A stretch of DNA of 64,000 nt from Candidatus Woesearchaeota archaeon (GTDB lineage Archaea > Nanobdellota > Nanobdellia > Woesearchaeales > GW2011-AR15). Both the position numbers and the translations under genes were made by a program. The notes under the pieces were generated by a model. That model searched no databases, had not been told where the DNA came from, and saw only the letters and a list, made by a program, of their open reading frames with translations. The first letter of the stretch is position 1. The number at the start of each line of letters is the position of its first letter. Below, in pieces: positions 1-64,000 of the stretch. The stretch spans positions 1 through 64,000 of the forward strand of contig JAFGJW010000019.1 of NCBI GenBank assembly GCA_016928835.1. Reading direction: 5' to 3'.

Positions 1-617
1 ACAGTAAGATTATCACCGTGCTCTCTTCCAAGGCCTGATGCTGTAAAACTTGTTGATAGTGTTGTGCCTGAAGCAAGTGAATCTGTGCCATCATAGAGAG
101 TATAGTTATAGATCAGAGGTATGTTAAGAATTTCAGATTCATAATCAGAGGCTTCTTCCCAGCTTATTGAGACTGAATCATTGTTGTTTGTATAGTCCCC
201 GTCAATTATCAGAGGAGCGCTGGGAGGAGTAATATCCAAGCCTGTGCCATTATGATAGTAATAGATTGAATCATTAAAAGTGTTTAATGTGCCGCTGTAA
301 TTAATTTGGTAATAAACAGTCTTATTTCCATCATTCTCGCTCAATAGCCAGTATTTGAGGCTAACACAAGGTTCAGGATATGACCAGTTCAAATCTGAAT
401 CTAAGGGTTTGTCAGTGTTATTATCATGATTAATATACCTGCAATTAATTGCAGACCCCATGAACTCAAGATTAAGTATTACTGTTCTTAATGCTGTATA
501 ATTTTGATTAGTCTCACCAATGCCCGGAACACCAATATTTGTTATATAAACATAATCTGCAGAAGCCAGACTTAGTAATAACAAACACGCACTAATGATA
601 ATACAATATTTACGCAT
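1..617 (-). CDS. Secreted Ig/FN3-type surface protein, C-terminus outside window
   Basis: The minus strand reads open from an ATG at 617 to the window edge, so only about the first 205 residues are seen. The protein begins with a signal peptide (MRKYCIIISACLLLLSLASA). A cysteine-containing N-terminal module follows, then a segment with a DGDYTNNNDSVSISW motif. The same order (YWSLLxE..RRVYxQIN.., DxIxY, then VVDDGDYTN) is found in the two proteins upstream at 619-6534 and 6579-9242, so this is a third paralogue. The start lies one base past the stop of the 619-6534 gene, suggesting co-transcription and translational coupling. Role is probably cell-surface adhesion or S-layer-like; this is inferred from architecture only. 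Confidence 0.8.
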   Translation of the reverse strand, partial: MRKYCIIISACLLLLSLASADYVYITNIGVPGIGETNQNYTALRTVILNLEFMGSAINCRYINHDNNTDKPLDSDLNWSYPEPCVSLKYWLLSENDGNKTVYYQINYSGTLNTFNDSIYYYHNGTGLDITPPSAPLIIDGDYTNNNDSVSISWEEASDYESEILNIPLIYNYTLYDGTDSLASGTTLSTSFTASGLGREHGDNLT

Positions 618-618
618 T

Positions 619-3600
619 TTACTTTCTCTTTATCTCCAACATTACCTTTCCTGATTCACCCAGTCCAAGATTTTTAATAAACAATTGATGTTCGCCCTTA
701 TCTAAGACTATTGTATTTGTAAAACCGACCTGATACTCCCTAATTAATATCCTAAGATATTGGTTCTTATCAATAGGATAGCCGAATTTATTTGTGTATT
801 CATTAAATGTTTTTGAACTCAGATACTTCTGTTTATCTTTGACCAATGGGCTCTGTCTTGTACCAAAGAGATACATATTACCATTTAATCTTGTATATAA
901 ACCAAGATTTTTTTCCACATACACTGTTTCAGTATTATCACCATCGCCAGCCAACCCGAACAAGCTCCCTAATTCATCATTGTAGATCATGAATTGTTGA
1001 TCCTGAGCAGTATACATATCTGAATCATCATAATTCACTGACTGAACAAGTTCTGAAACGTCAAAACTTATGGAATCATTTACCTCCTGCCCATTTAAGT
1101 CCACACTTAGTACAATGTTGTGGGGGCCAATTATGCGAGGGACAAGGTGAATAAAATAGATTCCATCTCCTTTATCAGTCATAATATAGTCAGAACCGCC
1201 AAGCGGCTTCCCATTTAATAATAGAGCAAAGCTATCTTTTCTAATTTCACCCACTCCTGGGACGGTGTTAACAGTAATTTTGAAGTTAACACCAATGTAA
1301 GGTGTATACTCAGTAAGAATACCAAGATTGGCTAAAGTCACACTATCATCATAAGTGAAGCTTAGCTCGTCAATTGTGGCCAATCCAGCATTATCTATAC
1401 ATTTTATACCAATAACATAAGGTGTTTCACTTGGTTTAGCATCAATAAGAGACTCATGATATAGATCAGAAGTGTGCTCAAACTCAATATAATTATAAGA
1501 AAGATTATAATAACACACAGCATTTTCATTAGTTTCTAGTACAAGAATGGGAGAATTGGCAATTAAGCCATTAGGCTTCTTGAACAATATTTCAGGTGGC
1601 TCCACATCTCCACCAAAGTCAGAAGAGCTATTGAGGCCTGCTTTATTAAGTGAGATTATTTCACATAAATAATTATGGCCTGGTGTCGCGTTATCTGCTT
1701 GATACCAGGTATCTATACTATCTAACCACTTCCAGACTAAACCTTGACTAGATTCAATATCTGTAATATTGACCAAGTAGTCATCAATTCCAGACTCACC
1801 ATCGGCAGCAGGCAACCAGGCACACATAATTGCATTAGAATCGGCATATTGCACATTATGCAGCACTTCGGGTTTTGTTGGCGGTGAGGTATCAATGCCA
1901 TACCAACAATCATTCTGCCTCACTGTGTTCCCCCAGTTATTTGCATTATCTACTGGTCTAATATTAAAATAGTACTGCCCATCTCCATAGGATACACCAT
2001 TGTATATTACCTCATTTCCACTCTTTATTATATAAGTATCTGGATTTGAAGATGGATTTTTATTAAGGATATAGCTATACCCCTTTATACCAGATATTGT
2101 GTCTTCCCCATTCCAAGTTAATCCTATTTTTGTACTATGAGTCCACGAGTTGCATTCATGAGTTGTTGAATGGACTCCGCTTGCAGTAGGCGCTATTGTA
2201 TCAACAACAATGCCGTCAGACGAAGATACATTTGTTAGGTTATTTGAGTTTGTGACTCTAATAAAAAAAGTATAATTTTTCCCATTTTCTAACTCAAGCC
2301 CTGTAACCTCAGCTTCAGTATACTGGCCTGTATCTGTCCAATTCACAACAACATCTTTGTTTTCATCAAGTATCCTGTACTCATAAGCAAGCTTAAGACC
2401 CATAGCTTCTGCTTGAGGATCTTTTGCCCCATACCATCTTGCAGCTAATTTTGTATTGTTATTAGTATAATCCCCATCATCTATCACTACTGGCATAGTT
2501 GGTGAGGCAAAAAGCAAACAATAACCGCTCTGGTCATACTGTATTGAATCACTATGTGTTGTTATCAGGCTATCTGAATGGTTTATTTGTAGATAAACTC
2601 TCCTTATGCCTTCCTCATTAACAAGAGACCAATACTCCGGGCTGGAACATGTATGCCATGCAGTCCAATGCATTGTGTCTTCATTGCTAAATCTGCATGA
2701 TACTGCAGTAGGAGAATAAGAATAAAATAGGATAACTGCTATCGAAGTTGTACATACCTGACTAATATTTGGAAAGCCAATTTGACCAAAATTAGTTATC
2801 TGCAGCCCTTCAGGTATTGCTATCTCAAGGTTTCTTCTCTCAGAAAAACCAGTATTGTCACATAATCCTTGATCTATGCAGCGGATATACCATGTATAAT
2901 TACCGTTTGATAAACTAAGTGTGAAGTTATGCGCTCCTTGACCTATATCCAATTTGTTTTGTTCCAGCTCCCGACCAACAAATAAAGAGCAATTGAATAA
3001 GTTATGCTTCCAATCAAAAACAGAAAAATCAAAAACAATTGGATTTGCATCCCAGAAGGAAGTTATTTTTGCATTATCCTCTGGAGATATAGAAGTAACC
3101 TTAGGAAGATCTTTACCCACAGTAATATTCTCAGTGTAATTTTGGCCATTCTGGTAGGATTTCTGGCCGTCAACTGCACATCCAAGGGTGTAATTTGTCT
3201 CGGAATCAACCACTGGCGAAGAACAATTGAATTTAGCTATATTCCATGTCCATCCATTGAAATTGCATTGCTCTCCACTATCATATCCACCATTATGATT
3301 TAGGTCCCAATAGCCCAAAACACTATTAATATTGCCTGGGTTGGATGTGCAGTTCAAATAAATAACTTGTCCTGTACAGGGAGTATTATTATTCACACTG
3401 ATTCCAGTGATCTGAACTGGGCAGTCACTATCTCCATGACCGCAATACATGCTATCATAATCACATTCACCGTCACAATCATTATCATAATGGTCACTGC
3501 AAACACTTAATTCATCTTCCTCAGGAACAGAATCCCATATCCATGCGGCGGATTTGCTTCTATAACAAACATGATTAGGTGTTTCATCCTCATTTGTTAT

Positions 3601-6534
3601 CAAATCATAAAAATAATCACACTGGTAATCAAACTTACATTCTCGCTGTTGGTTATCACAACAACCCGAACCAGAACAAGAGGAACTGCAATACGCAGCA
3701 GAGGATTCAGATTCTGTCATTTTTCCATCAGAACCATCTACATCATCATAGTTATCACAAGTAACAGTTACCCCTGCAGTCCAGCCTGTATTTGTACATT
3801 GAACTTGAGAATAACATATATCTGGGTCATTTGTACTATATTCAAATCCATAACCTACAGCACCGCAATTGACACATGCAAATGTCCCTATTGTTGTATC
3901 CTGTGAATAATCCCATCCGTCTGTATCAGCTTGGCAAGCATCAGTGTTGCTATATAGACATCTATCATTGCTCCCAGTATAGTTTATTTGCTCACAGTCT
4001 GCTCCACTTCCACCCATATCTCCCTCATTGCACGTTGGATGAGTTTGAGAACTAATTCCTGTACAGCCGGTTGTTGTGCACGAATCAGCCTCATTAACAG
4101 CAGCGCCATTATCATAGTAGCAACTATTCCCAATTTCTGTTCCAGGATCATAACAACTTACATTATAATAATCCCAGCCATCATCGTCAGCTGCACAACA
4201 ATCTGAACTTTGATATAGACACTGGTTTGCAGCATCTCTATAGCAGTAACAGGCACCATTACTAAAGGCACCAAAGTCACAAGAATAGGGAGAAGACTCG
4301 CCGTTCTCACAACCATTATTTGCCCCGCTCCCTGAACAACCTTCATCATAGTAGCATTTGCCGCCACTAACATTTCCTTCATCTAAGCAAGTATCATAAG
4401 TGGCATCAGTCCAACCATTATTGCAAGTAATAGAATAGTAACATCTGTTTTCAGAATCTGCCATTTGATAGCCTGAAGCGCAGCTAGTGCATGTTGTTGA
4501 GCCAACAGTTGTATCAGAGGACGCAGCACATGAACTTGAACACCAGTTACAAATTTGTCCAACAACAAAGTCATAACCTGGTACTTGTTCATCACAAGTA
4601 AGGTCCCCACCGCAATTTGTATTATAACTGTCTGTATATTCACACTCACCAGTGTCTCCACCGCCTGTCTGATATCCGCATTCACTATCACAGAAGGAAG
4701 TAATAACATGATTAACATTACACCACCAGCCATTAGGCACCAGTTCATCGCATTGGTTGCTGCCGCCACAGTTGGAATTCATGTCATCTGTATATTCACA
4801 GGTTCCAATATCACCACTCGAACTGTAATAAGTACAGAATCCGCTGCCTGATTCCCTGCCGCATTCTCCATTAACAATATGATTCGTATTGCACCACCAA
4901 TGATACGCATAGGTTACTTCATCACAATTAGAAGAGGCGCCACATCCCGACTCGCATCCGTTATCCCCTCCAGATTCTTTCTTATTTGTTAAATCACACG
5001 TAGCACATTTATCGTCAGATGCATCACATCTTTTTGTTGAGGGAGCGAAAGACGCATCACCTATATAATCACAATACCAGGTATTTTCTGCGTCACATAC
5101 CTCCTCCTGTGCTCCAAAATGGGAGCCAGAAGTGATTGAAGAGGTTGTATCAGAGGCATAGTTGGTATGGCAATCAGCATGGCTTGCGCCACCACATAAA
5201 CCCGCAGGCCCAAATCCACCACCAAGACTTCCCTGATCACATTGCCAACCGTAATTAACAGAAGAGTGCTGACAATCATAATATATAGTTCCGCCACCAG
5301 AAGAGCGAGCTGCTTCAGTTGTGTCGCACTGAGCGCCAGAAGGACCCTGCGTGCAAACACCAAAACTCAAATAACTAGTATCACTGTTGTAACTGCACAT
5401 ATGACCATTATAACCGTCACAATTAGCCCTGCAATCTGCAAAGCCAACGCCTTCCACACAATAATCAGAGCAGCACTCGTTACCATGATCACATGGCATA
5501 CCATTTGCAGAACAACACGAATCCACGCATTCATTATCAGCACTAATATAATCATTTGCATTATCGCAGCACCTGTTCGCGCTTGCCCCAGGACACCCTC
5601 TAATAGTATAATCAATATAATGTTCTCCAGAATCATCACCGCAACAGCCAGTTGTTATGCTTGGTGGGTTGTACTCGCCATGAGCAGAAGATTCACCAGT
5701 AGCGGCCCATGTTTCTCCACAGTTAGTACAATAGCCTGAATTTAAATCTGGATCATATTGGTCAAAAGTACAGCCATTGTAGCATATTCCGTCTCTCCAC
5801 CTGCAACTATCTATCCCTGTACCACATGTACCATCACAATAATTATTATCGCAGGGCGTATCAGAAGAACTACAACTTCCACTGTCGCAAGAATAGTCTT
5901 TATATGTATTACCATAACAGCCATCAAGGTTGTTACAATTCTGCGCATTCTGGTAATCACATGTGCATGTTCCACAATACGCGTTTGGACCTGATCCCTG
6001 ACACAGATTGTTACAGGGGTCTTGTGTAGCCTCCTGAACCCAAGTATTTGTCGCATCACACGTGGGAGGACAGGAAATTGTGCCACAACTATGGCGGTTT
6101 GAATAAGAATACACTCCATGATCCAAACAATTACAGCTGCATACTCCTGAAGTTATTAGACTGCATTTCCTATCGCACCAATAATCTCTTGTTTCTATTT
6201 CAGTTCCACTTGTACAATAATCACCATCTCTGCTGCTGCATGCTTCATCACCTCCGCATTCTTCTAGATATGTGTAACAATTAGCAGGGTCACATGGACC
6301 ATATGTCCAAGCACATTCATCTGATTGGCAACCGCAGCTCGGCGGACCGCAGTCTATCGCATCATCACAATAGCAATGCCCTGAGTCCTCGCATCTCCAA
6401 CTGGATCCGTCACAGTAGTCATGACCACAAGCATAAGGATATGTAAATTGAGCATGGAGAAGGAAAAAAACAGTTGCAATTAATGAGGTAAACAGAAATT
6501 TAAATCTATATATGCCCCTCCCCTTTTTTCCCAT
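619..6534 (-). CDS. Giant cysteine-rich secreted surface protein (1971 aa)
   Basis: An N-terminal hydrophobic stretch (residues about 11-29) acts as signal peptide or anchor. Residues about 35-1060 are extremely cysteine-rich (more than 100 Cys), with imperfect internal repeats. The clearest run is residues 540-655, where a unit of about 55 residues recurs with the patterns WWCNxNH, GECEYTD and NCGG..CDE. Residues about 1060-1230 carry Ig-like segments. Residues about 1245-1971 are FN3/Ig-like and align with almost the whole of the neighbouring 6579-9242 protein (shared VVDTxAP, GDGQYYFxIR and GIDTSPPTKP motifs). Such a protein is expected to be exported and rigidified by disulfides. The ATG at 6534 follows a TATA-like AAATATTTATA in the 44-base gap, consistent with leaderless initiation. 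No enzymatic motif was recognised. Function as adhesin or envelope protein is inference. Confidence 0.85.
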   Translation of the reverse strand: MGKKGRGIYRFKFLFTSLIATVFFLLHAQFTYPYACGHDYCDGSSWRCEDSGHCYCDDAIDCGPPSCGCQSDECAWTYGPCDPANCYTYLEECGGDEACSSRDGDYCTSGTEIETRDYWCDRKCSLITSGVCSCNCLDHGVYSYSNRHSCGTISCPPTCDATNTWVQEATQDPCNNLCQGSGPNAYCGTCTCDYQNAQNCNNLDGCYGNTYKDYSCDSGSCSSSDTPCDNNYCDGTCGTGIDSCRWRDGICYNGCTFDQYDPDLNSGYCTNCGETWAATGESSAHGEYNPPSITTGCCGDDSGEHYIDYTIRGCPGASANRCCDNANDYISADNECVDSCCSANGMPCDHGNECCSDYCVEGVGFADCRANCDGYNGHMCSYNSDTSYLSFGVCTQGPSGAQCDTTEAARSSGGGTIYYDCQHSSVNYGWQCDQGSLGGGFGPAGLCGGASHADCHTNYASDTTSSITSGSHFGAQEEVCDAENTWYCDYIGDASFAPSTKRCDASDDKCATCDLTNKKESGGDNGCESGCGASSNCDEVTYAYHWWCNTNHIVNGECGRESGSGFCTYYSSSGDIGTCEYTDDMNSNCGGSNQCDELVPNGWWCNVNHVITSFCDSECGYQTGGGDTGECEYTDSYNTNCGGDLTCDEQVPGYDFVVGQICNWCSSSCAASSDTTVGSTTCTSCASGYQMADSENRCYYSITCNNGWTDATYDTCLDEGNVSGGKCYYDEGCSGSGANNGCENGESSPYSCDFGAFSNGACYCYRDAANQCLYQSSDCCAADDDGWDYYNVSCYDPGTEIGNSCYYDNGAAVNEADSCTTTGCTGISSQTHPTCNEGDMGGSGADCEQINYTGSNDRCLYSNTDACQADTDGWDYSQDTTIGTFACVNCGAVGYGFEYSTNDPDICYSQVQCTNTGWTAGVTVTCDNYDDVDGSDGKMTESESSAAYCSSSCSGSGCCDNQQRECKFDYQCDYFYDLITNEDETPNHVCYRSKSAAWIWDSVPEEDELSVCSDHYDNDCDGECDYDSMYCGHGDSDCPVQITGISVNNNTPCTGQVIYLNCTSNPGNINSVLGYWDLNHNGGYDSGEQCNFNGWTWNIAKFNCSSPVVDSETNYTLGCAVDGQKSYQNGQNYTENITVGKDLPKVTSISPEDNAKITSFWDANPIVFDFSVFDWKHNLFNCSLFVGRELEQNKLDIGQGAHNFTLSLSNGNYTWYIRCIDQGLCDNTGFSERRNLEIAIPEGLQITNFGQIGFPNISQVCTTSIAVILFYSYSPTAVSCRFSNEDTMHWTAWHTCSSPEYWSLVNEEGIRRVYLQINHSDSLITTHSDSIQYDQSGYCLLFASPTMPVVIDDGDYTNNNTKLAARWYGAKDPQAEAMGLKLAYEYRILDENKDVVVNWTDTGQYTEAEVTGLELENGKNYTFFIRVTNSNNLTNVSSSDGIVVDTIAPTASGVHSTTHECNSWTHSTKIGLTWNGEDTISGIKGYSYILNKNPSSNPDTYIIKSGNEVIYNGVSYGDGQYYFNIRPVDNANNWGNTVRQNDCWYGIDTSPPTKPEVLHNVQYADSNAIMCAWLPAADGESGIDDYLVNITDIESSQGLVWKWLDSIDTWYQADNATPGHNYLCEIISLNKAGLNSSSDFGGDVEPPEILFKKPNGLIANSPILVLETNENAVCYYNLSYNYIEFEHTSDLYHESLIDAKPSETPYVIGIKCIDNAGLATIDELSFTYDDSVTLANLGILTEYTPYIGVNFKITVNTVPGVGEIRKDSFALLLNGKPLGGSDYIMTDKGDGIYFIHLVPRIIGPHNIVLSVDLNGQEVNDSISFDVSELVQSVNYDDSDMYTAQDQQFMIYNDELGSLFGLAGDGDNTETVYVEKNLGLYTRLNGNMYLFGTRQSPLVKDKQKYLSSKTFNEYTNKFGYPIDKNQYLRILIREYQVGFTNTIVLDKGEHQLFIKNLGLGESGKVMLEIKRK

Positions 6535-6550
6535 GTATTTTTCTAAGAAG

Positions 6551-6573
6551 ATAAGACTATAAATATTTTTCTA
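6551..6573 (-). promoter_or_regulatory. TATA-type promoter for the giant cysteine-rich gene
   Basis: The minus strand carries an AAAAATATTTATAG element in the 44-base gap, centred about 27 bases before the ATG at 6534, the usual distance for a leaderless archaeal transcript. It suggests that the giant gene has its own promoter as well as possible read-through from the gene before it. Confidence 0.5.
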
Positions 6574-6578
6574 AGCAG

Positions 6579-9242
6579 TCAGTCTCGTTTCTCACTAATT
6601 TCATACATTAATTTGTCGCCGCTTATCCCTGTATTTTTAACAACCAAGACGTGCCTACCCTTCTCAAGAACAATGTCATTTGAGAATCCGACATTCGGTT
6701 TCAAGATGTAGAAGCGGAGCAGATAATCTGCCTCAATTGGGTAGCCGAACTTATTTGTAAACTCACTAAATGTTTTTGAACTTAGGTAATTCTCCTTACT
6801 CATAAGGTTACTATTGCCTCTTGTTCCAATGATATACATATTTCCATCGAGCCTTGAGCTCAGATTCAAACCATTAGGAATAGGATCTGTTTCTGTATTA
6901 GTACCATCACCTCCCAATCCAAAGGTTGTACTCCTTAATCCCCCATATATAATATATTTCGAATTTGAAGGTGCAGATAACTCTTCATCTACATATGCTA
7001 TAACTTGTGTTAAATCCTTAATGTCTATATCAAGTTCATCACTTCTCACTACACTATTCACACTAACGTTGACACTAACAGAAGAATATCCTACACTATC
7101 TGGCTCAAAATAAATATAATAAGTACCATTGCCTCTATCAACAATGGAAAAATCATTTGAAGAAACCTCTTGTTCATCAACATAAACATAGAAAGATGAC
7201 TTTGGTATCTCGCCGATGCCAGGGGTTGTATTTACAATTAACAGAGATTTAACATTCACATAATAAGATTGTGGCTGGGGAACAGATATGCTTGAGGGTG
7301 AAGCTGAAGCATTATAAGTGAATGTAATAATTTCCGATGTACTCAGACCAACTGTATCATAACACTTGACTTCAATATTGTACTCTTGTATGCTTGGAGA
7401 GAGGTCTAGTTTTGACTCATGGAATGTATCATTAGTATGCTCAAAAAGTGCGTAACCTTGGCTGGTATTATAATAACAAGATGCTGTCTCATCTGTTTCA
7501 AGTACCAGGATCGGACTGTTAATAATTGTCCCTCTTGGTTTCTTGAATAATATCTCTGGCGGCACAGTATCTGCATTTAGATCCGAAGAGCTATTAAGTC
7601 CAGCATTATTTAAAGAGATAACCCCGCACATGTAATTATGGCCTGGCGTAGCATTATTTGCCTGAAATCCCGTCTCATTGCTGCCAAGCCACTGGCGAAC
7701 AAGCAGCTGTTCAGTGTCAATATCAGTGATATTGACAAGATAATCAGCAATACCTGACTCGTCATCCTGTGCCGGCAGCCATCCAAAAATCAGTACATTA
7801 GAATCAGCTGATTTCACATCATTTAACACAACTGGTTTAGTTGGCGGCGAGGTGTCTATACCATACCAGCCTTCTGTAACCGTGTTGTCCCAGTTATTTG
7901 CATTATCTACTGCCCTGATATGGAAATAGTATTGTCCGTCTCCATAAGGCACATTAGTATAGGTTATTCCACTTCCTGTCTTTATTGTGTATATATCAGG
8001 CGGATTATCAGAGAATTTATCTAGCCTATAGCTATAGCCTTTTACACCTGAATTTGAATCTGAAGCAGACCAGGCAAAGCTGACATTGTTGTCGTATGTC
8101 CATTCATTTTTTGTATGGCTCGTGCTCTGAACTGTCCCCATCACTGGTGCTACTGTATCAACAACAATACCGTTTGACCTGACTATATTTGAAAGGTTTT
8201 TTGCATTGGTTACTCTAACTAAGAAAGAGTAGTTGCCTCCTTCATCTAGATCAACAGGTTTAGTAATTTCAGTGGCTGAGCCTGCATCTGTCCAGTCTAC
8301 AATAGTACTGTTAGTTTGATTAACTATTTTGTACTCATATTTTAATGTCAGTCCAAGACGCTCTGCATATGGGTCACAGGCGCCATACCAGTAAGCATGT
8401 AGCAGAGTATTAATATTTGTATAGTCCCCATCATCCACAACAATAGGCAGCATCGGCACATTAAATAATAAGCAGGCACCTGTCCTGTTGTAGTATATAG
8501 TGTCACTGTAATTCATAACCATCCCGTCAGAATGGTTTACCTGCATATAGACCCTTCTTAAACCCTCTTGATCAAGCAGGGACCAATAATAAGGTGTAGA
8601 GGGATTTTGCCATGCGGTCCAATCGACTGTGTTCTCATTGCTAAGCCTGAACTTTGTTGATCCTTGTGAGAAGAATAAAAGAAGTATAACTGCATTTGAT
8701 GTTGTGCAGTCCTCACTGAGCTCTGGAAAACCAACTAGTCCTAAGCTTGTTATAATCAGCCCTTCTTCTATATCTGCACAGCACACCTTTAAATCATAAG
8801 GGCTGTCGCAGTCTGCCACATGCGCATTATCATAATCAGAAAGCTCTAGAACGCAAGCTTCAGTCGCATCGCAATCAGTAGTCCTGTATTGACAAAAAAT
8901 GTGTCTGCCTGTTGCATTTAGGTAGATATCATGGCCATGGCCAGAGGTTGTATATGCATGCGCATTTGCTGTGTCTGTCAAAGAGACAACAAGGTTATTA
9001 ACCTGGCCAGGGGAATCGACAATTGCCAAGCCAGTAACACCATCACAGCACACATCATATGAATAACTGAAAGTGTCATCTGCCGCATGTGCATTTGTTG
9101 TATCTGTAAGAGTCATTATTTTAAGCTGTGTATTTTTGCAGCTTGTATCAACTTCGCAGTTGAGGGATGCGTTAACTAAACAAAGAAAAAGCATACTAAT
9201 AAAAAAGAGCAATAACAATTTTGTTTTTGTGATTTTTCTCAT
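6579..9242 (-). CDS. Secreted surface protein with NAHA-type repeats and FN3/Ig domains (887 aa)
   Basis: A signal peptide spans residues 1-26 (cleavage probably after VNA). The N-terminal 165 residues contain three cysteine-bearing units, each with an LxDxxNAHx motif (LTDTTNAHA near 45, LTDTANAHA near 88, LSDYDNAHV near 134). Residues about 165-887 align with the C-terminal 720 residues of the 619-6534 protein: the FSxxxTKFRLSNENTxxWTAW region, a WSLLxxEGLRRVY segment, an FN3-like pair ending GIDTSPPTKP, then further beta-sandwich repeats. The two genes are thus paralogues that share a scaffold and differ in the displayed N-terminal module. There is no transmembrane helix at the C-terminus, so surface retention must use another mechanism. 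Many N-x-S/T sites are present, so glycosylation is plausible. Confidence 0.85.
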   Translation of the reverse strand: MRKITKTKLLLLFFISMLFLCLVNASLNCEVDTSCKNTQLKIMTLTDTTNAHAADDTFSYSYDVCCDGVTGLAIVDSPGQVNNLVVSLTDTANAHAYTTSGHGHDIYLNATGRHIFCQYRTTDCDATEACVLELSDYDNAHVADCDSPYDLKVCCADIEEGLIITSLGLVGFPELSEDCTTSNAVILLLFFSQGSTKFRLSNENTVDWTAWQNPSTPYYWSLLDQEGLRRVYMQVNHSDGMVMNYSDTIYYNRTGACLLFNVPMLPIVVDDGDYTNINTLLHAYWYGACDPYAERLGLTLKYEYKIVNQTNSTIVDWTDAGSATEITKPVDLDEGGNYSFLVRVTNAKNLSNIVRSNGIVVDTVAPVMGTVQSTSHTKNEWTYDNNVSFAWSASDSNSGVKGYSYRLDKFSDNPPDIYTIKTGSGITYTNVPYGDGQYYFHIRAVDNANNWDNTVTEGWYGIDTSPPTKPVVLNDVKSADSNVLIFGWLPAQDDESGIADYLVNITDIDTEQLLVRQWLGSNETGFQANNATPGHNYMCGVISLNNAGLNSSSDLNADTVPPEILFKKPRGTIINSPILVLETDETASCYYNTSQGYALFEHTNDTFHESKLDLSPSIQEYNIEVKCYDTVGLSTSEIITFTYNASASPSSISVPQPQSYYVNVKSLLIVNTTPGIGEIPKSSFYVYVDEQEVSSNDFSIVDRGNGTYYIYFEPDSVGYSSVSVNVSVNSVVRSDELDIDIKDLTQVIAYVDEELSAPSNSKYIIYGGLRSTTFGLGGDGTNTETDPIPNGLNLSSRLDGNMYIIGTRGNSNLMSKENYLSSKTFSEFTNKFGYPIEADYLLRFYILKPNVGFSNDIVLEKGRHVLVVKNTGISGDKLMYEISEKRD

Positions 9243-9288
9243 TGTCTCAGTGATAAGGAATCATCCTGACTCAAAGAGGCATTCCTGG

Positions 9289-11781
9289 TTATCTGCACAT
9301 CTCGGCCGCTGGCTTAGCTTCGCAGACAATTTTTTTCAATGCCTCATTTTGTTTTTTCAGTTCACTTATCTCTTCTTTATGGTTCTGGACCTCTTTTAGC
9401 AGAGGGACTATTAACTCCTTGTAATTTACACCTTCTACCTTATGCTGCTCATCATAATATACTAAAGAGGGATGTATTTTTTCAACTTCTTCAGCAATTA
9501 ATCCCTCTCTTCTAGTACCTTCAGCTGTTCCATCCTCACTGATTCTGCCATTACTGTCAACCTTGTACTCAAAAGTAACTGGCCTTAACAAGTATATCCA
9601 GTTAGCATTATCTAAATCTTCAATCTTGGTTTTATGCCTCAATGTTGAGGACTGATAACCAAATAATCCCGTATTATCAACTAACAAATCTCTGTACGTT
9701 GCTCCCACAGTTGTGCTATATGTTACAGGAGAGATTATATTTCCTGAAGACAGATAAACGTCACCACCGTGTATCTGAAAGGTTGTATCAGGGCTGCCGC
9801 CATGCCCCAAGAGCAAGTGGAGCCTGTCATTATTGTCTCTATCCAAATAAAACAGATGCTCTGCTGTAGTTCCATCATCAGCAATCCATCTCAATTGGGA
9901 AGCCCATCCTGAAGAAGTATCTGGATCCAATATCTCTATCCACTTGGCAGCAGCAGCATCCTCAACATGTAATTGTCTTTGCGGAGAAGTAGTGCCAATA
10001 CCAACACTATTAGCTGATGAATCAACAAAAAGAGTGTCTGCATCTAGGCTCACATCTCCCCAGACAGTTAATGGAGAGGTTGGTGAAGAGGTTCCTATAC
10101 CAACGCGATTATTTGTGGAGTCAACAACAAAAGTACTGCCGTCTATACTTGCATTACCATTAACATCTAATTTGTGTGTAGGTGCAGCTGCACCCACACC
10201 CAAGTTGCCAGTATTATCTTGAATTGTAACAGTATTACTTCCCTCGTCATAAAAATTTAAGTCTCCCTCAGAATCTACTCCAATTTCTATGTACTCTGAA
10301 CCACTATACTCCTCAATTCGGATTGCATACTCTGTCATTGCTGGATTTTTTATATGTAATGAAGCCTGTGGACTCGCTGTTCTTATGCCAACACGGTTAT
10401 TTCCAGCATCAACAACAAATGTCGTGCTGTCTATACTCGCACTTCCACCAACATAGAGATCATCTGGAGTATAGAATCCATAAGTTCCACTAGCCTCAGA
10501 ATAAACACCATAATCTCCTCCAGTTGCATACAAAGCATAGGTAGTAGAACTTGCACCACCATCTGTTGCTGAAAAATAACCACCATATCTTGTGCCTGAA
10601 TTTGAGGTAGAATCAACAATACCATAGACTCCAGTGCCACTTGATCCTTGTGCCCTTCCATAAACACCTCTCCCCCCAGAAGTACTATTTGCCAAACCAT
10701 GGACACCAATGCCTGAAGAAGATTCAGTCACTCCATAAATGCCCCTATTAGTACCATTAGAATGGGTAGCATGGCCCATTATACCAATACTGCTAAACTG
10801 TGAACTTTTGCCGTAGATAGCTGCAAAATCTGAAATAGAATTTTGTAACCCCATTACACCGAATCTATTACTACCACCATGGCCAACGATAGATGCCACA
10901 TCGCCTCCACCAACCGACAAACCATAATCTGAAGAAACAGATCCACCAAGCGGACCAGCTGCTATATTACCTATTATTCTTGCATCCCCCACAACTTCAA
11001 GCTGTTCTGTAGGATCCGTTTCTCCAATACCAACATTCCCACTATTATAATAAATACCTAAAGCACTTGGCGACCAATAACCACTGCCACTATCATCACT
11101 CCCGCAAACCAAACCACCAGAGGAATTAGTCTCGAGTGCAGTGCATGAAGTAAAATCCTCAAATCTTACTGTGCCGTCAACATGCAGCTTATCTGTTGGG
11201 TTTGGTCTACCAATACCAACATTTCCCTGAACTATTAATCCTCCGCTCGGAACGGAGGTTCTACTATAAGCAGTTGCACTACTAATTGACGCTCCGCCAC
11301 CATATACAGTCAATTTATTGACGCCCGCAGAATCTCCTAACTTTACTATACCAGCACTACTTACATATATATCTCCACCAGTAAGTATTCCATCTGAATC
11401 TATCTTTGTATTGATTCCTCCGTCTGTAACCACAAATTTTGTATCAGGAGAGTCTGTTCCAATACCAACTCTACCAGTAAACCCAGCGCCATAAGCATAC
11501 AAGCTTGCCCTTGAGCCGCTTCTAGTCGTATTCCATAAAAGAAGATGCGGTTTATTCAATAAAATGGAAGCATAGGTATTGCCGCTAGATGCATTTATTA
11601 CTATCGCATCCCTGCCATCGCCACCAGCTCCTCCTTCGGTCAGGTCAACTTGCAGCGGATTCCCAGTAAAAATATATGGCGCTGTTAACTCATCTGTTGT
11701 GTGCGTGCCTCCTGCTCCAAGCACATAACTAGAGTTTACTATAATAATTATTACTAGTAACTGAAAAATTGTCTTTTTCAT
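9289..11781 (-). CDS. Fibre-like secreted protein with C-terminal S74 intramolecular chaperone domain (830 aa)
   Basis: The ATG at 11781 is chosen over one seven codons upstream because GGAGGGA lies five bases before it and a signal peptide (MKKTIFQLLVIIIIVNSSYVLG) follows at once. The body has many VGIGTxxPxxxLxVxG-type beta repeats, as in phage tail fibres and trimeric adhesins, alternating with a glycine-rich segment (residues about 330-440). The C-terminal 130 residues match the Peptidase_S74 chaperone: GYQSSTLRHKTKIEDL, with the conserved S-x-x-R-x-K near residue 712, then LLRPVTFEYK, an EGLIAEEVEK segment and a terminal coiled coil. In characterised S74 proteins this domain trimerises the fibre and cuts itself off at the conserved serine. 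Here it would build a secreted fibre on an archaeal surface. Confidence 0.88.
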   Translation of the reverse strand: MKKTIFQLLVIIIIVNSSYVLGAGGTHTTDELTAPYIFTGNPLQVDLTEGGAGGDGRDAIVINASSGNTYASILLNKPHLLLWNTTRSGSRASLYAYGAGFTGRVGIGTDSPDTKFVVTDGGINTKIDSDGILTGGDIYVSSAGIVKLGDSAGVNKLTVYGGGASISSATAYSRTSVPSGGLIVQGNVGIGRPNPTDKLHVDGTVRFEDFTSCTALETNSSGGLVCGSDDSGSGYWSPSALGIYYNSGNVGIGETDPTEQLEVVGDARIIGNIAAGPLGGSVSSDYGLSVGGGDVASIVGHGGSNRFGVMGLQNSISDFAAIYGKSSQFSSIGIMGHATHSNGTNRGIYGVTESSSGIGVHGLANSTSGGRGVYGRAQGSSGTGVYGIVDSTSNSGTRYGGYFSATDGGASSTTYALYATGGDYGVYSEASGTYGFYTPDDLYVGGSASIDSTTFVVDAGNNRVGIRTASPQASLHIKNPAMTEYAIRIEEYSGSEYIEIGVDSEGDLNFYDEGSNTVTIQDNTGNLGVGAAAPTHKLDVNGNASIDGSTFVVDSTNNRVGIGTSSPTSPLTVWGDVSLDADTLFVDSSANSVGIGTTSPQRQLHVEDAAAAKWIEILDPDTSSGWASQLRWIADDGTTAEHLFYLDRDNNDRLHLLLGHGGSPDTTFQIHGGDVYLSSGNIISPVTYSTTVGATYRDLLVDNTGLFGYQSSTLRHKTKIEDLDNANWIYLLRPVTFEYKVDSNGRISEDGTAEGTRREGLIAEEVEKIHPSLVYYDEQHKVEGVNYKELIVPLLKEVQNHKEEISELKKQNEALKKIVCEAKPAAEMCR

Positions 11782-11784
11782 AGT

Positions 11785-11794
11785 GTCCCTCCTT
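11785..11794 (-). promoter_or_regulatory. Shine-Dalgarno site that fixes the S74 protein start
   Basis: The minus strand reads AAGGAGGGACACT before the ATG at 11781. This strong SD rules in the ATG at 11781 and rules out the in-frame ATG at 11802, which sits upstream of the site. Confidence 0.8.
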
Positions 11795-11862
11795 TTTAAC
11801 AATTTACAAGTCTATAAAATAAATAGTATAATGGAGGATTTACGTTTATAAATATTTCTAAA

Positions 11863-14800
11863 TCAAGAAGTCAATAAAAATTGTCCGCTTTTATGCTTCC
11901 ACCAGAAGATATTTGCTACGGACCAATCACCAGGATCAGTGCAGGTCACTCCGCTCCATTGTCTGCATGCTCTAACTTTCCATGTGTAAGAATTGCCTGG
12001 TTGGAATATGAAATAACTAATGTCCTTGCATGTATCAGGTATTCGACTGCTTAACCAATTAACTCCTTTTCCTTTTACTCTAAGTTGATAGCCATTGTTG
12101 CCATCACAACTGCTCCAGCTTAAAACCGGACCAGAAATAATAATTGAATCATTTAGCGGATTAATAAGTGAAGGCACACAGCTACTATACTGCCACCAGA
12201 AACTATTAGTTTGTGACCACGGACCTTGATTGCTGCAAGCAGAATCCCAGCATGCAGCCACTTTCCACTTGTATTCTGCCCCAGGATCAAATATTAACCC
12301 ATTGACAGTATAAGAAGTGGCTTTTGTAGCATAAGTTGCATCAATAGTCCCAGGAGGTATTCCTCCCTTAATCTTGACTTTATATTTTTCAGCTCCTTCA
12401 ACATTATCCCAATCCAAAGCAAAAGGGATATTTGAAACAACACTGCCATTACTAGGAAGATTAAGCGCAGGCGCTCCTGAAGGAATGTAGTGCCACCAAA
12501 AGGTAAATGGCTCTGACCATGGATTATAAGAGTAGCAATCTGGATCCCAGCATGCACGGACTTTCCATTCATACTCAACTCCTGGTTTATATGAAAACAC
12601 AGGTTTGAATTGTGTTACAAATAAAGGCTTACTATGCCAGTTGATTCCTCCTCCCACCAATCTAACCTGATAGGCCTCAGCACCCTCAGCTGACTTCCAA
12701 TCTAAAGTCGGTCTAACCTTTAAAACTGAATTATCTTCAGGTGCAATAAGTTCGGGACTAATTAATCCAGGCAACACAAGCTCTACATAAGTTGTTTGTC
12801 CCTCTTCTACTTGTATTGTAATATTTTCAGAGGGATAATATCCTAGTTTCTTTACACTTATTATCCTAGAACCTGCCGAAACATGGGGGATCTCAAATTC
12901 CCCGTTGTTAGTGTAAGCTACTGTTTTCTGTCCATCAAAATAAATCCACGAACCATCTACATAATTCCCATTATTGTCTCTTATAGTGCCAGCGATATTT
13001 CCCTGTGGCAGAGATAAAGATGTAGAAGGATCTCCATAAAGATTAAACGTAAACAGGTTATGATAACTGCTTCTAGAGTTCAGAGGAATGCCCTGTCTCA
13101 TTAAATCCAAAGCAATTCCGCCAGGATTATTTTGGGTAAGGAATTTAGTGTAGCGACAAGCCAGCCGCATTGTCCCGTGATATGCATATTCACATAATCC
13201 ATAATAGTTGCAGGTATTTCCATAGCACTGCTGGTACCACCCGTCTCTTGAAGCAGCTACTGTTGTGACAGCACCTTTTTCTATCAGGGCGGAGGCAAGG
13301 TTATTATCTGATTCAGGATAGCCATTGGAGCAGGATGCCTGAAAAACAAAAGAAGGTTTATTGTCATTTAGCTCTGGTGCATATATTGTGCTCATGACGT
13401 TCTCAGCATAATTAATATATCCATGACTCAACCAGGTTACAACACCAACACCGCCAGAAAATAAATCATTTGCCCCATTCCATGTTTCCTTAACGTTACT
13501 GTATGTTGTTGGAACCAGCTCAGGCTCTACGCCAAAATCTTCATCATAGATTCTGAATTTTGTCATTGCCCTTGTGTTTGACCATAGGCTTATGGCCTCT
13601 CCCAGTTCCCAGCCAAAGGTATTTGCATCAATAAAATGCATTGGCAAAATTATTTTTGAGCGCCATGAAGTGTTGCCTTGATCGTTTTCATAGTCCATTA
13701 TTTTCTGCAAAGTATCATCTAATTTCGCATAATCATTACTGTAGACAGGAATTCTTCCGACCCATACTTCAACAGCAGTTTCAACACCTCCTGGGCCAGT
13801 GTCATCAGGATACTCGCAGTAGTAACCATCATTGTCAATATCCCAGTCACCGGTTAGTTCAGCATAATAAAGGTCTGTTGGGGCAGTCTGCAAACTTGGA
13901 TCAGATCCCGGCCAGCACATAATCATTGGTACTTCTCCTGTAGAACCAGCTGGATAGCCAGGATCATGGGGGTCTGGACTTCCAACAAGCAAAACATACT
14001 GCAAATTCAGGTTCTGGTAATTATTTTGAAGCCATTCCCTTATCTTAGGAGCTCTTTGTGCTGGAGAAGGCAAGGCACCATTTACTCCCCACTGCGTCTC
14101 TGTGGCAAGGTTGACATCAAAACCTTTTGATTGTTTATGTGATACAAAATCCGATATTTTACTGCTTCCTTGTACAACATCATTTGTAGTGATTATTGCA
14201 TAGCCAGGCACTGTTAAAACCCGACTCTTTTCATACCAATCATTAATTCTATTGTTATTCAATATAAATTTGGAAGAACCCATCTCTGCTTCATTTATCT
14301 CTGTTTTTATCTTAGATTGCCCAATTTGATAATTTATTGCTAATTCAATCTTTTTACTTAACTCCAACCTATCCCTTTTTGGGTTATATTGATAAGGAAA
14401 GACCTCTATTGTCACGAATTTCAAATCCTGTTTCTGCCCTGTGTTAAACCTCACTGGTATCTGCGGATAATCAGCATCCTTGTCGTAAACATTTGCATTT
14501 TTACCATCAATTATATTCTTGTTTTCACCCCAGCAAGTAATTTGGTTGTTACTTTTATCATAGGAAACATCTGGTGGCTGAGGTGCAATAATATTAGCCA
14601 TAGCAACTTCTTTGTAACTTCTAAAAGCATAGCCAACCTGGACTGTAGATAAATCTGTTTCAGGAGGCAGCAACATATAAATAATAAAGCCTGGAAGCAT
14701 AGGGTCTCCTGGCGAGTTCGTGTAGATAATGAAATAGTTGTCCTGCGTGAGTTTCAGTTTGTTACCCTCTTCCTCTATGATGACATTATCTCTAGGAATC

Positions 14801-15060
14801 GGCAATAGGTGAACATATCCTTCAGACTCTAACATGTTCTGACTGGGACCAGCTATCTCAATAAAATACTTCTGCCTGTGAGTGTATATATTTACTAAGG
14901 GGAGTGTTGTGGTCGTTTGTGGCGCAGCAAATACATTGGTGTTAACCTCTGGACTTGCTGTTTTTGGCTTGATTATAGTCTTTTCATTACCTAGAGAAAA
15001 TCCCAAGACAAGCACTGGGAGTAGGATTAAGAATAGCAGTATTAATATATTTTTCTTCAT
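11863..15060 (-). CDS. Secreted gingipain-like C25 cysteine peptidase with FN3-like repeats (1065 aa)
   Basis: The start at 15060 follows a GGAG-type SD and begins a clear signal peptide (MKKNILILLFLILLPVLVLG). Residues about 60-280 look like the C25 pro-domain. The catalytic domain has the caspase-like fold signatures of family C25: QYVLLVGSPDPHD, an acidic DIDNDGYY segment, VWVGRIPVYS, WLSHG with the presumed catalytic His near 546, and FQASCSNG with the presumed catalytic Cys near 577. After it come a carboxypeptidase-regulatory-like beta domain (about 685-765) and three FN3-like repeats of about 90 residues, each with YxWKVxAC and ending in FWW. The protease is the most upstream gene of the surface-protein island, so processing of the neighbouring proteins is a reasonable inference. 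In-frame ATG 15081 was rejected because it lacks an SD. Confidence 0.9.
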   Translation of the reverse strand: MKKNILILLFLILLPVLVLGFSLGNEKTIIKPKTASPEVNTNVFAAPQTTTTLPLVNIYTHRQKYFIEIAGPSQNMLESEGYVHLLPIPRDNVIIEEEGNKLKLTQDNYFIIYTNSPGDPMLPGFIIYMLLPPETDLSTVQVGYAFRSYKEVAMANIIAPQPPDVSYDKSNNQITCWGENKNIIDGKNANVYDKDADYPQIPVRFNTGQKQDLKFVTIEVFPYQYNPKRDRLELSKKIELAINYQIGQSKIKTEINEAEMGSSKFILNNNRINDWYEKSRVLTVPGYAIITTNDVVQGSSKISDFVSHKQSKGFDVNLATETQWGVNGALPSPAQRAPKIREWLQNNYQNLNLQYVLLVGSPDPHDPGYPAGSTGEVPMIMCWPGSDPSLQTAPTDLYYAELTGDWDIDNDGYYCEYPDDTGPGGVETAVEVWVGRIPVYSNDYAKLDDTLQKIMDYENDQGNTSWRSKIILPMHFIDANTFGWELGEAISLWSNTRAMTKFRIYDEDFGVEPELVPTTYSNVKETWNGANDLFSGGVGVVTWLSHGYINYAENVMSTIYAPELNDNKPSFVFQASCSNGYPESDNNLASALIEKGAVTTVAASRDGWYQQCYGNTCNYYGLCEYAYHGTMRLACRYTKFLTQNNPGGIALDLMRQGIPLNSRSSYHNLFTFNLYGDPSTSLSLPQGNIAGTIRDNNGNYVDGSWIYFDGQKTVAYTNNGEFEIPHVSAGSRIISVKKLGYYPSENITIQVEEGQTTYVELVLPGLISPELIAPEDNSVLKVRPTLDWKSAEGAEAYQVRLVGGGINWHSKPLFVTQFKPVFSYKPGVEYEWKVRACWDPDCYSYNPWSEPFTFWWHYIPSGAPALNLPSNGSVVSNIPFALDWDNVEGAEKYKVKIKGGIPPGTIDATYATKATSYTVNGLIFDPGAEYKWKVAACWDSACSNQGPWSQTNSFWWQYSSCVPSLINPLNDSIIISGPVLSWSSCDGNNGYQLRVKGKGVNWLSSRIPDTCKDISYFIFQPGNSYTWKVRACRQWSGVTCTDPGDWSVANIFWWKHKSGQFLLTS

Positions 15061-15162
15061 ACTTTCTCCAAGGCAACACACAATAATTTATATCTCAAAC
15101 GCTTATTTTCTATTTGTTAATATTTTTCTATATTTAAAGCTTCTTCATAAGAATCAGTAATC

Positions 15163-15174
15163 TTTTTAAATACT
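15163..15174 (+). promoter_or_regulatory. TATA box for eL33 gene
   Basis: TTTTTAAATACT is centred about 24 bases before the ATG at 15193. There is no Shine-Dalgarno sequence, so the mRNA is probably leaderless. The spacing supports ATG 15193 over the upstream in-frame TTG at 15175. Confidence 0.6.
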
Positions 15175-15192
15175 TTGAGTTTCCATTGCACT

Positions 15193-15456
15193 ATGGAAGG
15201 AGTAATTGTCAATTTCCGAAGGGGAAAGAGAACCCAGAAAACCAATCAAATGGTTGTTAAGGTAGAAGATATTAATTCAAAAGAAAAAGCAGAAAAGCTT
15301 ATTGGAAACTCTGTTTCATGGACAGCCCCTGGAAAAAATAAGACTACCATTACAGGAAAAATAAGTTCTGTACATGGCAATAGTGGTGCAGTTAGGGTAT
15401 TGTTTGAAAGAGGAATGCCTGGCCAGGCAATCGGACAAAAAGTTGTTGTTTCTTAA
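15193..15456 (+). CDS. rpl35ae: Large-subunit ribosomal protein eL33 (L35Ae)
   Basis: The 87-residue product matches the L35Ae family of archaeal and eukaryotic 60S/50S subunits along its whole length: N-terminal GVIVNFRRGKRTQ, central EKAEKLIGNSVSW, then the diagnostic HGNSGAVRVLFERGMPGQ and a terminal basic/valine strand. It is a small RNA-binding beta-barrel protein. The ATG at 15193 gives the family N-terminus (MEGVIVNF). Its presence is one of the clearest signs that this DNA is archaeal. Confidence 0.93.
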   Translation: MEGVIVNFRRGKRTQKTNQMVVKVEDINSKEKAEKLIGNSVSWTAPGKNKTTITGKISSVHGNSGAVRVLFERGMPGQAIGQKVVVS

Positions 15457-15490
15457 ACAAGTATCTCAAGATAGCTTATTATGCCTATAA

Positions 15491-15502
15491 TCATATAAAT
15501 TT
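15491..15502 (+). promoter_or_regulatory. TATA box for hicB-like gene
   Basis: TCATATAAATTT lies about 26 bases upstream of the ATG at 15523. It suggests leaderless expression of the antitoxin-like gene. Confidence 0.5.
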
Positions 15503-15522
15503 GTATTGACTTATTACATTGT

Positions 15523-15708
15523 ATGACACAAAAATTTAATGTAATAATAGAAAAAGGAGAAGATGGTTATTTTATATCTGATGTAGTAGAACTTCCTGGA
15601 TGCCACACCCAGGCTAAAAACTTTGATCAGCTAATAGAAAGAACTAAAGAAGCTATTTCTCTATATTTAAGTGTTAAAAAGCCAGAGGAATCAAGACCAA
15701 AATTCTAG
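15523..15708 (+). CDS. hicB: HicB-family antitoxin-like protein
   Basis: The 61-residue protein has the HicB partial RNase-H fold signature: a first strand (FNVIIEKGEDGYFISDV), ELPGCHTQAKNFDQL and a helix EAISLYL. This is the usual size for the short HicB form without a separate DNA-binding domain. HicB proteins neutralise HicA mRNA interferases. A degraded hicA follows directly at 15707-15886, so the pair is a decayed toxin-antitoxin locus or a solitary surviving antitoxin. Confidence 0.85.
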   Translation: MTQKFNVIIEKGEDGYFISDVVELPGCHTQAKNFDQLIERTKEAISLYLSVKKPEESRPKF

Positions 15709-15886
15709 AAAAATTGGCTTTAGATTCAAAAGATAGCAAGGAAGCCACATGTTTATTGAGCATAAAGACGGAAGAACTACGGTTATACCTAACCACCCGG
15801 GTGAAGAGATTGATAGAGGTCTTCTTAACAAAATTGTAAAACATGATTTACAGTTATCCAGAGAAGAATTTCTTAAGTATGTTTAG
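15707..15886 (+). pseudogene. hicA: Degraded hicA toxin gene
   Basis: One frame reads KIGFRFKR-stop-QGSHM and then continues through HKDGRTTVIPNHPGEEIDRG to a stop at 15884-15886. This is the HicA double-stranded-RNA-binding-like fold, including the GSH catalytic-histidine motif and the VPNHPGEEI..GLLNKI core. The first 15 or so residues of HicA, including its start codon, are missing, and a TAG at 15734-15736 interrupts the frame just before GSH. An ATG at 15749 could restart translation, but only after the catalytic His. The toxin is therefore almost certainly inactive. It overlaps the hicB stop codon by two bases, which suggests the junction was produced by a deletion. Confidence 0.8.
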
Positions 15887-15904
15887 CACAGCAAAATCTA
15901 TTAG

Positions 15905-16660
15905 TCAAATCTTTATTAGTTCTGTTGATTCAAACTGATTTGTGATAATTGGCCTAGCGCATAACTCTTTATTTTGGCTAATAAGAGACTGAAATGTGTT
16001 ATACGCCAGCTCAGCTGTATTATTATTCCTGCTGAGATGCGCGAGGAAAACATTTCTCAGCTTCTCACCTGCACAATCTCTTATAAAAAGGCCTGCATCA
16101 ATATTAGACAGATGGCCTTTATCACTAAGAATCCTCTGTTTAAGGTGGTAAGGGTAAGGCCCGTTAATTAGCATATCTATGTCATGGTTAGACTCAAGCA
16201 CAATTGCATCAAAATCCGGCATCAGTTGCCTCATTTCATCTGATACAGTGCCTAGATCTGTAAATATCCCAAGCTTTCTGTTGTTTTCAAGCACAAAACC
16301 CACTGTATTAGCAGCATCATGGTTAACATTAATTGGAGTTACTTGAATATCCTCAATACTAAACGGCATCCCGTCAAACAGATTTACTGATTTTGAGAAA
16401 AAAGAACTTTCATATGTAGCTGAATTCATAAAAACTGGCGTATCAAATTTCCTGGCAATAGTATTTAGCCCACGAATGTGGTCAATGTGCTCATGTGTTA
16501 TAAAAATAGCATTTATTTCATCTAAATCATAACCTTTGGAAGCAAGTTTTTTAACAGTCTGTTTGCATGATAATCCAACATCTACTAGGAATTTTGACTC
16601 TTTTGTTTTAATAAGAGTGCAATTACCACTGCTTCCGCTTGCCAAAACACTTACTTCCAT
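15905..16660 (-). CDS. WalJ/YycJ-type metallo-beta-lactamase-fold hydrolase
   Basis: The 251-residue protein begins MEVSVLASGSSGNCTLI, the typical opening of the WalJ/YycJ subgroup. It carries the zinc-binding THEHIDH motif near residue 56, a downstream NVNHDAANTVGF histidine, a DLGTV aspartate and a terminal LAHLSRNNN histidine. Members are predicted metal-dependent phosphodiesterases or exonucleases acting on DNA ends or nucleotides; the exact substrate is not known from sequence. The gene sits six bases downstream of the small membrane protein gene at 16667-17065, so the two are probably co-transcribed. Confidence 0.87.
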   Translation of the reverse strand: MEVSVLASGSSGNCTLIKTKESKFLVDVGLSCKQTVKKLASKGYDLDEINAIFITHEHIDHIRGLNTIARKFDTPVFMNSATYESSFFSKSVNLFDGMPFSIEDIQVTPINVNHDAANTVGFVLENNRKLGIFTDLGTVSDEMRQLMPDFDAIVLESNHDIDMLINGPYPYHLKQRILSDKGHLSNIDAGLFIRDCAGEKLRNVFLAHLSRNNNTAELAYNTFQSLISQNKELCARPIITNQFESTELIKI

Positions 16661-16666
16661 TCTTAT

Positions 16667-17065
16667 CTAAGAAAAGGGCATAATCGGTCCGATCAGCATC
16701 CAGACATAAGGCGCTGCAAACACCAGCACTCCTATAATCAAGGTATGGATAATCTTTTCTCCCACTCTTCCTGCAATAGCTGCTGCTCCCGCAATCTTCA
16801 ACATTGCTATTAATGCAATAACAAATCTTACTCCAAGATCAACCCAAATATTTTCTGCTATCCCTATATGCAAAAAATTCAAAGCCCAGCCAACATTCAT
16901 ACTGACAAATACAAAGAGCATTGTAACTGGCAGCGCATGCAGGCCGTGCACAAACCAGCCCATGCCGCGCTCATCCGCATGCACAAAAACCAATTCCACA
17001 AGACCAATAATGCCGCCCATTATAAGGGCAGGGATTAAAACAAAAGTAGTTGCAGGCTCTGCCAT
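16667..17065 (-). CDS. Small membrane protein of unknown function, about four helices
   Basis: The 132-residue product is almost entirely hydrophobic: helices near residues 7-28, 41-60, 78-97 and 108-128. Conserved-looking polar residues lie in short loops (HADERGMGWFVHGLHALP between the first two helices). No family was recognised. The histidine-rich first loop might bind a metal or haem, but this is a guess. The closeness to the WalJ-like gene suggests one transcript. Confidence 0.7.
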   Translation of the reverse strand: MAEPATTFVLIPALIMGGIIGLVELVFVHADERGMGWFVHGLHALPVTMLFVFVSMNVGWALNFLHIGIAENIWVDLGVRFVIALIAMLKIAGAAAIAGRVGEKIIHTLIIGVLVFAAPYVWMLIGPIMPFS

Positions 17066-17140
17066 GATACTTTTCTTATTGCCCAGCTTTAAATATTTTA
17101 CTATTTCTAATCATAATATTAACTAGCTCTTTTCTTATTA

Positions 17141-17175
17141 TTACAATGGGGCTTCGCCCCCTTGAACCCCCACTC
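17141..17175 (+). repeat. Dispersed GC-rich hairpin repeat, copy A
   Basis: TTACAATGGGG, a GGGGC-TTC-GCCCC hairpin and then CCTTGAACCCCC form a GC-rich island in AT-rich intergenic DNA. Copy B, in inverted orientation at 26102-26136, has the same flanks but a GGGGAC/GTCCCC stem, so the pairing is kept while the sequence differs. Similar short repeats occur as dispersed intergenic elements in many prokaryotes. Confidence 0.75.
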
Positions 17176-17188
17176 ATACCTATCGAAA

Positions 17189-17199
17189 AGTTTAAATAG
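17189..17199 (+). promoter_or_regulatory. TATA box for the first membrane/coiled-coil operon
   Basis: AGTTTAAATAG lies 28 bases before the ATG at 17222. It supports ATG 17222 over the upstream in-frame start at 17162, which lies inside the GC-rich repeat. Confidence 0.6.
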
Positions 17200-17221
17200 A
17201 GAAAAAAAGAAAAGAAAATTA

Positions 17222-18349
17222 ATGCAGTACAAGAACAGGAAGAGATTTTTATTATTTGGATTTCTACTATTATTCTCAAAAATAGTTTTTGCCCAGACAG
17301 GCGCCATGGGCGGCATTGAGAGAGCACTTGGTCTGCTTGCTCAGTTTATTGATGTCCTTGATAATGAAATTTATTTCAAAATCCTTATTTGGCTGTTGGT
17401 ATTTACATTAATTAGATACAGTGCAAGGAGATGGGTTTTCAAAGAAAAAGACGGTTCAAGAACTGCAAATATTGTTGCTTTAATAATCTCTTTGATGGGC
17501 ACCCTGCTATTGCCGAATGAAGTGATTCGATTTTTGTTTGTTGAGTATAGCACAATTGTGGGCCTTGCGCTTACACTGGTTCCTGTGGTGGCATTATTCT
17601 TGCTTCAGTCAAGATTCAGTGATAAGACTCCTGGATGGTCTTTTCTAAGGTTCTTAATGTTTCTTGCGCTTGGTCTGGTAACACTATCTATAGCAGAACT
17701 GCATGTAAGAACAGGCGACAGCACTATCTCAACAGAATTTGCTACATGGCTTGATTTTGCCGGCTCAATATTTTTAATAGGCGCCTTAGTCAGCCTGGGG
17801 CAGTGGCTGGGCGGTGCATTTGGAGGAAAAGGTGCTGCAGCTGGCGACGCAGGCAAAGGGGGCGGAGGGCTTTTAGATAAACTTAAGGACTGGCAGAAAA
17901 AAAGAGAAGAGAGAAAAGAAGCCGGGTTGCCTGATGAAGAAAGGTTTGAGAAGCATCTGAACAGAATAATGACATACCTTCCTGAGCTTGCCAATTTTAT
18001 TAAAGATGTTGAGACATCAGGAAATAATTTTCTAAATGAAATGAGGGCGCGTTTTGTTAGGCAATCAACTCAACCCCCTCAAGAAAACTCGCCAATTCCA
18101 AAAGGTTTCAAGTTTCCAATGCGTGATTGGAACGCATATCTAAGTGCATGCGGAAGGGCGCGGCTCCATATTGCAGCTATTTCAAGCCTTATGAACAAAT
18201 TATTTGATAACCCAAATTTCACCCGTGCAACTGCAGAGCAAATAGAGCGTATAAAGACATATAATAGTCAATTAGTTGAACATGCCAAGAAATTGTTTGA
18301 AAATCAAGTAAAAATTATGGAGTCCAAGAACAATTGGAAGAGAGAATAA
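17222..18349 (+). CDS. Membrane protein of unknown function with C-terminal helical domain (375 aa)
   Basis: Starting at ATG 17222, the protein has a signal peptide (residues 1-24, ending FSKIVFA), then four hydrophobic helices (about 49-63, 81-98, 105-126, 138-156). A further amphipathic or membrane segment follows (TEFATWLDFAGSIFLIGALV, about 172-195), then a glycine-rich linker and a charged helical C-terminal domain of about 160 residues. Residues 45-130 are clearly homologous to the protein at 20048-20575 (shared LVFxLxxYxAR, TAxIVALIxSLM and LLxPxxVI patterns). The WLDFAGSI segment matches WLEFGGAI at the start of the 20578-22026 protein. So this protein is the fused form of a module that is split in the next operon. 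Function is unknown. It is probably co-transcribed with the coiled-coil gene one base downstream. Confidence 0.82.
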   Translation: MQYKNRKRFLLFGFLLLFSKIVFAQTGAMGGIERALGLLAQFIDVLDNEIYFKILIWLLVFTLIRYSARRWVFKEKDGSRTANIVALIISLMGTLLLPNEVIRFLFVEYSTIVGLALTLVPVVALFLLQSRFSDKTPGWSFLRFLMFLALGLVTLSIAELHVRTGDSTISTEFATWLDFAGSIFLIGALVSLGQWLGGAFGGKGAAAGDAGKGGGGLLDKLKDWQKKREERKEAGLPDEERFEKHLNRIMTYLPELANFIKDVETSGNNFLNEMRARFVRQSTQPPQENSPIPKGFKFPMRDWNAYLSACGRARLHIAAISSLMNKLFDNPNFTRATAEQIERIKTYNSQLVEHAKKLFENQVKIMESKNNWKRE

Positions 18350-18350
18350 G

Positions 18351-19961
18351 ATGACAAGTCTAGCAGACAGGTTTAGAAAGACAAGAGAAAAAGTGAAAGA
18401 GGAGATAGGATTCCACACAGGCACAACTGCTGATCCCCAGAAGAATATTGATGCAGTAAGTATTACCAATGAGGAGGGGCTGAGACAATTAGGCTTGTTG
18501 ATAAAGGCTGTGCAAAGCCACAGTGATATGTTGCACGGACATGTAAAGCTCTTTGCAGGCAATCAGGAAGTATATGCCATGCTTGAGGAAATGAGGGGAA
18601 TAGTTGAGGAGGCTCTTAGTGAATTGAGCAATAAAGAGGCAGCAGTTGGTGAAACAGTGAACAATCAAGAGAGATTATTTTTAGAGGAACTAAATGCTCA
18701 TCTGGATGCAGAAAGACAAAGACAAGCCGAGGAAAAAAGAAAACAGGAAGAAGCAGAAAAAGAAGCAGAAATACAGGAATTAAATGTGCATCTGGATGCA
18801 GAAAGACAAAGACAAGCCGAGGAAAAAAGAAAACAGGAAGAAGCAGAAGAATCCAAACATCTTGATTTTAAGAATGTAATACAGGGACTGGTTAAAGTGT
18901 TCCAAGAACTAAAAAACATCCTTAATAAAGAAGTGCAGGAGATTGATGAAGAATACAGAGGCATCCGTTGGGAAGAAAGCACAGATATTGAAAAGATAAA
19001 TTTAGATTTGACACGCCTTCATAATGCTGTTAGCATACTTTATAATGGCCTTCAAGGACAGAGAGAAGTGCGATTAATTGGTAAGAAGATACATGAAAGT
19101 TCAAAAACAATTATTGCTCAGCCGTATTTCAAAGACTCTAAAAAACTCATTGAAAGAGTGAGGACGATAAGTCGTGCTTTTGACTGGTTAGAGAACTCAC
19201 TTGGAAGGCTTATATTGAGCGAAGACCACATTTTGAAGAGACTTGCAGAGAGCATGAGCAAACTTTTAGAGATACAAGAAAAGATTAAGGAATTCTTACA
19301 ACGTAAGGAAAGGAAGTATCCACAATATCAAGAATTACAGCAGAAAATAGAAACAGAAATAACTAGTATCCAACAACTGCAGAATCAAGTAAAGGACTTA
19401 GTTGACAATAATTTGAATATGATTAAGAAAAGACAGCAAAATGAAGAAGGCTACCTTCTACAACAAAAACAAGATTTGAAGAACCTCAGAAATGTTGCAA
19501 AAGAATTTTCAAACAAGCTTGGAACAATATTCAAGGATATGGAGGGCATGGTTAGAGAAGGAGAGGATATTGATTGGGACAAAGCAGATAAAAATACAAT
19601 TATTACACCATATGTACAAAAAAGCTACCCAAAAATTCAGGAAATATTTGATATATTAGGTGGCCAAGGTGGTTTGTCACAAGAGATCCAAGAGCTCGCA
19701 AAAGGTGTAAGATTTGAAGCTGAAATCAATAGAAGCTTAAAGAATGATTTTGAAGAAAAAAATAAAGTTATAGATAATATCTATGAAAATATTAGACAAA
19801 TTGTCGCTGCAATAAACAGGATTATTGCTGAGATACAAACATCAATTCCTAAGGAAGAAGCAGAAGCCTCAACTCAACCGCAATCAGCTGCTGCAGATCA
19901 ACCGCCGACAAGTCCGCCACCTTCAAGTAATCATCCTCCTGGCCCAACTACTACGGTATAG
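18351..19961 (+). CDS. Long coiled-coil protein with proline-rich tail (536 aa)
   Basis: The protein is cytoplasmic-looking (no signal peptide) and almost wholly alpha-helical and charged. Residues about 100-170 form a strongly predicted coiled coil with a nearly perfect 30-residue tandem repeat (HLDAERQRQAEEKRKQEEAE, twice). Residues 170-500 are further helical segments, and the last 35 residues are a Pro/Ser/Ala-rich disordered tail. It starts one base after the stop of the membrane-protein gene, so the two are co-transcribed and may form a complex in which this is the cytoplasmic stalk. It was not recognised as any known family. Confidence 0.8.
   Translation: MTSLADRFRKTREKVKEEIGFHTGTTADPQKNIDAVSITNEEGLRQLGLLIKAVQSHSDMLHGHVKLFAGNQEVYAMLEEMRGIVEEALSELSNKEAAVGETVNNQERLFLEELNAHLDAERQRQAEEKRKQEEAEKEAEIQELNVHLDAERQRQAEEKRKQEEAEESKHLDFKNVIQGLVKVFQELKNILNKEVQEIDEEYRGIRWEESTDIEKINLDLTRLHNAVSILYNGLQGQREVRLIGKKIHESSKTIIAQPYFKDSKKLIERVRTISRAFDWLENSLGRLILSEDHILKRLAESMSKLLEIQEKIKEFLQRKERKYPQYQELQQKIETEITSIQQLQNQVKDLVDNNLNMIKKRQQNEEGYLLQQKQDLKNLRNVAKEFSNKLGTIFKDMEGMVREGEDIDWDKADKNTIITPYVQKSYPKIQEIFDILGGQGGLSQEIQELAKGVRFEAEINRSLKNDFEEKNKVIDNIYENIRQIVAAINRIIAEIQTSIPKEEAEASTQPQSAAADQPPTSPPPSSNHPPGPTTTV
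18691..18848 (+). repeat. In-frame 90-bp tandem duplication in coiled-coil gene
   Basis: Bases 18691-18758 recur at 18781-18848 with only two mismatches, both at the 5' end, giving a 90-base period (30 codons). The near identity at DNA level, including third positions, shows a recent duplication that lengthened the coiled coil. Confidence 0.9.
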
Positions 19962-20014
19962 CTGCACCAAAATTGCAATTTTTGAAGAAGGCTTAATCTC
20001 ATAAAAAACAAAAA

Positions 20015-20025
20015 CCTTATATACC
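20015..20025 (+). promoter_or_regulatory. TATA box for the second membrane operon
   Basis: CCTTATATACC lies 27 bases before the ATG at 20048 and is the only good promoter-like site in the gap after the coiled-coil gene. It suggests a second transcript covering 20048-23437. Confidence 0.6.
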
Positions 20026-20047
20026 TCTATTCTCATTTCTTTTAGTA

Positions 20048-20575
20048 ATGAAAAAAAGGATTGTCTTAGTTTTAACTATTCTGATTAATTCTGTCAGTGC
20101 GTCTGCGCTTATAACTGGCAAGATCATACCTTCCAGAATTACACAGGCGCTGCAATACCTCCTTATAGACCTTCCAAAAAATTACAACACTCCCCCTTTT
20201 ATTATATACGCAAAGCTGCTGATGTGGGTTCTTGTCTTTGCATTGCTTAATTATGGGGCAAGAAAAGCCATTGTCAGAAAAGATGGAGGGGCTGTTGAGA
20301 AGAGAACAGCAAAGATTGTTGCACTGATCTTGTCATTAATGAGCGTCTTATTGATGCCTGAAGCAGTCATCGCATATATCTTCAAGAATTATAGTCTCGT
20401 GATCTCGATTCTGCTTTTGCTTTTCCCAGCGTTTCTTGGGGTAATACTCAATTTGAATGAGAATGTATTTAACAAGCCTGGCAGGGCATATGCAATGTTA
20501 AGATCCTTCCTTTACATATTGATTGGAATCCTTGCGATAGTGGCAGCAAATGTAATTCACAGCTATCCAATATAA
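20048..20575 (+). CDS. Four-helix membrane protein, paralogue of the 17222 protein N-terminal half
   Basis: The 175-residue protein has a signal peptide (residues 1-20), an extracytoplasmic segment of about 35 residues and four hydrophobic helices. The stretch LLMWVLVFALLNYGARKAIV and TAKIVALILSLMSVLLMP aligns with the same region of the protein at 17222-18349. It stops where that protein goes on to its WLDF-type segment; that segment is instead found at the start of the next gene, two bases downstream in another frame. Function unknown. It is likely to partner the 20578-22026 product in the membrane. Confidence 0.8.
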   Translation: MKKRIVLVLTILINSVSASALITGKIIPSRITQALQYLLIDLPKNYNTPPFIIYAKLLMWVLVFALLNYGARKAIVRKDGGAVEKRTAKIVALILSLMSVLLMPEAVIAYIFKNYSLVISILLLLFPAFLGVILNLNENVFNKPGRAYAMLRSFLYILIGILAIVAANVIHSYPI

Positions 20576-20577
20576 AA

Positions 20578-22026
20578 ATGAAAAACAAGCTATATAGAAC
20601 ACTGCCCATTCTCCTTTTCTTAATTATACCTTTAGTTGCTGCCCAGGTTGAATTAAACAGAGAAGTTGCCAACCAGCTGGCTGACTGGCTTGAATTTGGC
20701 GGTGCCATCTCATTATTATTTGGCTTCCTCTCTTTTCTCTACACCTTATTTACAGGAGAGGACCTTACAGAAGCTGCAAAAGATGCTGCAGAGAAAGCAG
20801 CAGGAAAGAAAGATGATGAAGGGAAGAAGGAGGACGAGGAAGAGGGAGAGAGGATTGGTAAGATTGCTGGTTATGTTTATGATAAAGAAACTAGACAACC
20901 TGTCCCTGCTGCAGATGTCTGGATTGAAGGCACATCTATAAGTACAAAAACTATCGATGAAGAAGAGCACAAAGGTGCATTTATACTGGAAGAAGTGCCC
21001 ACAAACAGAGGATTGGTAGTCAGAGCAAAGGCAGAGGACTATAGAGAAGGGGCGCATACAGACCCTGGTGGATACCCCTCTTCAAAAATAAAACTAACCA
21101 AAGAGAATCCTGTGTTTCCAAAAAGAGGAGAAGAGGGCGTCCTAATACAGCTGGAGAAAGTAAGAGACGATCTTGGCAAGATATGGGGAAGAGTGGTTGA
21201 AGTCATTGAGGAGCGAAGACAAAGAGCGCCAGAAAAACAGCTCACAGTTGTTGTTAAACAAGATGAGCACCTTAGTGCGACAACTGATTCTGAAGGCAGA
21301 TTTATTATTCAAAATGTACGATTAGGCGAACGTCTTGACATCTCAATCAAAGAGGATGAAGATTATCGAGTGATAAAAGAGGCAGAAGTAATGCTCGACG
21401 AACATAACAAAACACAGGAAGCTAATATATTTGTTTTAAAAATCGAACTAAAAGCTATTGTTTTTATACGTAATGAAGTTGACCAGCCAATGAGAGCAGA
21501 TAAGGTATATATAGCAGAATATCCAAATACTGTTGGGCAGTTAGTGAGTGAGATGGGACAGATATTCTATCTTTTTGACAAGGATTTAAAAAAAGATGAA
21601 GGATTAACATTTGTTGCAGAAGCAGAACATTATGCAAAAACTACACACTTAGATGAAGGAGGTCATCCTGATAGCAAGGTAGTGTTTACAACAGAAAAGC
21701 CTATACAAGAAATAGTAATCAAATTAAAACCTAAACCAAAGCAAGCTGATTTTATAATGGACCAGATTAGAACAAACCCAGAAAGTAATATAACTCCTGG
21801 AAATGTAATTGATATAAAAGTTCCTGTAAATCCCGGTTTTAAGATTGATTCTAGTAAGTCCTATAGCATGGGTATTAGAGAAGGAGGTAGAGATATTACT
21901 CTAGAAGTCCGACTCGGCGAGGACAGTACAATGTTAATAGGTAAATATAGAACACCAGCAGATTTTACAGAAGAAGTCCTGAGAGCTGAAATCACTGTCA
22001 GTGCAGACATAATTCCAAGAGAATAA
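20578..22026 (+). CDS. Membrane-anchored protein with carboxypeptidase-regulatory-like beta domains (482 aa)
   Basis: A signal peptide (residues 1-21, ending IPLVAA) is followed by the WLEFGGAISLLFGFLSFLYTLF membrane segment, then a Lys/Glu-rich linker (about 60-95). Next come three beta-sandwich units of the carboxypeptidase-regulatory type: IAGYVYDKETRQPVPAADVW near 97, KIWGRVVEVI near 200 and a third near 300. The tail is another beta domain (about 390-482). The N-terminal segment is homologous to the WLDF region of the 17222 protein. It begins two bases after the previous stop and ends one base before the next start, so the three genes form one operon. No enzyme motif is seen. Confidence 0.8.
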   Translation: MKNKLYRTLPILLFLIIPLVAAQVELNREVANQLADWLEFGGAISLLFGFLSFLYTLFTGEDLTEAAKDAAEKAAGKKDDEGKKEDEEEGERIGKIAGYVYDKETRQPVPAADVWIEGTSISTKTIDEEEHKGAFILEEVPTNRGLVVRAKAEDYREGAHTDPGGYPSSKIKLTKENPVFPKRGEEGVLIQLEKVRDDLGKIWGRVVEVIEERRQRAPEKQLTVVVKQDEHLSATTDSEGRFIIQNVRLGERLDISIKEDEDYRVIKEAEVMLDEHNKTQEANIFVLKIELKAIVFIRNEVDQPMRADKVYIAEYPNTVGQLVSEMGQIFYLFDKDLKKDEGLTFVAEAEHYAKTTHLDEGGHPDSKVVFTTEKPIQEIVIKLKPKPKQADFIMDQIRTNPESNITPGNVIDIKVPVNPGFKIDSSKSYSMGIREGGRDITLEVRLGEDSTMLIGKYRTPADFTEEVLRAEITVSADIIPRE

Positions 22027-22027
22027 A

Positions 22028-23437
22028 ATGGTTAGAGTACAACGTATCGGAAATGTGAAAATACATTTTGACCAGAGTCATAAAACTAAGCCCAGAATAG
22101 AACCAATTAAACCATGGGGACCTCCAGCTAAATATAGTACTGGCGAGATAGGTTTTGAAGGCAAGGTGCATAATGTAACTTGGAGATATCATTGGGCCAT
22201 TATTTTAAGGCCGAAAGAAAACCCGGAATTGAGAGAATTTGCAGTAAATAGTCGATTATTAAGTCCTCTTGGAACTGGCCCGGAAGTAAAAGAAATTAAA
22301 GCTGCTATTGATGTAACCACACCAGGAGTATACGTAGTCCACTGGGTATTATTTGACAAAGAAGATAAAATCATGAATGAGAATATTGAGGAGACACAGC
22401 TTACAGTTGTTAATAAGGGATTTAGGGTTAAGATTACACGGCCCCAACCAGGAACATATAAAATGTCTGAGTTTATGAGGCATGTCTCAGTGTTCACTGG
22501 AGAAATAGTTGGGGGTCCTGGAAACAGGAAATACCATTGTCACTGGAGTATTATCCATAATAACCATCAATATCCTGTATCTAGTCAAGTTAAGGAAGGT
22601 CCTGGGCCTATAGAATCAAAGAAGTTAAAATCTCATATATATAATATACTTGAAAACGGGAAAAATGAAATTAGACTTGTCTGTGAACATATCGATGAAG
22701 GTAACTTACACTTAAGAAATCAGGCTATTGTTGATATTAACATTGAACCGGGTATTGATGATGCTAACATAATTCAGGAATTGAATCGAGATTTTAAAAA
22801 TTATTCAGATACGATTCCAGCTTATTTTAGGGCCCTAAATGAATTTAAGAATGAACTTCTCAAGGCAGAAAGACTAGAAACAGTACTAAAAGAGTTGCAA
22901 CACAATGAAAAGATGGCAGTTGTAGAATCCACTGTAAGAATCATGCAAGATTGGCAACAAATTGAACAGCATTTGCAGGCATTAAGAGACAAACTGCATA
23001 TTGACACAAGATACTATAATCATCTAGTTGACTTTTTTAAGACAATAGAGCAAAACAGATTACCCAATACCACTGAAACAAAGCAAGCTATTGATGAATT
23101 AGAAAGAATTGCTAGAATATTAAAAATGACTAGGTCTTTATTTCAACAGACAATTAGGGAGGATATAGATATTGAAAATAAATTAGCCAGAATTGTCAAT
23201 GGCCTAAATAGAGGGATAGATGAGAAAAAGGTTGAGAATGAGATATATCAACTTAAATCTAATCCATCTTATCACATGAATCAAGATGTCAGACAGTTAG
23301 TACAAGCGTTACTTGGATTTACTGGTAATCAGAAAAATCAATTAAGGACATATGGTAAAATATTTGATGATTTGTATAACACAATAGGCCATATGACAGA
23401 TAGACTACGTAAACTTCTGGTTGCTCTAAAACATTAG
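22028..23437 (+). CDS. Protein with two Ig-like domains and a C-terminal helical domain (469 aa)
   Basis: There is no signal peptide. Residues about 35-130 and 135-240 look like two related beta-sandwich domains (WRYHWAIILRP in the first, KYHCHWSIIHNN in the second). From about 245 to the end the protein is helical and coiled-coil-like, similar in style to the C-terminal half of the 18351 product, though direct homology could not be shown by eye. The gene follows the 20578-22026 stop by one base. The operon therefore pairs a membrane protein, a beta-domain protein and a helical protein, mirroring the first operon. Function unknown. Confidence 0.78.
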   Translation: MVRVQRIGNVKIHFDQSHKTKPRIEPIKPWGPPAKYSTGEIGFEGKVHNVTWRYHWAIILRPKENPELREFAVNSRLLSPLGTGPEVKEIKAAIDVTTPGVYVVHWVLFDKEDKIMNENIEETQLTVVNKGFRVKITRPQPGTYKMSEFMRHVSVFTGEIVGGPGNRKYHCHWSIIHNNHQYPVSSQVKEGPGPIESKKLKSHIYNILENGKNEIRLVCEHIDEGNLHLRNQAIVDINIEPGIDDANIIQELNRDFKNYSDTIPAYFRALNEFKNELLKAERLETVLKELQHNEKMAVVESTVRIMQDWQQIEQHLQALRDKLHIDTRYYNHLVDFFKTIEQNRLPNTTETKQAIDELERIARILKMTRSLFQQTIREDIDIENKLARIVNGLNRGIDEKKVENEIYQLKSNPSYHMNQDVRQLVQALLGFTGNQKNQLRTYGKIFDDLYNTIGHMTDRLRKLLVALKH

Positions 23438-23491
23438 AATATTTGTAGAAATAGTTGTCTCTACCCCAGTTCTCTCTCCCGCAACAAAAAC

Positions 23492-23502
23492 TTTTATATA
23501 CT
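23492..23502 (+). promoter_or_regulatory. TATA box for PAC2-family gene
   Basis: TTTTATATACT at this place, with a GAGGTG Shine-Dalgarno at 23527-23532, shows a short-leader transcript and fixes the start at ATG 23539 rather than at 23455. Confidence 0.6.
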
Positions 23503-23538
23503 CTTCCTCCAATTAGATTATTAAAAGAGGTGCTTATC

Positions 23539-24249
23539 ATGGAAATAAAACTTGACAAGAAACCAAAAAAGCCGAGGATAATCGAAGGGTTTCCTGGCTT
23601 TGGATTGATAGGAACAATATCCACTGAATTTCTCATTGACCATCTAAAGGCCCAGCAGATAGGCAGCTTTACATATGATGAGCTGCCGGCGACTGTTGCC
23701 ATACATAAAGAAAAGTTGGTTGATCCAATGGGGATTTTCTATATTAAAGACCATAATCTAGTGATATTCCACACCATACTTAACTCTGTGGGATTGGAAT
23801 GGAGATTAAGCAAATCTATATCCAAGATGGCAAAAGAGCTTCAGTCTCCTGAGATAATATGTCTTGAAGGTGTTTCATCACCGCAGGTTACAGAATCAAA
23901 AAGGGTGTTCTACTATTGTACAGATGCTGCAATAAGAAAAAAGGTAAAAGACATCCCTGAGATCGAACCTTTGAAAGAGAGCATTATTGTAGGTGTTACT
24001 GGAGCGCTCATGCTAAGATCAAAAATACCTGTCACAGCTTTCTTTGGTGAGACTCATACTGAGCTGCCTGATAGCAAGGCTGCGTCAAATATAATAAAAG
24101 CACTGGATATATATCTAAAATTGAAAGTTGACTACAAACCATTATTAAAACAAGCTGAAGACTTTGAAAAGAAATTCAGAGACATATTAAAACAGAGTGT
24201 TGTGGCCACAAAACAAAGGGATAAGAAACAGATGAGCTACTTAGGCTAA
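23539..24249 (+). CDS. PAC2-family proteasome-assembly-chaperone-like protein
   Basis: The 236-residue protein has the archaeal PAC2 signature: IIEGFPGFGLIGTISTEFLI near residue 14, DELPATVAIH, PEIICLEGVSSP, VGVTGALM and a terminal AFFGETHTELPDSKAA. Archaeal PAC2 relatives such as PbaB bind the C-terminal tails of the proteasome and proteasome-like ATPases. Its exact partner here is unknown. The C-terminal 40 residues form a basic helix. The start is supported by an SD seven bases upstream. It converges with the 24246-24731 gene, overlapping by four bases. Confidence 0.88.
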   Translation: MEIKLDKKPKKPRIIEGFPGFGLIGTISTEFLIDHLKAQQIGSFTYDELPATVAIHKEKLVDPMGIFYIKDHNLVIFHTILNSVGLEWRLSKSISKMAKELQSPEIICLEGVSSPQVTESKRVFYYCTDAAIRKKVKDIPEIEPLKESIIVGVTGALMLRSKIPVTAFFGETHTELPDSKAASNIIKALDIYLKLKVDYKPLLKQAEDFEKKFRDILKQSVVATKQRDKKQMSYLG

Positions 24250-24731
24250 TAGAGCTGTTTTCCTGGCTCATACCGCTGTGGTATTTCTATTGGACTTAAT
24301 ATAGAATATGCTTCAAAGCTGCTTGTAGGAGCTATAGGCATCTCCTGACTTACAATGCCTGTCTCAAAACCAAGCTCTTGGCCCATCTGCTCATGAAATT
24401 TCATCCTAACCTGCTCATTGAGCATTATCAGCATTCTTGAAAGACTGCCCCCATTAAGTTCTGTCAGCGTAGCGCCGTTTCTCATGCCGACAAATGCGTC
24501 AATAACATCACTTATCGTATCCTCAGTAACTGTGTGCGGGTCATCCAGAACAATCCTATGCTCTCTCCTTTCTTCTCTTACTACATGTACCCGGGTAATT
24601 TCCTCTATTTTCCTGGCTAATTCATCCTCTACTTCAGGGCTTCTCTCATCTACATTAAACACTTTTTTATAGCCAAAATAATCTGTATTTATGAGGAAAT
24701 CTATTACGTTTTCTGGAGGTTTGCTGGCCAT
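24246..24731 (-). CDS. Conserved-looking protein of unknown function (161 aa)
   Basis: The start at ATG 24731 is chosen because a TATA-like AATTTAAATAAC lies about 25 bases upstream; the frame stays open further upstream only through the lysine-rich coding region of the next gene. The product is soluble and acidic: an N-terminal PPENVIDFLINTDYFGYKK, a helical middle and EMPIAPTSSFEAYSILSP near the C-terminus. No family recognised. Confidence 0.65.
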   Translation of the reverse strand: MASKPPENVIDFLINTDYFGYKKVFNVDERSPEVEDELARKIEEITRVHVVREERREHRIVLDDPHTVTEDTISDVIDAFVGMRNGATLTELNGGSLSRMLIMLNEQVRMKFHEQMGQELGFETGIVSQEMPIAPTSSFEAYSILSPIEIPQRYEPGKQLY

Positions 24732-24759
24732 AGAACTAACGATAATTTTGTTATTTAAA

Positions 24760-24957
24760 TTATTTTTTCTTCTTCCTGCACTTTTTTTTCTTTTTACCTG
24801 CTTTTGCTTTTTTCTTAATCTTAAACTTGCTGGCAAAACTCTCCTCTAGCTTTTCCAACTCTTCTAGCTCCTTTTCAAGCTGGTCTACAGTCGGAATTGT
24901 CTTTTTTTCTAGGCCTTTTATTTCCTTCTTCTGCTCCTTATCTAAAACTTCAGTCAT
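24760..24957 (-). CDS. Small lysine-rich protein (65 aa)
   Basis: The first 40 residues are an acidic helix with an LEKELEELEKLEE repeat; the last 20 are almost pure Lys/Arg with a single Cys. A TATA-like TTTTTAAAAAG lies about 27 bases upstream of the ATG at 24957, supporting a real gene. The basic tail suggests binding to RNA, DNA or the ribosome. It could be a DPANN-specific small protein; no family recognised. Confidence 0.6.
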   Translation of the reverse strand: MTEVLDKEQKKEIKGLEKKTIPTVDQLEKELEELEKLEESFASKFKIKKKAKAGKKKKKCRKKKK

Positions 24958-25285
24958 GGATACAGCAAAGGCAATATCTTTTTAAAAACTTTTCTATAGT
25001 TGTTTTCCATATAGAATAATATTCTATAATCTATCTTTTTCAAAGATTGTAAAGTAATATAAATAATAAACAATATAAATTTAACCCATTTTAAAACTTT
25101 TGATTAATAGTTAAAATTTTTAATCAATTATTGATTATGATATTTAATAAAAGAGCAAATATTTTAATTTAAACAATAGCATTAATTTTCAATATTGAAA
25201 TATATTTTGTAAAAATTACTTTAAAAAATAAAGGATGAAAGTGATATTTTACAATAAAACTTTTATAATATTTATCTTGTAGTTC
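24958..25285. other. AT-rich intergenic region without recognisable gene
   Basis: About 330 bases with very low GC. It holds the promoter of the lysine-rich gene at its left end and a perfect 14-base palindrome TTTCAATATTGAAA at 25187-25200. TTGATTAA (25100-25107) and its complement TTAATCAA (25120-25127) form an inverted pair. No open frame with coding character and no RNA-like fold were found. Confidence 0.7.
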
Positions 25286-25612
25286 CTATTTAATTTTATT
25301 GCGAAGTTTGACTTTTTTGTCATACCTGTCAAATGTCTTATCTAAACAATGGTCTAACCCAATGTTAAAACGATTAGCCAGTGCTATTGTAGAAAATAGC
25401 ACGTCACCTATCTCTTCCTCAATATCATAGTGATCTGCATCTCCTATCTGTCCGGTGCCTGATTTCCTCTCGCCATGCTTGACAACCAACGCTTCTCCTA
25501 ATTCTCCAACTTCCTCAACCAAATGACAATAAGCTGCATAATCTGACCACTTAAATCCCTTTTCACTAGTCCACTCTTTTACTCTAATTTGAAGTCCATT
25601 TAATTCAGTCAT
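25286..25612 (-). CDS. MazG-like nucleotide pyrophosphohydrolase
   Basis: Using ATG 25612 the product is 108 residues, the usual length for single-domain MazG-like proteins. It has the metal-binding helices of the family: LVEEVGELGEAL (E-x-x-E) near residue 28 and DIEEEIGDVLF (E-E-x-x-D) near 62. These enzymes hydrolyse (d)NTPs to monophosphates and pyrophosphate, cleaning the nucleotide pool. The frame is open for 40 more codons upstream, but that stretch lacks family similarity; a TTTTAAAC box about 35 bases upstream of 25612 may be the promoter. Confidence 0.85.
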   Translation of the reverse strand: MTELNGLQIRVKEWTSEKGFKWSDYAAYCHLVEEVGELGEALVVKHGERKSGTGQIGDADHYDIEEEIGDVLFSTIALANRFNIGLDHCLDKTFDRYDKKVKLRNKIK

Positions 25613-26101
25613 TTCAATCACAGATTGTGTGAAAAGATTATTGTTTAAAAGCATATCCCCAAAAATTAACTTAAAATCTATACCATAAGCATGTGAATGG
25701 ATAATCCCGACAAAGGCAGTAGAACTTACCAAAACCTATGTACTTTGCCATATTCTTATTGTTTAGGCCGGCTTATACAACCAAACTAGGTTAAACCTGT
25801 TTGTCGGCATAATGCTTTACTAGTCGGCATTATAAAGACTGCGTTGATATTATACCAGAAAATGCCAGTTTGCCTGCATATACCTTATTCGGGATTTTAC
25901 CGAATGTTTTAGAAACTTGATTTTTTACATAAAAAATGCCTAAAAACAGGGTTTTTCTGATAGGTAAAAGGTTAATATATAATAAATCCAGGCTTAAAAT
26001 ACGCCTCATTTTGTTTTGATAAAAAGATTTAATCAAAAATCATTTAATTTATAATAAAATTAAGCGAGACACTAGCGATTCTCGCCTTCTTCCCAGCGAA
26101 G

Positions 26102-26136
26102 TAGGGGGTTCAAGGGGGACAGAGTCCCCATTGTAA
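26102..26136 (-). repeat. Dispersed GC-rich hairpin repeat, copy B
   Basis: Read on the minus strand this is TTACAATGGGGAC-TCT-GTCCCCC followed by TTGAACCCCC. It matches copy A at 17141-17175 except in the hairpin, where a six-pair GGGGAC/GTCCCC stem replaces GGGGC/GCCCC. The compensated difference argues that the hairpin matters, at DNA or RNA level. Confidence 0.75.
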
Positions 26137-26184
26137 ATATTTTTAAAAAAATCTATAAGATATTAAGTGTCGGTATAATGCAAA

Positions 26185-26195
26185 AATATATAAAC
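26185..26195 (+). promoter_or_regulatory. TATA box and operator-like box for HTH gene
   Basis: AATATATAAAC here directly follows a GTCGGTATAATGC box (26169-26181). A GGTGATC Shine-Dalgarno at 26219-26225 precedes ATG 26228 by two bases. The repeat box beside the TATA element is well placed for autoregulation. Confidence 0.5.
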
Positions 26196-26227
26196 CTGTT
26201 TTGCCAAAATAAATAATAGGTGATCGC

Positions 26228-26734
26228 ATGGCAAGAAGACACTTTATACTGAGTAATGTTGAACCAAGCTCATTAAGTCCAGACTCAAAGGAACTGGCCA
26301 ATATCCTAATTACAAGGATTGGATTGATGCCCAGAAAAAAGGGGTCAACAGAAGAGATGTATAAAACTATGATTGAGCTTTATGAGAGGACTAAGCAGGG
26401 CGCACAAGAAAAAAAGCCAGAGCTGGCAGTTATGACTGTAGAGGAGATGGGAAATTTTGCTGGAATTACAAGGCAGACCATGTATGACTATATTAAAAGA
26501 TGGCTTGATCTTGAGCTTATAACCAAGACTTCATATATTTATGAAGGCAAAGTCATTATTGGATACAGACTTAATGGAAATACATTGGAACAGGCTTTTG
26601 AAAAAGCAGCAATAAAAGTAAGGAATAATATGGACCAGACTTTGAAGTATGTTAGAGAGCTTCAAAATGCATTGAAAAAAGAAAAAATCAGCGAGACAAT
26701 GAAGGCAAAGGAAGCTGATAAGAAAAGCAATTAA
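26228..26734 (+). CDS. Winged-helix DNA-binding protein (168 aa)
   Basis: A short N-terminal segment leads into a helical region (residues 20-55). A helix-turn-helix follows: MTVEEMGNFAGITRQTMYDYIKRWLDLELI near 75-104, then a wing-like strand YIYEGKVIIGYRLNG, and a C-terminal coiled-coil helix with a lysine-rich end. This fits a sequence-specific transcription regulator that dimerises through its C-terminal helix. It sits alone in AT-rich DNA with repeats on both sides, and probably binds them. No exact family recognised. Confidence 0.75.
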   Translation: MARRHFILSNVEPSSLSPDSKELANILITRIGLMPRKKGSTEEMYKTMIELYERTKQGAQEKKPELAVMTVEEMGNFAGITRQTMYDYIKRWLDLELITKTSYIYEGKVIIGYRLNGNTLEQAFEKAAIKVRNNMDQTLKYVRELQNALKKEKISETMKAKEADKKSN

Positions 26735-27000
26735 TCATAAATTTTGTTTTTTGATTAAATATTTTAATTATCTCTCATAGATTTGATTAATTTTTTATTC
26801 TTAATCATCAAAATATAATTTTAATATTATAACAACAAGTGTTGATATTATACAAAATATCAAATAAATTCGTTATTATATCATAATGTAATAATAATAT
26901 ATCTGATTCTGGTATTTTACCAACAGACATATTTTCAATATAGCAAATAATACATAACAAATAATAAAATTAATAAATTTAAAGGTAAAAGTGAGTCTAT
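26735..27000. other. AT-rich intergenic region
   Basis: 266 bases with TTGATTAA at 26751-26758 and 26783-26790, the second copy of GTTGATATTATAC at 26841-26853, and a GGTATTTTACC inverted repeat near 26911. A TATA-like AATTTAAAGG at 26975-26984 serves the GNAT gene. No gene or structured RNA was recognised. Confidence 0.6.
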
Positions 27001-27450
27001 ATGAAGATTAGGATAAAGGAAGTTGAAAAATCCTTAATAGAAGAATTCTCAAAAGGGCTATGGAGAGAATTTGCAGATGAGTCAGGGATGCTTCTTGACG
27101 AAGAATCTTTTTGTTTTGTAGTCCATAATAAAGATGAAGAGATTGGTTATTTGCACATAAAAGTTACGCTTGGGGTGGCTTATCTTGAGGATATGATCTT
27201 AAAAAGTGAGTTTAGGAATAAGAAAATTGGGCATCAGATGATGGAGTTCTTTGAGAATTTTGCTGAAAACAAGGGTTGCCATAAAATGCGGATTAAGACT
27301 TGCCCAGAGACTAACCAAGCTGCATACCACCTCTACAAAAAATTCGGTTTTAAGCAAGAAGCAATACTAAAAAATGATTATTTTAATAAAGACTGGGTCA
27401 TTCTCTCGAAGTATACTAAGCATAAACAAGAAAAAAGTGAGAGTAAGTGA
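27001..27450 (+). CDS. GNAT-family N-acetyltransferase
   Basis: The 149-residue protein has the GNAT core: a beta strand YLEDMILKSEFRNKKIGHQMM, which carries the acetyl-CoA pyrophosphate loop (R-N-K-K-I-G, with His in place of the usual last Gly/Ala). A strand KMRIKTCPE and the helix NQAAYHLYKKFGFKQEA follow. The substrate cannot be read from sequence. Its TGA stop overlaps the GTG start of the methyltransferase gene (GTGA), so the two are translationally coupled. A TATA-like box lies about 22 bases upstream, giving a leaderless start. Confidence 0.85.
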   Translation: MKIRIKEVEKSLIEEFSKGLWREFADESGMLLDEESFCFVVHNKDEEIGYLHIKVTLGVAYLEDMILKSEFRNKKIGHQMMEFFENFAENKGCHKMRIKTCPETNQAAYHLYKKFGFKQEAILKNDYFNKDWVILSKYTKHKQEKSESK

Positions 27451-28061
27451 AGGAAATCTGGGATAACAGGCACAGGAAATCAATAGGGCGCTACAACAGA
27501 ATCACTGAATTTGCCAACTTCTGTTTCTTGAATTATCTAAAAGGAAAACAAGGCAAGCTGCTAGATTTGGCCTGCGGAAAAGGCGCAGACAGCGTATTTC
27601 TCCACGAAAATGGATTTACTGTCACTGCCATTGATTATTCAAGTGAAGCTATCAATCAATTTAATTATATTCAGAGAAAAAAAGGTGTGTTCATTACTTC
27701 ATTGGTCAGGGATATACAAGAGAAATTACCTTTTGAGACTGATTCATTTGATTATGTGTTCTCTCGCATAGGCTTGGGATATTTTGATGATAAGACAACA
27801 AAAAAGATATTTTCAGAGATAAAAAGAGTATTAAAAAGTGAGGGTTTGCTCATGTTCCAGGTTAAATCAGTAAATGATAGAGTGTATGGCAGTGGAAAAG
27901 AACTGGAAAAAGATGTCTATGAACTAAGCGGTTATATAAGGCATTTTTTCAGCGAAGATTATGCAAGAAAGCTATTGAAAGACTTCAATATTATATATCT
28001 AGAAGAGAAAAAGTTGGATAATGGGAATGCTTATTTGGATGTAATAGCAGAGAAAAAATAA
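27447..28061 (+). CDS. Class I SAM-dependent methyltransferase
   Basis: The 204-residue protein has motif I LLDLACGKGADSVFL near residue 38, motif II acidic residue in VTAIDYS, motif IV region FDYVFSRIGLGYF and a motif VI-like LKSEGLLMFQVK. It resembles small-molecule or tellurite-type methyltransferases (TehB-like). It starts with GTG overlapping the acetyltransferase stop, so both genes form a two-gene unit; a shared pathway is possible but unproven. Confidence 0.83.
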   Translation: MKEIWDNRHRKSIGRYNRITEFANFCFLNYLKGKQGKLLDLACGKGADSVFLHENGFTVTAIDYSSEAINQFNYIQRKKGVFITSLVRDIQEKLPFETDSFDYVFSRIGLGYFDDKTTKKIFSEIKRVLKSEGLLMFQVKSVNDRVYGSGKELEKDVYELSGYIRHFFSEDYARKLLKDFNIIYLEEKKLDNGNAYLDVIAEKK

Positions 28062-28062
28062 T

Positions 28063-28917
28063 TTAAGTATTCAATATTTTGTAAAAAGAATCAAATAATG
28101 GCTGCTCTGTTGATAATAAGAAGAATTTTCCTCCAACAGCCCTAGCTTCCTGTTCTATCATTAGGATATGCTCATATAATTTTTCTCTGTATTCCTGCCT
28201 TTTTGCCTCGCTTATATAAGTCTCAATCTCTTTTTCTGTCTCAGAGTCCTTTAAAATAACGCTTCCCCTGAGTTCAAAGTTAGTCTCTGACCTGTCCAAT
28301 ATCTGTATTATCTTCAGCTCATGGTTTTTAAAAAGAGGAAATACATTCTTTATCTCTTCTATATTGAAGAGAAAATCTGAGATAACGACTATCATCGATC
28401 TTGATGTTATATTCTTCTTATAATGTCTCATCAGTTCCTCAAATTCAATTATGCCCTCGCATTTTACTTTGTTTAAGTGATGCAGGAATCCAACAACCTG
28501 CGACATGCCCCTTTTCGCCCTGAAAGTTACTATGTCTTTAGACATTGTCGACATAAAGAAATTGTTGTTTTCTCTGGCTGCCAAATACGCAAATCCAAGA
28601 CCCAGCATTGCTGCATACTCGAATTTTTTGTATTTTTTTGTACCAAATGTCATTGACTTTGACACGTCTATTATAACATGTACAGTCAATGCTTTCTCCT
28701 CTTCGTATCTCTTCACATAAAAGTTATCAGTCCTTGCATAGATCCTCCAGTCTATAGCTCTATAATCATCTCCTGGAACATATTGCCTGAAGTCATTGAC
28801 AATAAGTCCCCTGCCAAGATGTGTAGATTTCTTAGTACCTGCAAAGCTGGATGTGACTCTCTTGTTTACTATCAAGCCAAATCTCTTAAGCTGCGATAAG
28901 AAATCTAGATTTATCAT
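28063..28917 (-). CDS. DUF58 protein, MoxR module 1
   Basis: The 284-residue protein carries the DUF58 hallmark RQYVPGDDYRAIDWRIYART near residues 44-63. A degenerate VWA-like domain follows: VIIDVSKSM near 83 keeps a D-x-S-x-S metal site, and VISDF comes near 165. DUF58 proteins are partners of MoxR ATPases in envelope or metalloenzyme maturation complexes. The ATGA overlap with the MoxR gene upstream (28914-28917) shows tight coupling. This is the last gene of a six-gene operon starting at 35338. Confidence 0.9.
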   Translation of the reverse strand: MINLDFLSQLKRFGLIVNKRVTSSFAGTKKSTHLGRGLIVNDFRQYVPGDDYRAIDWRIYARTDNFYVKRYEEEKALTVHVIIDVSKSMTFGTKKYKKFEYAAMLGLGFAYLAARENNNFFMSTMSKDIVTFRAKRGMSQVVGFLHHLNKVKCEGIIEFEELMRHYKKNITSRSMIVVISDFLFNIEEIKNVFPLFKNHELKIIQILDRSETNFELRGSVILKDSETEKEIETYISEAKRQEYREKLYEHILMIEQEARAVGGKFFLLSTEQPLFDSFYKILNT

Positions 28918-29855
28918 GCCTTCTCAATTATCTTTTTAATTGCATCATCTGTTGAAAGACCTTTTCTCTCTGCCTCAAAATTCAATATTATTCTGTGTCT
29001 AAGAATAGGATAAGCCATTGCTTCAATATCCTTCTTGCTTACATAATTCCGGCCGTCTATCAAAGCATTTGCCTTGCTTGCAAGTATCAGACCAATAGAA
29101 GCCCTGGGAGATGCGCCATACTCGATTAATTCCTTTTCTGTTCTTGTTTTCTCTATTATCTTCAGTACAAATTTCTTAAGGTCTTTGGCAATTGGCGTCT
29201 GTCTTGTATAATGTTGGAATTTCTCAATCATCTTGCTGTCAAACACTTTCCTGACATTATATTCACTCTTTGCACCCGTGTATTTATCTATTATCTCTTC
29301 TTCCTCCTCAATGCTTGGGTAGTTTATCTTTATCTTAAATAAGAACCTATCAGATTGGGCCTCAGGCAGCGGATATGTACCTTCTTGTTCAATTGGATTT
29401 TGCGTAGCGAGTACAAAAAAGGGCCAATCCAATTTGAAAGTTTGGTTTCCGGCAGTAACCTGTCGTTCCTGCATTGCCTCCAATAACGCTGACTGTGTTT
29501 TTGGTGTCGCTCTGTTTATCTCATCAACAAGCAGTACATTTGCAAATATTGGGCCCCTGTGGAATACGAACTCTCTCTTCCCACCCTTCTCCTCAAGAAC
29601 ATAAGTGCCGGTGATATCAGACGGCATTAAATCCGGGGTTGATTGGATCCTTGAAAACTTGAGATCCATAAGTTCTGACAGGGTCTTTATAGTAAGAGTC
29701 TTTCCCAGACCAGGATAACCTTCAAGGAGTGCGTTTGAGTCACATAACACAGTTACTATTATTTGTCTTATTATCTCATCCTGACCAACAATGACTTTCT
29801 TCATCTCCTTAAAGATTTCATCAATCTTTTGTTTTACTTCCTTCAAGCTAATCAC
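28914..29855 (-). CDS. moxR: MoxR-family AAA+ ATPase, module 1
   Basis: The 313-residue protein has Walker A GYPGLGKT at 46-53, Walker B LLVDEINRA near 110 and the MoxR signatures ALLEAMQERQVT, ATQNPIEQEGTYPLPEAQ and SPRASIGL. MoxR ATPases are chaperones that remodel or insert cofactors into target complexes, working with VWA-domain proteins. Four-base overlaps with both neighbours place it in an operon with DUF58 and two VWA proteins. It is a paralogue of the MoxR at 40372-41379 but differs in the P-loop (GLGKT against GIAKT). Confidence 0.95.
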   Translation of the reverse strand: MISLKEVKQKIDEIFKEMKKVIVGQDEIIRQIIVTVLCDSNALLEGYPGLGKTLTIKTLSELMDLKFSRIQSTPDLMPSDITGTYVLEEKGGKREFVFHRGPIFANVLLVDEINRATPKTQSALLEAMQERQVTAGNQTFKLDWPFFVLATQNPIEQEGTYPLPEAQSDRFLFKIKINYPSIEEEEEIIDKYTGAKSEYNVRKVFDSKMIEKFQHYTRQTPIAKDLKKFVLKIIEKTRTEKELIEYGASPRASIGLILASKANALIDGRNYVSKKDIEAMAYPILRHRIILNFEAERKGLSTDDAIKKIIEKA

Positions 29856-30628
29856 CTACTTATTCTTTTGAAATAATCTTTTATTACTTCTCTATGCTCT
29901 GTGGAGATATCTTCCTCATAGCTTTCCTGAGCATAGCCTCCAACTTCTGCGGGGAAACTGCCGCCGAAATCATTCTTTTCAGGTTCATTTATCTCATTAA
30001 TATCAATATCGGTGTTATATGTATCAATTGTTATATTCAATTCTTGATCACCCAGCTGTGCTACTTTTCCATTCTCCATATATTCAGTTGTCTGTCTTAA
30101 TGGAACCCTGTTTGAGATGTCAACAGCAATATCTTTGATTCTGTTAACAACTGGTTGGATTGGAATGCCTATTCTCTCAGTAATCCTAAACACATCAAAG
30201 CCATAGGCAGAAATGACAATTGTAAGAAATAGTAGAACTGAGACGCCACTAACCTTAATCAGTAGCTTCTTACTATTGAGAAATGCATTGATGTCAGCAT
30301 TTGTCACCAGGTTAATTACGTCTGTATGGAGTGCCAAGGCAACAGGATTATCATCGCTGCTACAATCATATGAAGTCCTAAGCTTTTCCTCCAGTTGGGG
30401 ATATCTCTTCTCTAAAACCATTATCTTGTTCTGCCTGATTTTTTTAATGAAACTTATTAAGAAAAAAACAGTGCTTATCAATGCTGCAAACAATATATCT
30501 ATGCGGAAGAACGTAAATACAAAGTAGAAAAGGCTAAAAAACAACAATGCAGTGAGGAGCGAATCAAGGAAAAGAAGAGCGATAGAGCTAAAGATAATCT
30601 CAAAAAACATCTTTTTTACAAGTCTCAT
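29852..30628 (-). CDS. Membrane protein of unknown function in MoxR module 1 (258 aa)
   Basis: The start at 30628 is chosen because it makes the same ATGA overlap with the upstream gene as seen elsewhere in the operon; an ATG at 30646 is less likely. Three hydrophobic segments lie in the first 60 residues and another near 126-145. A soluble region of about 110 residues follows and ends with acidic and aromatic sequence. Similar proteins are found between MoxR and VWA genes in other archaea, but no named family was recognised. It probably anchors the MoxR-DUF58 pair at the membrane. Confidence 0.75.
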   Translation of the reverse strand: MRLVKKMFFEIIFSSIALLFLDSLLTALLFFSLFYFVFTFFRIDILFAALISTVFFLISFIKKIRQNKIMVLEKRYPQLEEKLRTSYDCSSDDNPVALALHTDVINLVTNADINAFLNSKKLLIKVSGVSVLLFLTIVISAYGFDVFRITERIGIPIQPVVNRIKDIAVDISNRVPLRQTTEYMENGKVAQLGDQELNITIDTYNTDIDINEINEPEKNDFGGSFPAEVGGYAQESYEEDISTEHREVIKDYFKRISR

Positions 30629-31125
30629 TCCAGGTAATCCTCGCATTCAGTTATATTAAGGTCCTCTGCATCCTCACAGATTCCTATTGTATCATTATAT
30701 ATCTCTGAGTAATCAGCCTCAAGCTCGTCATAGGATACTCTTAATTCATCCATGTCATGTATAAGAATTGAAATATTGAGCATTGCTATATTCAGCTCTC
30801 TTTTTGTGGTGTTTAATTCCCTCTCCACAGAAAGTTTGTCAACAAAGAGAATCTCTTTCTCACTCTTTACATCTTCATATTGGTCTGTGAGGTCCATCTC
30901 TCTTTGGACTTTCATATTAAGCAATTCCTCAAGCCTTGTGTGATTGCTTTCAAGGCTTTGAAGAGTTCCAGTCAGTGTCTCAATCTGGGTGTCTTTATCT
31001 GCCAGGTTCTGATTCAATTTTGTAAGTGATTTTTGATAATAAACTGTAGAGCCCCCATAGACCAGCAGTGCTACAATAAGTAAAAATAGTAATATTAGTG
31101 TTGTATTCTTCCGTATGTATCCCAT
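30625..31125 (-). CDS. Single-pass membrane protein with extracytoplasmic coiled coil (166 aa)
   Basis: One N-terminal transmembrane helix (residues 9-28) is followed by a heptad-rich coiled coil from about 33 to 145, with two cysteines near the C-terminus. A GGTG Shine-Dalgarno lies six bases before the ATG. The gene is eight bases downstream of the large VWA gene and overlaps the next gene by ATGA. It was not recognised, but its place suggests a structural component of the MoxR-VWA complex. Confidence 0.75.
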   Translation of the reverse strand: MGYIRKNTTLILLFLLIVALLVYGGSTVYYQKSLTKLNQNLADKDTQIETLTGTLQSLESNHTRLEELLNMKVQREMDLTDQYEDVKSEKEILFVDKLSVERELNTTKRELNIAMLNISILIHDMDELRVSYDELEADYSEIYNDTIGICEDAEDLNITECEDYLE

Positions 31126-31133
31126 TCAAACAC

Positions 31134-33542
31134 CTATTTATAGTCTTTAGCAAAGCGGATCTCAAAAATCCTTCTGAAGACAAGTTCCAAGATGTACACA
31201 ACAAGTGAACCTAAAAGGAATAGCCAAGAGATACTGATTCTTTGGACAGATTCTGCTTTAGCCATACTTTTCAATTTTTCAGATATTTCTTCTACATTTT
31301 TAAGGATTTCTCCACCCGAAATAGCCAGTATCTTGTCAAGTTTAGTGTCTACACCTAATTCCAAATATTCCTTTTTATAATTCACAGCTGCTTCTCTGTC
31401 CATTATTTCCGAAAATCCTGTAACAAATGGTAGATAATAAGCTTTATAAACATTATCCCTCTCTTCAAAGAAGCTCAGCCCTTCTTCTTCAGGATACATA
31501 GTTGAGTACACAGTAACTGTTGCAGTCTCATTAACAACCATATCTGGCACCTCAATTAATGGATCCAGTTTCCGTTCTGGGTTTTCAATAGCCCAATTGA
31601 TTGTCCTAATAATAAAAGCTGAGTTGTCTGGCTTAAGAAGATCAGATGCCCAGTAGCTGCCATCATCAGTGGCAACTGTAGCTACTCTGCCCAGTCCGTA
31701 TCGCCATACAACTAATATAGGGTCTCCGTCCTGTGTGGTAACAAGGAGGGTAGCACTTGTTTTAGGATAAACAGAGTTAAAGCCGTATACTTTTCCTAAT
31801 GACTCCAGCTGATCAGTGATGAAGTGGTTATTGTCATAAATAAAAAGTGACGGGCTCTGTGATCTTTGTCTCCCGTCAGGGTCTCCAAAAAAGATACTTA
31901 ATTGATTCCGGTCATCTGCCTGAATGTACCGGCCATTTCCGCTCTGAGCCATTTCTGTAAGGAATTCTACATTAGGCGTATTTCCAACACCAACAATGAT
32001 AGTCTTCACACCTTCCTGGACAAGTTTTGCCAGGTTTTTCTTCATAGCAGTCGCATAAAAGCTTGTTACTCCCACTTTGCCGTCTGTAAGCAGCACAAGG
32101 TACTTGCTGCCACGCATGAACTTAAGCATATCAAGGGCTATCAAGGGCGTGTCAAATATCCTTGTAGTATCATGTATCTTTATATCCCTAATTTTTTCCT
32201 TAAGATCCGTCTTTTTTGGCCCGAGCTCTGACAGTCCGGATATAATGCTGGGGTTAGCATTAGATTCAATAACTGCCACATTATTAGTATTTGCTATTGC
32301 ATCAAGGATATCAATTGCCAAAGCTTTCTCGATTTCAATAAAAGTTGGAGTTGTCTCGTCATCCTCAACTATATGCAAAGCGCCTGAGACACCAGTATCA
32401 AGGGCAACAACAATGCTCACAATATCTTCTCTCTTTTTTGGTGTGCCTATGCCAACTGGCAGCAATTGCATTATCACTGATTTATTGTAATCTCCCCAGT
32501 CAAACGAGTCTTTGCCTCCAAATACCAAGAGTCCGTTGCCATTAGCCACAAACTCTCCAAGCAGGTCAATATCAGCAACAGTAAAATCTTCTCCCGGGAC
32601 ATTATTGAGAATAACAGCATAATACTCGCTTAGAGCCTCTGGGAGTTGCTGCTCAACATCAACATCATATAATGCTCTGAGAATATCCCCAAGCGGCGAA
32701 TTATCATCTGAGATGAACAGTATCTTTGGTTTCTCAACAACATTAACAACTTTATAGAATTTATTATTTTGCGGAAAAAGGTCTTCCTCAAATATCTCAG
32801 CCTGGATTTTATGGTAACCTTTGTTAAATGACTGTCTAATTTCTATATGTTCTTTGTCAGTGGATTGTTCAAACACTATCTTATCATCAATCGTTATTTT
32901 TAGCTCTACATCACTAGAGGTAGCAACCTTTTTTAGGTTAATCTGAAAGATATTTTCTACTCCTGTAATGACTTTTGAGGGACCTTCAATAGTAACTGCA
33001 ACATCTTTGTTTTCCTCATCTAACTCAATCCCATAAATCCTGGAATTCATATTAGCGCCGAAAAAAGCAACATCTTCAAGTGATGTACCTTGGTTGACTC
33101 TCCCATCAGACACAAAGAGTGTGTTGGAATCTGGCTGCAACTTCCTCAGCAGGTAATCACCTAAAGGACTATGTTCTGTGGTCTCAATCCTATCTAAAGT
33201 AACGAGAATTCCTTCTTTCTCTAACTCGTATTTTAATTCTTCAATATCATTCAAATCAAAGACCTTCATAGAATCAGAATAATCAACAAGTATATCAACA
33301 GTGGGCACATCTGTTGATTTTTCATATCTTTCAATGACAGGGGATGCGACTGCCAATGTAAGCAGGGAAAATATTATGAGCTTGAATAAGAAGATAATAA
33401 TGCGGAAAAAGGTTCTTTTCTTAACATACTCGCTTTGCTTAACAAATTTCTTATTAAACAAGAATATAAGAAATATCATAAGAGGTATAAGAAAAAGGAG
33501 CATGTTTGGATTTTCAATAATGATATTATTATACTTTATCAT
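31134..33542 (-). CDS. Large membrane protein with VWA and glutamine-amidotransferase-like domains (802 aa)
   Basis: Two N-terminal helices (residues 13-30 and 46-66) precede a first VWA-like domain with a metal-site D-x-S-x-S in VDYSDSM near 89. A beta-rich domain and a class-I amidotransferase-like fold follow (NGNGLLVFGGKDSFDWGDY near 345, no catalytic Cys seen). A second VWA-like region has VVALDTGVSG and LVLLTDGKVG near 390-490. A C-terminal transmembrane helix is near 775-795. This arrangement is common in MoxR operons of bacteria and archaea. It overlaps the 33539-35338 gene by ATGA. Confidence 0.88.
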   Translation of the reverse strand: MIKYNNIIIENPNMLLFLIPLMIFLIFLFNKKFVKQSEYVKKRTFFRIIIFLFKLIIFSLLTLAVASPVIERYEKSTDVPTVDILVDYSDSMKVFDLNDIEELKYELEKEGILVTLDRIETTEHSPLGDYLLRKLQPDSNTLFVSDGRVNQGTSLEDVAFFGANMNSRIYGIELDEENKDVAVTIEGPSKVITGVENIFQINLKKVATSSDVELKITIDDKIVFEQSTDKEHIEIRQSFNKGYHKIQAEIFEEDLFPQNNKFYKVVNVVEKPKILFISDDNSPLGDILRALYDVDVEQQLPEALSEYYAVILNNVPGEDFTVADIDLLGEFVANGNGLLVFGGKDSFDWGDYNKSVIMQLLPVGIGTPKKREDIVSIVVALDTGVSGALHIVEDDETTPTFIEIEKALAIDILDAIANTNNVAVIESNANPSIISGLSELGPKKTDLKEKIRDIKIHDTTRIFDTPLIALDMLKFMRGSKYLVLLTDGKVGVTSFYATAMKKNLAKLVQEGVKTIIVGVGNTPNVEFLTEMAQSGNGRYIQADDRNQLSIFFGDPDGRQRSQSPSLFIYDNNHFITDQLESLGKVYGFNSVYPKTSATLLVTTQDGDPILVVWRYGLGRVATVATDDGSYWASDLLKPDNSAFIIRTINWAIENPERKLDPLIEVPDMVVNETATVTVYSTMYPEEEGLSFFEERDNVYKAYYLPFVTGFSEIMDREAAVNYKKEYLELGVDTKLDKILAISGGEILKNVEEISEKLKSMAKAESVQRISISWLFLLGSLVVYILELVFRRIFEIRFAKDYK

Positions 33543-35338
33543 AATTCTCCCCCTTTCTTCAGAAAGTAGATTTCAACGAGCATAAGGATGCTAGCCAGAG
33601 CTGTAATTGAAAATAAAAGAGATATCTCCTGTTTTGTCTTCTTCTTCTCAACATTTTTTATAAATGATTCCTGCTCTGCTATTTGTGAATTAATATTTGA
33701 CTCCTGTGCATTAACAAGATTCACTGCTATCTCCAAATCATCAACTTCATACACGCCAGTTTTTTCTGCTGTAACATATTCCCCTGCAACTGAATTGTCT
33801 GGGAGGACTATTCGCTTTCCTGTGATAACATCTCCAACTTCTCTATTAAGCAGAGAAGGAGTCTGCTGGCCAGTCAACTTCTTTACCATCTCATACCAGA
33901 AAACAGGGTAGTCAATCGAAGTCTTGAACGAATTATATTCATCAATTATACCATAATAGAGAACCTTCCCCTTTTCATATTGAGTTAGAGTTATAATAGG
34001 CATTCCGTCAAGAGTCTCAGCTACCACAAGAGAATTATTTTTTGTCAGAGTAGCCTTAAAATATTTTGATGACTGCTCAAAGTTGATTTCCTGAGTCGTA
34101 TCAATATTTTTTGTGTTGACAATAGGCATATTTGCATTTTCAAGCTGCTCTAATGATACAGGAAGCAGGTCACCATATTTGTAATCATCTAATCTCTCAT
34201 TTGCCATTATAACCACTGAGGCTCCATTTATGACCGCTGTTTTCAAATCTGTGAAAGTTCCTGAGAGGATCTTGCTCGGGTCTACCTCATCAAAAATAAT
34301 AAGGTCATAATCGAATTTTGGCAGGATAGGGGGCTCTGCTGTTTTGACATTAATATTAGGGATAGAGATTAATGCATTATAAACAAATGAATCTTTACTC
34401 GAGCTTATATAAAGCACACTAACCATTTTCTTTTTTGGTATGATGATATAGATCAAATTATCAATTTCAAAATCATCCTTAGAGTTAATATCATATATGT
34501 TCAATCCTTCTTGCAGAGGCAATTTTATGGACTCAACTGAATATGCCGGTATGACATAGTTTTTCCTTTCCATGTTAATGGTGCTAGCTGAATCATCAAA
34601 ATTTTTTACATAAATGGTAATTTCATTAGCCTCAAGCTCGTATTCAATTATACCATTGTTTTTCTTGCTGCTTGCTATATTAACTAAAACAACCTGAAAA
34701 CCTTTAGACTCAAGGATATCTTTCGCAACAAGAACATCTCTCATGCCCGTGTCAATAAAATCGCTCAGGACTATTATTTTGGCATTGTTCTCCTCAGCTA
34801 TATCACCTGCCATTAACATGGCATCCCAGATATTGCTTGTTGATTCTGTTGGCTTGATTGAGCTTAGAAGTCTTCTTGCATTAATAATATTTGTCTGTTT
34901 TGCCACCAGAAGAGGTGTACTTTTGATAAGCACTATTGAATTTTTCACACCAAGATTCGATTTGGCAAGGTCTACTGCTTTTTCAAATCTGGTCTGGGTC
35001 CCTTCTCTAACTTGAGAACTTGCAGAAGCATCAATAACAAAAACAACCTCGTTGCTCTGTGTCGCAATATTCATTATAGTAGAGAGATTAAGTGTGGACA
35101 GGCATAACAGGACTATTACCAAAAGCTGGAGTACAAAAAGCCAGTCCTTAACAAATTTTCCGAAGAATGAAAAAAGAGCTTTCCTTTTTTTTTGGCCCTC
35201 GAGAAAGATAATGGAGGGTATAATTTTTTTGAAAGGCTTCGGCTTTAAGAAGTAGAGGATAATAAAGAAGATCAAAGCTATAAGGCTATAAAATCCAATT
35301 GGATTATTAACAATAATAGGATGACCAAATATCTCCAT
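33539..35338 (-). CDS. BatA-like VWA membrane protein, first gene of MoxR module 1 (599 aa)
   Basis: The N-terminus has the BatA/aerotolerance-regulator layout: a helix near 13-30, then PSIIFLEGQKKRKALF, and a second helix near 62-82. The VWA domain follows with VFVIDASASSQV near 97, keeping the D-x-S-x-S metal site, and IIVLSDFID near 190. A beta-rich region and an amidotransferase-like segment follow (DYDLIIFDEVDPSKI near 340). A terminal helix is near 575-593. A TATA-like CCTATTTAAAGC on the minus strand at about 35359-35370 lies 26 bases upstream, marking the operon promoter. Confidence 0.88.
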   Translation of the reverse strand: MEIFGHPIIVNNPIGFYSLIALIFFIILYFLKPKPFKKIIPSIIFLEGQKKRKALFSFFGKFVKDWLFVLQLLVIVLLCLSTLNLSTIMNIATQSNEVVFVIDASASSQVREGTQTRFEKAVDLAKSNLGVKNSIVLIKSTPLLVAKQTNIINARRLLSSIKPTESTSNIWDAMLMAGDIAEENNAKIIVLSDFIDTGMRDVLVAKDILESKGFQVVLVNIASSKKNNGIIEYELEANEITIYVKNFDDSASTINMERKNYVIPAYSVESIKLPLQEGLNIYDINSKDDFEIDNLIYIIIPKKKMVSVLYISSSKDSFVYNALISIPNINVKTAEPPILPKFDYDLIIFDEVDPSKILSGTFTDLKTAVINGASVVIMANERLDDYKYGDLLPVSLEQLENANMPIVNTKNIDTTQEINFEQSSKYFKATLTKNNSLVVAETLDGMPIITLTQYEKGKVLYYGIIDEYNSFKTSIDYPVFWYEMVKKLTGQQTPSLLNREVGDVITGKRIVLPDNSVAGEYVTAEKTGVYEVDDLEIAVNLVNAQESNINSQIAEQESFIKNVEKKKTKQEISLLFSITALASILMLVEIYFLKKGGEL

Positions 35339-35358
35339 GGAATTTTTAATACATTAAA

Positions 35359-35370
35359 GCTTTAAATAGG
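35359..35370 (-). promoter_or_regulatory. TATA box for the MoxR module 1 operon
   Basis: On the minus strand CCTATTTAAAGC precedes the ATG at 35338 by about 26 bases. No Shine-Dalgarno is seen, so the first gene is probably leaderless while the internal genes rely on coupling. Confidence 0.55.
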
Positions 35371-35410
35371 TTTTGAAAATTGGAGAAAAGTGAAAAATAA
35401 ACATAACTTT

Positions 35411-36055
35411 CTATGAGAGGCCACGCCGTTCCAAATAGCTTTGAACCTGAGACATATTATTCTCTAAAGCATGGTAAAACCTATCCAGATAGGTTCTGCG
35501 TGAAATCCATCTATCTCGTGAGAAATCAATTGGATAAAGTCTGGCTATTACAAGCCTTCTAAATGCCTGATTTTTTTCATCTTGAGAATCGCGTTGTGCT
35601 TCCATGAAAGCTGATAAAACCGTTTCAAGATCAGCTCTGTATTGTTTCATGACAGACTCTACAGTCCTTCCTCTATATGGTCCAATAAAGGGCAAAACAT
35701 GGAATGCGAGCTTCATTTCATCGATACGTTTCAGATCCCTTCTTCCTTCCTCATAGCCAGTCTCATAAATAAATCCTAGCTTCCAAGGTACTTCCTCCAA
35801 AAACCTATGAATCTCATGCACATCTAGAAAACATTGTCTTGCGTATGAAAGTTGTTTTTTCAATTGTTGATGAATCCTTTCATCAGGATGTCTTAACTCA
35901 TACTCAAGTTCAACCATGCCGCCGCGGTGCGCTAATCCTCTCCTGATTTTTTCATCTGCCAAAAACTTTTCCAAAGGCATTGGATAATCCGCAGGCTTCT
36001 GTGCTGAACCTATACAATATGCTGCGTCGTTATAGACATCAAAAGAGTAAGGCAT
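35411..36055 (-). CDS. Unrecognised soluble helical protein (214 aa)
   Basis: A GGGGTG Shine-Dalgarno lies six bases before ATG 36055 but directly against an ATG three codons earlier (36064), so 36055 is preferred. The product is arginine-rich and largely helical, with several conserved-looking motifs (HRGGMVELEYELRH, YETGYEEGRRDLKRIDE and YPIDFSRDRWISRRTYLDRF). No membrane segment or known fold was recognised. It stands alone between the MoxR operon and the HTH gene. Confidence 0.65.
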   Translation of the reverse strand: MPYSFDVYNDAAYCIGSAQKPADYPMPLEKFLADEKIRRGLAHRGGMVELEYELRHPDERIHQQLKKQLSYARQCFLDVHEIHRFLEEVPWKLGFIYETGYEEGRRDLKRIDEMKLAFHVLPFIGPYRGRTVESVMKQYRADLETVLSAFMEAQRDSQDEKNQAFRRLVIARLYPIDFSRDRWISRRTYLDRFYHALENNMSQVQSYLERRGLS

Positions 36056-36145
36056 TGCATTCACCCCATATTATATTAAATAGGTAAATAATCACTTATA
36101 TAAAAATATTTGTCTTTGTAACTATTCTGAAGTAGTCTAAAATGA

Positions 36146-36712
36146 CTATACTACCTTTCTATTCTGAAGGTCCCGAGACAATTTCCCTTTTATCTTGATT
36201 ACATTCTCCTTTGCCTGCAGGTTCCTGAAATCCGCATCCAGAATCAAATATACTTTATTATCCATATATCTTTTGATAACGGGAATACCTTTGAGAGTAA
36301 GGTTGTTCACATGGTTCACAACCATTTCCTCTGTCAATCCAAGTACCTTAGCAATCTCTTTGTAATCAATCAAATCTCCGTTTCTTGAATAGAGCACCAC
36401 AAAGATCTCCTGCTCACGCAGAGTGAGAGAGATATTTTTGAATAAATCTTTATTCAGGGTCTGTTTACCAAGCAGCTGTGCAAGCGCCATCTCAATCTCA
36501 TCCAATCTCTCACTAAGCTTTGAGATTTTCATTTCAAGCTGCATTATATATTCGTTATTTGCAGTGATTTCACTAGTATTCTCATTAATTGAAGTAAGGT
36601 GATCTTCCAATTCCTCTCTTATCTTGTCGAAAGATGCTTTGAGATTAGTGTGAAGAGAAACAGGCTTTTTCTTACTCTTGTTAAATAGCTCATATATCCT
36701 AATGCAAATCAC
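36146..36712 (-). CDS. Coiled-coil plus winged-helix regulator (188 aa)
   Basis: GTG 36712 is taken as the start because a TATAAT box lies 24 bases upstream; the frame stays open to 36772 but that stretch contains the promoter. Residues about 18-80 are a coiled coil (KISKLSERLDEIEMALAQL). Residues 95-150 are a helix-turn-helix (LTLREQEIFVVLYSRNGDLI then YKEIAKVLGLTEEMVVNHVN) with a wing at VIKRYMDNKVYLILD. It resembles TrmB-like or MarR-like regulators with a dimerising coiled coil. The target is unknown. Confidence 0.72.
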   Translation of the reverse strand: MICIRIYELFNKSKKKPVSLHTNLKASFDKIREELEDHLTSINENTSEITANNEYIMQLEMKISKLSERLDEIEMALAQLLGKQTLNKDLFKNISLTLREQEIFVVLYSRNGDLIDYKEIAKVLGLTEEMVVNHVNNLTLKGIPVIKRYMDNKVYLILDADFRNLQAKENVIKIKGKLSRDLQNRKVV

Positions 36713-36843
36713 CCGGGTTAATTGAGTAATTATGCAATTATAAAAATATTTCTGTTTTAGTAAATATATCAATAAAAATCTACTTTAAAACTAGGCGTTC
36801 ACAAGAGTAAAGAAATATAAATAACTCTAAATTAATTCATTGA

Positions 36844-37458
36844 ATGATGAAATCAAAAAAAGAACTTGCAGTTAGCTTATCCAAGTTGAAGGTATTTGCT
36901 GCTCCAGACATAAGACTTGAGCAATATTCAACAGACTCTGAGATTGCAGCTGAAATGCTTTGGTTTGCGTATCAAAATGGAGATATAGAAAACAAGATAA
37001 TTGCTGATTTCGGTTGTGGAACAGGCATCCTTGGGATTGGCTGTTTATTATTGAATGCCAGATTGGTGTATTTCATTGACAAGGCTGAAAGTGTTTTCGA
37101 GATTTTAAAAGAGAATCTATTTACTCTAAAATTAAAAGACAGCAAAATAATAAACAAAGAGATAAGCGCCTTTAATAATAAGGTTGATGTTGTAATTCAA
37201 AACCCTCCTTTTGGTGTCAAGAGCAGGCATGCTGACAAAATATTTTTGGAAAAGGCTTTTTCATTATCAGAAGTAGTATATTCATTTCATAAGATAGAAT
37301 CAATGCAATTCATTGAATCGATTTCCAAAGAAAATAATTTTAGGTCAACCCATCTCTTTGGATTTGAATTTCCCCTTAAAAAAAGCTATGAGTTCCACAG
37401 GAAAAAGGTCTACAAAGTAAAGGTTGGGTGCTGGCGGTTAGAAAAGAAATATATCTGA
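36844..37458 (+). CDS. METTL5-like RNA N6-adenine methyltransferase
   Basis: The 204-residue protein has a SAM-binding motif ADFGCGTGILGIG near residue 55 and the NPPFG catalytic motif near 119 typical of N6-adenine methyltransferases. The layout (LEQYSTDSEIAAEMLW near the N-terminus, then NPPFG, then an FEFPLKKSYEFHRKK tail) is that of archaeal METTL5 relatives. Eukaryotic METTL5 methylates an adenine in 18S rRNA. An archaeal homologue acting on 16S rRNA is the likely function. Confidence 0.87.
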   Translation: MMKSKKELAVSLSKLKVFAAPDIRLEQYSTDSEIAAEMLWFAYQNGDIENKIIADFGCGTGILGIGCLLLNARLVYFIDKAESVFEILKENLFTLKLKDSKIINKEISAFNNKVDVVIQNPPFGVKSRHADKIFLEKAFSLSEVVYSFHKIESMQFIESISKENNFRSTHLFGFEFPLKKSYEFHRKKVYKVKVGCWRLEKKYI

Positions 37459-37467
37459 TTAAACTGT

Positions 37468-40218
37468 CTAAGCAGAATTGGTGGCGAGTACCTGGTTATA
37501 GAGTTGTATGATCCTTGGATAATATACTTCTCGTTGGGAATCAGATAGGTTATTATAAGCATCCTGCAAGCGGTTATAGACTCTGTTTGAGGCGCTTAAA
37601 TCACCTTTGGAGACATGATGCTCAAACTGGGCCATAAGGATATCAATATTTGAATTATCTCTCTCTAACAATTGGGAATAATCCCAAGTCTGCTTCACAC
37701 TTTGCGGTGGTAATGCACTCTCCTTAGGCTGAAATACAGTAGTAATGTGTTTATACGCTTCTTCCATTTCATGATCTGGCAGTTTTTTGTATAGAGACGA
37801 GATTTCCCCATACATGTTTCTTGCCTCATCAAGCTCATCCTCCCTTATCGCCTTTTTTGCTATACTCACAAGCCTCAATATTTCTAAGAATACAGGTGTA
37901 CCGGGCTCTCCGGGCATAAGATCATCATCAAAGATAGTATCATATTCAGCAATATCGCCTTGAACTTGCTCAAGATCTGTTTTTAATTCTTTATCTTCTG
38001 CACCCAGTAATCCTAACCTTTCATGCATTCTCCAGAGCTTATTATGTACCTCTTTAATCTCGTCGCGCTTCTCTCTAATGCTTCTGTTGACCTCCTCTTG
38101 AAGGTCCTTAAAGTTGTCAATGCGTCTATTGAGCTCATATTCTTTGAGCTTAAGCGCTGCTTTCTTTCCTTCTATTTTAATCCTAATAGTATCAAGCTCT
38201 TTTTCATGTGCCATTGCCTCAAATTCCCTGGCCTCAATAGATTGTTCTCTCTTCTCAAGATTTGTCTTTAATAGCTCAAGCTCCTTGCCGATTGCCTCAA
38301 TCTTTTTCTCTTTCTCTAATAATGATAACTCCTTCTTTTCAATCTCAAGCCTAATATTCTCAAACAACGGGTCTTTTTCCAAGAAGCCTTTTTCAGTTCT
38401 TTCAAAATAAATCCGCTTTGACTTAGCCTCTTCCTCTACTTTTTCTATCTCTGAAGCAAGCTGTGATTGAGCTTCAAGCATTTTTTTAATCTCTTCTTCA
38501 ATCTCCATACCTCGAAGTCGTTTGTTCTGTATTTGCTCTTCTGTATTAATAATGTCTTTTTCAAGCAATTCCTTGTGCTTATCCATGTTTGCTTCCAGGA
38601 ACCTAACATAAGTTCTCTTTTCATTAAGCAGGTTTGATTCCTCCACAGAAAGTTTATTTTCTCTTTTCCTAAAATAATCTCTTAATTTAATGAAGGCGTC
38701 ATGCTTCTCACTCAGCTCTTTCTTGAACCCTTCAAGCTCCCTCATTATCCTTTTGCTTTCTTCTTCCAGCTCCTTCTTAATTAATTGTACAAGCTGCTCT
38801 TTTTCTAATAGTCTGCCTTCTTTCTCTAAGAGGCTTTTTTCTTTTTCATTCACCTTAATATATGTCTTGTTTATTTCATCTTGGACTGTTTTAAGTTCAT
38901 CAAACTTTATAGTCAATTCTTTGTCCCTTTCATGGAGGACTCTCTGCCTATCCTCTATCTCAACCTGATCATCAAGTATTGCCACCTTAAACTTTTTCAG
39001 CACGGGAAGCTTTGTTTTTTTCTTAGATAATTTCAGCCTCTCTTCTAAGAGGTCAATCCTTGTTTTTTGATCCTCAAGTTCGTGTGATTTTGCTCTTAAT
39101 TTTTCTTCTTCCTCTAAAATTTCTTTTTTCTCGCCTGTTACTTTGCTTATAAGGTCAGTTAATGTATCCTTGAGCTTCTCTTTTTGAGTATGGACCTTTT
39201 TTCTCTTGTCAATTAATTCCTGGTCTTCTTTTGATATCTTGAACTCTGGAAGTGACTCCAACCTCTTTTTGACTATGCTTTCCTCTACTTCAATTTTCTT
39301 AATATCAGGTATTTTATCTTCACTTACCTGGGCTTCCTTCTCTTTATAATCAACCACATGCTTAACCTTTCTCTTTATATCTTTGGGAGTGTCAGCAATA
39401 GGAAATGTGTCAGAGAGGCCTTCTGGAATTTCTTTCTCTTCCATTTTGTTTTCAAATGCAGGAAGAGGCTCCAGTTCTAGGGTTTGGAGAGGTTTGTGGC
39501 TATCTGCATTCTCCTTATCTGGCAAAGGCATTGGTTCTTTCACTTCAGGAGGAGTTAATTCCTTTACTGCATTAAGTTGTGCATTTTTCTCCGGGGAAGG
39601 GCTTTCCAGAGTAGGAATATTTGCAGGTATTGGAATAGTCGGGGCATCTTGTATGGTCTCGCCAGGTTTAGGTGCTTCCGGCATCTCAACCGGCGGAATA
39701 TGCATAGAAGCTGGCTCTATTTTCTGAGGACTTGGTTGTATAGACAATTTCTTAAGAAGTTGCTCTGTGCTCGGTTTCTCCTTAGATCTTATGATCTTAT
39801 TTATAAGAGGCACTTTCTCAACAAATTTTTTGCTTGGTTTTTCCAGTTTGAATTTAGAATGCCTGACAATATCCTCAAAATCAAGTATCAAGCTTGTCAG
39901 TGTATCTTTGCCTATTATATCACTAGTTGTATATTGAATTTCAATAAGTTTTTCTGCAAGAGCACATATCTTTTCTTTTAGCTCCTTGGGTATCCTTTTT
40001 CTTTTAATATCCTCACTCAGTTCCTCGTATGTAAACTCGTAATGGATGTTAAAGAGCTTTGAAATGGATTTCCTCAAGACCCGCACAAATTTATTGAAAA
40101 GCTTTGTAGAGTCTTTTTGCTCAAGTTCCGATTTAATCTTGGCAGTTCTCCTAAGAATTTCAATTATCTTCTCTTCTTTGCTAATTTTTTTCTTTTTTTT
40201 TTTCGAGAAGATAGCCAT
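37468..40218 (-). CDS. Very long coiled-coil protein (916 aa)
   Basis: There is no signal peptide; the start MAIFSKKKKKKISKEEK is strongly basic. Residues about 20-125 form a compact helical domain, and 150-300 is a proline-rich, probably disordered segment. Residues 310-760 are continuous charged coiled coil. The last 150 residues form a helical-repeat-like domain (LRLVSIAKKAIREDELDEAR, then YNRLQDAYNNLSDSQREVYY) similar in style to tetratricopeptide repeats. It sits between the two MoxR modules, and a TATA-like AATTTATATAAG lies about 28 bases upstream. It could be a cytoskeletal or tethering protein; no family recognised. Confidence 0.82.
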   Translation of the reverse strand: MAIFSKKKKKKISKEEKIIEILRRTAKIKSELEQKDSTKLFNKFVRVLRKSISKLFNIHYEFTYEELSEDIKRKRIPKELKEKICALAEKLIEIQYTTSDIIGKDTLTSLILDFEDIVRHSKFKLEKPSKKFVEKVPLINKIIRSKEKPSTEQLLKKLSIQPSPQKIEPASMHIPPVEMPEAPKPGETIQDAPTIPIPANIPTLESPSPEKNAQLNAVKELTPPEVKEPMPLPDKENADSHKPLQTLELEPLPAFENKMEEKEIPEGLSDTFPIADTPKDIKRKVKHVVDYKEKEAQVSEDKIPDIKKIEVEESIVKKRLESLPEFKISKEDQELIDKRKKVHTQKEKLKDTLTDLISKVTGEKKEILEEEEKLRAKSHELEDQKTRIDLLEERLKLSKKKTKLPVLKKFKVAILDDQVEIEDRQRVLHERDKELTIKFDELKTVQDEINKTYIKVNEKEKSLLEKEGRLLEKEQLVQLIKKELEEESKRIMRELEGFKKELSEKHDAFIKLRDYFRKRENKLSVEESNLLNEKRTYVRFLEANMDKHKELLEKDIINTEEQIQNKRLRGMEIEEEIKKMLEAQSQLASEIEKVEEEAKSKRIYFERTEKGFLEKDPLFENIRLEIEKKELSLLEKEKKIEAIGKELELLKTNLEKREQSIEAREFEAMAHEKELDTIRIKIEGKKAALKLKEYELNRRIDNFKDLQEEVNRSIREKRDEIKEVHNKLWRMHERLGLLGAEDKELKTDLEQVQGDIAEYDTIFDDDLMPGEPGTPVFLEILRLVSIAKKAIREDELDEARNMYGEISSLYKKLPDHEMEEAYKHITTVFQPKESALPPQSVKQTWDYSQLLERDNSNIDILMAQFEHHVSKGDLSASNRVYNRLQDAYNNLSDSQREVYYPRIIQLYNQVLATNSA

Positions 40219-40240
40219 ATTAGAAATTATTATTGTAGAC

Positions 40241-40255
40241 TTATATAAATTTTAC
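40241..40255 (-). promoter_or_regulatory. TATA box for the long coiled-coil gene
   Basis: On the minus strand AATTTATATAAGTC precedes ATG 40218 by about 28 bases, with no Shine-Dalgarno, so the transcript is probably leaderless. Confidence 0.5.
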
Positions 40256-40338
40256 TAAAATCATATGCAGCTTGGTTCAAAAAAATTCAATGACTGACCG
40301 CAACATGAGCTAGTCACCCTTATACAGTAGAATAAAAA

Positions 40339-40350
40339 ATTATATATACC
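40339..40350 (+). promoter_or_regulatory. TATA box for MoxR module 2
   Basis: ATTATATATACC lies 27 bases before ATG 40372 and supports that start over the upstream in-frame codon at 40354, which would fall at or before the transcription start. Confidence 0.6.
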
Positions 40351-40371
40351 TATGTGCTTATTTACAAGTGT

Positions 40372-41379
40372 ATGGAACAAAGTATGCAGACAGTTAAGGA
40401 TGAAAATCTCAAGCAGACAGTAAAAGAGTACCAAAGATTGTTTGAGTTAACTAGGAAAGAAGTTGCCAAGGTTGTTGTCGGCCAGATAGATATCTTGAAT
40501 TCATTAGTTGAAGCTCTTATTTCTAATGGTCATTGCCTGGTTGAAGGAATCCCTGGAATTGCCAAAACCTTATTAATCAGGGCTCTTGCCACTGTCACAG
40601 GATGCAAATTTCAAAGAATCCAGTTCACTCCTGATTTGCTGCCTACAGATATCATTGGCATTACCACTTATGATGTGCATAAAGGATTCTATACTGTTAA
40701 AGGACCCATTTTTGCCAATTTTGTCCTAGGTGACGAGATAAATAGGGCTCCGCCAAAAGTCCAATCTGCTCTGCTTGAATCCATGCAGGAGCGGCAGGTA
40801 ACAATTGGCAAAACAACATACCCTCTGCCAAATCCGTTTTTTGTCATGGCTACACAAAACCCGATTGAACAGATGGGTACCTACCAGCTGCCGGAAGCGC
40901 AAATTGATAGGTTCTTATATAAAATCCTAATGGATTATCCCAATCTGGACGAGGAAGCAAAAATCCTGCATAGAAACATAAGTCTGTTCAAGTTTGATGA
41001 CTTTAACCTGAACCCTGTGCTGACCCCAGAGATAATACTGCAGCTGCAGCAAGATGTAAAAAAAATATATCTGGACCCAAAAATTGAAAAATATGTCATT
41101 AAAATAACTGATGCAACAAGACATCCTGACAAGTACAAGCTTAACTGCGCTAAATACATTGATTTTGGTGGCTCACCTAGATGTTCAATCGGGCTTTTCA
41201 TTGCTGCAAAAGCCCATGCACTGATAAATGGAAAGGCATACGTAACTCCTCAAGACATCAAAAGCGTGGCACCAAATGTTATGAGACATAGGATAATCCT
41301 CAGTTATGAAGGACAAGCAGAAGAGGTGGACATAGACAAGATAATAGATGAGATTCTGGGCAAAGTGCCGCTCCCTTAA
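40372..41379 (+). CDS. moxR: MoxR-family AAA+ ATPase, module 2
   Basis: The 335-residue protein has Walker A GIPGIAKT at 59-66, Walker B VLGDEINRA near 120, the MoxR signatures LLESMQERQVT and ATQNPIEQMGTYQLPEAQ, and SPRCSIGL near 265. The Ala-Lys-Thr P-loop is common in MoxR proper. It is followed by DUF58 and VWA genes, as in classic moxR operons, so it should energise a membrane VWA complex. It is a distinct paralogue of the 28914-29855 ATPase. Confidence 0.95.
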   Translation: MEQSMQTVKDENLKQTVKEYQRLFELTRKEVAKVVVGQIDILNSLVEALISNGHCLVEGIPGIAKTLLIRALATVTGCKFQRIQFTPDLLPTDIIGITTYDVHKGFYTVKGPIFANFVLGDEINRAPPKVQSALLESMQERQVTIGKTTYPLPNPFFVMATQNPIEQMGTYQLPEAQIDRFLYKILMDYPNLDEEAKILHRNISLFKFDDFNLNPVLTPEIILQLQQDVKKIYLDPKIEKYVIKITDATRHPDKYKLNCAKYIDFGGSPRCSIGLFIAAKAHALINGKAYVTPQDIKSVAPNVMRHRIILSYEGQAEEVDIDKIIDEILGKVPLP

Positions 41380-41454
41380 TCATATTCTGGTTATTGTTCT
41401 AATCGCAACTTTTAAATAATGCATAGCGCCTTAATATATAAAAAGAGGACAAAC

Positions 41455-42351
41455 ATGGCCATTAAAGAGTTTCTTGCAGAATTAAGCCCTAAGCTGAGGA
41501 AGACAGATCTGCATCCGCACACAAGGATTCTTACATTATCTCTTGCAGGCAATTTGGTGACGACATTTAAAGGAAGAGGCCTCGAGTTTGAGGGTTATAG
41601 ACAATACACACCACAAGATGATGCCGCCAGGATTGACTGGAAAGCGTCTCTTAGATCACAAAAGCTCTTGGTGAGAGAGTATGATGTTGAGCGCAATTAC
41701 TATGTTTTCTTTTTGGTTGATGTGAGCAATAGCATGTTGTTCTCTAGTGTTGAAAAACTAAAATGTGAATACAGTGCAGAGCTTGTTGCTTCGATTTCCT
41801 TTGCAGTATTGCAGCTTGACGCAGGGGTTGGGCTTGGGCTATTTACAGACAAGATTAATGTCCATGTGAAACCTCAGATGGGGAAAAAGCAGTACTATCT
41901 TATAACAAAAGAGCTAACTAATGTCAATAATTATGGAGGAGAATTCAATCTGGAGGAATCAATGAAATTCCTCTTATCCTACTTGAAGCAAAAAACATTA
42001 ATTGTCATAGTATCTGATTTCATTGGTCTGAAAGGCAACTGGTTCAGGTACTTGGAAATACTTTCTCAAAGACATGAAGTCATCGGAATGATGATTCGTG
42101 ACCCAAGGGATAGGGCACTGCCAGAGGATGCCGGACAGTATATTGTTGAGGACCCTTACTCAAATGAGAAACTGCATATTGATGTGAGCCAGTACAGAAA
42201 AGCATATGAGGAGCATGTAAAAAACGAAGAGAGGATAATAAAAAACAAGTTTACTATTACTAAATCTGATTTTCTATTGCTCACTACAGACAACCCATTT
42301 GACAAGCCTCTAATGAGGTTTTTCAATAGGAGGGGGCAAAAATGGAGATAA
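41455..42351 (+). CDS. DUF58 protein, MoxR module 2
   Basis: A GAGGA Shine-Dalgarno at 41445-41449 favours ATG 41455 over the in-frame ATG at 41419. The 298-residue product has the DUF58 motif YRQYTPQDDAARIDWKASLR near 51-70 (Gln replaces the usual Gly before DD) and a VWA-like half with FLVDVSNSM near 88 and VIVSDFIGL near 183. The gene overlaps the next by ten bases. Confidence 0.9.
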   Translation: MAIKEFLAELSPKLRKTDLHPHTRILTLSLAGNLVTTFKGRGLEFEGYRQYTPQDDAARIDWKASLRSQKLLVREYDVERNYYVFFLVDVSNSMLFSSVEKLKCEYSAELVASISFAVLQLDAGVGLGLFTDKINVHVKPQMGKKQYYLITKELTNVNNYGGEFNLEESMKFLLSYLKQKTLIVIVSDFIGLKGNWFRYLEILSQRHEVIGMMIRDPRDRALPEDAGQYIVEDPYSNEKLHIDVSQYRKAYEEHVKNEERIIKNKFTITKSDFLLLTTDNPFDKPLMRFFNRRGQKWR

Positions 42352-43298
42352 GTTTCCAAAGCCCATATTATTTGATACTTCTTGTAAGCATACCTTTGCT
42401 TGTTATTACCCATTACTATTCACTAAAACACACAAAGAGAAAGGCGATGAAATTTGCCAATTTTGAAGCGTTAAAGAGAGTAACAGGAGAACATTTGATC
42501 ACAAAAAATATTACACTTCTAATAATTAGGGTCTTATTTTTAATTGTGCTGGTAATCGGTTTGGCAAGACCAGTTTTTTGGTATAGAGGCAAAAGCAACC
42601 ATAATGATTTTGTTATTGCCATAGATATGAGTGCAAGTATGACTGCAGAGGATGTGCTTCCAAATAGGCTTGAGGCTGCTAAAGAGTCTGCCAAGGTATT
42701 TGTTGATTCACTTGATTCAAGGACAAAACTTGGCTTAGTGGCATTTGCAGGAGTATCTTTTATTGAATCCCCTCTCACTATAGACATAAATGAAGTGAAA
42801 AGACAAATTGGCAACCTTGATATAATGACAGCAGGCGGCACTGACCTGGGGGGCGCCTTAATAACCAGCACTAATTTGTTGTTAAGCGGAGACAAGGCAA
42901 AATCAATTATCCTTTTGACTGACGGCTCAGATACTTCTGGGTTTGCAGTTGATGAAAATATTGATTTTGGATTAGATTATCTAAGGAAGAGTCATATTAC
43001 CTTATATGCAATTGGTATAGGAACTGAGCAAGGTGATTTTGGCAACCTTCCAGAGGAACTGGAAATCACCTATTCTTACGATGAAGAAGAGCTGAAGAAT
43101 ATGGCTGAAGCAACAGGTGGAAAGTTCTTTGAAGCCACAAATAATGAAGAACTCCTATATGCTTTTTCTGAGATTAATTCATTGACAGAGGAAGGCAACC
43201 TATCCATTGACCTAAGTGTTGCTTTCTTAACAATAAGCCTAATATTAATATTCATAGAATGGGGCATGATCAATACTAAGTTCAGGGCTGTGCCTTAG
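42342..43298 (+). CDS. BatA-type VWA membrane protein, MoxR module 2 (318 aa)
   Basis: Two N-terminal helices (about 7-24 and 50-70) are followed by a complete VWA domain. It has MIDAS residues in VIAIDMSASMTAEDVLPNRL (D-M-S-A-S) near 88, the conserved Thr in TAGGTDLGGAL near 165 and LLTDGSDTSG near 190, and it ends with a C-terminal helix near 290-310. This is the classical BatA/BatB layout. A strong GGAGGGGG Shine-Dalgarno lies inside the end of the DUF58 gene. The VWA domain faces the outside or the membrane and binds a divalent metal-dependent partner. Confidence 0.92.
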   Translation: MEISFQSPYYLILLVSIPLLVITHYYSLKHTKRKAMKFANFEALKRVTGEHLITKNITLLIIRVLFLIVLVIGLARPVFWYRGKSNHNDFVIAIDMSASMTAEDVLPNRLEAAKESAKVFVDSLDSRTKLGLVAFAGVSFIESPLTIDINEVKRQIGNLDIMTAGGTDLGGALITSTNLLLSGDKAKSIILLTDGSDTSGFAVDENIDFGLDYLRKSHITLYAIGIGTEQGDFGNLPEELEITYSYDEEELKNMAEATGGKFFEATNNEELLYAFSEINSLTEEGNLSIDLSVAFLTISLILIFIEWGMINTKFRAVP

Positions 43299-43330
43299 TT
43301 ATTTTAAGAGTCTACTTTGGGATAGTAACA

Positions 43331-43342
43331 TTTTTATATAAT
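43331..43342 (+). promoter_or_regulatory. TATA box for CAP-domain gene
   Basis: TTTTATATAATA is centred 23 bases before ATG 43360, separating this gene from the MoxR module upstream and giving a leaderless transcript. Confidence 0.55.
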
Positions 43343-43359
43343 ATTTAATTTGCAGATTC

Positions 43360-44703
43360 ATGCGTAAAGTTCTAAAAAAAAGTTATAGATTAGGCATAAG
43401 TGCAGGAGTGCTCACTGGCATGTTTTTCGGATTATTGTCCTTTTTAATATGTTTAGTACTGCCCTTATATAGGGGCCTATTTCCAGACACAAATTATCTA
43501 ACCCTTTTTTTAAGCATCCTTTTTAGTACTGTTCTTAGTTATATAATACTAAGCATCCTTTTTATAAGCTTGCTAAACATACTTCCTTCTAATTCAATTT
43601 TTTGGAGAATTTATTTTCTTATTTTGATTATTACACTCATGTTATCTCCGATTGATTTTATTCTTCATACAACTATATATGGTATAGAAATCTCGTCCAG
43701 TCTTGCTCTATTAGTTGGAAATATGATCCTCTCTCCTTTTATAATAGGATTCGTATACTTTCTCTTCTACATGTTCTTAGCCAAATGGTTTAAAGGGATA
43801 GTAAAAGTAAATAAAACAATTTTTGTAATTACCATATTATTGTTATTATTCTTGTTGTTCATATCCAGTATGGTCAGTGGTGTAGCATATCAAATTCAGA
43901 CAAACCGAGCTTTTTTAAGAGAGATGGTTCAAAATTCTGAAAAACAGAGGACACTATTTCATGAAGACTCACCAGCAGTGTCCAATATTGATGAGTCTGA
44001 AATAGAATCCGAGATATTTGAGCTAATAAATCAGAAAAGGGCAGAGTTCGGAAACCCTGCTGTTGAATGGCACTCTAAGGTCTATGAAATTTCTAAGGTC
44101 TACAGCCGAGAAATGGCTGAAAAAGGAGATTTTGCTCATACTACCGCTTCTGGAATGTCTGTAGCAGACAGGTTCAGAACAGCTAACCTTTTCTATATTA
44201 TTGCCAACGAGATATTGTATTTAATTCCTTCAAGCACAGAGAATATTGCTGAACAGGCAGTTGAGGGTTGGATGGACAGTCCAGGGCATAGATCAGTTAT
44301 TGTAGATAGAGATAAATTCTTCACTCATGCTGCTGTTGGTGTTACCTGTCTTGATAAATACTGTTACATAGTCATGAATTTTGCAAAATTTAATATTGAG
44401 AGAGAATTGACCTTTTTACCTGATCAATATCTCGCCGTAAATCTTAATGATGCATCACTTGGACTTTATGATGAATATCCTCTTCTTATTGAGATAACAT
44501 CAGATACTCCTGTGTGCGTTTATATATTGGAGGGAGAGGAAGAAATCGATCCATTTTTAGAGGAATTCTATGATAGGTATTATGATACAAAAGGAAAGAC
44601 AGATTTCACAAGAAAAACAGCTGCAAAAAAAGATTCTTATCTGCTTATTATTAATAATGGAAAAAAAAGTGCAACAGTGAGCTATAGACTACAATACAAC
44701 TAG
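43360..44703 (+). CDS. Polytopic membrane protein with extracytoplasmic CAP (SCP/PR-1) domain (447 aa)
   Basis: Five or so hydrophobic helices fill residues 10-175, followed by a CAP domain at about 210-345. It has LINQKRAEFGNPAVEWHSKV, FAHTTASGMSVADRF, STENIAEQAVEGWMDSPGHR and a VGVTCLDKYCYIVMNFAKF end. This retains the CAP cavity residues (His, Glu and the terminal GHR). A beta-rich C-terminal tail follows. CAP proteins occur outside cells and bind lipids or act as adhesins; prokaryotic roles are poorly known. Fusion to a multi-helix membrane domain is less usual. Confidence 0.85.
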   Translation: MRKVLKKSYRLGISAGVLTGMFFGLLSFLICLVLPLYRGLFPDTNYLTLFLSILFSTVLSYIILSILFISLLNILPSNSIFWRIYFLILIITLMLSPIDFILHTTIYGIEISSSLALLVGNMILSPFIIGFVYFLFYMFLAKWFKGIVKVNKTIFVITILLLLFLLFISSMVSGVAYQIQTNRAFLREMVQNSEKQRTLFHEDSPAVSNIDESEIESEIFELINQKRAEFGNPAVEWHSKVYEISKVYSREMAEKGDFAHTTASGMSVADRFRTANLFYIIANEILYLIPSSTENIAEQAVEGWMDSPGHRSVIVDRDKFFTHAAVGVTCLDKYCYIVMNFAKFNIERELTFLPDQYLAVNLNDASLGLYDEYPLLIEITSDTPVCVYILEGEEEIDPFLEEFYDRYYDTKGKTDFTRKTAAKKDSYLLIINNGKKSATVSYRLQYN

Positions 44704-44727
44704 ATACTATAGAAAATAATGTAAGAT

Positions 44728-46179
44728 CTAAACAACTTCCCCAACAACACTTCTCAGCATATGGTCTGTTATTTTAATATTATAAAATTTGCCTGTGTCT
44801 AATTTTTCTTTTACACCAACAATTAAAGGATATGTGCCTATCTGTCTTCCAAAAGTAACATTGCCTTCATGCACTTCCATTCTTACATCCTTTAATATTG
44901 TGCCTTTTGGCACCAGTCTCTTCAGCATCGGATTATCTATTTTCTGCCTTATCTCATCACGCCATTTCCAATAATACTTTTTATTTTTTTTAATATATTT
45001 ATTTCCACATTCTATATGAAGTTGTGTTCCCGGGAATATAGCAACTTGTCTGATATTGATCCTTCTCAGCAATAAATTTTCATCTAATATTTTCTGTAAA
45101 TATTTCATATTTTCCTCGTGTGTTCTTCTGCTCTCATTTATCAATCCAAACAGTATATTAATACCAGGAAGGAATTTTGGCATTCCATTTTCTCCTATTT
45201 CAGCACCATAACTGTTTATTATTCTTATTGCTTTAATTGCAGTCTCAGGCAAAGTGTTTAAGTTATTTGATTTGACAACATCTTTATCAAAAGATTCTAC
45301 GCCGAGAGCAGCAACATTTCCTGGCGTGCAATACTTAACAACATGTTTAACTTTAGCTTCAGTCACGTTTACCGGGTCAATATTATCAATATGCAGTACT
45401 TTAATGTCACATTCATTTCTTACTCTTCTTAACATGAGCTCAATATCATTTTCACTCCATGCAAAAAAATCTGATTGCTTGCCAAGTCTAAAGTATTTAA
45501 TACCAAAGTTGTTTAATGATTTTATCTCATTAATGATATCATCTATCTTCCTGAACTCCATCTTATTTTTTAATGGCTCTGTACAAAAACTGCAGGGCAC
45601 TGATTTTGCACATCCTCGCGCTGTCTCAATCTCCGCAATCAGCAGATAGGGCACCTGCCTTACTATTTCAGCTCCTCTAATAGAAGCCTCTCTGATTTCA
45701 TCATAATCCCTAATAAAATCAGGAATAATCTCTTCAAACATAAGGAAGTCTGCCTTTTCAGAGAATTTACCGCCTTCCAGCCTTGAACCAAATACAGTAG
45801 CTCCTGGACCGGTTAATACCTTCCTGCATTTGATATTCTTAAGCAAATCTGTTACCTCATAAAGTGTGCCTGGAACTGCAGACAGATATTTACCAGGGAC
45901 ATGTACACCGGCAATTACTATTAAAATATCTGTCTCATCAAGAATTTTTCTTGTATTTTTGTTTGTTAAATTATATACTTTGATGTTGGTCTTCCTTGAT
46001 TCTTTTAATTGTCCTTTATAATGTATTTCTAATCTTAGATCATCTATGGTGAGATAATTTATCTTTTCTGCCTTTTTCTTAAGATATCCGTATATATACC
46101 TAGGGTATACTCCCATATATGGCGGCACACCAAGGCCAGAAGGTTCATCAGTATAGCAGTCAAGGATTGTGAATACCAT
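44728..46179 (-). CDS. COG1031-type radical SAM protein
   Basis: The 483-residue protein has an N-terminal B12-binding-like Rossmann region (DILIVIAGVHVPGKYL, LTGPGATVFGSR). A radical SAM core follows with the cluster cysteines in RGCAKSVPCSFCTEP near 193, spaced C-x5-C-x2-C rather than the standard C-x3-C-x2-C. A TRAM-like C-terminal domain ends it (LDTGKFYNIKITDHMLRSVV). This combination is characteristic of the archaeal family COG1031, whose reaction is not established; the TRAM-like end suggests an RNA substrate. Confidence 0.88.
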   Translation of the reverse strand: MVFTILDCYTDEPSGLGVPPYMGVYPRYIYGYLKKKAEKINYLTIDDLRLEIHYKGQLKESRKTNIKVYNLTNKNTRKILDETDILIVIAGVHVPGKYLSAVPGTLYEVTDLLKNIKCRKVLTGPGATVFGSRLEGGKFSEKADFLMFEEIIPDFIRDYDEIREASIRGAEIVRQVPYLLIAEIETARGCAKSVPCSFCTEPLKNKMEFRKIDDIINEIKSLNNFGIKYFRLGKQSDFFAWSENDIELMLRRVRNECDIKVLHIDNIDPVNVTEAKVKHVVKYCTPGNVAALGVESFDKDVVKSNNLNTLPETAIKAIRIINSYGAEIGENGMPKFLPGINILFGLINESRRTHEENMKYLQKILDENLLLRRINIRQVAIFPGTQLHIECGNKYIKKNKKYYWKWRDEIRQKIDNPMLKRLVPKGTILKDVRMEVHEGNVTFGRQIGTYPLIVGVKEKLDTGKFYNIKITDHMLRSVVGEVV

Positions 46180-46251
46180 AGCAGCAGGAAATTTAGATTC
46201 ACATATATAATTTATTGTCTATCTAATTGCGATATAGTGAAGTGACCAATA

Positions 46252-46263
46252 AATATTTAAATT
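46252..46263 (+). promoter_or_regulatory. TATA box for DUF212 gene
   Basis: AATATTTAAATT is 26 bases before ATG 46284, within a short divergent region that also drives the radical SAM gene on the minus strand. Confidence 0.5.
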
Positions 46264-46283
46264 GTGCCAAGTAAATAATAGTC

Positions 46284-46736
46284 ATGGTAAGTTTTTTCCC
46301 TGAACTATTCCGCAGCAGGATATTTGTATCAACGGTTGTTGCTTTCCTTGCTGCAAATACCCTTAAGATATTCTCCAACTGGTACAAATGCAGAAAGATT
46401 GATGTGCGAGTGTTTTTCCAAAACGGGGGCATGCCGAGCTCACATACTACCACTGTAACAGCTCTTACAACTGCTATATACCTAGAGACAGGAGTTACTC
46501 CTCTTTTTATTGCCACTCTTCTTTTCTCTTTGATAATAATCTCTGACGCAATGGGTTTCAGAAGAGCAGCAGGAAAACAGGCAGAAATCATTAACCAAAT
46601 AATAGAGGACATACAGAAGTCAAAGCCCTTTCAGACAAAAAAGCTATATGAATTGCTGGGCCATACGCCATTGCAGGTATTTGCTGGCATGATTCTTGGG
46701 GTATGTATCTCTAAAATTATTTACTTATTTCTTTGA
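46284..46736 (+). CDS. Divergent PAP2-family (DUF212/YuiD) membrane protein
   Basis: The 150-residue membrane protein carries the family signature FFQNGGMPSSHTTTVTALTT near residue 45, ISDAMGFRRAAGKQAEIIN near 87 and GHTPLQVFAGMILG near 130. The family is related to PAP2 phosphatases and probably acts on a lipid phosphate, though activity has not been shown for this branch. Its 3' end overlaps the convergent gene by 16 bases. Confidence 0.9.
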   Translation: MVSFFPELFRSRIFVSTVVAFLAANTLKIFSNWYKCRKIDVRVFFQNGGMPSSHTTTVTALTTAIYLETGVTPLFIATLLFSLIIISDAMGFRRAAGKQAEIINQIIEDIQKSKPFQTKKLYELLGHTPLQVFAGMILGVCISKIIYLFL

Positions 46737-47122
46737 CGCCTGATTCTATCAAACAAATTTTTGTAATATATTGTCCCTGTAGGCAAGCTGTATATGAATG
46801 CAACAGAAAAAAGCCAGTAGTGATCAGTATGGCTAAAAAAGATAGTAATATACATTACTAAATAGACTATAATCTGTAAGTAGTTGTAAGCATAAAACTT
46901 AAGATACAAGAAAAATATTATTGCTAATAATAAGAAAACGAGGATTATATTATAATTAAGCAGAACTAATACAATAAAGACTGCAAGCAACACAAGCTGC
47001 AAGGCCCTAAAATATTTTAGTCCTGGCTTAAGCTCTTCTTGTGTAAACCTGCCCAATAGGAAGCCTGCAGGAAATCCAAGGAGAGATACAAAAAGTAGAA
47101 ACATGTTCTTAACAAGATTCAT
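46721..47122 (-). CDS. Four-helix membrane protein of unknown function (133 aa)
   Basis: Four hydrophobic helices are seen (about 6-24, 38-54, 58-78 and 80-118 as a pair). No known motif is present. Its ATG overlaps the stop of the DHH nuclease gene (ATGA), so it is the last gene of the eL37-independent operon dph2'-DHH-membrane protein. Confidence 0.7.
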   Translation of the reverse strand: MNLVKNMFLLFVSLLGFPAGFLLGRFTQEELKPGLKYFRALQLVLLAVFIVLVLLNYNIILVFLLLAIIFFLYLKFYAYNYLQIIVYLVMYITIFFSHTDHYWLFSVAFIYSLPTGTIYYKNLFDRIRRQRNK

Positions 47123-48633
47123 TTTTTCTTTAGATACTCCCTTACCTTTTTTATGATTTCTTGTTTTGCAGCTTTCATAAATCTGAGTGTGCCTGCAAAA
47201 TCATGACCTCCACCATGCACAAGCGCGTGGGGCATATCCTGTTTCATTTCACTAACAAGTTGGTTCACGCTGAATCCCTCAACATTATCCGCCCTAAAGA
47301 TTATTGAGTCAGGCAACAGCCCCATGGATATTCTCGGACCTTTCACCTGCTCATGTGCCAGCCTTACTATCTTAGAATTATTGGGGAACTCTTGAATTGG
47401 GAATGATTCAATATCTATTATCAATAATTTAAATTTTTTCATCTCCTCTACTTCTAAGTATTTAACCACTGCTTTTGTCAGATCTCGAAAACGTCTTTCA
47501 ATTTCAGGATAGACAAGCTCAATAAACTGGTCTCTCTTCTTGGTATCTTCACCAAAGAAATCATGAACAAATTTTCTGCTTTCAAGATACCTAAGATAAG
47601 AGGTTTCAAAATCAATGCATAAAGCCCATTTTTTAAGAAATTCTCTGTCATATCCGCTTAATTTCAAATATTCAGAGAATTCTGGTATACCACTCTTGTC
47701 TCCAGTGCCTGCAAGAGCAGGAAGGAAATTAATGTTTTCAACACTAGGATTTACCAGCCGGGCCACTTCTGTGCATAGCATTCCTGTTACAAGATTCGCG
47801 TCCAAATTCTCAGTATAGGGATTTAGAAAAACATCAACATCTTTCTCAATATCAACCTTGCCAGGAAAATGGTGGTCAATAATAATTATCTTAAAATCAT
47901 AGAGCCTTATCTTCTTTATACTAATATTTCCTTGCTCTAAATCTCCAAGGTCAAGAAGAACTACCAAAGGAGGTCTAGCTAGTCTTGAGTCATCTAAAAA
48001 AGAAGACAGGTCTTTACTTGCATCTGTATAATCATAATAGGGTGCAGGGCTAGGATGCCTCCTGTAGTATAAAAAGAGAGATTTTTCTGGTCTATGATGC
48101 TTGGTTAGCAGAGGAAGAATGGCCTTTTCCAGCGCCACAGCAGCGCAGTAGCCGTCGCAGTCATCATGGTGTCTTATAATTATTGGCCTCTGTTCAATAA
48201 TACTTTTTTTTATTAACGTTGCAGCAGCTATAATTCTTGAGGATAATTTATCTAATTTATCCGACTTAATAAGAAAGCTGCTCTTGACAGGAGTCGCTTG
48301 TTCTTGAATCCTATTTTTTATCTTGCTTTTAATTTTGTCTGTATATTTTTGGTCCATTATGAGATATTTTTCAAGCTCACCAACAATTTTTGAATTTCTC
48401 TCCTTGACTTGGATATCAGCTTTAATTGCCATTTTTTCTTTAAGAGAGGGAAAAGCCCTGATTCCAGGTTTGTTGAACGCCGTTGCTTCAAAAAAGGCTG
48501 TGCCGTCATTTAGAACAAAGACTGTAGGCCCTGCTGTCTGTTTGATGCTCTCAACAATACAATAGGATGTATATATCTTTCCGATATCCGAATCATCAAG
48601 CATATTGAATAATTTATTTTTAGATGTATTCAT
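47119..48633 (-). CDS. DHH-family nuclease, archaeal RecJ-like, with N-terminal OB domain (504 aa)
   Basis: Start 48633 is chosen because it overlaps the stop of the truncated dph2 gene as ATGA. Residues about 15-95 form an OB-fold. The DHH catalytic domain follows, with RHHDDCDGYCAA near 155 (D-x-D), LLDLGDLEQGN near 230, IIIDHHFPGKVD near 250 and the DHHA1 ending GGGHDFAGTLRFM near 475. Archaeal relatives are RecJ-like exonucleases, some bound to GINS and MCM as GAN, and act on single-stranded DNA or RNA. Which subgroup this is cannot be settled by eye. Confidence 0.88.
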   Translation of the reverse strand: MNTSKNKLFNMLDDSDIGKIYTSYCIVESIKQTAGPTVFVLNDGTAFFEATAFNKPGIRAFPSLKEKMAIKADIQVKERNSKIVGELEKYLIMDQKYTDKIKSKIKNRIQEQATPVKSSFLIKSDKLDKLSSRIIAAATLIKKSIIEQRPIIIRHHDDCDGYCAAVALEKAILPLLTKHHRPEKSLFLYYRRHPSPAPYYDYTDASKDLSSFLDDSRLARPPLVVLLDLGDLEQGNISIKKIRLYDFKIIIIDHHFPGKVDIEKDVDVFLNPYTENLDANLVTGMLCTEVARLVNPSVENINFLPALAGTGDKSGIPEFSEYLKLSGYDREFLKKWALCIDFETSYLRYLESRKFVHDFFGEDTKKRDQFIELVYPEIERRFRDLTKAVVKYLEVEEMKKFKLLIIDIESFPIQEFPNNSKIVRLAHEQVKGPRISMGLLPDSIIFRADNVEGFSVNQLVSEMKQDMPHALVHGGGHDFAGTLRFMKAAKQEIIKKVREYLKKK

Positions 48634-48878
48634 CTCCACTCACTATGCCCCCATTGAATCAGCAGATCTATTCCTAAGGATTTAATCTCCAAAGGAATAT
48701 CACATGAGCCAAAACAGCTTCCTCCCCAGATAAATACTCTTGAGGTAGTGTTTTTCTCAATATACCTCTGGATAAATTGTGCTTTAGGTTTTAAACCGTC
48801 GGGAAGCTGAATACATACCCTCTTGGCTTTCTTTCTATTTATATGTGCTACAACTTGCCCAAGCTCTAGATCATACAT
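48630..48878 (-). CDS. dph2: N-terminal fragment of diphthamide synthase subunit Dph2 (82 aa)
   Basis: The sequence MYDLELGQVVAHINRKKAKR, then IQLPDGLKPKAQ, then GGSCFGSCDIPLEIKSLGID and LIQWGHSEW is the first of the three homologous domains of archaeal Dph2, complete up to the conserved GHSE. It keeps the first [4Fe-4S] cysteine region (Cys55/Cys59). Full Dph2 has about 330 residues and needs cysteines in all three domains, so this protein cannot carry out the known 3-amino-3-carboxypropyl transfer to EF2 histidine. It stops in a TGA that overlaps the DHH gene start as ATGA, so it is likely still translated. Confidence 0.82.
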   Translation of the reverse strand: MYDLELGQVVAHINRKKAKRVCIQLPDGLKPKAQFIQRYIEKNTTSRVFIWGGSCFGSCDIPLEIKSLGIDLLIQWGHSEWR

Positions 48879-48971
48879 GTATCATTAGAACTCAAGTTAT
48901 TATTTATAATTTATTATTTTCGAGAAAATACACATTTAGAATTATCTTGAGTTGTATTAAAGTGAGTAATC

Positions 48972-49139
48972 TTATTTTCCGGTTTTTTTCCAATTATAGT
49001 TCCTCAGCTTCGATGATTTGCCATATCCGCAGGAGCTGCAAATTTTCTTCCTCATGTGATAGGTAGGTTTTCCGCATCTTCTGCAGTAGATATGCGTCTT
49101 TTTTCCAGACTTCTTTCCCATCGAAGGTGTTCCTTTCAT
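48972..49139 (-). CDS. rpl37e: Large-subunit ribosomal protein eL37
   Basis: The 55-residue product ([16 protein letters not shown]...) is a clear L37e zinc-ribbon protein with two CxxC pairs (CRRC near 19-22 and CSSC near 34-37) and a [13 protein letters not shown] end. It follows the LSm gene by two bases; the LSm-eL37 pair is a well-known conserved archaeal arrangement. It is shorter than the usual limits of automatic gene finders and easy to miss. Confidence 0.95.
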
Positions 49140-49141
49140 TT

Positions 49142-49366
49142 TTACTCAGTTGATATCATTATAATTGTATCTCCTCTAATAAAAATACTGCCCAGTTTCC
49201 TCTTGACTTCACCATTTACTCGTTCTTCTGCCTCATCTAATACTATGTTAATATGTATATCAAACGCTTTGAGTTCGCCAACATATTGTTTTCCATTCTT
49301 TAGTTCCACTATAACTCTGTGATTTCTTGCCTTATTAAGCGCATCTAACGGTCTAGCTGTTTCCAT
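49142..49366 (-). CDS. LSm (Sm-like) RNA-binding protein
   Basis: The 74-residue protein has the Sm1 motif ([31 protein letters not shown]) and the Sm2 motif ([11 protein letters not shown]) and would form a heptameric ring binding U-rich RNA. A GGGGGGAGAG Shine-Dalgarno precedes the ATG at 49366. It pairs with eL37 downstream. Confidence 0.95.
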
Positions 49367-49543
49367 ATCTCTCCCCCCAATTAAAACATATACCTATGGA
49401 TTCATCATACATTTATAAAGTTTATGATACAATTTAGAGGATATAAAACAATATTTTGAGTAGTGTACCCAGGAAGTTTTTTCCAGCAGTTGCCTAATGA
49501 TTACAGTAAATAATTTAAAGGTTATCAAATTTCATAATTTTGG

Positions 49544-50041
49544 ATGGATAAGCTAGAGCTCCCAAAAAAAAGAAAGATTGTTGCAGATGCTTCCCCAATC
49601 AAGAGAATTCTTGCCTTTATCATAGATCTGTTCATAATCGAGTTTGTTATTGGCTCCCCCTTCTCAGGAGCTATTTCAGGTATTATGCCCAATTCAACAA
49701 ACTTATCAGAATATCGTTCAATGGCCGCAAACCCCAGTTTAAGTGATAGGTTTTATTGGCTATTCCTCGCCATGTTCTTTCTTATTTTTTTATATTTTGT
49801 AGTATTTGAAGCTAAATTGCACCAGACTCCTGGAAAAATGATTATGAAACTATATGTTAGAGGGATACAGAAAAAAAACACTTTAAGCATATGGCAAATT
49901 TGTTTAAGAAATTTAATATTCCTTCCAATATTCCCTTTTATCCTGCTGTGGGTTGTTGACCCGATATTCCTTCTAGTTAAGAAACAGAGGTTTAGTGATA
50001 TACTGGCAAAAACAAAAGTAATTGAGGTCTACTCGGTATGA
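49544..50041 (+). CDS. RDD-family membrane protein
   Basis: The 165-residue protein has the RDD signature in its first helix region (PIKRILAFIIDLFIIEF, with Arg and Asp), a second helix near 68-88, the FEAKLHQTPGKMIMKLYV motif near 90 and a third helix near 125-145. RDD proteins are small transporters or accessory membrane proteins; some act in sodium/proton exchange. The stop overlaps the SppA-like start (ATGA), and the two may function together. Confidence 0.88.
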   Translation: MDKLELPKKRKIVADASPIKRILAFIIDLFIIEFVIGSPFSGAISGIMPNSTNLSEYRSMAANPSLSDRFYWLFLAMFFLIFLYFVVFEAKLHQTPGKMIMKLYVRGIQKKNTLSIWQICLRNLIFLPIFPFILLWVVDPIFLLVKKQRFSDILAKTKVIEVYSV

Positions 50042-50922
50042 AAAATAAATTAATCTCAACACTCGGCATTCTCGCCGGCCTCTGGCTGGCTAGCTCGATA
50101 GTCGCATTTTTCTTTTCCTTCCAGGGAGATTTTGATACAGGGAATGTAGCAATCATACCTATTCACGGCGCTATTACACTTACTGAACCAAGCACCTTCC
50201 CAAGTTCGGATTATTTGTCAAGTGAAAGTATCATTGAAAATATTAACAAGGCCAACAACGATCCAACTGTTAAGGCAATTATTTTCGATATAAACTCGCC
50301 TGGGGGTGCGCCTGTTGCCACAGACGAAGTAGTCCAGAAAATCAAGTCTATAAACAAAACAAAGATTGCTGTGATAAGAGAGGTTGGAGCAAGCGGTGCC
50401 TATTGGATAGCAAGTGCATGTGACCATATCTTCGCTAACAGAATGTCTATAACCGGCAGTGTAGGAGTATATGGCTCCTACCTACAATATTCAGGATTGC
50501 TGGACAAGTTTAATATCACTTACGAAAGAATGGTTGGAGGCAAGTACAAGGATATAGGCAGTCCTTTCAAGAATTTAAGTGATGAAGAGAGAGTAATTTA
50601 CCAAGACATAATTGATCAAATCCACAATATTTTTGTAGAGGACGTTGTTGCCAACCGAAATTTAAACTTGAGAGAGCAGAAGGAAATCTCAGAAGGTAAG
50701 ATCTATCTTGGGATTGACGCAAAGGAAATTCATTTAGTGGATGAATTGGGCAATATGGATGATGCAATTAAGTACCTTGAGACAAACTTGAACATATCAA
50801 TTACAACTGTTAGATATAAGAGCAGAAAAGGACTATTACAGGTCTTGCAAGAGATGAGCAGTAGTATACAAACAGCAAAGTTTATAAATCCAAATAGCCA
50901 AGGTATTAGCATTCAAACTTGA
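50038..50922 (+). CDS. sppA: Signal peptide peptidase SppA-type protease (family S49)
   Basis: The 294-residue protein has one N-terminal membrane helix (about 9-27) and the S49 core: IPIHGAITL near 40, IFDINSPGGAPVATDEV near 81, the nucleophile Ser119 in EVGASGAYWIASACD, SITGSVGVYGS and MVGGKYKDIGSPF with the general-base Lys near 169-171. It would degrade leftover signal peptides or membrane proteins, acting on the outer side of the membrane. This length matches the short archaeal/bacillary SppA forms. Confidence 0.92.
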   Translation: MKNKLISTLGILAGLWLASSIVAFFFSFQGDFDTGNVAIIPIHGAITLTEPSTFPSSDYLSSESIIENINKANNDPTVKAIIFDINSPGGAPVATDEVVQKIKSINKTKIAVIREVGASGAYWIASACDHIFANRMSITGSVGVYGSYLQYSGLLDKFNITYERMVGGKYKDIGSPFKNLSDEERVIYQDIIDQIHNIFVEDVVANRNLNLREQKEISEGKIYLGIDAKEIHLVDELGNMDDAIKYLETNLNISITTVRYKSRKGLLQVLQEMSSSIQTAKFINPNSQGISIQT

Positions 50923-50939
50923 ATTAAAAGAGGTGGAGG

Positions 50940-51272
50940 ATGTTTTCGACAAGGCAAATCAATCTTTTTGAAAAGATATTGCTCCCTGTCGGAGTGGCAA
51001 CCACAGTGTTTGGTTTTTATTTGATTGTCCGAACAGACCATTATCCTGATCAATTACTGGGATGGGCAAGACTGACAGCAATCTTTTGCTGGATGATCTT
51101 AATATTTGCCATGATTGTTGCTGCAACAAATGAGGATGTCAAAGAGGAATTGGCCCTGATCTCAAAAGAACATGTGACAGAGATCAGATTACTAAAGGAA
51201 ATTGTCCATGACCAGTTACAGGAGACAAAACTCCTAAGGGATCAGCTGTCTAGAGACGCAAAGAAACATTAG
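50940..51272 (+). CDS. Small membrane protein with C-terminal coiled coil (110 aa)
   Basis: Two hydrophobic helices (about 11-28 and 42-60) are followed by a charged coiled coil (EDVKEELALISKEHVTEIRL onward). A GAGGTGGAGG Shine-Dalgarno overlapping the SppA 3' flank precedes the ATG. Probably part of the RDD-SppA operon; function unknown. Confidence 0.75.
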   Translation: MFSTRQINLFEKILLPVGVATTVFGFYLIVRTDHYPDQLLGWARLTAIFCWMILIFAMIVAATNEDVKEELALISKEHVTEIRLLKEIVHDQLQETKLLRDQLSRDAKKH

Positions 51273-51282
51273 CTTTCCGTTC

Positions 51283-51456
51283 ATGAATTCAATCATAAGT
51301 GAGCTAACCACCTCGCTCAAGCTTGACAAAAATTGCATCATGTGCGAGCATAATAAAGGAGAATTCTGCATTAAGGGAAGCCCTAACATCCGCTACTGTA
51401 AACAGTGCGCTTTGGAGAAGTTTTCCTCATTAGACTATCTGGAAAAGATAGATTAG
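51283..51456 (+). CDS. Small zinc-ribbon-like protein (57 aa)
   Basis: A short open frame begins 10 bases after the previous stop: MNSIISELTTSLKLDKNCIM, then cysteines at positions 18, 21, 29, 39 and 42 (C-x2-C, then C-x9-C-x2-C). This is the layout of a small zinc-binding module with helical ends. It ends in TAG overlapping the stop of the convergent membrane-protein gene. Coding is likely from the cysteine pattern and close spacing, but no family was recognised. Confidence 0.65.
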   Translation: MNSIISELTTSLKLDKNCIMCEHNKGEFCIKGSPNIRYCKQCALEKFSSLDYLEKID

Positions 51457-52904
51457 TTCTCTTTTTCAAATATATTGTAACAATATATAATATACCCTCC
51501 AACGTAAAAAACTGCAGTAATCAGTAGAAAGACAAGAAAGACATATGAAAGAAAAAACTGGCCCTTACTGAAAAGTATAGTTATATAATTCCAATATAGA
51601 GACATCCATCCTGTTAAATAAAAGGATAGATAATAACCAAAAAAGACTAATGTAACCATGGTTGCCACAAACAACAGCTTCTGCTTTATAGACTCTTTTT
51701 TTGATAATATCCAGATCATAAAAAAAGTGAATAAAGCAATCCCGCCAAATATGACTGTGCTTTTCTCATTGAGGAAGACATTATGAGTAACAATATCAAC
51801 TCCAATATAATTTGAATTTGAAAGTTTCTCAAACCTGTAAGCAGGAGAAAGCATAAAAAAGATTAAAGATGAGAAGAATAAGGCAATAAATGCATTCGGA
51901 ATCTTCTCGAGGGAAGTATCAAAACCAGAAAGAACGTACCATATAAAAGCTGGAAAGACCATCAAAATACTAACAATCACCAGATTCATTACATAATTAA
52001 CAACTAGAAAGATATTTACCAGGCTATTTGTCTGCCAGTCGCTTCTAATAAGGCTTAACAAAGTCATGTGCTTGTCTGCACTTAATTTGCCAAAATATAC
52101 AATATCGTACAAACCTGTTATCTCAGGAATGATAAAATAGGTGTAATCCACAATAAGATGAAGTACCAATATTCCGCTAATACCCAGAAAGATGGTATTC
52201 TTATTATGGAATAGTTTGATAAACCTCTGTGCAAGTTCCTCACCCAATTCACTTATCTTATAGAGGAGGCTCCGCTTGTCAAGACCTTTGCTGTATTTAT
52301 GAAACCTTAATATGTAGAATAGAATGGCAAATATGAGGACCGGAGCATCCAACGCAAAACCAAGCCATTCAATGATAAAGTTGAAAACAATCACAAAGAA
52401 ACCGAGGATAACAAGGTACACTGAAACAAGTCTCACCATGCTCTTCAGACTTAACTTTGACTTTCCGCTCCCATGAATTACATGTATTATGCTTGGCTCT
52501 TTTATATCAATGCAGTATGTAATATAGAATGAAAGCAAAATCAGGCTTGCACATCCGATGTAGAAGGAAATCTGCTCAAAAAAGAGTGCATTGTCAAGGA
52601 TATACTGGTAAAAACTAATCAGGTATCCGGAGTGCTCAAATGAAAGGTGCACATAATCAACCATATTTTTCAATACGAGAAGAAAATAACTCAGTATCAG
52701 AATTATATCAATATGCCTGTGCTTATGACCGAAGAATATGTCGCTAAGGCTTACCTTATATAGCAAATATCCCAAAGCAGTCCAGGCTACAACCTTCTTT
52801 ATGAACTCGATCTCGCCTGGCAATACTCCAAAAAACTCAAATACGGTAACGATGATAAGTGTGAGCAGAATAAATTCTTCTATCCTTGATTGCCACTTAG
52901 ACAT
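51453..52904 (-). CDS. Large polytopic membrane protein of unknown function (483 aa)
   Basis: About twelve hydrophobic helices spread along the whole length, with few charged loops apart from HKHRHID near 55-61 and KYSKGLDKRSLL near 205. No transporter or enzyme motif was recognised. The TATA-like AAATATTTATAC on the minus strand just upstream (52925-52940) supports an independent start at 52904. Confidence 0.72.
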   Translation of the reverse strand: MSKWQSRIEEFILLTLIIVTVFEFFGVLPGEIEFIKKVVAWTALGYLLYKVSLSDIFFGHKHRHIDIILILSYFLLVLKNMVDYVHLSFEHSGYLISFYQYILDNALFFEQISFYIGCASLILLSFYITYCIDIKEPSIIHVIHGSGKSKLSLKSMVRLVSVYLVILGFFVIVFNFIIEWLGFALDAPVLIFAILFYILRFHKYSKGLDKRSLLYKISELGEELAQRFIKLFHNKNTIFLGISGILVLHLIVDYTYFIIPEITGLYDIVYFGKLSADKHMTLLSLIRSDWQTNSLVNIFLVVNYVMNLVIVSILMVFPAFIWYVLSGFDTSLEKIPNAFIALFFSSLIFFMLSPAYRFEKLSNSNYIGVDIVTHNVFLNEKSTVIFGGIALFTFFMIWILSKKESIKQKLLFVATMVTLVFFGYYLSFYLTGWMSLYWNYITILFSKGQFFLSYVFLVFLLITAVFYVGGYIIYCYNIFEKEN

Positions 52905-52937
52905 AAGATAATAATGCTGACAATAAGTATAAATATT

Positions 52938-53702
52938 TTACTTTGTGCGAGAATTCTTGCTGCAGATATAAAAATAATGAAGGACATTTTTGATAACTGT
53001 GTTCTTATCTGCCACTAATTCCTTATCTGATTTTACATCAATCAATTGGAAGCTACTTGCCTCAATGTCTGCAAGTGCCTCTTTAATACTATACACATGG
53101 AAAAACATTTTTTGCTTATTTTGTTTTACACCCGGATTAGTTTTTGCGAGCAACGTATCCCCAAGTTCACTCTTAGTTCCTTTTAAAAAATCAGAGAGCC
53201 ATGTCATGTGCCAATAACCCCAAAACAGAAAATTTCTGTACCTGTTATGTGTTGTAAATATTAGAACACCCTCTGGTTTAAGGCAGGTGTGTATCTTTTT
53301 AAGCAAACCAATCCTGTTCTTTCTAGAGGGGATATGCTCAATCATCTGTGCCAACATTACCGCATAATCAAAGCTATTCGGCCTTAAAGGCAACAATTCT
53401 ATATCTCCTGTCATAAATTCTATCTCCATTTCAGTTTTCGCTGCAAGTTTTTTGCTTTCTGTAATCATCTTATCTGATACATCTATTGCAGTTACTTTGT
53501 GGCCTTGCTTTGCCAGGGCAATTGCCTCTCTGCCAGCACCGCACCCAATATCAAGAACAGTTCCCCTTACTGCCAAATATTTATTGAATAGGATTTTTTC
53601 CTGTGGAAAAAGCCCGTATCTAGCCTGTTCCTTATAGAATCTAATCTCAGACTCGCTTGAAAACATGTTGGCAACACTCTTCTTTTTTTCTTGATAATCC
53701 AT
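52938..53702 (-). CDS. Class I SAM-dependent methyltransferase (254 aa)
   Basis: It has motif I VLDIGCGAGREAIALA near residue 50 and the acidic VTAIDVSDKM, then MTGDIELLPLRPNSFDYAVM and KPEGVLIFTTHNRYRNF, the order of UbiE/COQ5-like methyltransferases. The substrate is unknown. The gene begins one base downstream of the 53704-53949 gene stop, so both share a transcript. Confidence 0.85.
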   Translation of the reverse strand: MDYQEKKKSVANMFSSESEIRFYKEQARYGLFPQEKILFNKYLAVRGTVLDIGCGAGREAIALAKQGHKVTAIDVSDKMITESKKLAAKTEMEIEFMTGDIELLPLRPNSFDYAVMLAQMIEHIPSRKNRIGLLKKIHTCLKPEGVLIFTTHNRYRNFLFWGYWHMTWLSDFLKGTKSELGDTLLAKTNPGVKQNKQKMFFHVYSIKEALADIEASSFQLIDVKSDKELVADKNTVIKNVLHYFYICSKNSRTK

Positions 53703-53703
53703 T

Positions 53704-53949
53704 TTAATGTGTCCCTTTAATTAAGAAGAAGAGAGAGAACAATATAAATAGAATTGTCAGAAGTATAGAAAACACAAAAAGACGCCTGTCATTTGAGAAC
53801 CCAAACGGAACAAAGCCTAGCATGCCAAAAAAAGAAAACCTAGTTTCATTGTTTTGGTTAGTTATAGAGTATAAAGAAGCTATTAGTATAACAAGGAAGC
53901 CTAGTGTAATAAAAAAGAATCCTATCTGAAATAGATTTACCTGTTGCAT
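53704..53949 (-). CDS. DUF131-like (TIGR00304-type) two-helix membrane protein
   Basis: The 81-residue protein has two hydrophobic helices (about 8-28 and 57-77) flanking a short loop with FFGMLGFVPFGFSNDRR, the pattern of the small archaeal TIGR00304 family (GxIPIVFG..K). Function is unknown for the family. A TATA-like AAAATATATACC lies about 30 bases upstream on the minus strand. Confidence 0.7.
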   Translation of the reverse strand: MQQVNLFQIGFFFITLGFLVILIASLYSITNQNNETRFSFFGMLGFVPFGFSNDRRLFVFSILLTILFILFSLFFLIKGTH

Positions 53950-53988
53950 GAACCAAGCATAACTTAGAGGTATATATTTTTTCCTATC

Positions 53989-54001
53989 ATTTTATAATAA
54001 A
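53989..54001 (+). promoter_or_regulatory. TATA box for MtaB-like gene
   Basis: ATTTTATAATAAA is about 25 bases before ATG 54021 in a 71-base divergent gap; the minus-strand gene has its own TATA in the same gap. Confidence 0.5.
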
Positions 54002-54020
54002 ATAATATTTTCAAAGCTAT

Positions 54021-55301
54021 ATGAAGCAAGTTTTTATAAAAACATATGGGTGTGCTGTCAACCAATCTGACTCAGAGGTAATGGCTGGACTGCTTACTCA
54101 TTCTGGAAGATATAAAATAGTTGATGCCCTGAATCAAGCAGACATTGTTATTGTTAACTCATGTACAGTAAAACAATCCAGCGAAAGAAAATTTTTAAAA
54201 TATTTGGGAGCAATAAGGGATAAACTAGTTATCCTTGCTGGCTGTGTGCCCCAGGCAGAAACTGATAAAAAGAGATATCATGGGTACTCAATCATTGGCA
54301 CTTCTCAAATCACAAAGGTAACTCATGTACTAGACGAGGCTATAAAGAGTAATACTATACATCTTCTTTCTTTTAAGAATGACTCCCGACTAAACCTCCC
54401 AAAGATTAGAAAAAATCAAATAATTGAGATTGTGCCAGTTTCAGATGGTTGTCTAGGCAACTGCACTTATTGCAAGGTTAAACAAGCTCGTGGCAGTCTA
54501 TTGTCATATGAAAAAAAGGAAATAATAAGGCAAATCAAATCTGCAGTTCAGGAGGGGATTAAAGAAGTGTGGCTTACATCACAGGACATGGGCTGTTATG
54601 GTCTTGATATAAAGACAAATTTGATTGAATTATTAAAAGAAGTTGTTGCGATAAATGGCAACTTCTATATTCGTATCGGAATGGCTAATCCTAACTATAT
54701 TTTACCAATGTTAAATGATCTAATTAAGATTTACAAAAATGAAAAAATATTCAAGTTTCTCCATATACCTGTACAATCTGGCAACAATAGGATACTGGGA
54801 TTAATGAATAGGAAATATACAGTTCAAGATTTCAAAAAAATAATCTACGAATTCAGAAAACAAATACCTGAAATCACAATCTCAACTGACATTATTTGCG
54901 GCTTTCCAACTGAAACAAAAAAGGATTTTAATGACTCTTTAGAACTAATAAAAGAGGCAAAACCTGATGTTCTCAATATTTCAAGATTTTGGCCAAGGCC
55001 AGGTACAAGAGCTGAAAAATTAAAGCAGATTCCTGGATGGGAAACAAAAAACAGATCCAGAAAGCTAAGCGAATTCTTTGACAAAATTTCAGTTGAAAAA
55101 AATAAGAGATGGCTTGGTTGGAAAGGAGAAGCATTAATTGATGAGTTTGGCAAGAATAATACACTTATTGGAAGGAACTATGCATATAAGCAGATAATCA
55201 TAAAAGGGGATTATACCTTGGGCAAGACAGCTAAAGTAAAAATCAATAATGCTACAAAACATGATTTGAGAGGAGAAGTTTTAAATATAAACAATGATTA
55301 A
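54021..55301 (+). CDS. tRNA t6A37 methylthiotransferase (archaeal MtaB/CDKAL1 type)
   Basis: The 426-residue protein has the three domains of the family. The first is an N-terminal methylthiotransferase domain with cysteines in KTYGCAVNQSDSE, VNSCTVK and LAGCVPQ. The second is a radical SAM domain with GCLGNCTYCKVKQARG near 140. The third is a C-terminal TRAM domain (WKGEALIDEFGKNNTLIGR). It adds a methylthio group to t6A at position 37 of ANN-decoding tRNAs. The HTH gene eight bases downstream is probably co-transcribed. Confidence 0.93.
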   Translation: MKQVFIKTYGCAVNQSDSEVMAGLLTHSGRYKIVDALNQADIVIVNSCTVKQSSERKFLKYLGAIRDKLVILAGCVPQAETDKKRYHGYSIIGTSQITKVTHVLDEAIKSNTIHLLSFKNDSRLNLPKIRKNQIIEIVPVSDGCLGNCTYCKVKQARGSLLSYEKKEIIRQIKSAVQEGIKEVWLTSQDMGCYGLDIKTNLIELLKEVVAINGNFYIRIGMANPNYILPMLNDLIKIYKNEKIFKFLHIPVQSGNNRILGLMNRKYTVQDFKKIIYEFRKQIPEITISTDIICGFPTETKKDFNDSLELIKEAKPDVLNISRFWPRPGTRAEKLKQIPGWETKNRSRKLSEFFDKISVEKNKRWLGWKGEALIDEFGKNNTLIGRNYAYKQIIIKGDYTLGKTAKVKINNATKHDLRGEVLNINND

Positions 55302-55309
55302 CTATTTCT

Positions 55310-55921
55310 ATGAAGACAATATCTGCTCTTGTTGATGAAGCATTACTAAAGCATACCAAAGATAGTCCTCAATTAAAAACAAAAATTTGCAATGATCTAG
55401 AGTTCAAATTGCTATTTCAGATTAATTTCTCAAAGCCATTTAAACAGGCAAAAAAGGAGTTTGTTAAGAACTATGTTAATAATATCTTAATTTTCAGCTT
55501 TGGAAATGTGTCTAAAGCTGCTGAACTGGCAAATATAAACAGAAGACATCTACACAGGCTTATCAACCAACTCAATGTAGATATAGACTGCCACAGAAAA
55601 CAGATGATAAACCCAGTCATGTACATGAAAAGCAATATGCAAAATGTGATTGAAGAGTCTATTGAAGATTGCAAGAACTTCATAGACAAGGATAATTTAG
55701 AATCTCTTTATTCTGAGTTGGATGATATTACCACTGTGCTTGCAGACAATCTTGATTACCCCAGTACTTTTGAAGAGTCAATGGATTTATTTGAAAGGGG
55801 ATATATTCAAAAAGTGCTTGAAGAACATAATTTTGAAATAGGAAAAGCAGCTGAAAAGCTGGGTATGAGCGAGAGAACACTATACCGTAAAATAAATAAA
55901 TTAAATATTTCTGTAGTGTAA
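55310..55921 (+). CDS. Protein with two Fis-type HTH_8 helix-turn-helix domains (203 aa)
   Basis: Two separate regions match the Fis/NtrC C-terminal DNA-binding helix set: FGNVSKAAELANINRRHLHR at about 64-83 and FEIGKAAEKLGMSERTLYRK at about 175-194. Acidic helical sequence joins them. Fis-type HTHs are common in bacterial enhancer-binding proteins but rare in archaea, and a doubled copy without an ATPase domain is unusual. It follows the methylthiotransferase gene by eight bases, so it may be transcribed with it. Confidence 0.82.
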   Translation: MKTISALVDEALLKHTKDSPQLKTKICNDLEFKLLFQINFSKPFKQAKKEFVKNYVNNILIFSFGNVSKAAELANINRRHLHRLINQLNVDIDCHRKQMINPVMYMKSNMQNVIEESIEDCKNFIDKDNLESLYSELDDITTVLADNLDYPSTFEESMDLFERGYIQKVLEEHNFEIGKAAEKLGMSERTLYRKINKLNISVV

Positions 55922-56009
55922 ATTCTGCCAAGTTTGTCTCACTCTTATATTCCGCTGTATAAAATTCTTTAAATATTAACTAATTCTTCCTGACTGATAG
56001 GTGATTAAT

Positions 56010-57893
56010 ATGTCCAAAAGAAGAGAATCGTATAAGGAAAAATCAGCCAAAGATAATCTTGCTCTAGATACAAAAAGACTCCCTGCTCTCTCAAAAGAAG
56101 CTAAAGAAAGACTAGAAAAAGTAAAGGGCAAGCTGGATAGGTTTCAGAAAGAAGTAACCACCAAATTTGATAAGTATATTATGGGTATCTCATTGTTACC
56201 TCCAAAGGATATGCTGCAGCCAAAAAGCCCATTTGGACCATATCCAAGCACTGTTCCAGGAACACAGGCACCTCCTGCTGATGAGATTAATGTTTTGATT
56301 CTTGTTGATGATTCAGATAGTAAGAGTATGCTAAAATATGAGTTACAGCAGAAATTGTCAACAATTATTGCAAAGATTGCCAAAGACATTGACCCAAAAC
56401 TAGTTCCAGATGTGGTGATACTCAGTGAGCTTTGGCAGAACTGTTATGATGGAAAATATGACCTGCTAAAATTAATCTCCCTTGGTTACCAAGTATATGA
56501 CACAGGTATGCTCTCTGCAATTAAAATAGCTGAAATCCATAAGCAAATGGTCCTTAAGAAATTTGAAAGGTATATTGTCAGCTATGTGCTTGCAGGAAGT
56601 CTTGTCCAGGGAAAAGCGACACCAGAATCTGATATTGATGTATTTCTAGTTATTGATGACACAGATGTAAAAAAGATGACCCGCGCAGAACTGAAGGACA
56701 AGCTGAGAGCTATTATAATTGGGATGGGGCTAGAAGCAGGGGATATTACAGGTATAAGAAATAAGATAAATATCCAAGTCTATATCTTAACAGACTTCTG
56801 GGACAATATTAAAGAAGCTAATCCAATAATATTTACTTTCCTGCGTGATGGCATACCATTTTACGATAGAGGGATATTCATGCCGTGGAAGCTACTTCTG
56901 AAATTAGGAAAAGTAAAGCCAAGTCCAGAAGCAATTGATATCTTCATGCACAGCGGAGACCAAATGCTGAGCAGGATCAGGTTCAAGCTTGATGCAATTG
57001 GCATGGAGGATACTTTTTATGCTATACTCACACCAAGTCAGGCAGCAATCATGCTCTACGGCTTGCCCCCGCCAACACCGAAAGAGACTCCGGATGTTAT
57101 GAGAGATGTGTTTGTGAAAAAAGAGAAGCTCTTGGAAGAAGAATATGTAAAGATCCTTGAAAAAAATATCCAAGTCAGAAAGGATATTGAACACGGCAAT
57201 GTTAAGAACCTAAGTGGAGCGCAGATAGAGGAATTAATAGTAAATGCAGAAAAATACCTTAAAAGACTTAAGAAACTTTTCAAACAGATAGACAAAATCA
57301 AAGAAGAGGAATCAGTGGTGCAGACATATGAAAGCTGTATCACAATAGCAAGAGATGTTCTGAAACTTGAGGGCATGGATGATGTGAAAACAAAAGAGTT
57401 GGTTGATGATTTTGAGCATGTTCTGATTAGCAAGGGAAAAGTGCCTGAGAAATATCTACGGATACTGCAGCAGGTAGTTAAGGCAAAAGCTGACTATGAC
57501 TCTGGAAAACTTACAAGATCAGACATCCACAATGTGCAGAAGAACTCAAAGACTCTTGTGAAGTTTCTCATTGAGTATATACAGCGGAAGAGAGGAAAAG
57601 AGCTTGAAAAAACCAAAATAAGGGTTAAACATGGCAGCAAATTCGGAGAAGTGATCCTGCTTGGTAAGGAAGCATTTATTATACATGACATAGATAACGA
57701 GGAAAAGGATATCAGCAAGGCAGAGATAGATGATAAAGGAGCTCTAAAGAATTTCCAGAAATCATCTTTGGAGGAGCTGGAAAAAGCGTTAACAAAACTG
57801 GAGATACCTGCCAAAGTTTTTATTAAAGAGCCTATCTTTGAAAACCTTAGAGATATCTTCGGCAAAGATGTAGAGATTTTGATTAATTATTGA
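56010..57893 (+). CDS. Nucleotidyltransferase-like protein with helical C-terminal domain (627 aa)
   Basis: ATG 56010 follows a GGTGAT Shine-Dalgarno; the GTG at 56001 is inside that site and is rejected. An initial nucleotidyltransferase-like half-domain at about 90-165 (EINVLILVDDSD, VVILSELWQNC) lacks the active-site GS motif. A complete one follows, with LAGSLVQGKATPESDIDVFL near 195-214 (GS plus D-x-D), IQVYILTDFWD and a HEPN-like helical region with LLKLGKVKPSPEAIDIF. The rest is helical with a small C-terminal beta domain. The tandem fold suggests a nucleotide-transfer enzyme or TA-like regulator. No specific function is known. Confidence 0.85.
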   Translation: MSKRRESYKEKSAKDNLALDTKRLPALSKEAKERLEKVKGKLDRFQKEVTTKFDKYIMGISLLPPKDMLQPKSPFGPYPSTVPGTQAPPADEINVLILVDDSDSKSMLKYELQQKLSTIIAKIAKDIDPKLVPDVVILSELWQNCYDGKYDLLKLISLGYQVYDTGMLSAIKIAEIHKQMVLKKFERYIVSYVLAGSLVQGKATPESDIDVFLVIDDTDVKKMTRAELKDKLRAIIIGMGLEAGDITGIRNKINIQVYILTDFWDNIKEANPIIFTFLRDGIPFYDRGIFMPWKLLLKLGKVKPSPEAIDIFMHSGDQMLSRIRFKLDAIGMEDTFYAILTPSQAAIMLYGLPPPTPKETPDVMRDVFVKKEKLLEEEYVKILEKNIQVRKDIEHGNVKNLSGAQIEELIVNAEKYLKRLKKLFKQIDKIKEEESVVQTYESCITIARDVLKLEGMDDVKTKELVDDFEHVLISKGKVPEKYLRILQQVVKAKADYDSGKLTRSDIHNVQKNSKTLVKFLIEYIQRKRGKELEKTKIRVKHGSKFGEVILLGKEAFIIHDIDNEEKDISKAEIDDKGALKNFQKSSLEELEKALTKLEIPAKVFIKEPIFENLRDIFGKDVEILINY

Positions 57894-57945
57894 AAATTAT
57901 AGAAAATTTTTGTTATTAATTTTTTATCCTCTTTTTTCTTACCAC
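57894..57945 (+). terminator. T-rich terminator-like stretch after nucleotidyltransferase gene
   Basis: Several T runs (TTTTTGTTATTAATTTTTT and CTTTTTTCTT) follow the stop at 57893. Archaeal polymerase terminates at such oligo-T tracts without a hairpin. The next TATA box begins at 57950. Confidence 0.45.
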
Positions 57946-57949
57946 AATA

Positions 57950-57961
57950 AAATATATAAAT
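57950..57961 (+). promoter_or_regulatory. TATA box for CBS gene
   Basis: AAAATATATAAAT with a GGGGAGA Shine-Dalgarno ahead of ATG 57994 indicates a short-leader mRNA. Confidence 0.55.
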
Positions 57962-57993
57962 TTACAAATTATCCCTTATAGTGGGGAGAACTG

Positions 57994-58545
57994 ATGAAAA
58001 CAGGTCTAAAAGTTATTGACGCAATGACAAAAAGACCTATTGGTGTTTTGCCAAATACGTCTATACAAGAATGCGCCAAACTAATGAAAAAGTATGATGT
58101 AGGCAATCTCCTTATAATGGAAGACAACAAACTTCTTGGAATATTGACTGAGCAGGATCTTGTTTATAAGGTTATTGCCAAAGAGATGGATCTAAAAAGG
58201 ACCAAGGCAAAGCACATTATGGAAAAGGATGTTATCACAATTTCACCTGAAAAGGATATTGATGATGCGCTGAAAAAAATGAGAAATTTAAATGTGCGTA
58301 GGCTCCCTGTGATATCTAAAGGTGAGGTAATAGGCATTTTAACACAAAAAGATGTACTCAAGATTGAGCCGCAGCTGTTCGAGATTATCGTTGACAAGAT
58401 TGAGCTTAGAGAAGAGGCAAATAAACCAATTAACAAGATAGGGGAGAGAGAAGGGATATGTGAATTATGCGGTGAGTATACAAATTACCTATACAAAAAA
58501 CAGGATTCAATGGTTTGCTTCAATTGCAGACAGAATATTATTTAG
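57994..58545 (+). CDS. CBS-domain pair with C-terminal zinc ribbon
   Basis: The first CBS motif spans residues 5-60 (TGLKVIDAMTKRPIGVLP, IQECAKLMKKYDVGNLLIM) and the second 70-125 (AKHIMEKDVITISPEKDI, LNVRRLPVIS). Residues about 150-180 form a four-cysteine ribbon (CELC, then CFNC). CBS pairs usually bind adenosyl ligands and sense energy state. The ribbon suggests a nucleic-acid or protein partner. It converges with the RNase HIII-like gene, overlapping by four bases. Confidence 0.9.
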   Translation: MKTGLKVIDAMTKRPIGVLPNTSIQECAKLMKKYDVGNLLIMEDNKLLGILTEQDLVYKVIAKEMDLKRTKAKHIMEKDVITISPEKDIDDALKKMRNLNVRRLPVISKGEVIGILTQKDVLKIEPQLFEIIVDKIELREEANKPINKIGEREGICELCGEYTNYLYKKQDSMVCFNCRQNII

Positions 58546-59357
58546 CCAAACAGTTCTCTAACATTTTTAAATTCTAGTTTTACATAATCCGCTGGATTAA
58601 GTGATTTTTTCTTCAAGTGTATTAATGCTGAATAGACATTTGTGCTTCCGAGTGGAATAATGAGACCTGCTCTCTGCTCCAGCTCTCTAATCTGTTTCAG
58701 ACCAAAATATCTGGCAATACAGGAAGCAGCTGCAACCTCATAGTAGCGTGACTCAGCCTTGGCCTCTATAATATCACCAACTTGGCATCCTGGAAATTTG
58801 TCCACAATGTGTATAATCCTTTTTCTGCCTATAAGTTTTTTATAACATTTTAAGTGCAGGTCATTCAGAATCTCTGTAACATTCTTTCTTGTATTGAGTT
58901 TGTTGTATTCCTTTGGGAAGAGACTTTCAACACTATAATGCCCTGGGTATATTTCAATTAATTTTTTAGCTAGTTCACAGACCTGTGCAGTGGTAAGCCT
59001 TTTAGAATCTCTCACTTTTAAGTCAATTAATTGTTCTCTTGTTGTATCATCAGCTAAAAACCCTGCAACTACGATACCCCCAAAAGTGTCACCTTTCAGA
59101 GTTTCATCGCTTCCAACTGCCAATCCATGGAATTTCTTTTCTTTGCTGGGAATTCCAAGGAATTCGAGAATTTTCCTTGTAGATTCAACGCTTTCTTTAG
59201 TGCCCTGCACAAGTAATTTACCAGTATTGAACAAAATAACAGTACTTATACCTTGAAACCTGGTTTTTTCATATTTTGTTTTAGTTTTAACTGTTTGGAA
59301 ACCATGATTTTTAAGCCTAGATAACAGCTTGTCGTCTACATTTTCATAAGAGACCAT
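58542..59357 (-). CDS. rnhC: Ribonuclease HIII-like protein
   Basis: The 271-residue protein has an N-terminal TBP-like domain (residues 1-75) as in RNase HIII and the catalytic core: GSDETLKGDTFGGIVVAG near 82-99 (D-E-x3-G-D), LKVRDSKRLT near 112, the IVDKFPG strand near 183 and EAKAESRYYEVAAASCIARY near 193. It would cleave RNA in RNA-DNA hybrids. Most archaea rely on RNase HII, and RNase HIII is mainly bacterial. Confidence 0.87.
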   Translation of the reverse strand: MVSYENVDDKLLSRLKNHGFQTVKTKTKYEKTRFQGISTVILFNTGKLLVQGTKESVESTRKILEFLGIPSKEKKFHGLAVGSDETLKGDTFGGIVVAGFLADDTTREQLIDLKVRDSKRLTTAQVCELAKKLIEIYPGHYSVESLFPKEYNKLNTRKNVTEILNDLHLKCYKKLIGRKRIIHIVDKFPGCQVGDIIEAKAESRYYEVAAASCIARYFGLKQIRELEQRAGLIIPLGSTNVYSALIHLKKKSLNPADYVKLEFKNVRELFG

Positions 59358-59454
59358 AGTAATATCACAGGACTCTGACTTTATAAAACTTGTTGTTAAA
59401 GTAAAACCATAAAAAACAAAAAAATTTATAAATTTGCAAAAATGCTTTAGAATT

Positions 59455-59751
59455 ATGAAATACCATACTAAAAGCGCTATTATCGGCAGGTCAGGTAAGA
59501 GAGATGAGTTTGGAAATGGACCTGTCTTTGTACATCTATTTAGAATAAATGACCCCCATAAGACAGATATTGTTCCTGAGAAATTTATTGATTTTCAAAA
59601 AATACATAAGATAGTATTTGAAAATTTGAATTTGAGCTACCTATTGGCTGGTTCTGATATACTAATCAATGACCTTGAGTATATTGTAGTTAAAGAAGAG
59701 AAAGGCAAACCTGGAAATCTAGTTATTACTGGAAAACAGAATAAAAAATAA
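59455..59751 (+). CDS. Small protein of unknown function (98 aa)
   Basis: ATG 59455 is preferred because a TATA-like ATTTATAAATTT lies about 24 bases before it; an in-frame TTG at 59434 lies inside that promoter. The product is soluble, beta-rich and basic at the end (GKRDEFGNGPVFVHLFRI, SYLLAGSDILINDLEYIVVK). No family was recognised. Confidence 0.65.
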   Translation: MKYHTKSAIIGRSGKRDEFGNGPVFVHLFRINDPHKTDIVPEKFIDFQKIHKIVFENLNLSYLLAGSDILINDLEYIVVKEEKGKPGNLVITGKQNKK

Positions 59752-59764
59752 TAAAAAGAATTAT

Positions 59765-60424
59765 TTAAGACGCCTGAACAGCATAGAATGTTATGCTTGT
59801 ATTCTCATAATCTCCATCTGGCAGGTCTTTTGGAACAGTTATGTTAACCATAACAGCCAGGGTATCGTCATTTAATGTGTTATCCCAAACAATATTGGTA
59901 CATAGCGTATCGTTTTGGTCAAACTGTATATAAGTGCTGTCATTTCTCCATCCAACGCAGCCATCATCACTTGAATTGGCCGACCACCACAAACCATATG
60001 GATTAGATCCAGAATAGCTCTCGAAGAAATGCGCGTTTGTTGGGCCCCTAATGCTGACGCTTGCATTGATGTTGCCGTCGTTCTCAACAATGAACCCTGT
60101 TGCTGGCGAGCCACCTGATGATTCTATCCAACACTCAGTCACATCATTATAAGTGTTATCACCTGAGACCATATTGGCAAAACCTCGATTGGCACACACA
60201 GCGGTATCATTCACACGGCCAACACCAAAATCCACTGAGTTCTCTGTAAGGGTGATACTAAGTGCATTTAAAACTGTGACATTGGTTGAGCCTGTCTCAG
60301 TAGTTCCTCTACCGCTGATACCAAGTCTTGATAATCTATTTAGTGATGTCAGTGTTCCTGCAAGAGAAACAACAATAGCTGCTATAAGAAGTGTAGCTAA
60401 GGTTCTATTAGATATATCCTCCAT
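59765..60424 (-). CDS. Pilin-like or surface protein with N-terminal membrane segment (219 aa)
   Basis: A hydrophobic segment at residues 9-27 follows a short charged start (MEDISNRTLATLL), as in archaeal pilin-like and class-III-signal proteins. The rest is beta-rich, with many N-x-S/T sites and six or so cysteines. The second half ends PDGDYENTSITFYAV. It would be anchored at or exported through the membrane. The gene begins one base downstream of the next gene, with which it forms a pair. Confidence 0.75.
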   Translation of the reverse strand: MEDISNRTLATLLIAAIVVSLAGTLTSLNRLSRLGISGRGTTETGSTNVTVLNALSITLTENSVDFGVGRVNDTAVCANRGFANMVSGDNTYNDVTECWIESSGGSPATGFIVENDGNINASVSIRGPTNAHFFESYSGSNPYGLWWSANSSDDGCVGWRNDSTYIQFDQNDTLCTNIVWDNTLNDDTLAVMVNITVPKDLPDGDYENTSITFYAVQAS

Positions 60425-60425
60425 T

Positions 60426-60674
60426 TTAACTTACCTCCGATTCATAAGTAAAAGCAATCCTGCCTGTAGTCTGAACTGTTACCGGATTCTTCACTGTAAG
60501 CGCGACTCTGGCAGTCTGTGTTGGATTTCCTTGTGCACCTGATGCCTGTACAGGCACAGTTGAAACCTGATTCATTACTGTCCATGTTCCGAGCACAGAA
60601 ACGACAACAGCCAAAACAACAAGAATAACAACAACAGATTTTGGTATATCCACTTTGGGATTTTCGTTTTCCAT
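60426..60674 (-). CDS. Small membrane-anchored protein (82 aa)
   Basis: An N-terminal cytoplasmic segment (MENENPKVDIPKS) precedes one hydrophobic helix (about 13-31) and a short beta-like extracytoplasmic part rich in Val/Thr (ARVALTVKNPVTVQTTGRIA). It is paired with the 59765-60424 gene. It may be a minor pilin-type subunit; function not established. A TATA-like AATATTTATATACC lies just upstream on the minus strand. Confidence 0.7.
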   Translation of the reverse strand: MENENPKVDIPKSVVVILVVLAVVVSVLGTWTVMNQVSTVPVQASGAQGNPTQTARVALTVKNPVTVQTTGRIAFTYESEVS

Positions 60675-60740
60675 TTTATATTAATTTATTTGGTTACTGG
60701 TATATAAATATTTCTCTTTTTAGTAACTACAAAGAAAAAA

Positions 60741-60812
60741 GCCTCCGATGGGAGTTGAACCCATGATCTTTGGATTACAAGTCCAACGCATTAGCCACTA
60801 TGCTACGGAGGC
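60741..60812 (-). tRNA. tRNA-Thr (UGU anticodon)
   Basis: On the minus strand the 72-nt sequence has a seven-pair acceptor GCCTCCG/CGGAGGC, a D-arm, and an anticodon arm TTGGA-CTTGTAA-TCCAA with anticodon TGT. The T-arm ATGGG-TTCAACT-CCCAT follows. All arms pair well, and no intron is seen. CCA is not encoded. Confidence 0.95.
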
Positions 60813-60891
60813 ACTAAGCTAAGAAATAAATTTCAATTTAAAAAAGTTACTTTAAGATATATCTATTTAAAGATAGTTACAAAGGGAAAGG

Positions 60892-60903
60892 TTTAAATAT
60901 AAA
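60892..60903 (+). promoter_or_regulatory. TATA box and SD for M29-like gene
   Basis: TTTAAATATAAA, with a GGGGGAGA Shine-Dalgarno at 60934-60941 just before ATG 60944, shows a leadered transcript of about 25 bases. Confidence 0.55.
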
Positions 60904-60943
60904 AGTAAAAAGAATAGTGAATACAATTTGGTAGGGGGAGAAA

Positions 60944-62092
60944 ATGACACTTAATTATGATTTAGAAGCACTAATTATGCAGGTATTTAGGCCAAGACGA
61001 GGTGAGCGAGTACTTCTATTAAATGATTATCCTTCTGACAGTACTGGCTTGCAAGCAGCAGAAAAGATGGATTATGATAAAAGAAGAGAGATGGTAAGGA
61101 CTTGGCATAATGCACTAATAAATCTAGCAACTCAACATGGATTTACAGTTGAAGGTATTATAACCTATGAGCCTACAGGTGGTCACGGAGCAGATTTACC
61201 TAGAGCTGCAGTCCAAGTTGTAAGTAAGATTGACTTGCAGCATAAATTACACTCACTCACAGAAAGAGACATTGTAATTGCTATTACCAGATTCTCACCA
61301 ACAGCTCCTTTATTTTCACTAATTGAAAAAGAGGGAAAGAGATTTAGAGCTGCAACTATGCCTGGAGCTTGGATTGATATGCGGGCTTTTGAAGCAGACT
61401 ATGAAGCTGTGAAACAAAAAGCAAGAATTCTAGCAAGAGAAATCACTGCTGCAACACATGCTACTGTCACTTTTTCATATAATAGAAAAGACTATGTTTG
61501 CACTTTTGATTTAAGAGGTAGAAAAGGGAAAGCAGATGATGGCGTTTGTCGCCGCCCAAAACAAAGAATTAATTTCCCAAGTGGGGAAGCTTTTGCAGCA
61601 GCTTACGAAGGAGACCACCGTGGTTTGTATAATAGACATATTCTTGGCCAAAGTAGGACAAAAGGAGAGATCCCTGTTCTGTTTGGCGAAACCCTGGTTG
61701 TATATCATGTAGAGAATGGAAGAATCATCGAGGTTGTAGGGACCAGCGAAAAAGCGAATGAAATGAGAGACTTTTTTGATGCCGATCCAGCAAGAAGATT
61801 TATTGCAGAGTTTGCTGGAGGTTGTAATGACAGAGCAGAGGACTCGGAAAGTGTGCTGGAAAGCGAAAAGCGTGAGGGCTTTCACTGGGCTTATGGTTTA
61901 AACAGACATTTTTACAGAGGAAGAATAAGGCCACAGTTTTTTAAGTTTAAGCCGGTTCATAATGATGTGGTCTATGGAAAAGGGGGACCAATAAAAGTCA
62001 AGATTGAATTATTCTATGAAGCCGGACCTCCCAAGGTTATAATGAGAGATACTCAATACTTACCTGAAGTGCTAGGAGAGGTTTTTAGATAA
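60944..62092 (+). CDS. M29-like metallo-aminopeptidase (AmpS/aminopeptidase T type)
   Basis: The 382-residue protein aligns with the M29 family: RINFPSGEAFAAA near 210 (metal-binding Glu), RFIAEFAGGCN near 285 (Glu), EKREGFHWAYG near 310 (His) and FKPVHNDVV near 337 (H-x-D). These match the double-metal ligands of family M29 in order. It probably removes N-terminal amino acids from peptides. The middle region is more diverged and Arg-rich than the neighbours. Confidence 0.83.
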   Translation: MTLNYDLEALIMQVFRPRRGERVLLLNDYPSDSTGLQAAEKMDYDKRREMVRTWHNALINLATQHGFTVEGIITYEPTGGHGADLPRAAVQVVSKIDLQHKLHSLTERDIVIAITRFSPTAPLFSLIEKEGKRFRAATMPGAWIDMRAFEADYEAVKQKARILAREITAATHATVTFSYNRKDYVCTFDLRGRKGKADDGVCRRPKQRINFPSGEAFAAAYEGDHRGLYNRHILGQSRTKGEIPVLFGETLVVYHVENGRIIEVVGTSEKANEMRDFFDADPARRFIAEFAGGCNDRAEDSESVLESEKREGFHWAYGLNRHFYRGRIRPQFFKFKPVHNDVVYGKGGPIKVKIELFYEAGPPKVIMRDTQYLPEVLGEVFR

Positions 62093-62260
62093 AGATAAAA
62101 TTAATTTTTTTATTTCTTATTCAATAAACTTTTGTAGCTTTGTCAATATCAATTAATAATTATTCTATACCAATAACTCTATTCATATAATTGGTGCTCG
62201 CTTGTCTTGCTTTTTCTGTTCTTTCTGCAAAGGTAGGAGTTATTATATTGTAAGGTAAAT
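62093..62260 (+). terminator. T-rich transcription end and gap
   Basis: TTAATTTTTTTATTTC begins ten bases after the M29-like stop and looks like an oligo-T terminator. The rest of the gap before the next TATA box (62260-62270) shows no gene or repeat. Confidence 0.4.
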
Positions 62261-62294
62261 ATTTTTATAGATATACTAATGCTAATAATAAATA

Positions 62295-62951
62295 ATGACA
62301 ATTAAGGAAAACCTAAAAAGGATACATTCTCAAATTGGAAATACTGCTTTGGTCGCAGTCACAAAAAACAGAACAATTGAAGAGATAAGAGAAGCTGTCA
62401 ATGATGGAGTAAAGATTATTGCCGAGAACAGGGTTCAAGAAGCAGAACAAAAGCATAGACAATTAAGAGAATTTTTAAAAGGAAATAATGTTGAATTCCA
62501 TTTTATCGGACATCTGCAAACCAATAAAGTAAAAAAAGCAGTTGAGATATTTGACATGATCCAAAGCTTAGATTCATTGAAACTAGCTAAGAAAATAGAA
62601 AAAAGAGCTAGAAGCATAAATAAAGTCCAAAGAGTTTTGGTCCAGATTAATATTGGAGAAGAACAGCAGAAATACGGGGTTAGTGTTGAAAGACTATCAG
62701 ACTTTTTAAAAATAGTCTCAAAATTTACTAATCTGAAAGTCCAGGGTCTAATGTGCATCACACCCTATTTTGAAGACAATGAAAAAACAAGACCTTATTT
62801 TAAGAAAATGAAAGAGCTATTCAATAAATCAAAAGAAGACTATAAACTGAGTTTTTTATCTATGGGAATGACAAAGGATTATAGAGTTGCTATTCAAGAG
62901 GGAAGTAACATGGTAAGGGTTGGAGGAGGGATATTTAACAGGGAGAGATAG
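62295..62951 (+). CDS. yggS: YggS/PLPBP-type pyridoxal-phosphate homeostasis protein
   Basis: The 218-residue TIM-barrel protein keeps the PLP lysine in LVAVTKN near residue 24, IAENRVQEAEQK near 43, FHFIGHLQTNKVKK near 73, LVQINIGEEQQKYGV near 118 and LSMGMTKDYRVAIQEGSNMVRVGGGIF at the end. The conserved protein binds PLP without known catalysis and controls vitamin B6 and amino-acid balance. A TATA box at 62260-62270 gives a leaderless start. Confidence 0.93.
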   Translation: MTIKENLKRIHSQIGNTALVAVTKNRTIEEIREAVNDGVKIIAENRVQEAEQKHRQLREFLKGNNVEFHFIGHLQTNKVKKAVEIFDMIQSLDSLKLAKKIEKRARSINKVQRVLVQINIGEEQQKYGVSVERLSDFLKIVSKFTNLKVQGLMCITPYFEDNEKTRPYFKKMKELFNKSKEDYKLSFLSMGMTKDYRVAIQEGSNMVRVGGGIFNRER

Positions 62952-62986
62952 AAAAGAATATAAAGTTAAATCAGTCCTAAGATAGA

Positions 62987-63808
62987 ATGTTTAAAAATAT
63001 AACAAAATTTATCGTAAAATCAAGGATTTCTTTAATGGTCTTAACTTTTATTATAATCTTATTTCCCCTATTTTTTGGGACATTAGATAAACAAATGGTG
63101 TTAAGGCTCTTTGTGATATTTCTGATTAATATCCATCTATTTTTATATAATGATTACTGCGACAAAGAAGAGGATGCAAAGGACATACTGAAAAATGAGA
63201 GAAATTTTTTCTGCCATAGACAAGATTCAATAAATTACAGAATCGCGATGACATTGTTGTTTTTTATCCCTATACTTAGTCTATTAATTACTGTTGTATT
63301 TGACCTGACTTTTCTACTTTATGTTGTGTTAGGGTTTTTCATGTGTTTTATATATTCAAATCAAAAAGTCAGAATTAAAAGTAAACCTGTGTTAGACATG
63401 GTTTTACATGGTATCTGGCCGGTTTATTTGTTATTGCCCTTTGTTTTAGACGCAGAGAGGCTATCCTCCAAAATTCGAAGTTTTATTATAATGATTGTAT
63501 TTTGGAACTCGGTAATAACCCAGATGGCCGGGCAAATAAGGGACTACCTGATTGATAAAAAAAACAAGATTAGGAATACAATCCAATTATTTACACAAAA
63601 TAAGGCAAAAAAGATTCTAAAATCAAATTTTATACTTATGAATCTTTTCCTTATTATTGTCTTGTTTCTTTTTGGTCAATTTTTTTCAGGTGGTTTAATC
63701 ATTTTTTTAACTATATTAACACTTAAGTATCAGCTGACTATCAAAACGTTCTTGAGATACCGCCTAATTATGGTAACTATAATATTGTTCAATTATCTAA
63801 TCTTTTAA
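62987..63808 (+). CDS. UbiA-family prenyltransferase-like membrane protein
   Basis: The 273-residue protein has about eight hydrophobic helices. Between the second and third lies HLFLYNDYCDKEEDAKD, with the N-D-x-x-D-x-x-x-D motif that binds the prenyl diphosphate through Mg2+; a second acidic motif, QIRDYLIDKKNKIRN, is near 185. The substrates cannot be read from sequence; in archaea UbiA enzymes make lipid precursors (digeranylgeranylglyceryl phosphate) or quinones. Confidence 0.82.
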   Translation: MFKNITKFIVKSRISLMVLTFIIILFPLFFGTLDKQMVLRLFVIFLINIHLFLYNDYCDKEEDAKDILKNERNFFCHRQDSINYRIAMTLLFFIPILSLLITVVFDLTFLLYVVLGFFMCFIYSNQKVRIKSKPVLDMVLHGIWPVYLLLPFVLDAERLSSKIRSFIIMIVFWNSVITQMAGQIRDYLIDKKNKIRNTIQLFTQNKAKKILKSNFILMNLFLIIVLFLFGQFFSGGLIIFLTILTLKYQLTIKTFLRYRLIMVTIILFNYLIF

Positions 63809-63929
63809 ATCCGCATCATAGAAGAGGGATAATATAGCTAAGAATCAAAAAGATATGTAAGATAAGTGTCTGTTTATCCTGAGGCGAATATCGAAAATAA
63901 TATATAATGAATTAGTTTAAAGTGAGAAT

Positions 63930-64000
63930 ATGATAAAACTAATCGACCCTTGGGGGAGTACTCTTATAGATGACTATAACAAGCTAATTACAGACTTTCA
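63930..64000 (+). CDS. trpS: Start of probable tryptophanyl-tRNA synthetase (partial)
   Basis: The frame from ATG 63930 reads MIKLIDPWGSTLIDDYNKLI and runs off the window. The opening (DPWG..., D-Y-x-K-L-I-x-x-F) resembles the N-terminus of archaeal TrpRS, which begins with a TPWE..DYxKLIxxFG segment. A TATA-like ATAATATATAAT at about 63894-63907 gives a leaderless start. Only 23 residues are visible, so the call is tentative. Confidence 0.5.
   Translation, partial: MIKLIDPWGSTLIDDYNKLITDF

What the first reader, a model, noticed from the sequence alone, without database searches (positions are those of the whole stretch)
17222..23437. Two adjacent operons of unrecognised membrane, coiled-coil and Ig-like proteins
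Five genes with one- or two-base spacing form two transcripts (17222-19961 and 20048-23437). Each contains a four-helix membrane module, a helical/coiled-coil protein and linker or beta domains. None matched a family I know. The repeated design suggests a membrane complex with a cytoplasmic stalk and exposed beta domains, duplicated and diverged. This is the strongest candidate for an undescribed system in the window.
Basis: partly seen in the sequence, partly recalled or inferred. Interest (0 to 1): 0.68.

Follow-up and report, generated by a model that had tools for sequence, protein, structure and literature searches.

The report
Modular Woesearchaeal membrane scaffold locus
Next to a ribosomal-protein gene and a proteasome-chaperone gene, many uncultured Woesearchaeota keep a fast-evolving set of genes for an undescribed membrane anchor that carries changeable domains, probably on its inner face; what it does is unknown.

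Summary
The five genes and two tight transcripts are real. A is a signal peptide plus a five-helix membrane module with a cytoplasmic helical bundle. C is a paralogue of that module (37-39% identity) stopping after helix 4; D begins with the missing fifth helix. So C+D is a split copy of A, a 4+1 split that recurs in other genomes. Loop charges put the C-termini inside, so D's and E's beta domains are predicted cytoplasmic, not exposed.

The module matches no Pfam, PHROG or PDB family. A profile finds it in 155 of 353 genomes of the order (Woesearchaeota), often in tandem, typically between rpl35Ae and a PAC2 gene. Attached or neighbouring domains vary: coiled coils, papain-like peptidase, glycosyltransferase, SPFH, beta domains. 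In two genomes tandem copies share near-identical membrane modules (91-96% DNA identity) but unrelated tails. B and E have no convincing homologue in 338 genomes.

Best reading: a membrane platform whose paralogues may co-assemble and display exchangeable cytoplasmic cargo. Architecture well supported; physiological role open. Novel at family and system level.

The parts
17191..17198 (+). TATA-like box about 24 nt before gene A (leaderless promoter, inferred)
   Evidence: direct reading of sequence
17222..18349 (+). Gene A: signal peptide + 5-TM membrane module (to about 17830) + cytoplasmic helical bundle
   Evidence: ORF; TM; homologues; AF2 model with the membrane helices mostly pLDDT 73-93
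17222..17830 (+). 5-TM membrane module (conserved core of the family)
   Evidence: profile A1 match E=7.8e-47, (A is itself a row of A1)
17873..18343 (+). C-terminal helical domain of A (helices 218-234, 238-281, 300-329, 338-374)
   Evidence: AF2 model; no sequence relatives
18351..19961 (+). Gene B: soluble, helical/coiled-coil, orphan sequence
   Evidence: no homologue in 338 genomes; no Pfam family above cutoff
20017..20023 (+). TATA-like box about 24 nt before gene C (inferred promoter)
   Evidence: direct reading of sequence
20048..20575 (+). Gene C: signal peptide + first four TM helices of the module
   Evidence: paralogue of A; profile E=1.2e-41, (C is itself a row of A1)
20578..22026 (+). 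Gene D: signal peptide + one TM (equivalent of A's fifth helix) + predicted cytoplasmic beta domains
   Evidence: the same 4+1 split in other genomes
20695..20751 (+). D transmembrane helix; overlaps the stretch that matches A's TM5 (35% over 23 aa)
20863..21054 (+). CarboxypepD_reg-like domain of D
   Evidence: Pfam PF13715 E=1e-8, 35.5 bits (cutoff 32.2)
22028..23437 (+). Gene E: soluble; beta-rich N-terminal part, helical C-terminal half (about 22760-23431)
   Evidence: secondary structure of a low-confidence model; only marginal partial hits in 338 genomes
15175..15456 (+). rpl35Ae, conserved neighbour of the locus
   Evidence: Pfam PF01247 E=8.2e-21; near the module in 13 family-level groups
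23539..24249 (+). PAC2-family gene (proteasome assembly chaperone type), conserved downstream neighbour
   Evidence: Pfam PF09754 E=3e-36; same-strand downstream in 13 family-level groups
16667..17065 (-). small 4-TM protein, recurrent neighbour of the locus (accessory, uncertain)
   Evidence: near the module in 9 of the loci tabulated; alignment A7

Best explanation
The locus most likely encodes a membrane-anchored scaffold that faces the cytoplasm. The anchor is a module of five TM helices behind a signal peptide: one chain in A, and two chains (C plus the first helix of D) in the second copy. Paralogous modules sit in the membrane, plausibly as one mixed oligomer, and hold different cytoplasmic domains: helical bundles, coiled-coil stalks, beta domains, and in other species enzymes. 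The soluble proteins B and E would dock on these stalks. Shown: the genes, the homology of the modules, the split, the syntenic conservation, the exchange of attached domains. Supported by statistics only: topology. Inferred: oligomerisation and docking of B and E. The physiological role is a guess; I favour envelope or membrane organisation, possibly linked to protein turnover, at about 15-20%.
For: A/C paralogy and D's first TM matching A's TM5. The same 4-TM ORF followed within 0-19 nt by a TM-led ORF in L038, L044, L045, L049, L097, L098 (twice) and L172. Loops 1-2 and 3-4 richer in K+R than loops 2-3 and 4-5 in 42 of 46 proteins. The module found in 155/353 genomes of the order and 106/279 of a phylum sample. 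Conserved neighbours rpl35Ae and PAC2. Tandem paralogues with near-identical membrane modules but unrelated tails: 95.9% DNA identity over 533 nt, 90.7% over 624 nt. Attached papain-like peptidase with matching Q/C/H/N residues and glycosyltransferase; SPFH gene in a sister operon (its assignment to L033/L148 is from reading the sequence). AF2 gives a membrane bundle with mostly confident helices and a separate helical bundle in A.
Against: No experiment and no predicted complex. pTM of A is 0.38, so domain packing is unknown. B and E are orphans, so conservation does not show that they belong to the complex. The second copy is absent or undetected in many genomes. Papain-like and BACON/fn3 domains are more often extracytoplasmic in other organisms (general knowledge), which sits uneasily with a cytoplasmic placement. 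The charge statistic uses related sequences, so its p-value is not independent. Most genomes are MAGs, so near-identical tandem modules could in part be assembly effects.
Confidence: 0.5

Rival explanations
1. The module is a component of a secretion or type IV pilus-like machine, acting like a VirB6/TrbL-type or platform protein, with the soluble proteins as stalk or gating parts.
For: The N-out, five-TM, C-in topology resembles what I recall for VirB6. A distantly similar family of 5-TM proteins without signal peptide occurs in tandem triplets, with a T2SSE-type ATPase in the same locus in 12 of 16 loci. The A1-A6 profile alignment is colinear over 155 columns, score 194; controls against the same profile score 134-140 over 25-50 columns.
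Against: No T2SSE or other secretion ATPase was recognised among the mapped neighbours of the module (not an exhaustive scan). No Pfam match to TrbL/VirB6 for any of 25 members. Profile A6 gives inflated scores with every control, so the homology is not secure.
Confidence: 0.15
2. A membrane-tethered proteostasis complex working with PAC2 and the proteasome, comparable in role to SPFH/FtsH-type assemblies.
For: PAC2 is the conserved downstream gene. Individual loci add an SPFH/HflK-like gene, papain-like peptidases, or a downstream Lon_C gene. An archaeal PAC2 homologue is reported as a proteasome activator (PMC3605417, title and abstract only).
Against: rpl35Ae is as well conserved a neighbour, so linkage may be only syntenic inheritance. 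In the PAC2-anchored sample only 10 of 52 loci with at least 4 kb upstream have a recognisable module. PAC2 has its own promoter-like box in the window.
Confidence: 0.15
3. A defence or conflict system with a membrane sensor and exchangeable cytoplasmic effectors.
For: Hypervariable tails, swapped enzymatic domains including a peptidase, orphan partner proteins.
Against: Stable chromosomal position over many families is unlike mobile defence islands. PADLOC hits are weak and confined mainly to coiled-coil regions. No match in phage records and no relative confirmed on viral contigs.
Confidence: 0.12
4. One reading: a membrane complex with a cytoplasmic stalk and surface-exposed beta domains.
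For: Beta domains are present in D and probably in E; such domains are often extracellular.
Against: Charge pattern puts C-termini inside; E has no signal peptide or TM; D has two N-terminal hydrophobic segments that end inside.
Confidence: 0.06

Closest known systems
VirB6/TrbL membrane proteins of type IV secretion
   Same: five TM helices with N-out, C-in topology; tandem paralogues with long extensions known in Rickettsiales (both from memory)
   Different: no profile match; no secretion ATPase recognised in the locus; predicted signal peptide; exchangeable enzymatic tails
SP-less 5-TM triplets of DPANN type IV pilus-like loci
   Same: five TM, short charged loop between TM1 and TM2, tandem arrangement; colinear profile alignment
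   Different: no signal peptide, no large cytoplasmic tail, different neighbourhood with a T2SSE ATPase
SPFH/HflK-type membrane scaffolds
   Same: membrane-bound scaffold idea; an SPFH gene lies in one sister operon (L033/L148)
   Different: different architecture; the module itself is not SPFH
CarboxypepD_reg-like proteins
   Same: D carries this beta domain above the Pfam cutoff
   Different: usually extracellular (general knowledge); here predicted cytoplasmic behind an N-terminal TM

Membership tests
VirB6/TrbL (type IV secretion) | Pfam profile match | tested here: not met
   25 members scanned, no match at E<=0.01
VirB6/TrbL (type IV secretion) | encoded with VirB4/VirB8-VirB10 or a coupling ATPase | tested here: inconclusive
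   no secretion ATPase among the families listed for neighbours, but the A4 table shows only 25 of 69 families
VirB6/TrbL (type IV secretion) | N-out, five TM, C-in | tested here: met
   by charge statistics only
DPANN SP-less 5-TM triplet family | sequence homology over the TM region | tested here: inconclusive
   score above controls, but the A6 profile is poorly calibrated
DPANN SP-less 5-TM triplet family | T2SSE ATPase in the locus | tested here: not met
   12 of 16 triplet-search loci have it; among the module and PAC2 loci only L047, itself a triplet, and a partial match in L141
CarboxypepD_reg domain (D only) | profile match above curated cutoff | tested here: met
   PF13715 35.5 bits vs 32.2; PF13620 33.2 vs 32.3
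Anti-phage defence system | match to a known defence protein | tested here: not met
   PADLOC: only weak matches, mainly over coiled coils
Known solved or viral fold for the module | Foldseek match to PDB or BFVD | tested here: not met
   no match at E<=0.001
SPFH/HflK scaffold | Band_7 domain in A-E | tested here: not met
   absent from A-E

The most novel reading that the evidence does not exclude
A lineage-wide Woesearchaeal membrane organelle or cortex: an oligomeric platform of a new membrane fold that swaps its cytoplasmic enzymes and stalks between species while concerted evolution keeps paralogous membrane modules compatible.
Probability: 0.25. Interest if true: 0.85.

Novelty: categorically new. 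Interest (0 to 1): 0.62.

Why it matters
The module is widespread in a large group of uncultured archaea, sits at a conserved chromosomal place, and has no recognised family or fold. If the platform model holds, it is an unusual case of one membrane module being kept similar between paralogues while the cytoplasmic cargo is exchanged, and it gives a concrete target for finding out how DPANN cells organise their membranes or protein turnover.

Tried and rejected
Naming the family through Pfam, NCBIfam, PHROGs and PADLOC: of A-E only D matched above a curated cutoff; the rest were weak, mostly coiled-coil, matches. PDB by sequence: nothing convincing for B, E or the A5 profile. Foldseek on the A model against PDB and BFVD: nothing at E<=0.001. 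AF2 of E from a single sequence: mean pLDDT 38.7, not usable beyond secondary structure. Sequence linkage of B, E and A's tail to other helical tails by iterated profiles: none found. Viral or phage origin: no relative found. First hhalign runs gave one-column artefacts and were discarded; the rerun showed that profile A6 is inflated against every target, so only the difference from controls is used. Protein comparison failed internally. The tree of modules shows both lineage-specific and older tandem pairs; A and C fall in a small clade with low support. Literature: two surveys of DPANN and archaeal hypothetical protein families were searched by keyword only (PMC8204110, PMC9258230); their family tables were not readable here, so these families may be listed there without a function.

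Full report
Observation. Two TATA-like boxes, each about 24 nt before the start codons of A and C, fit two leaderless transcripts; this is read from the sequence and not tested. The window is G000:C4 of a 1.53 Mb genome, 95% complete. The lineage assignment rests on the PAC2-anchored scan, whose hits are mostly titled Woesearchaeota or Nanoarchaeota. G004, which the tool labels as the same family as the window genome, appears to be Archaeon GW2011_AR15 (L132), judged from the matching gene map and contig size.

What the proteins are. A has a signal peptide and five further hydrophobic segments (a simple hydropathy scan). C matches A at 37-39% over about 115 residues and ends after the fourth helix. 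D starts with a signal peptide and one TM whose sequence matches A's fifth helix (23 residues, 35%). So C plus D's N-terminus is a split copy of A's module. The same split, a 4-TM ORF followed 0-19 nt later by a TM-led ORF, occurs in L038, L044, L045, L049, L097, L098 and L172, so it is not a frameshift peculiar to this genome. B and E have neither signal peptide nor TM.

Topology. In 46 related proteins with six hydrophobic segments, K+R is enriched in loops TM1-2 and TM3-4 over loops TM2-3 and TM4-5 in 42. That puts the N-terminus outside and the C-terminus inside. The sequences are related, so the p-value is not a fair probability, but the direction is consistent.

Distribution. With A alone, 25 of 118 genomes match, the window's own included. 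With a 25-row profile, 155 of 353 genomes of the order and 106 of 279 of a phylum sample match. Both figures include weak hits; the ones followed up were SP-less triplet proteins, so the number with a true module is somewhat lower. Many genomes have two to five copies in tandem. Phyla outside this one were not searched.

Neighbourhood. In the loci mapped around the module, rpl35Ae lies near it in 23 loci of 13 family-level groups and PAC2 downstream on the same strand in 18 loci of 13 groups (my counts from the table, and the loci were chosen because they hold the module). The reverse view is weaker: taking PAC2 as anchor, 10 of 52 loci with at least 4 kb upstream have a module recognisable by profile. 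Some of the remainder have a multi-TM protein with a coiled-coil partner at the same place but below profile detection (L159, L168, L130), which I read as diverged versions without proof.

Modularity. Attached or operon-linked domains differ between genomes: papain-like peptidase on L126, L127 and L093 and in partner genes of L092 and L040 (Pfam hits for L126 and L092, similarity for the others; Q, C, H and N positions read from the sequences), glycosyltransferase on L090 by Pfam and, by my reading only, L088; an SPFH gene in L033/L148 (Band_7 found once in set A3; identified with this gene by reading); a Lon_C gene downstream in L050. In L148 two tandem genes share 95.9% DNA identity over 533 nt covering just the membrane module and nothing else; in L121, 90.7% over 624 nt. 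This looks like gene conversion or recent partial duplication of the module with unrelated tails, and is the main reason for proposing that paralogues co-assemble. The window's own A and C are an older pair, with only 20 nt of DNA similarity.

Structure. The A model (19 sequences) has mean pLDDT 74, membrane-helix blocks mostly at 73-93, and pTM 0.38; Foldseek found nothing at E<=0.001 in PDB or BFVD. The E model is poor.

A possible distant family. SP-less 5-TM proteins in tandem triplets (L216-L230) share the TM1-loop-TM2 pattern and lie in loci holding a T2SSE ATPase in 12 of 16. The profile comparison favours homology over controls but is poorly calibrated, so I list it as a lead.

Mechanism. 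Most likely a cytoplasm-facing membrane platform with exchangeable cargo. Gene content, module homology, the split, synteny and domain exchange are shown. Topology is statistical. Oligomerisation, docking of B and E, and any link to PAC2 are inferred. The role is open.

Novelty. No known family was met on a defining test apart from D's beta domain and the VirB6-like topology, which alone does not define membership. I call it categorically new in the sense that it fits no described kind; this depends on the libraries used, and on two surveys whose family tables I could not read.

Noticed in passing
window 11863-15081 (-): Gingipain-like C25 peptidase with C25 propeptide and a CarboxypepD_reg domain.
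   Followed up: partly
window 9289-11802 (-): Protein with a C-terminal S74 endosialidase-chaperone domain, as in phage tail fibres, in an archaeal chromosome.
   Followed up: partly
window 28063-35338 (-) and 40354-43298 (+): Two MoxR / VWA-BatA type gene clusters in one window (three members checked by Pfam).
   Followed up: partly
window 619-6534 and 6579-9242 (-): Two very large adjacent proteins with similar C-terminal regions by eye, weak fn3 matches.
   Followed up: no
window 16667-17065 (-): Small 4-TM protein recurring near the module; invariant E, D, H, H, N, K, E, H positions in ten sequences suggest a functional site.
   Followed up: partly
L216-L230: Tandem triplets of SP-less 5-TM proteins, with a T2SSE-type ATPase in the locus in 12 of 16 loci.
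   Followed up: partly
L148:5154-8362 and L121:7027-9871: Tandem genes with near-identical membrane modules and unrelated tails, suggesting gene conversion.
   Followed up: partly
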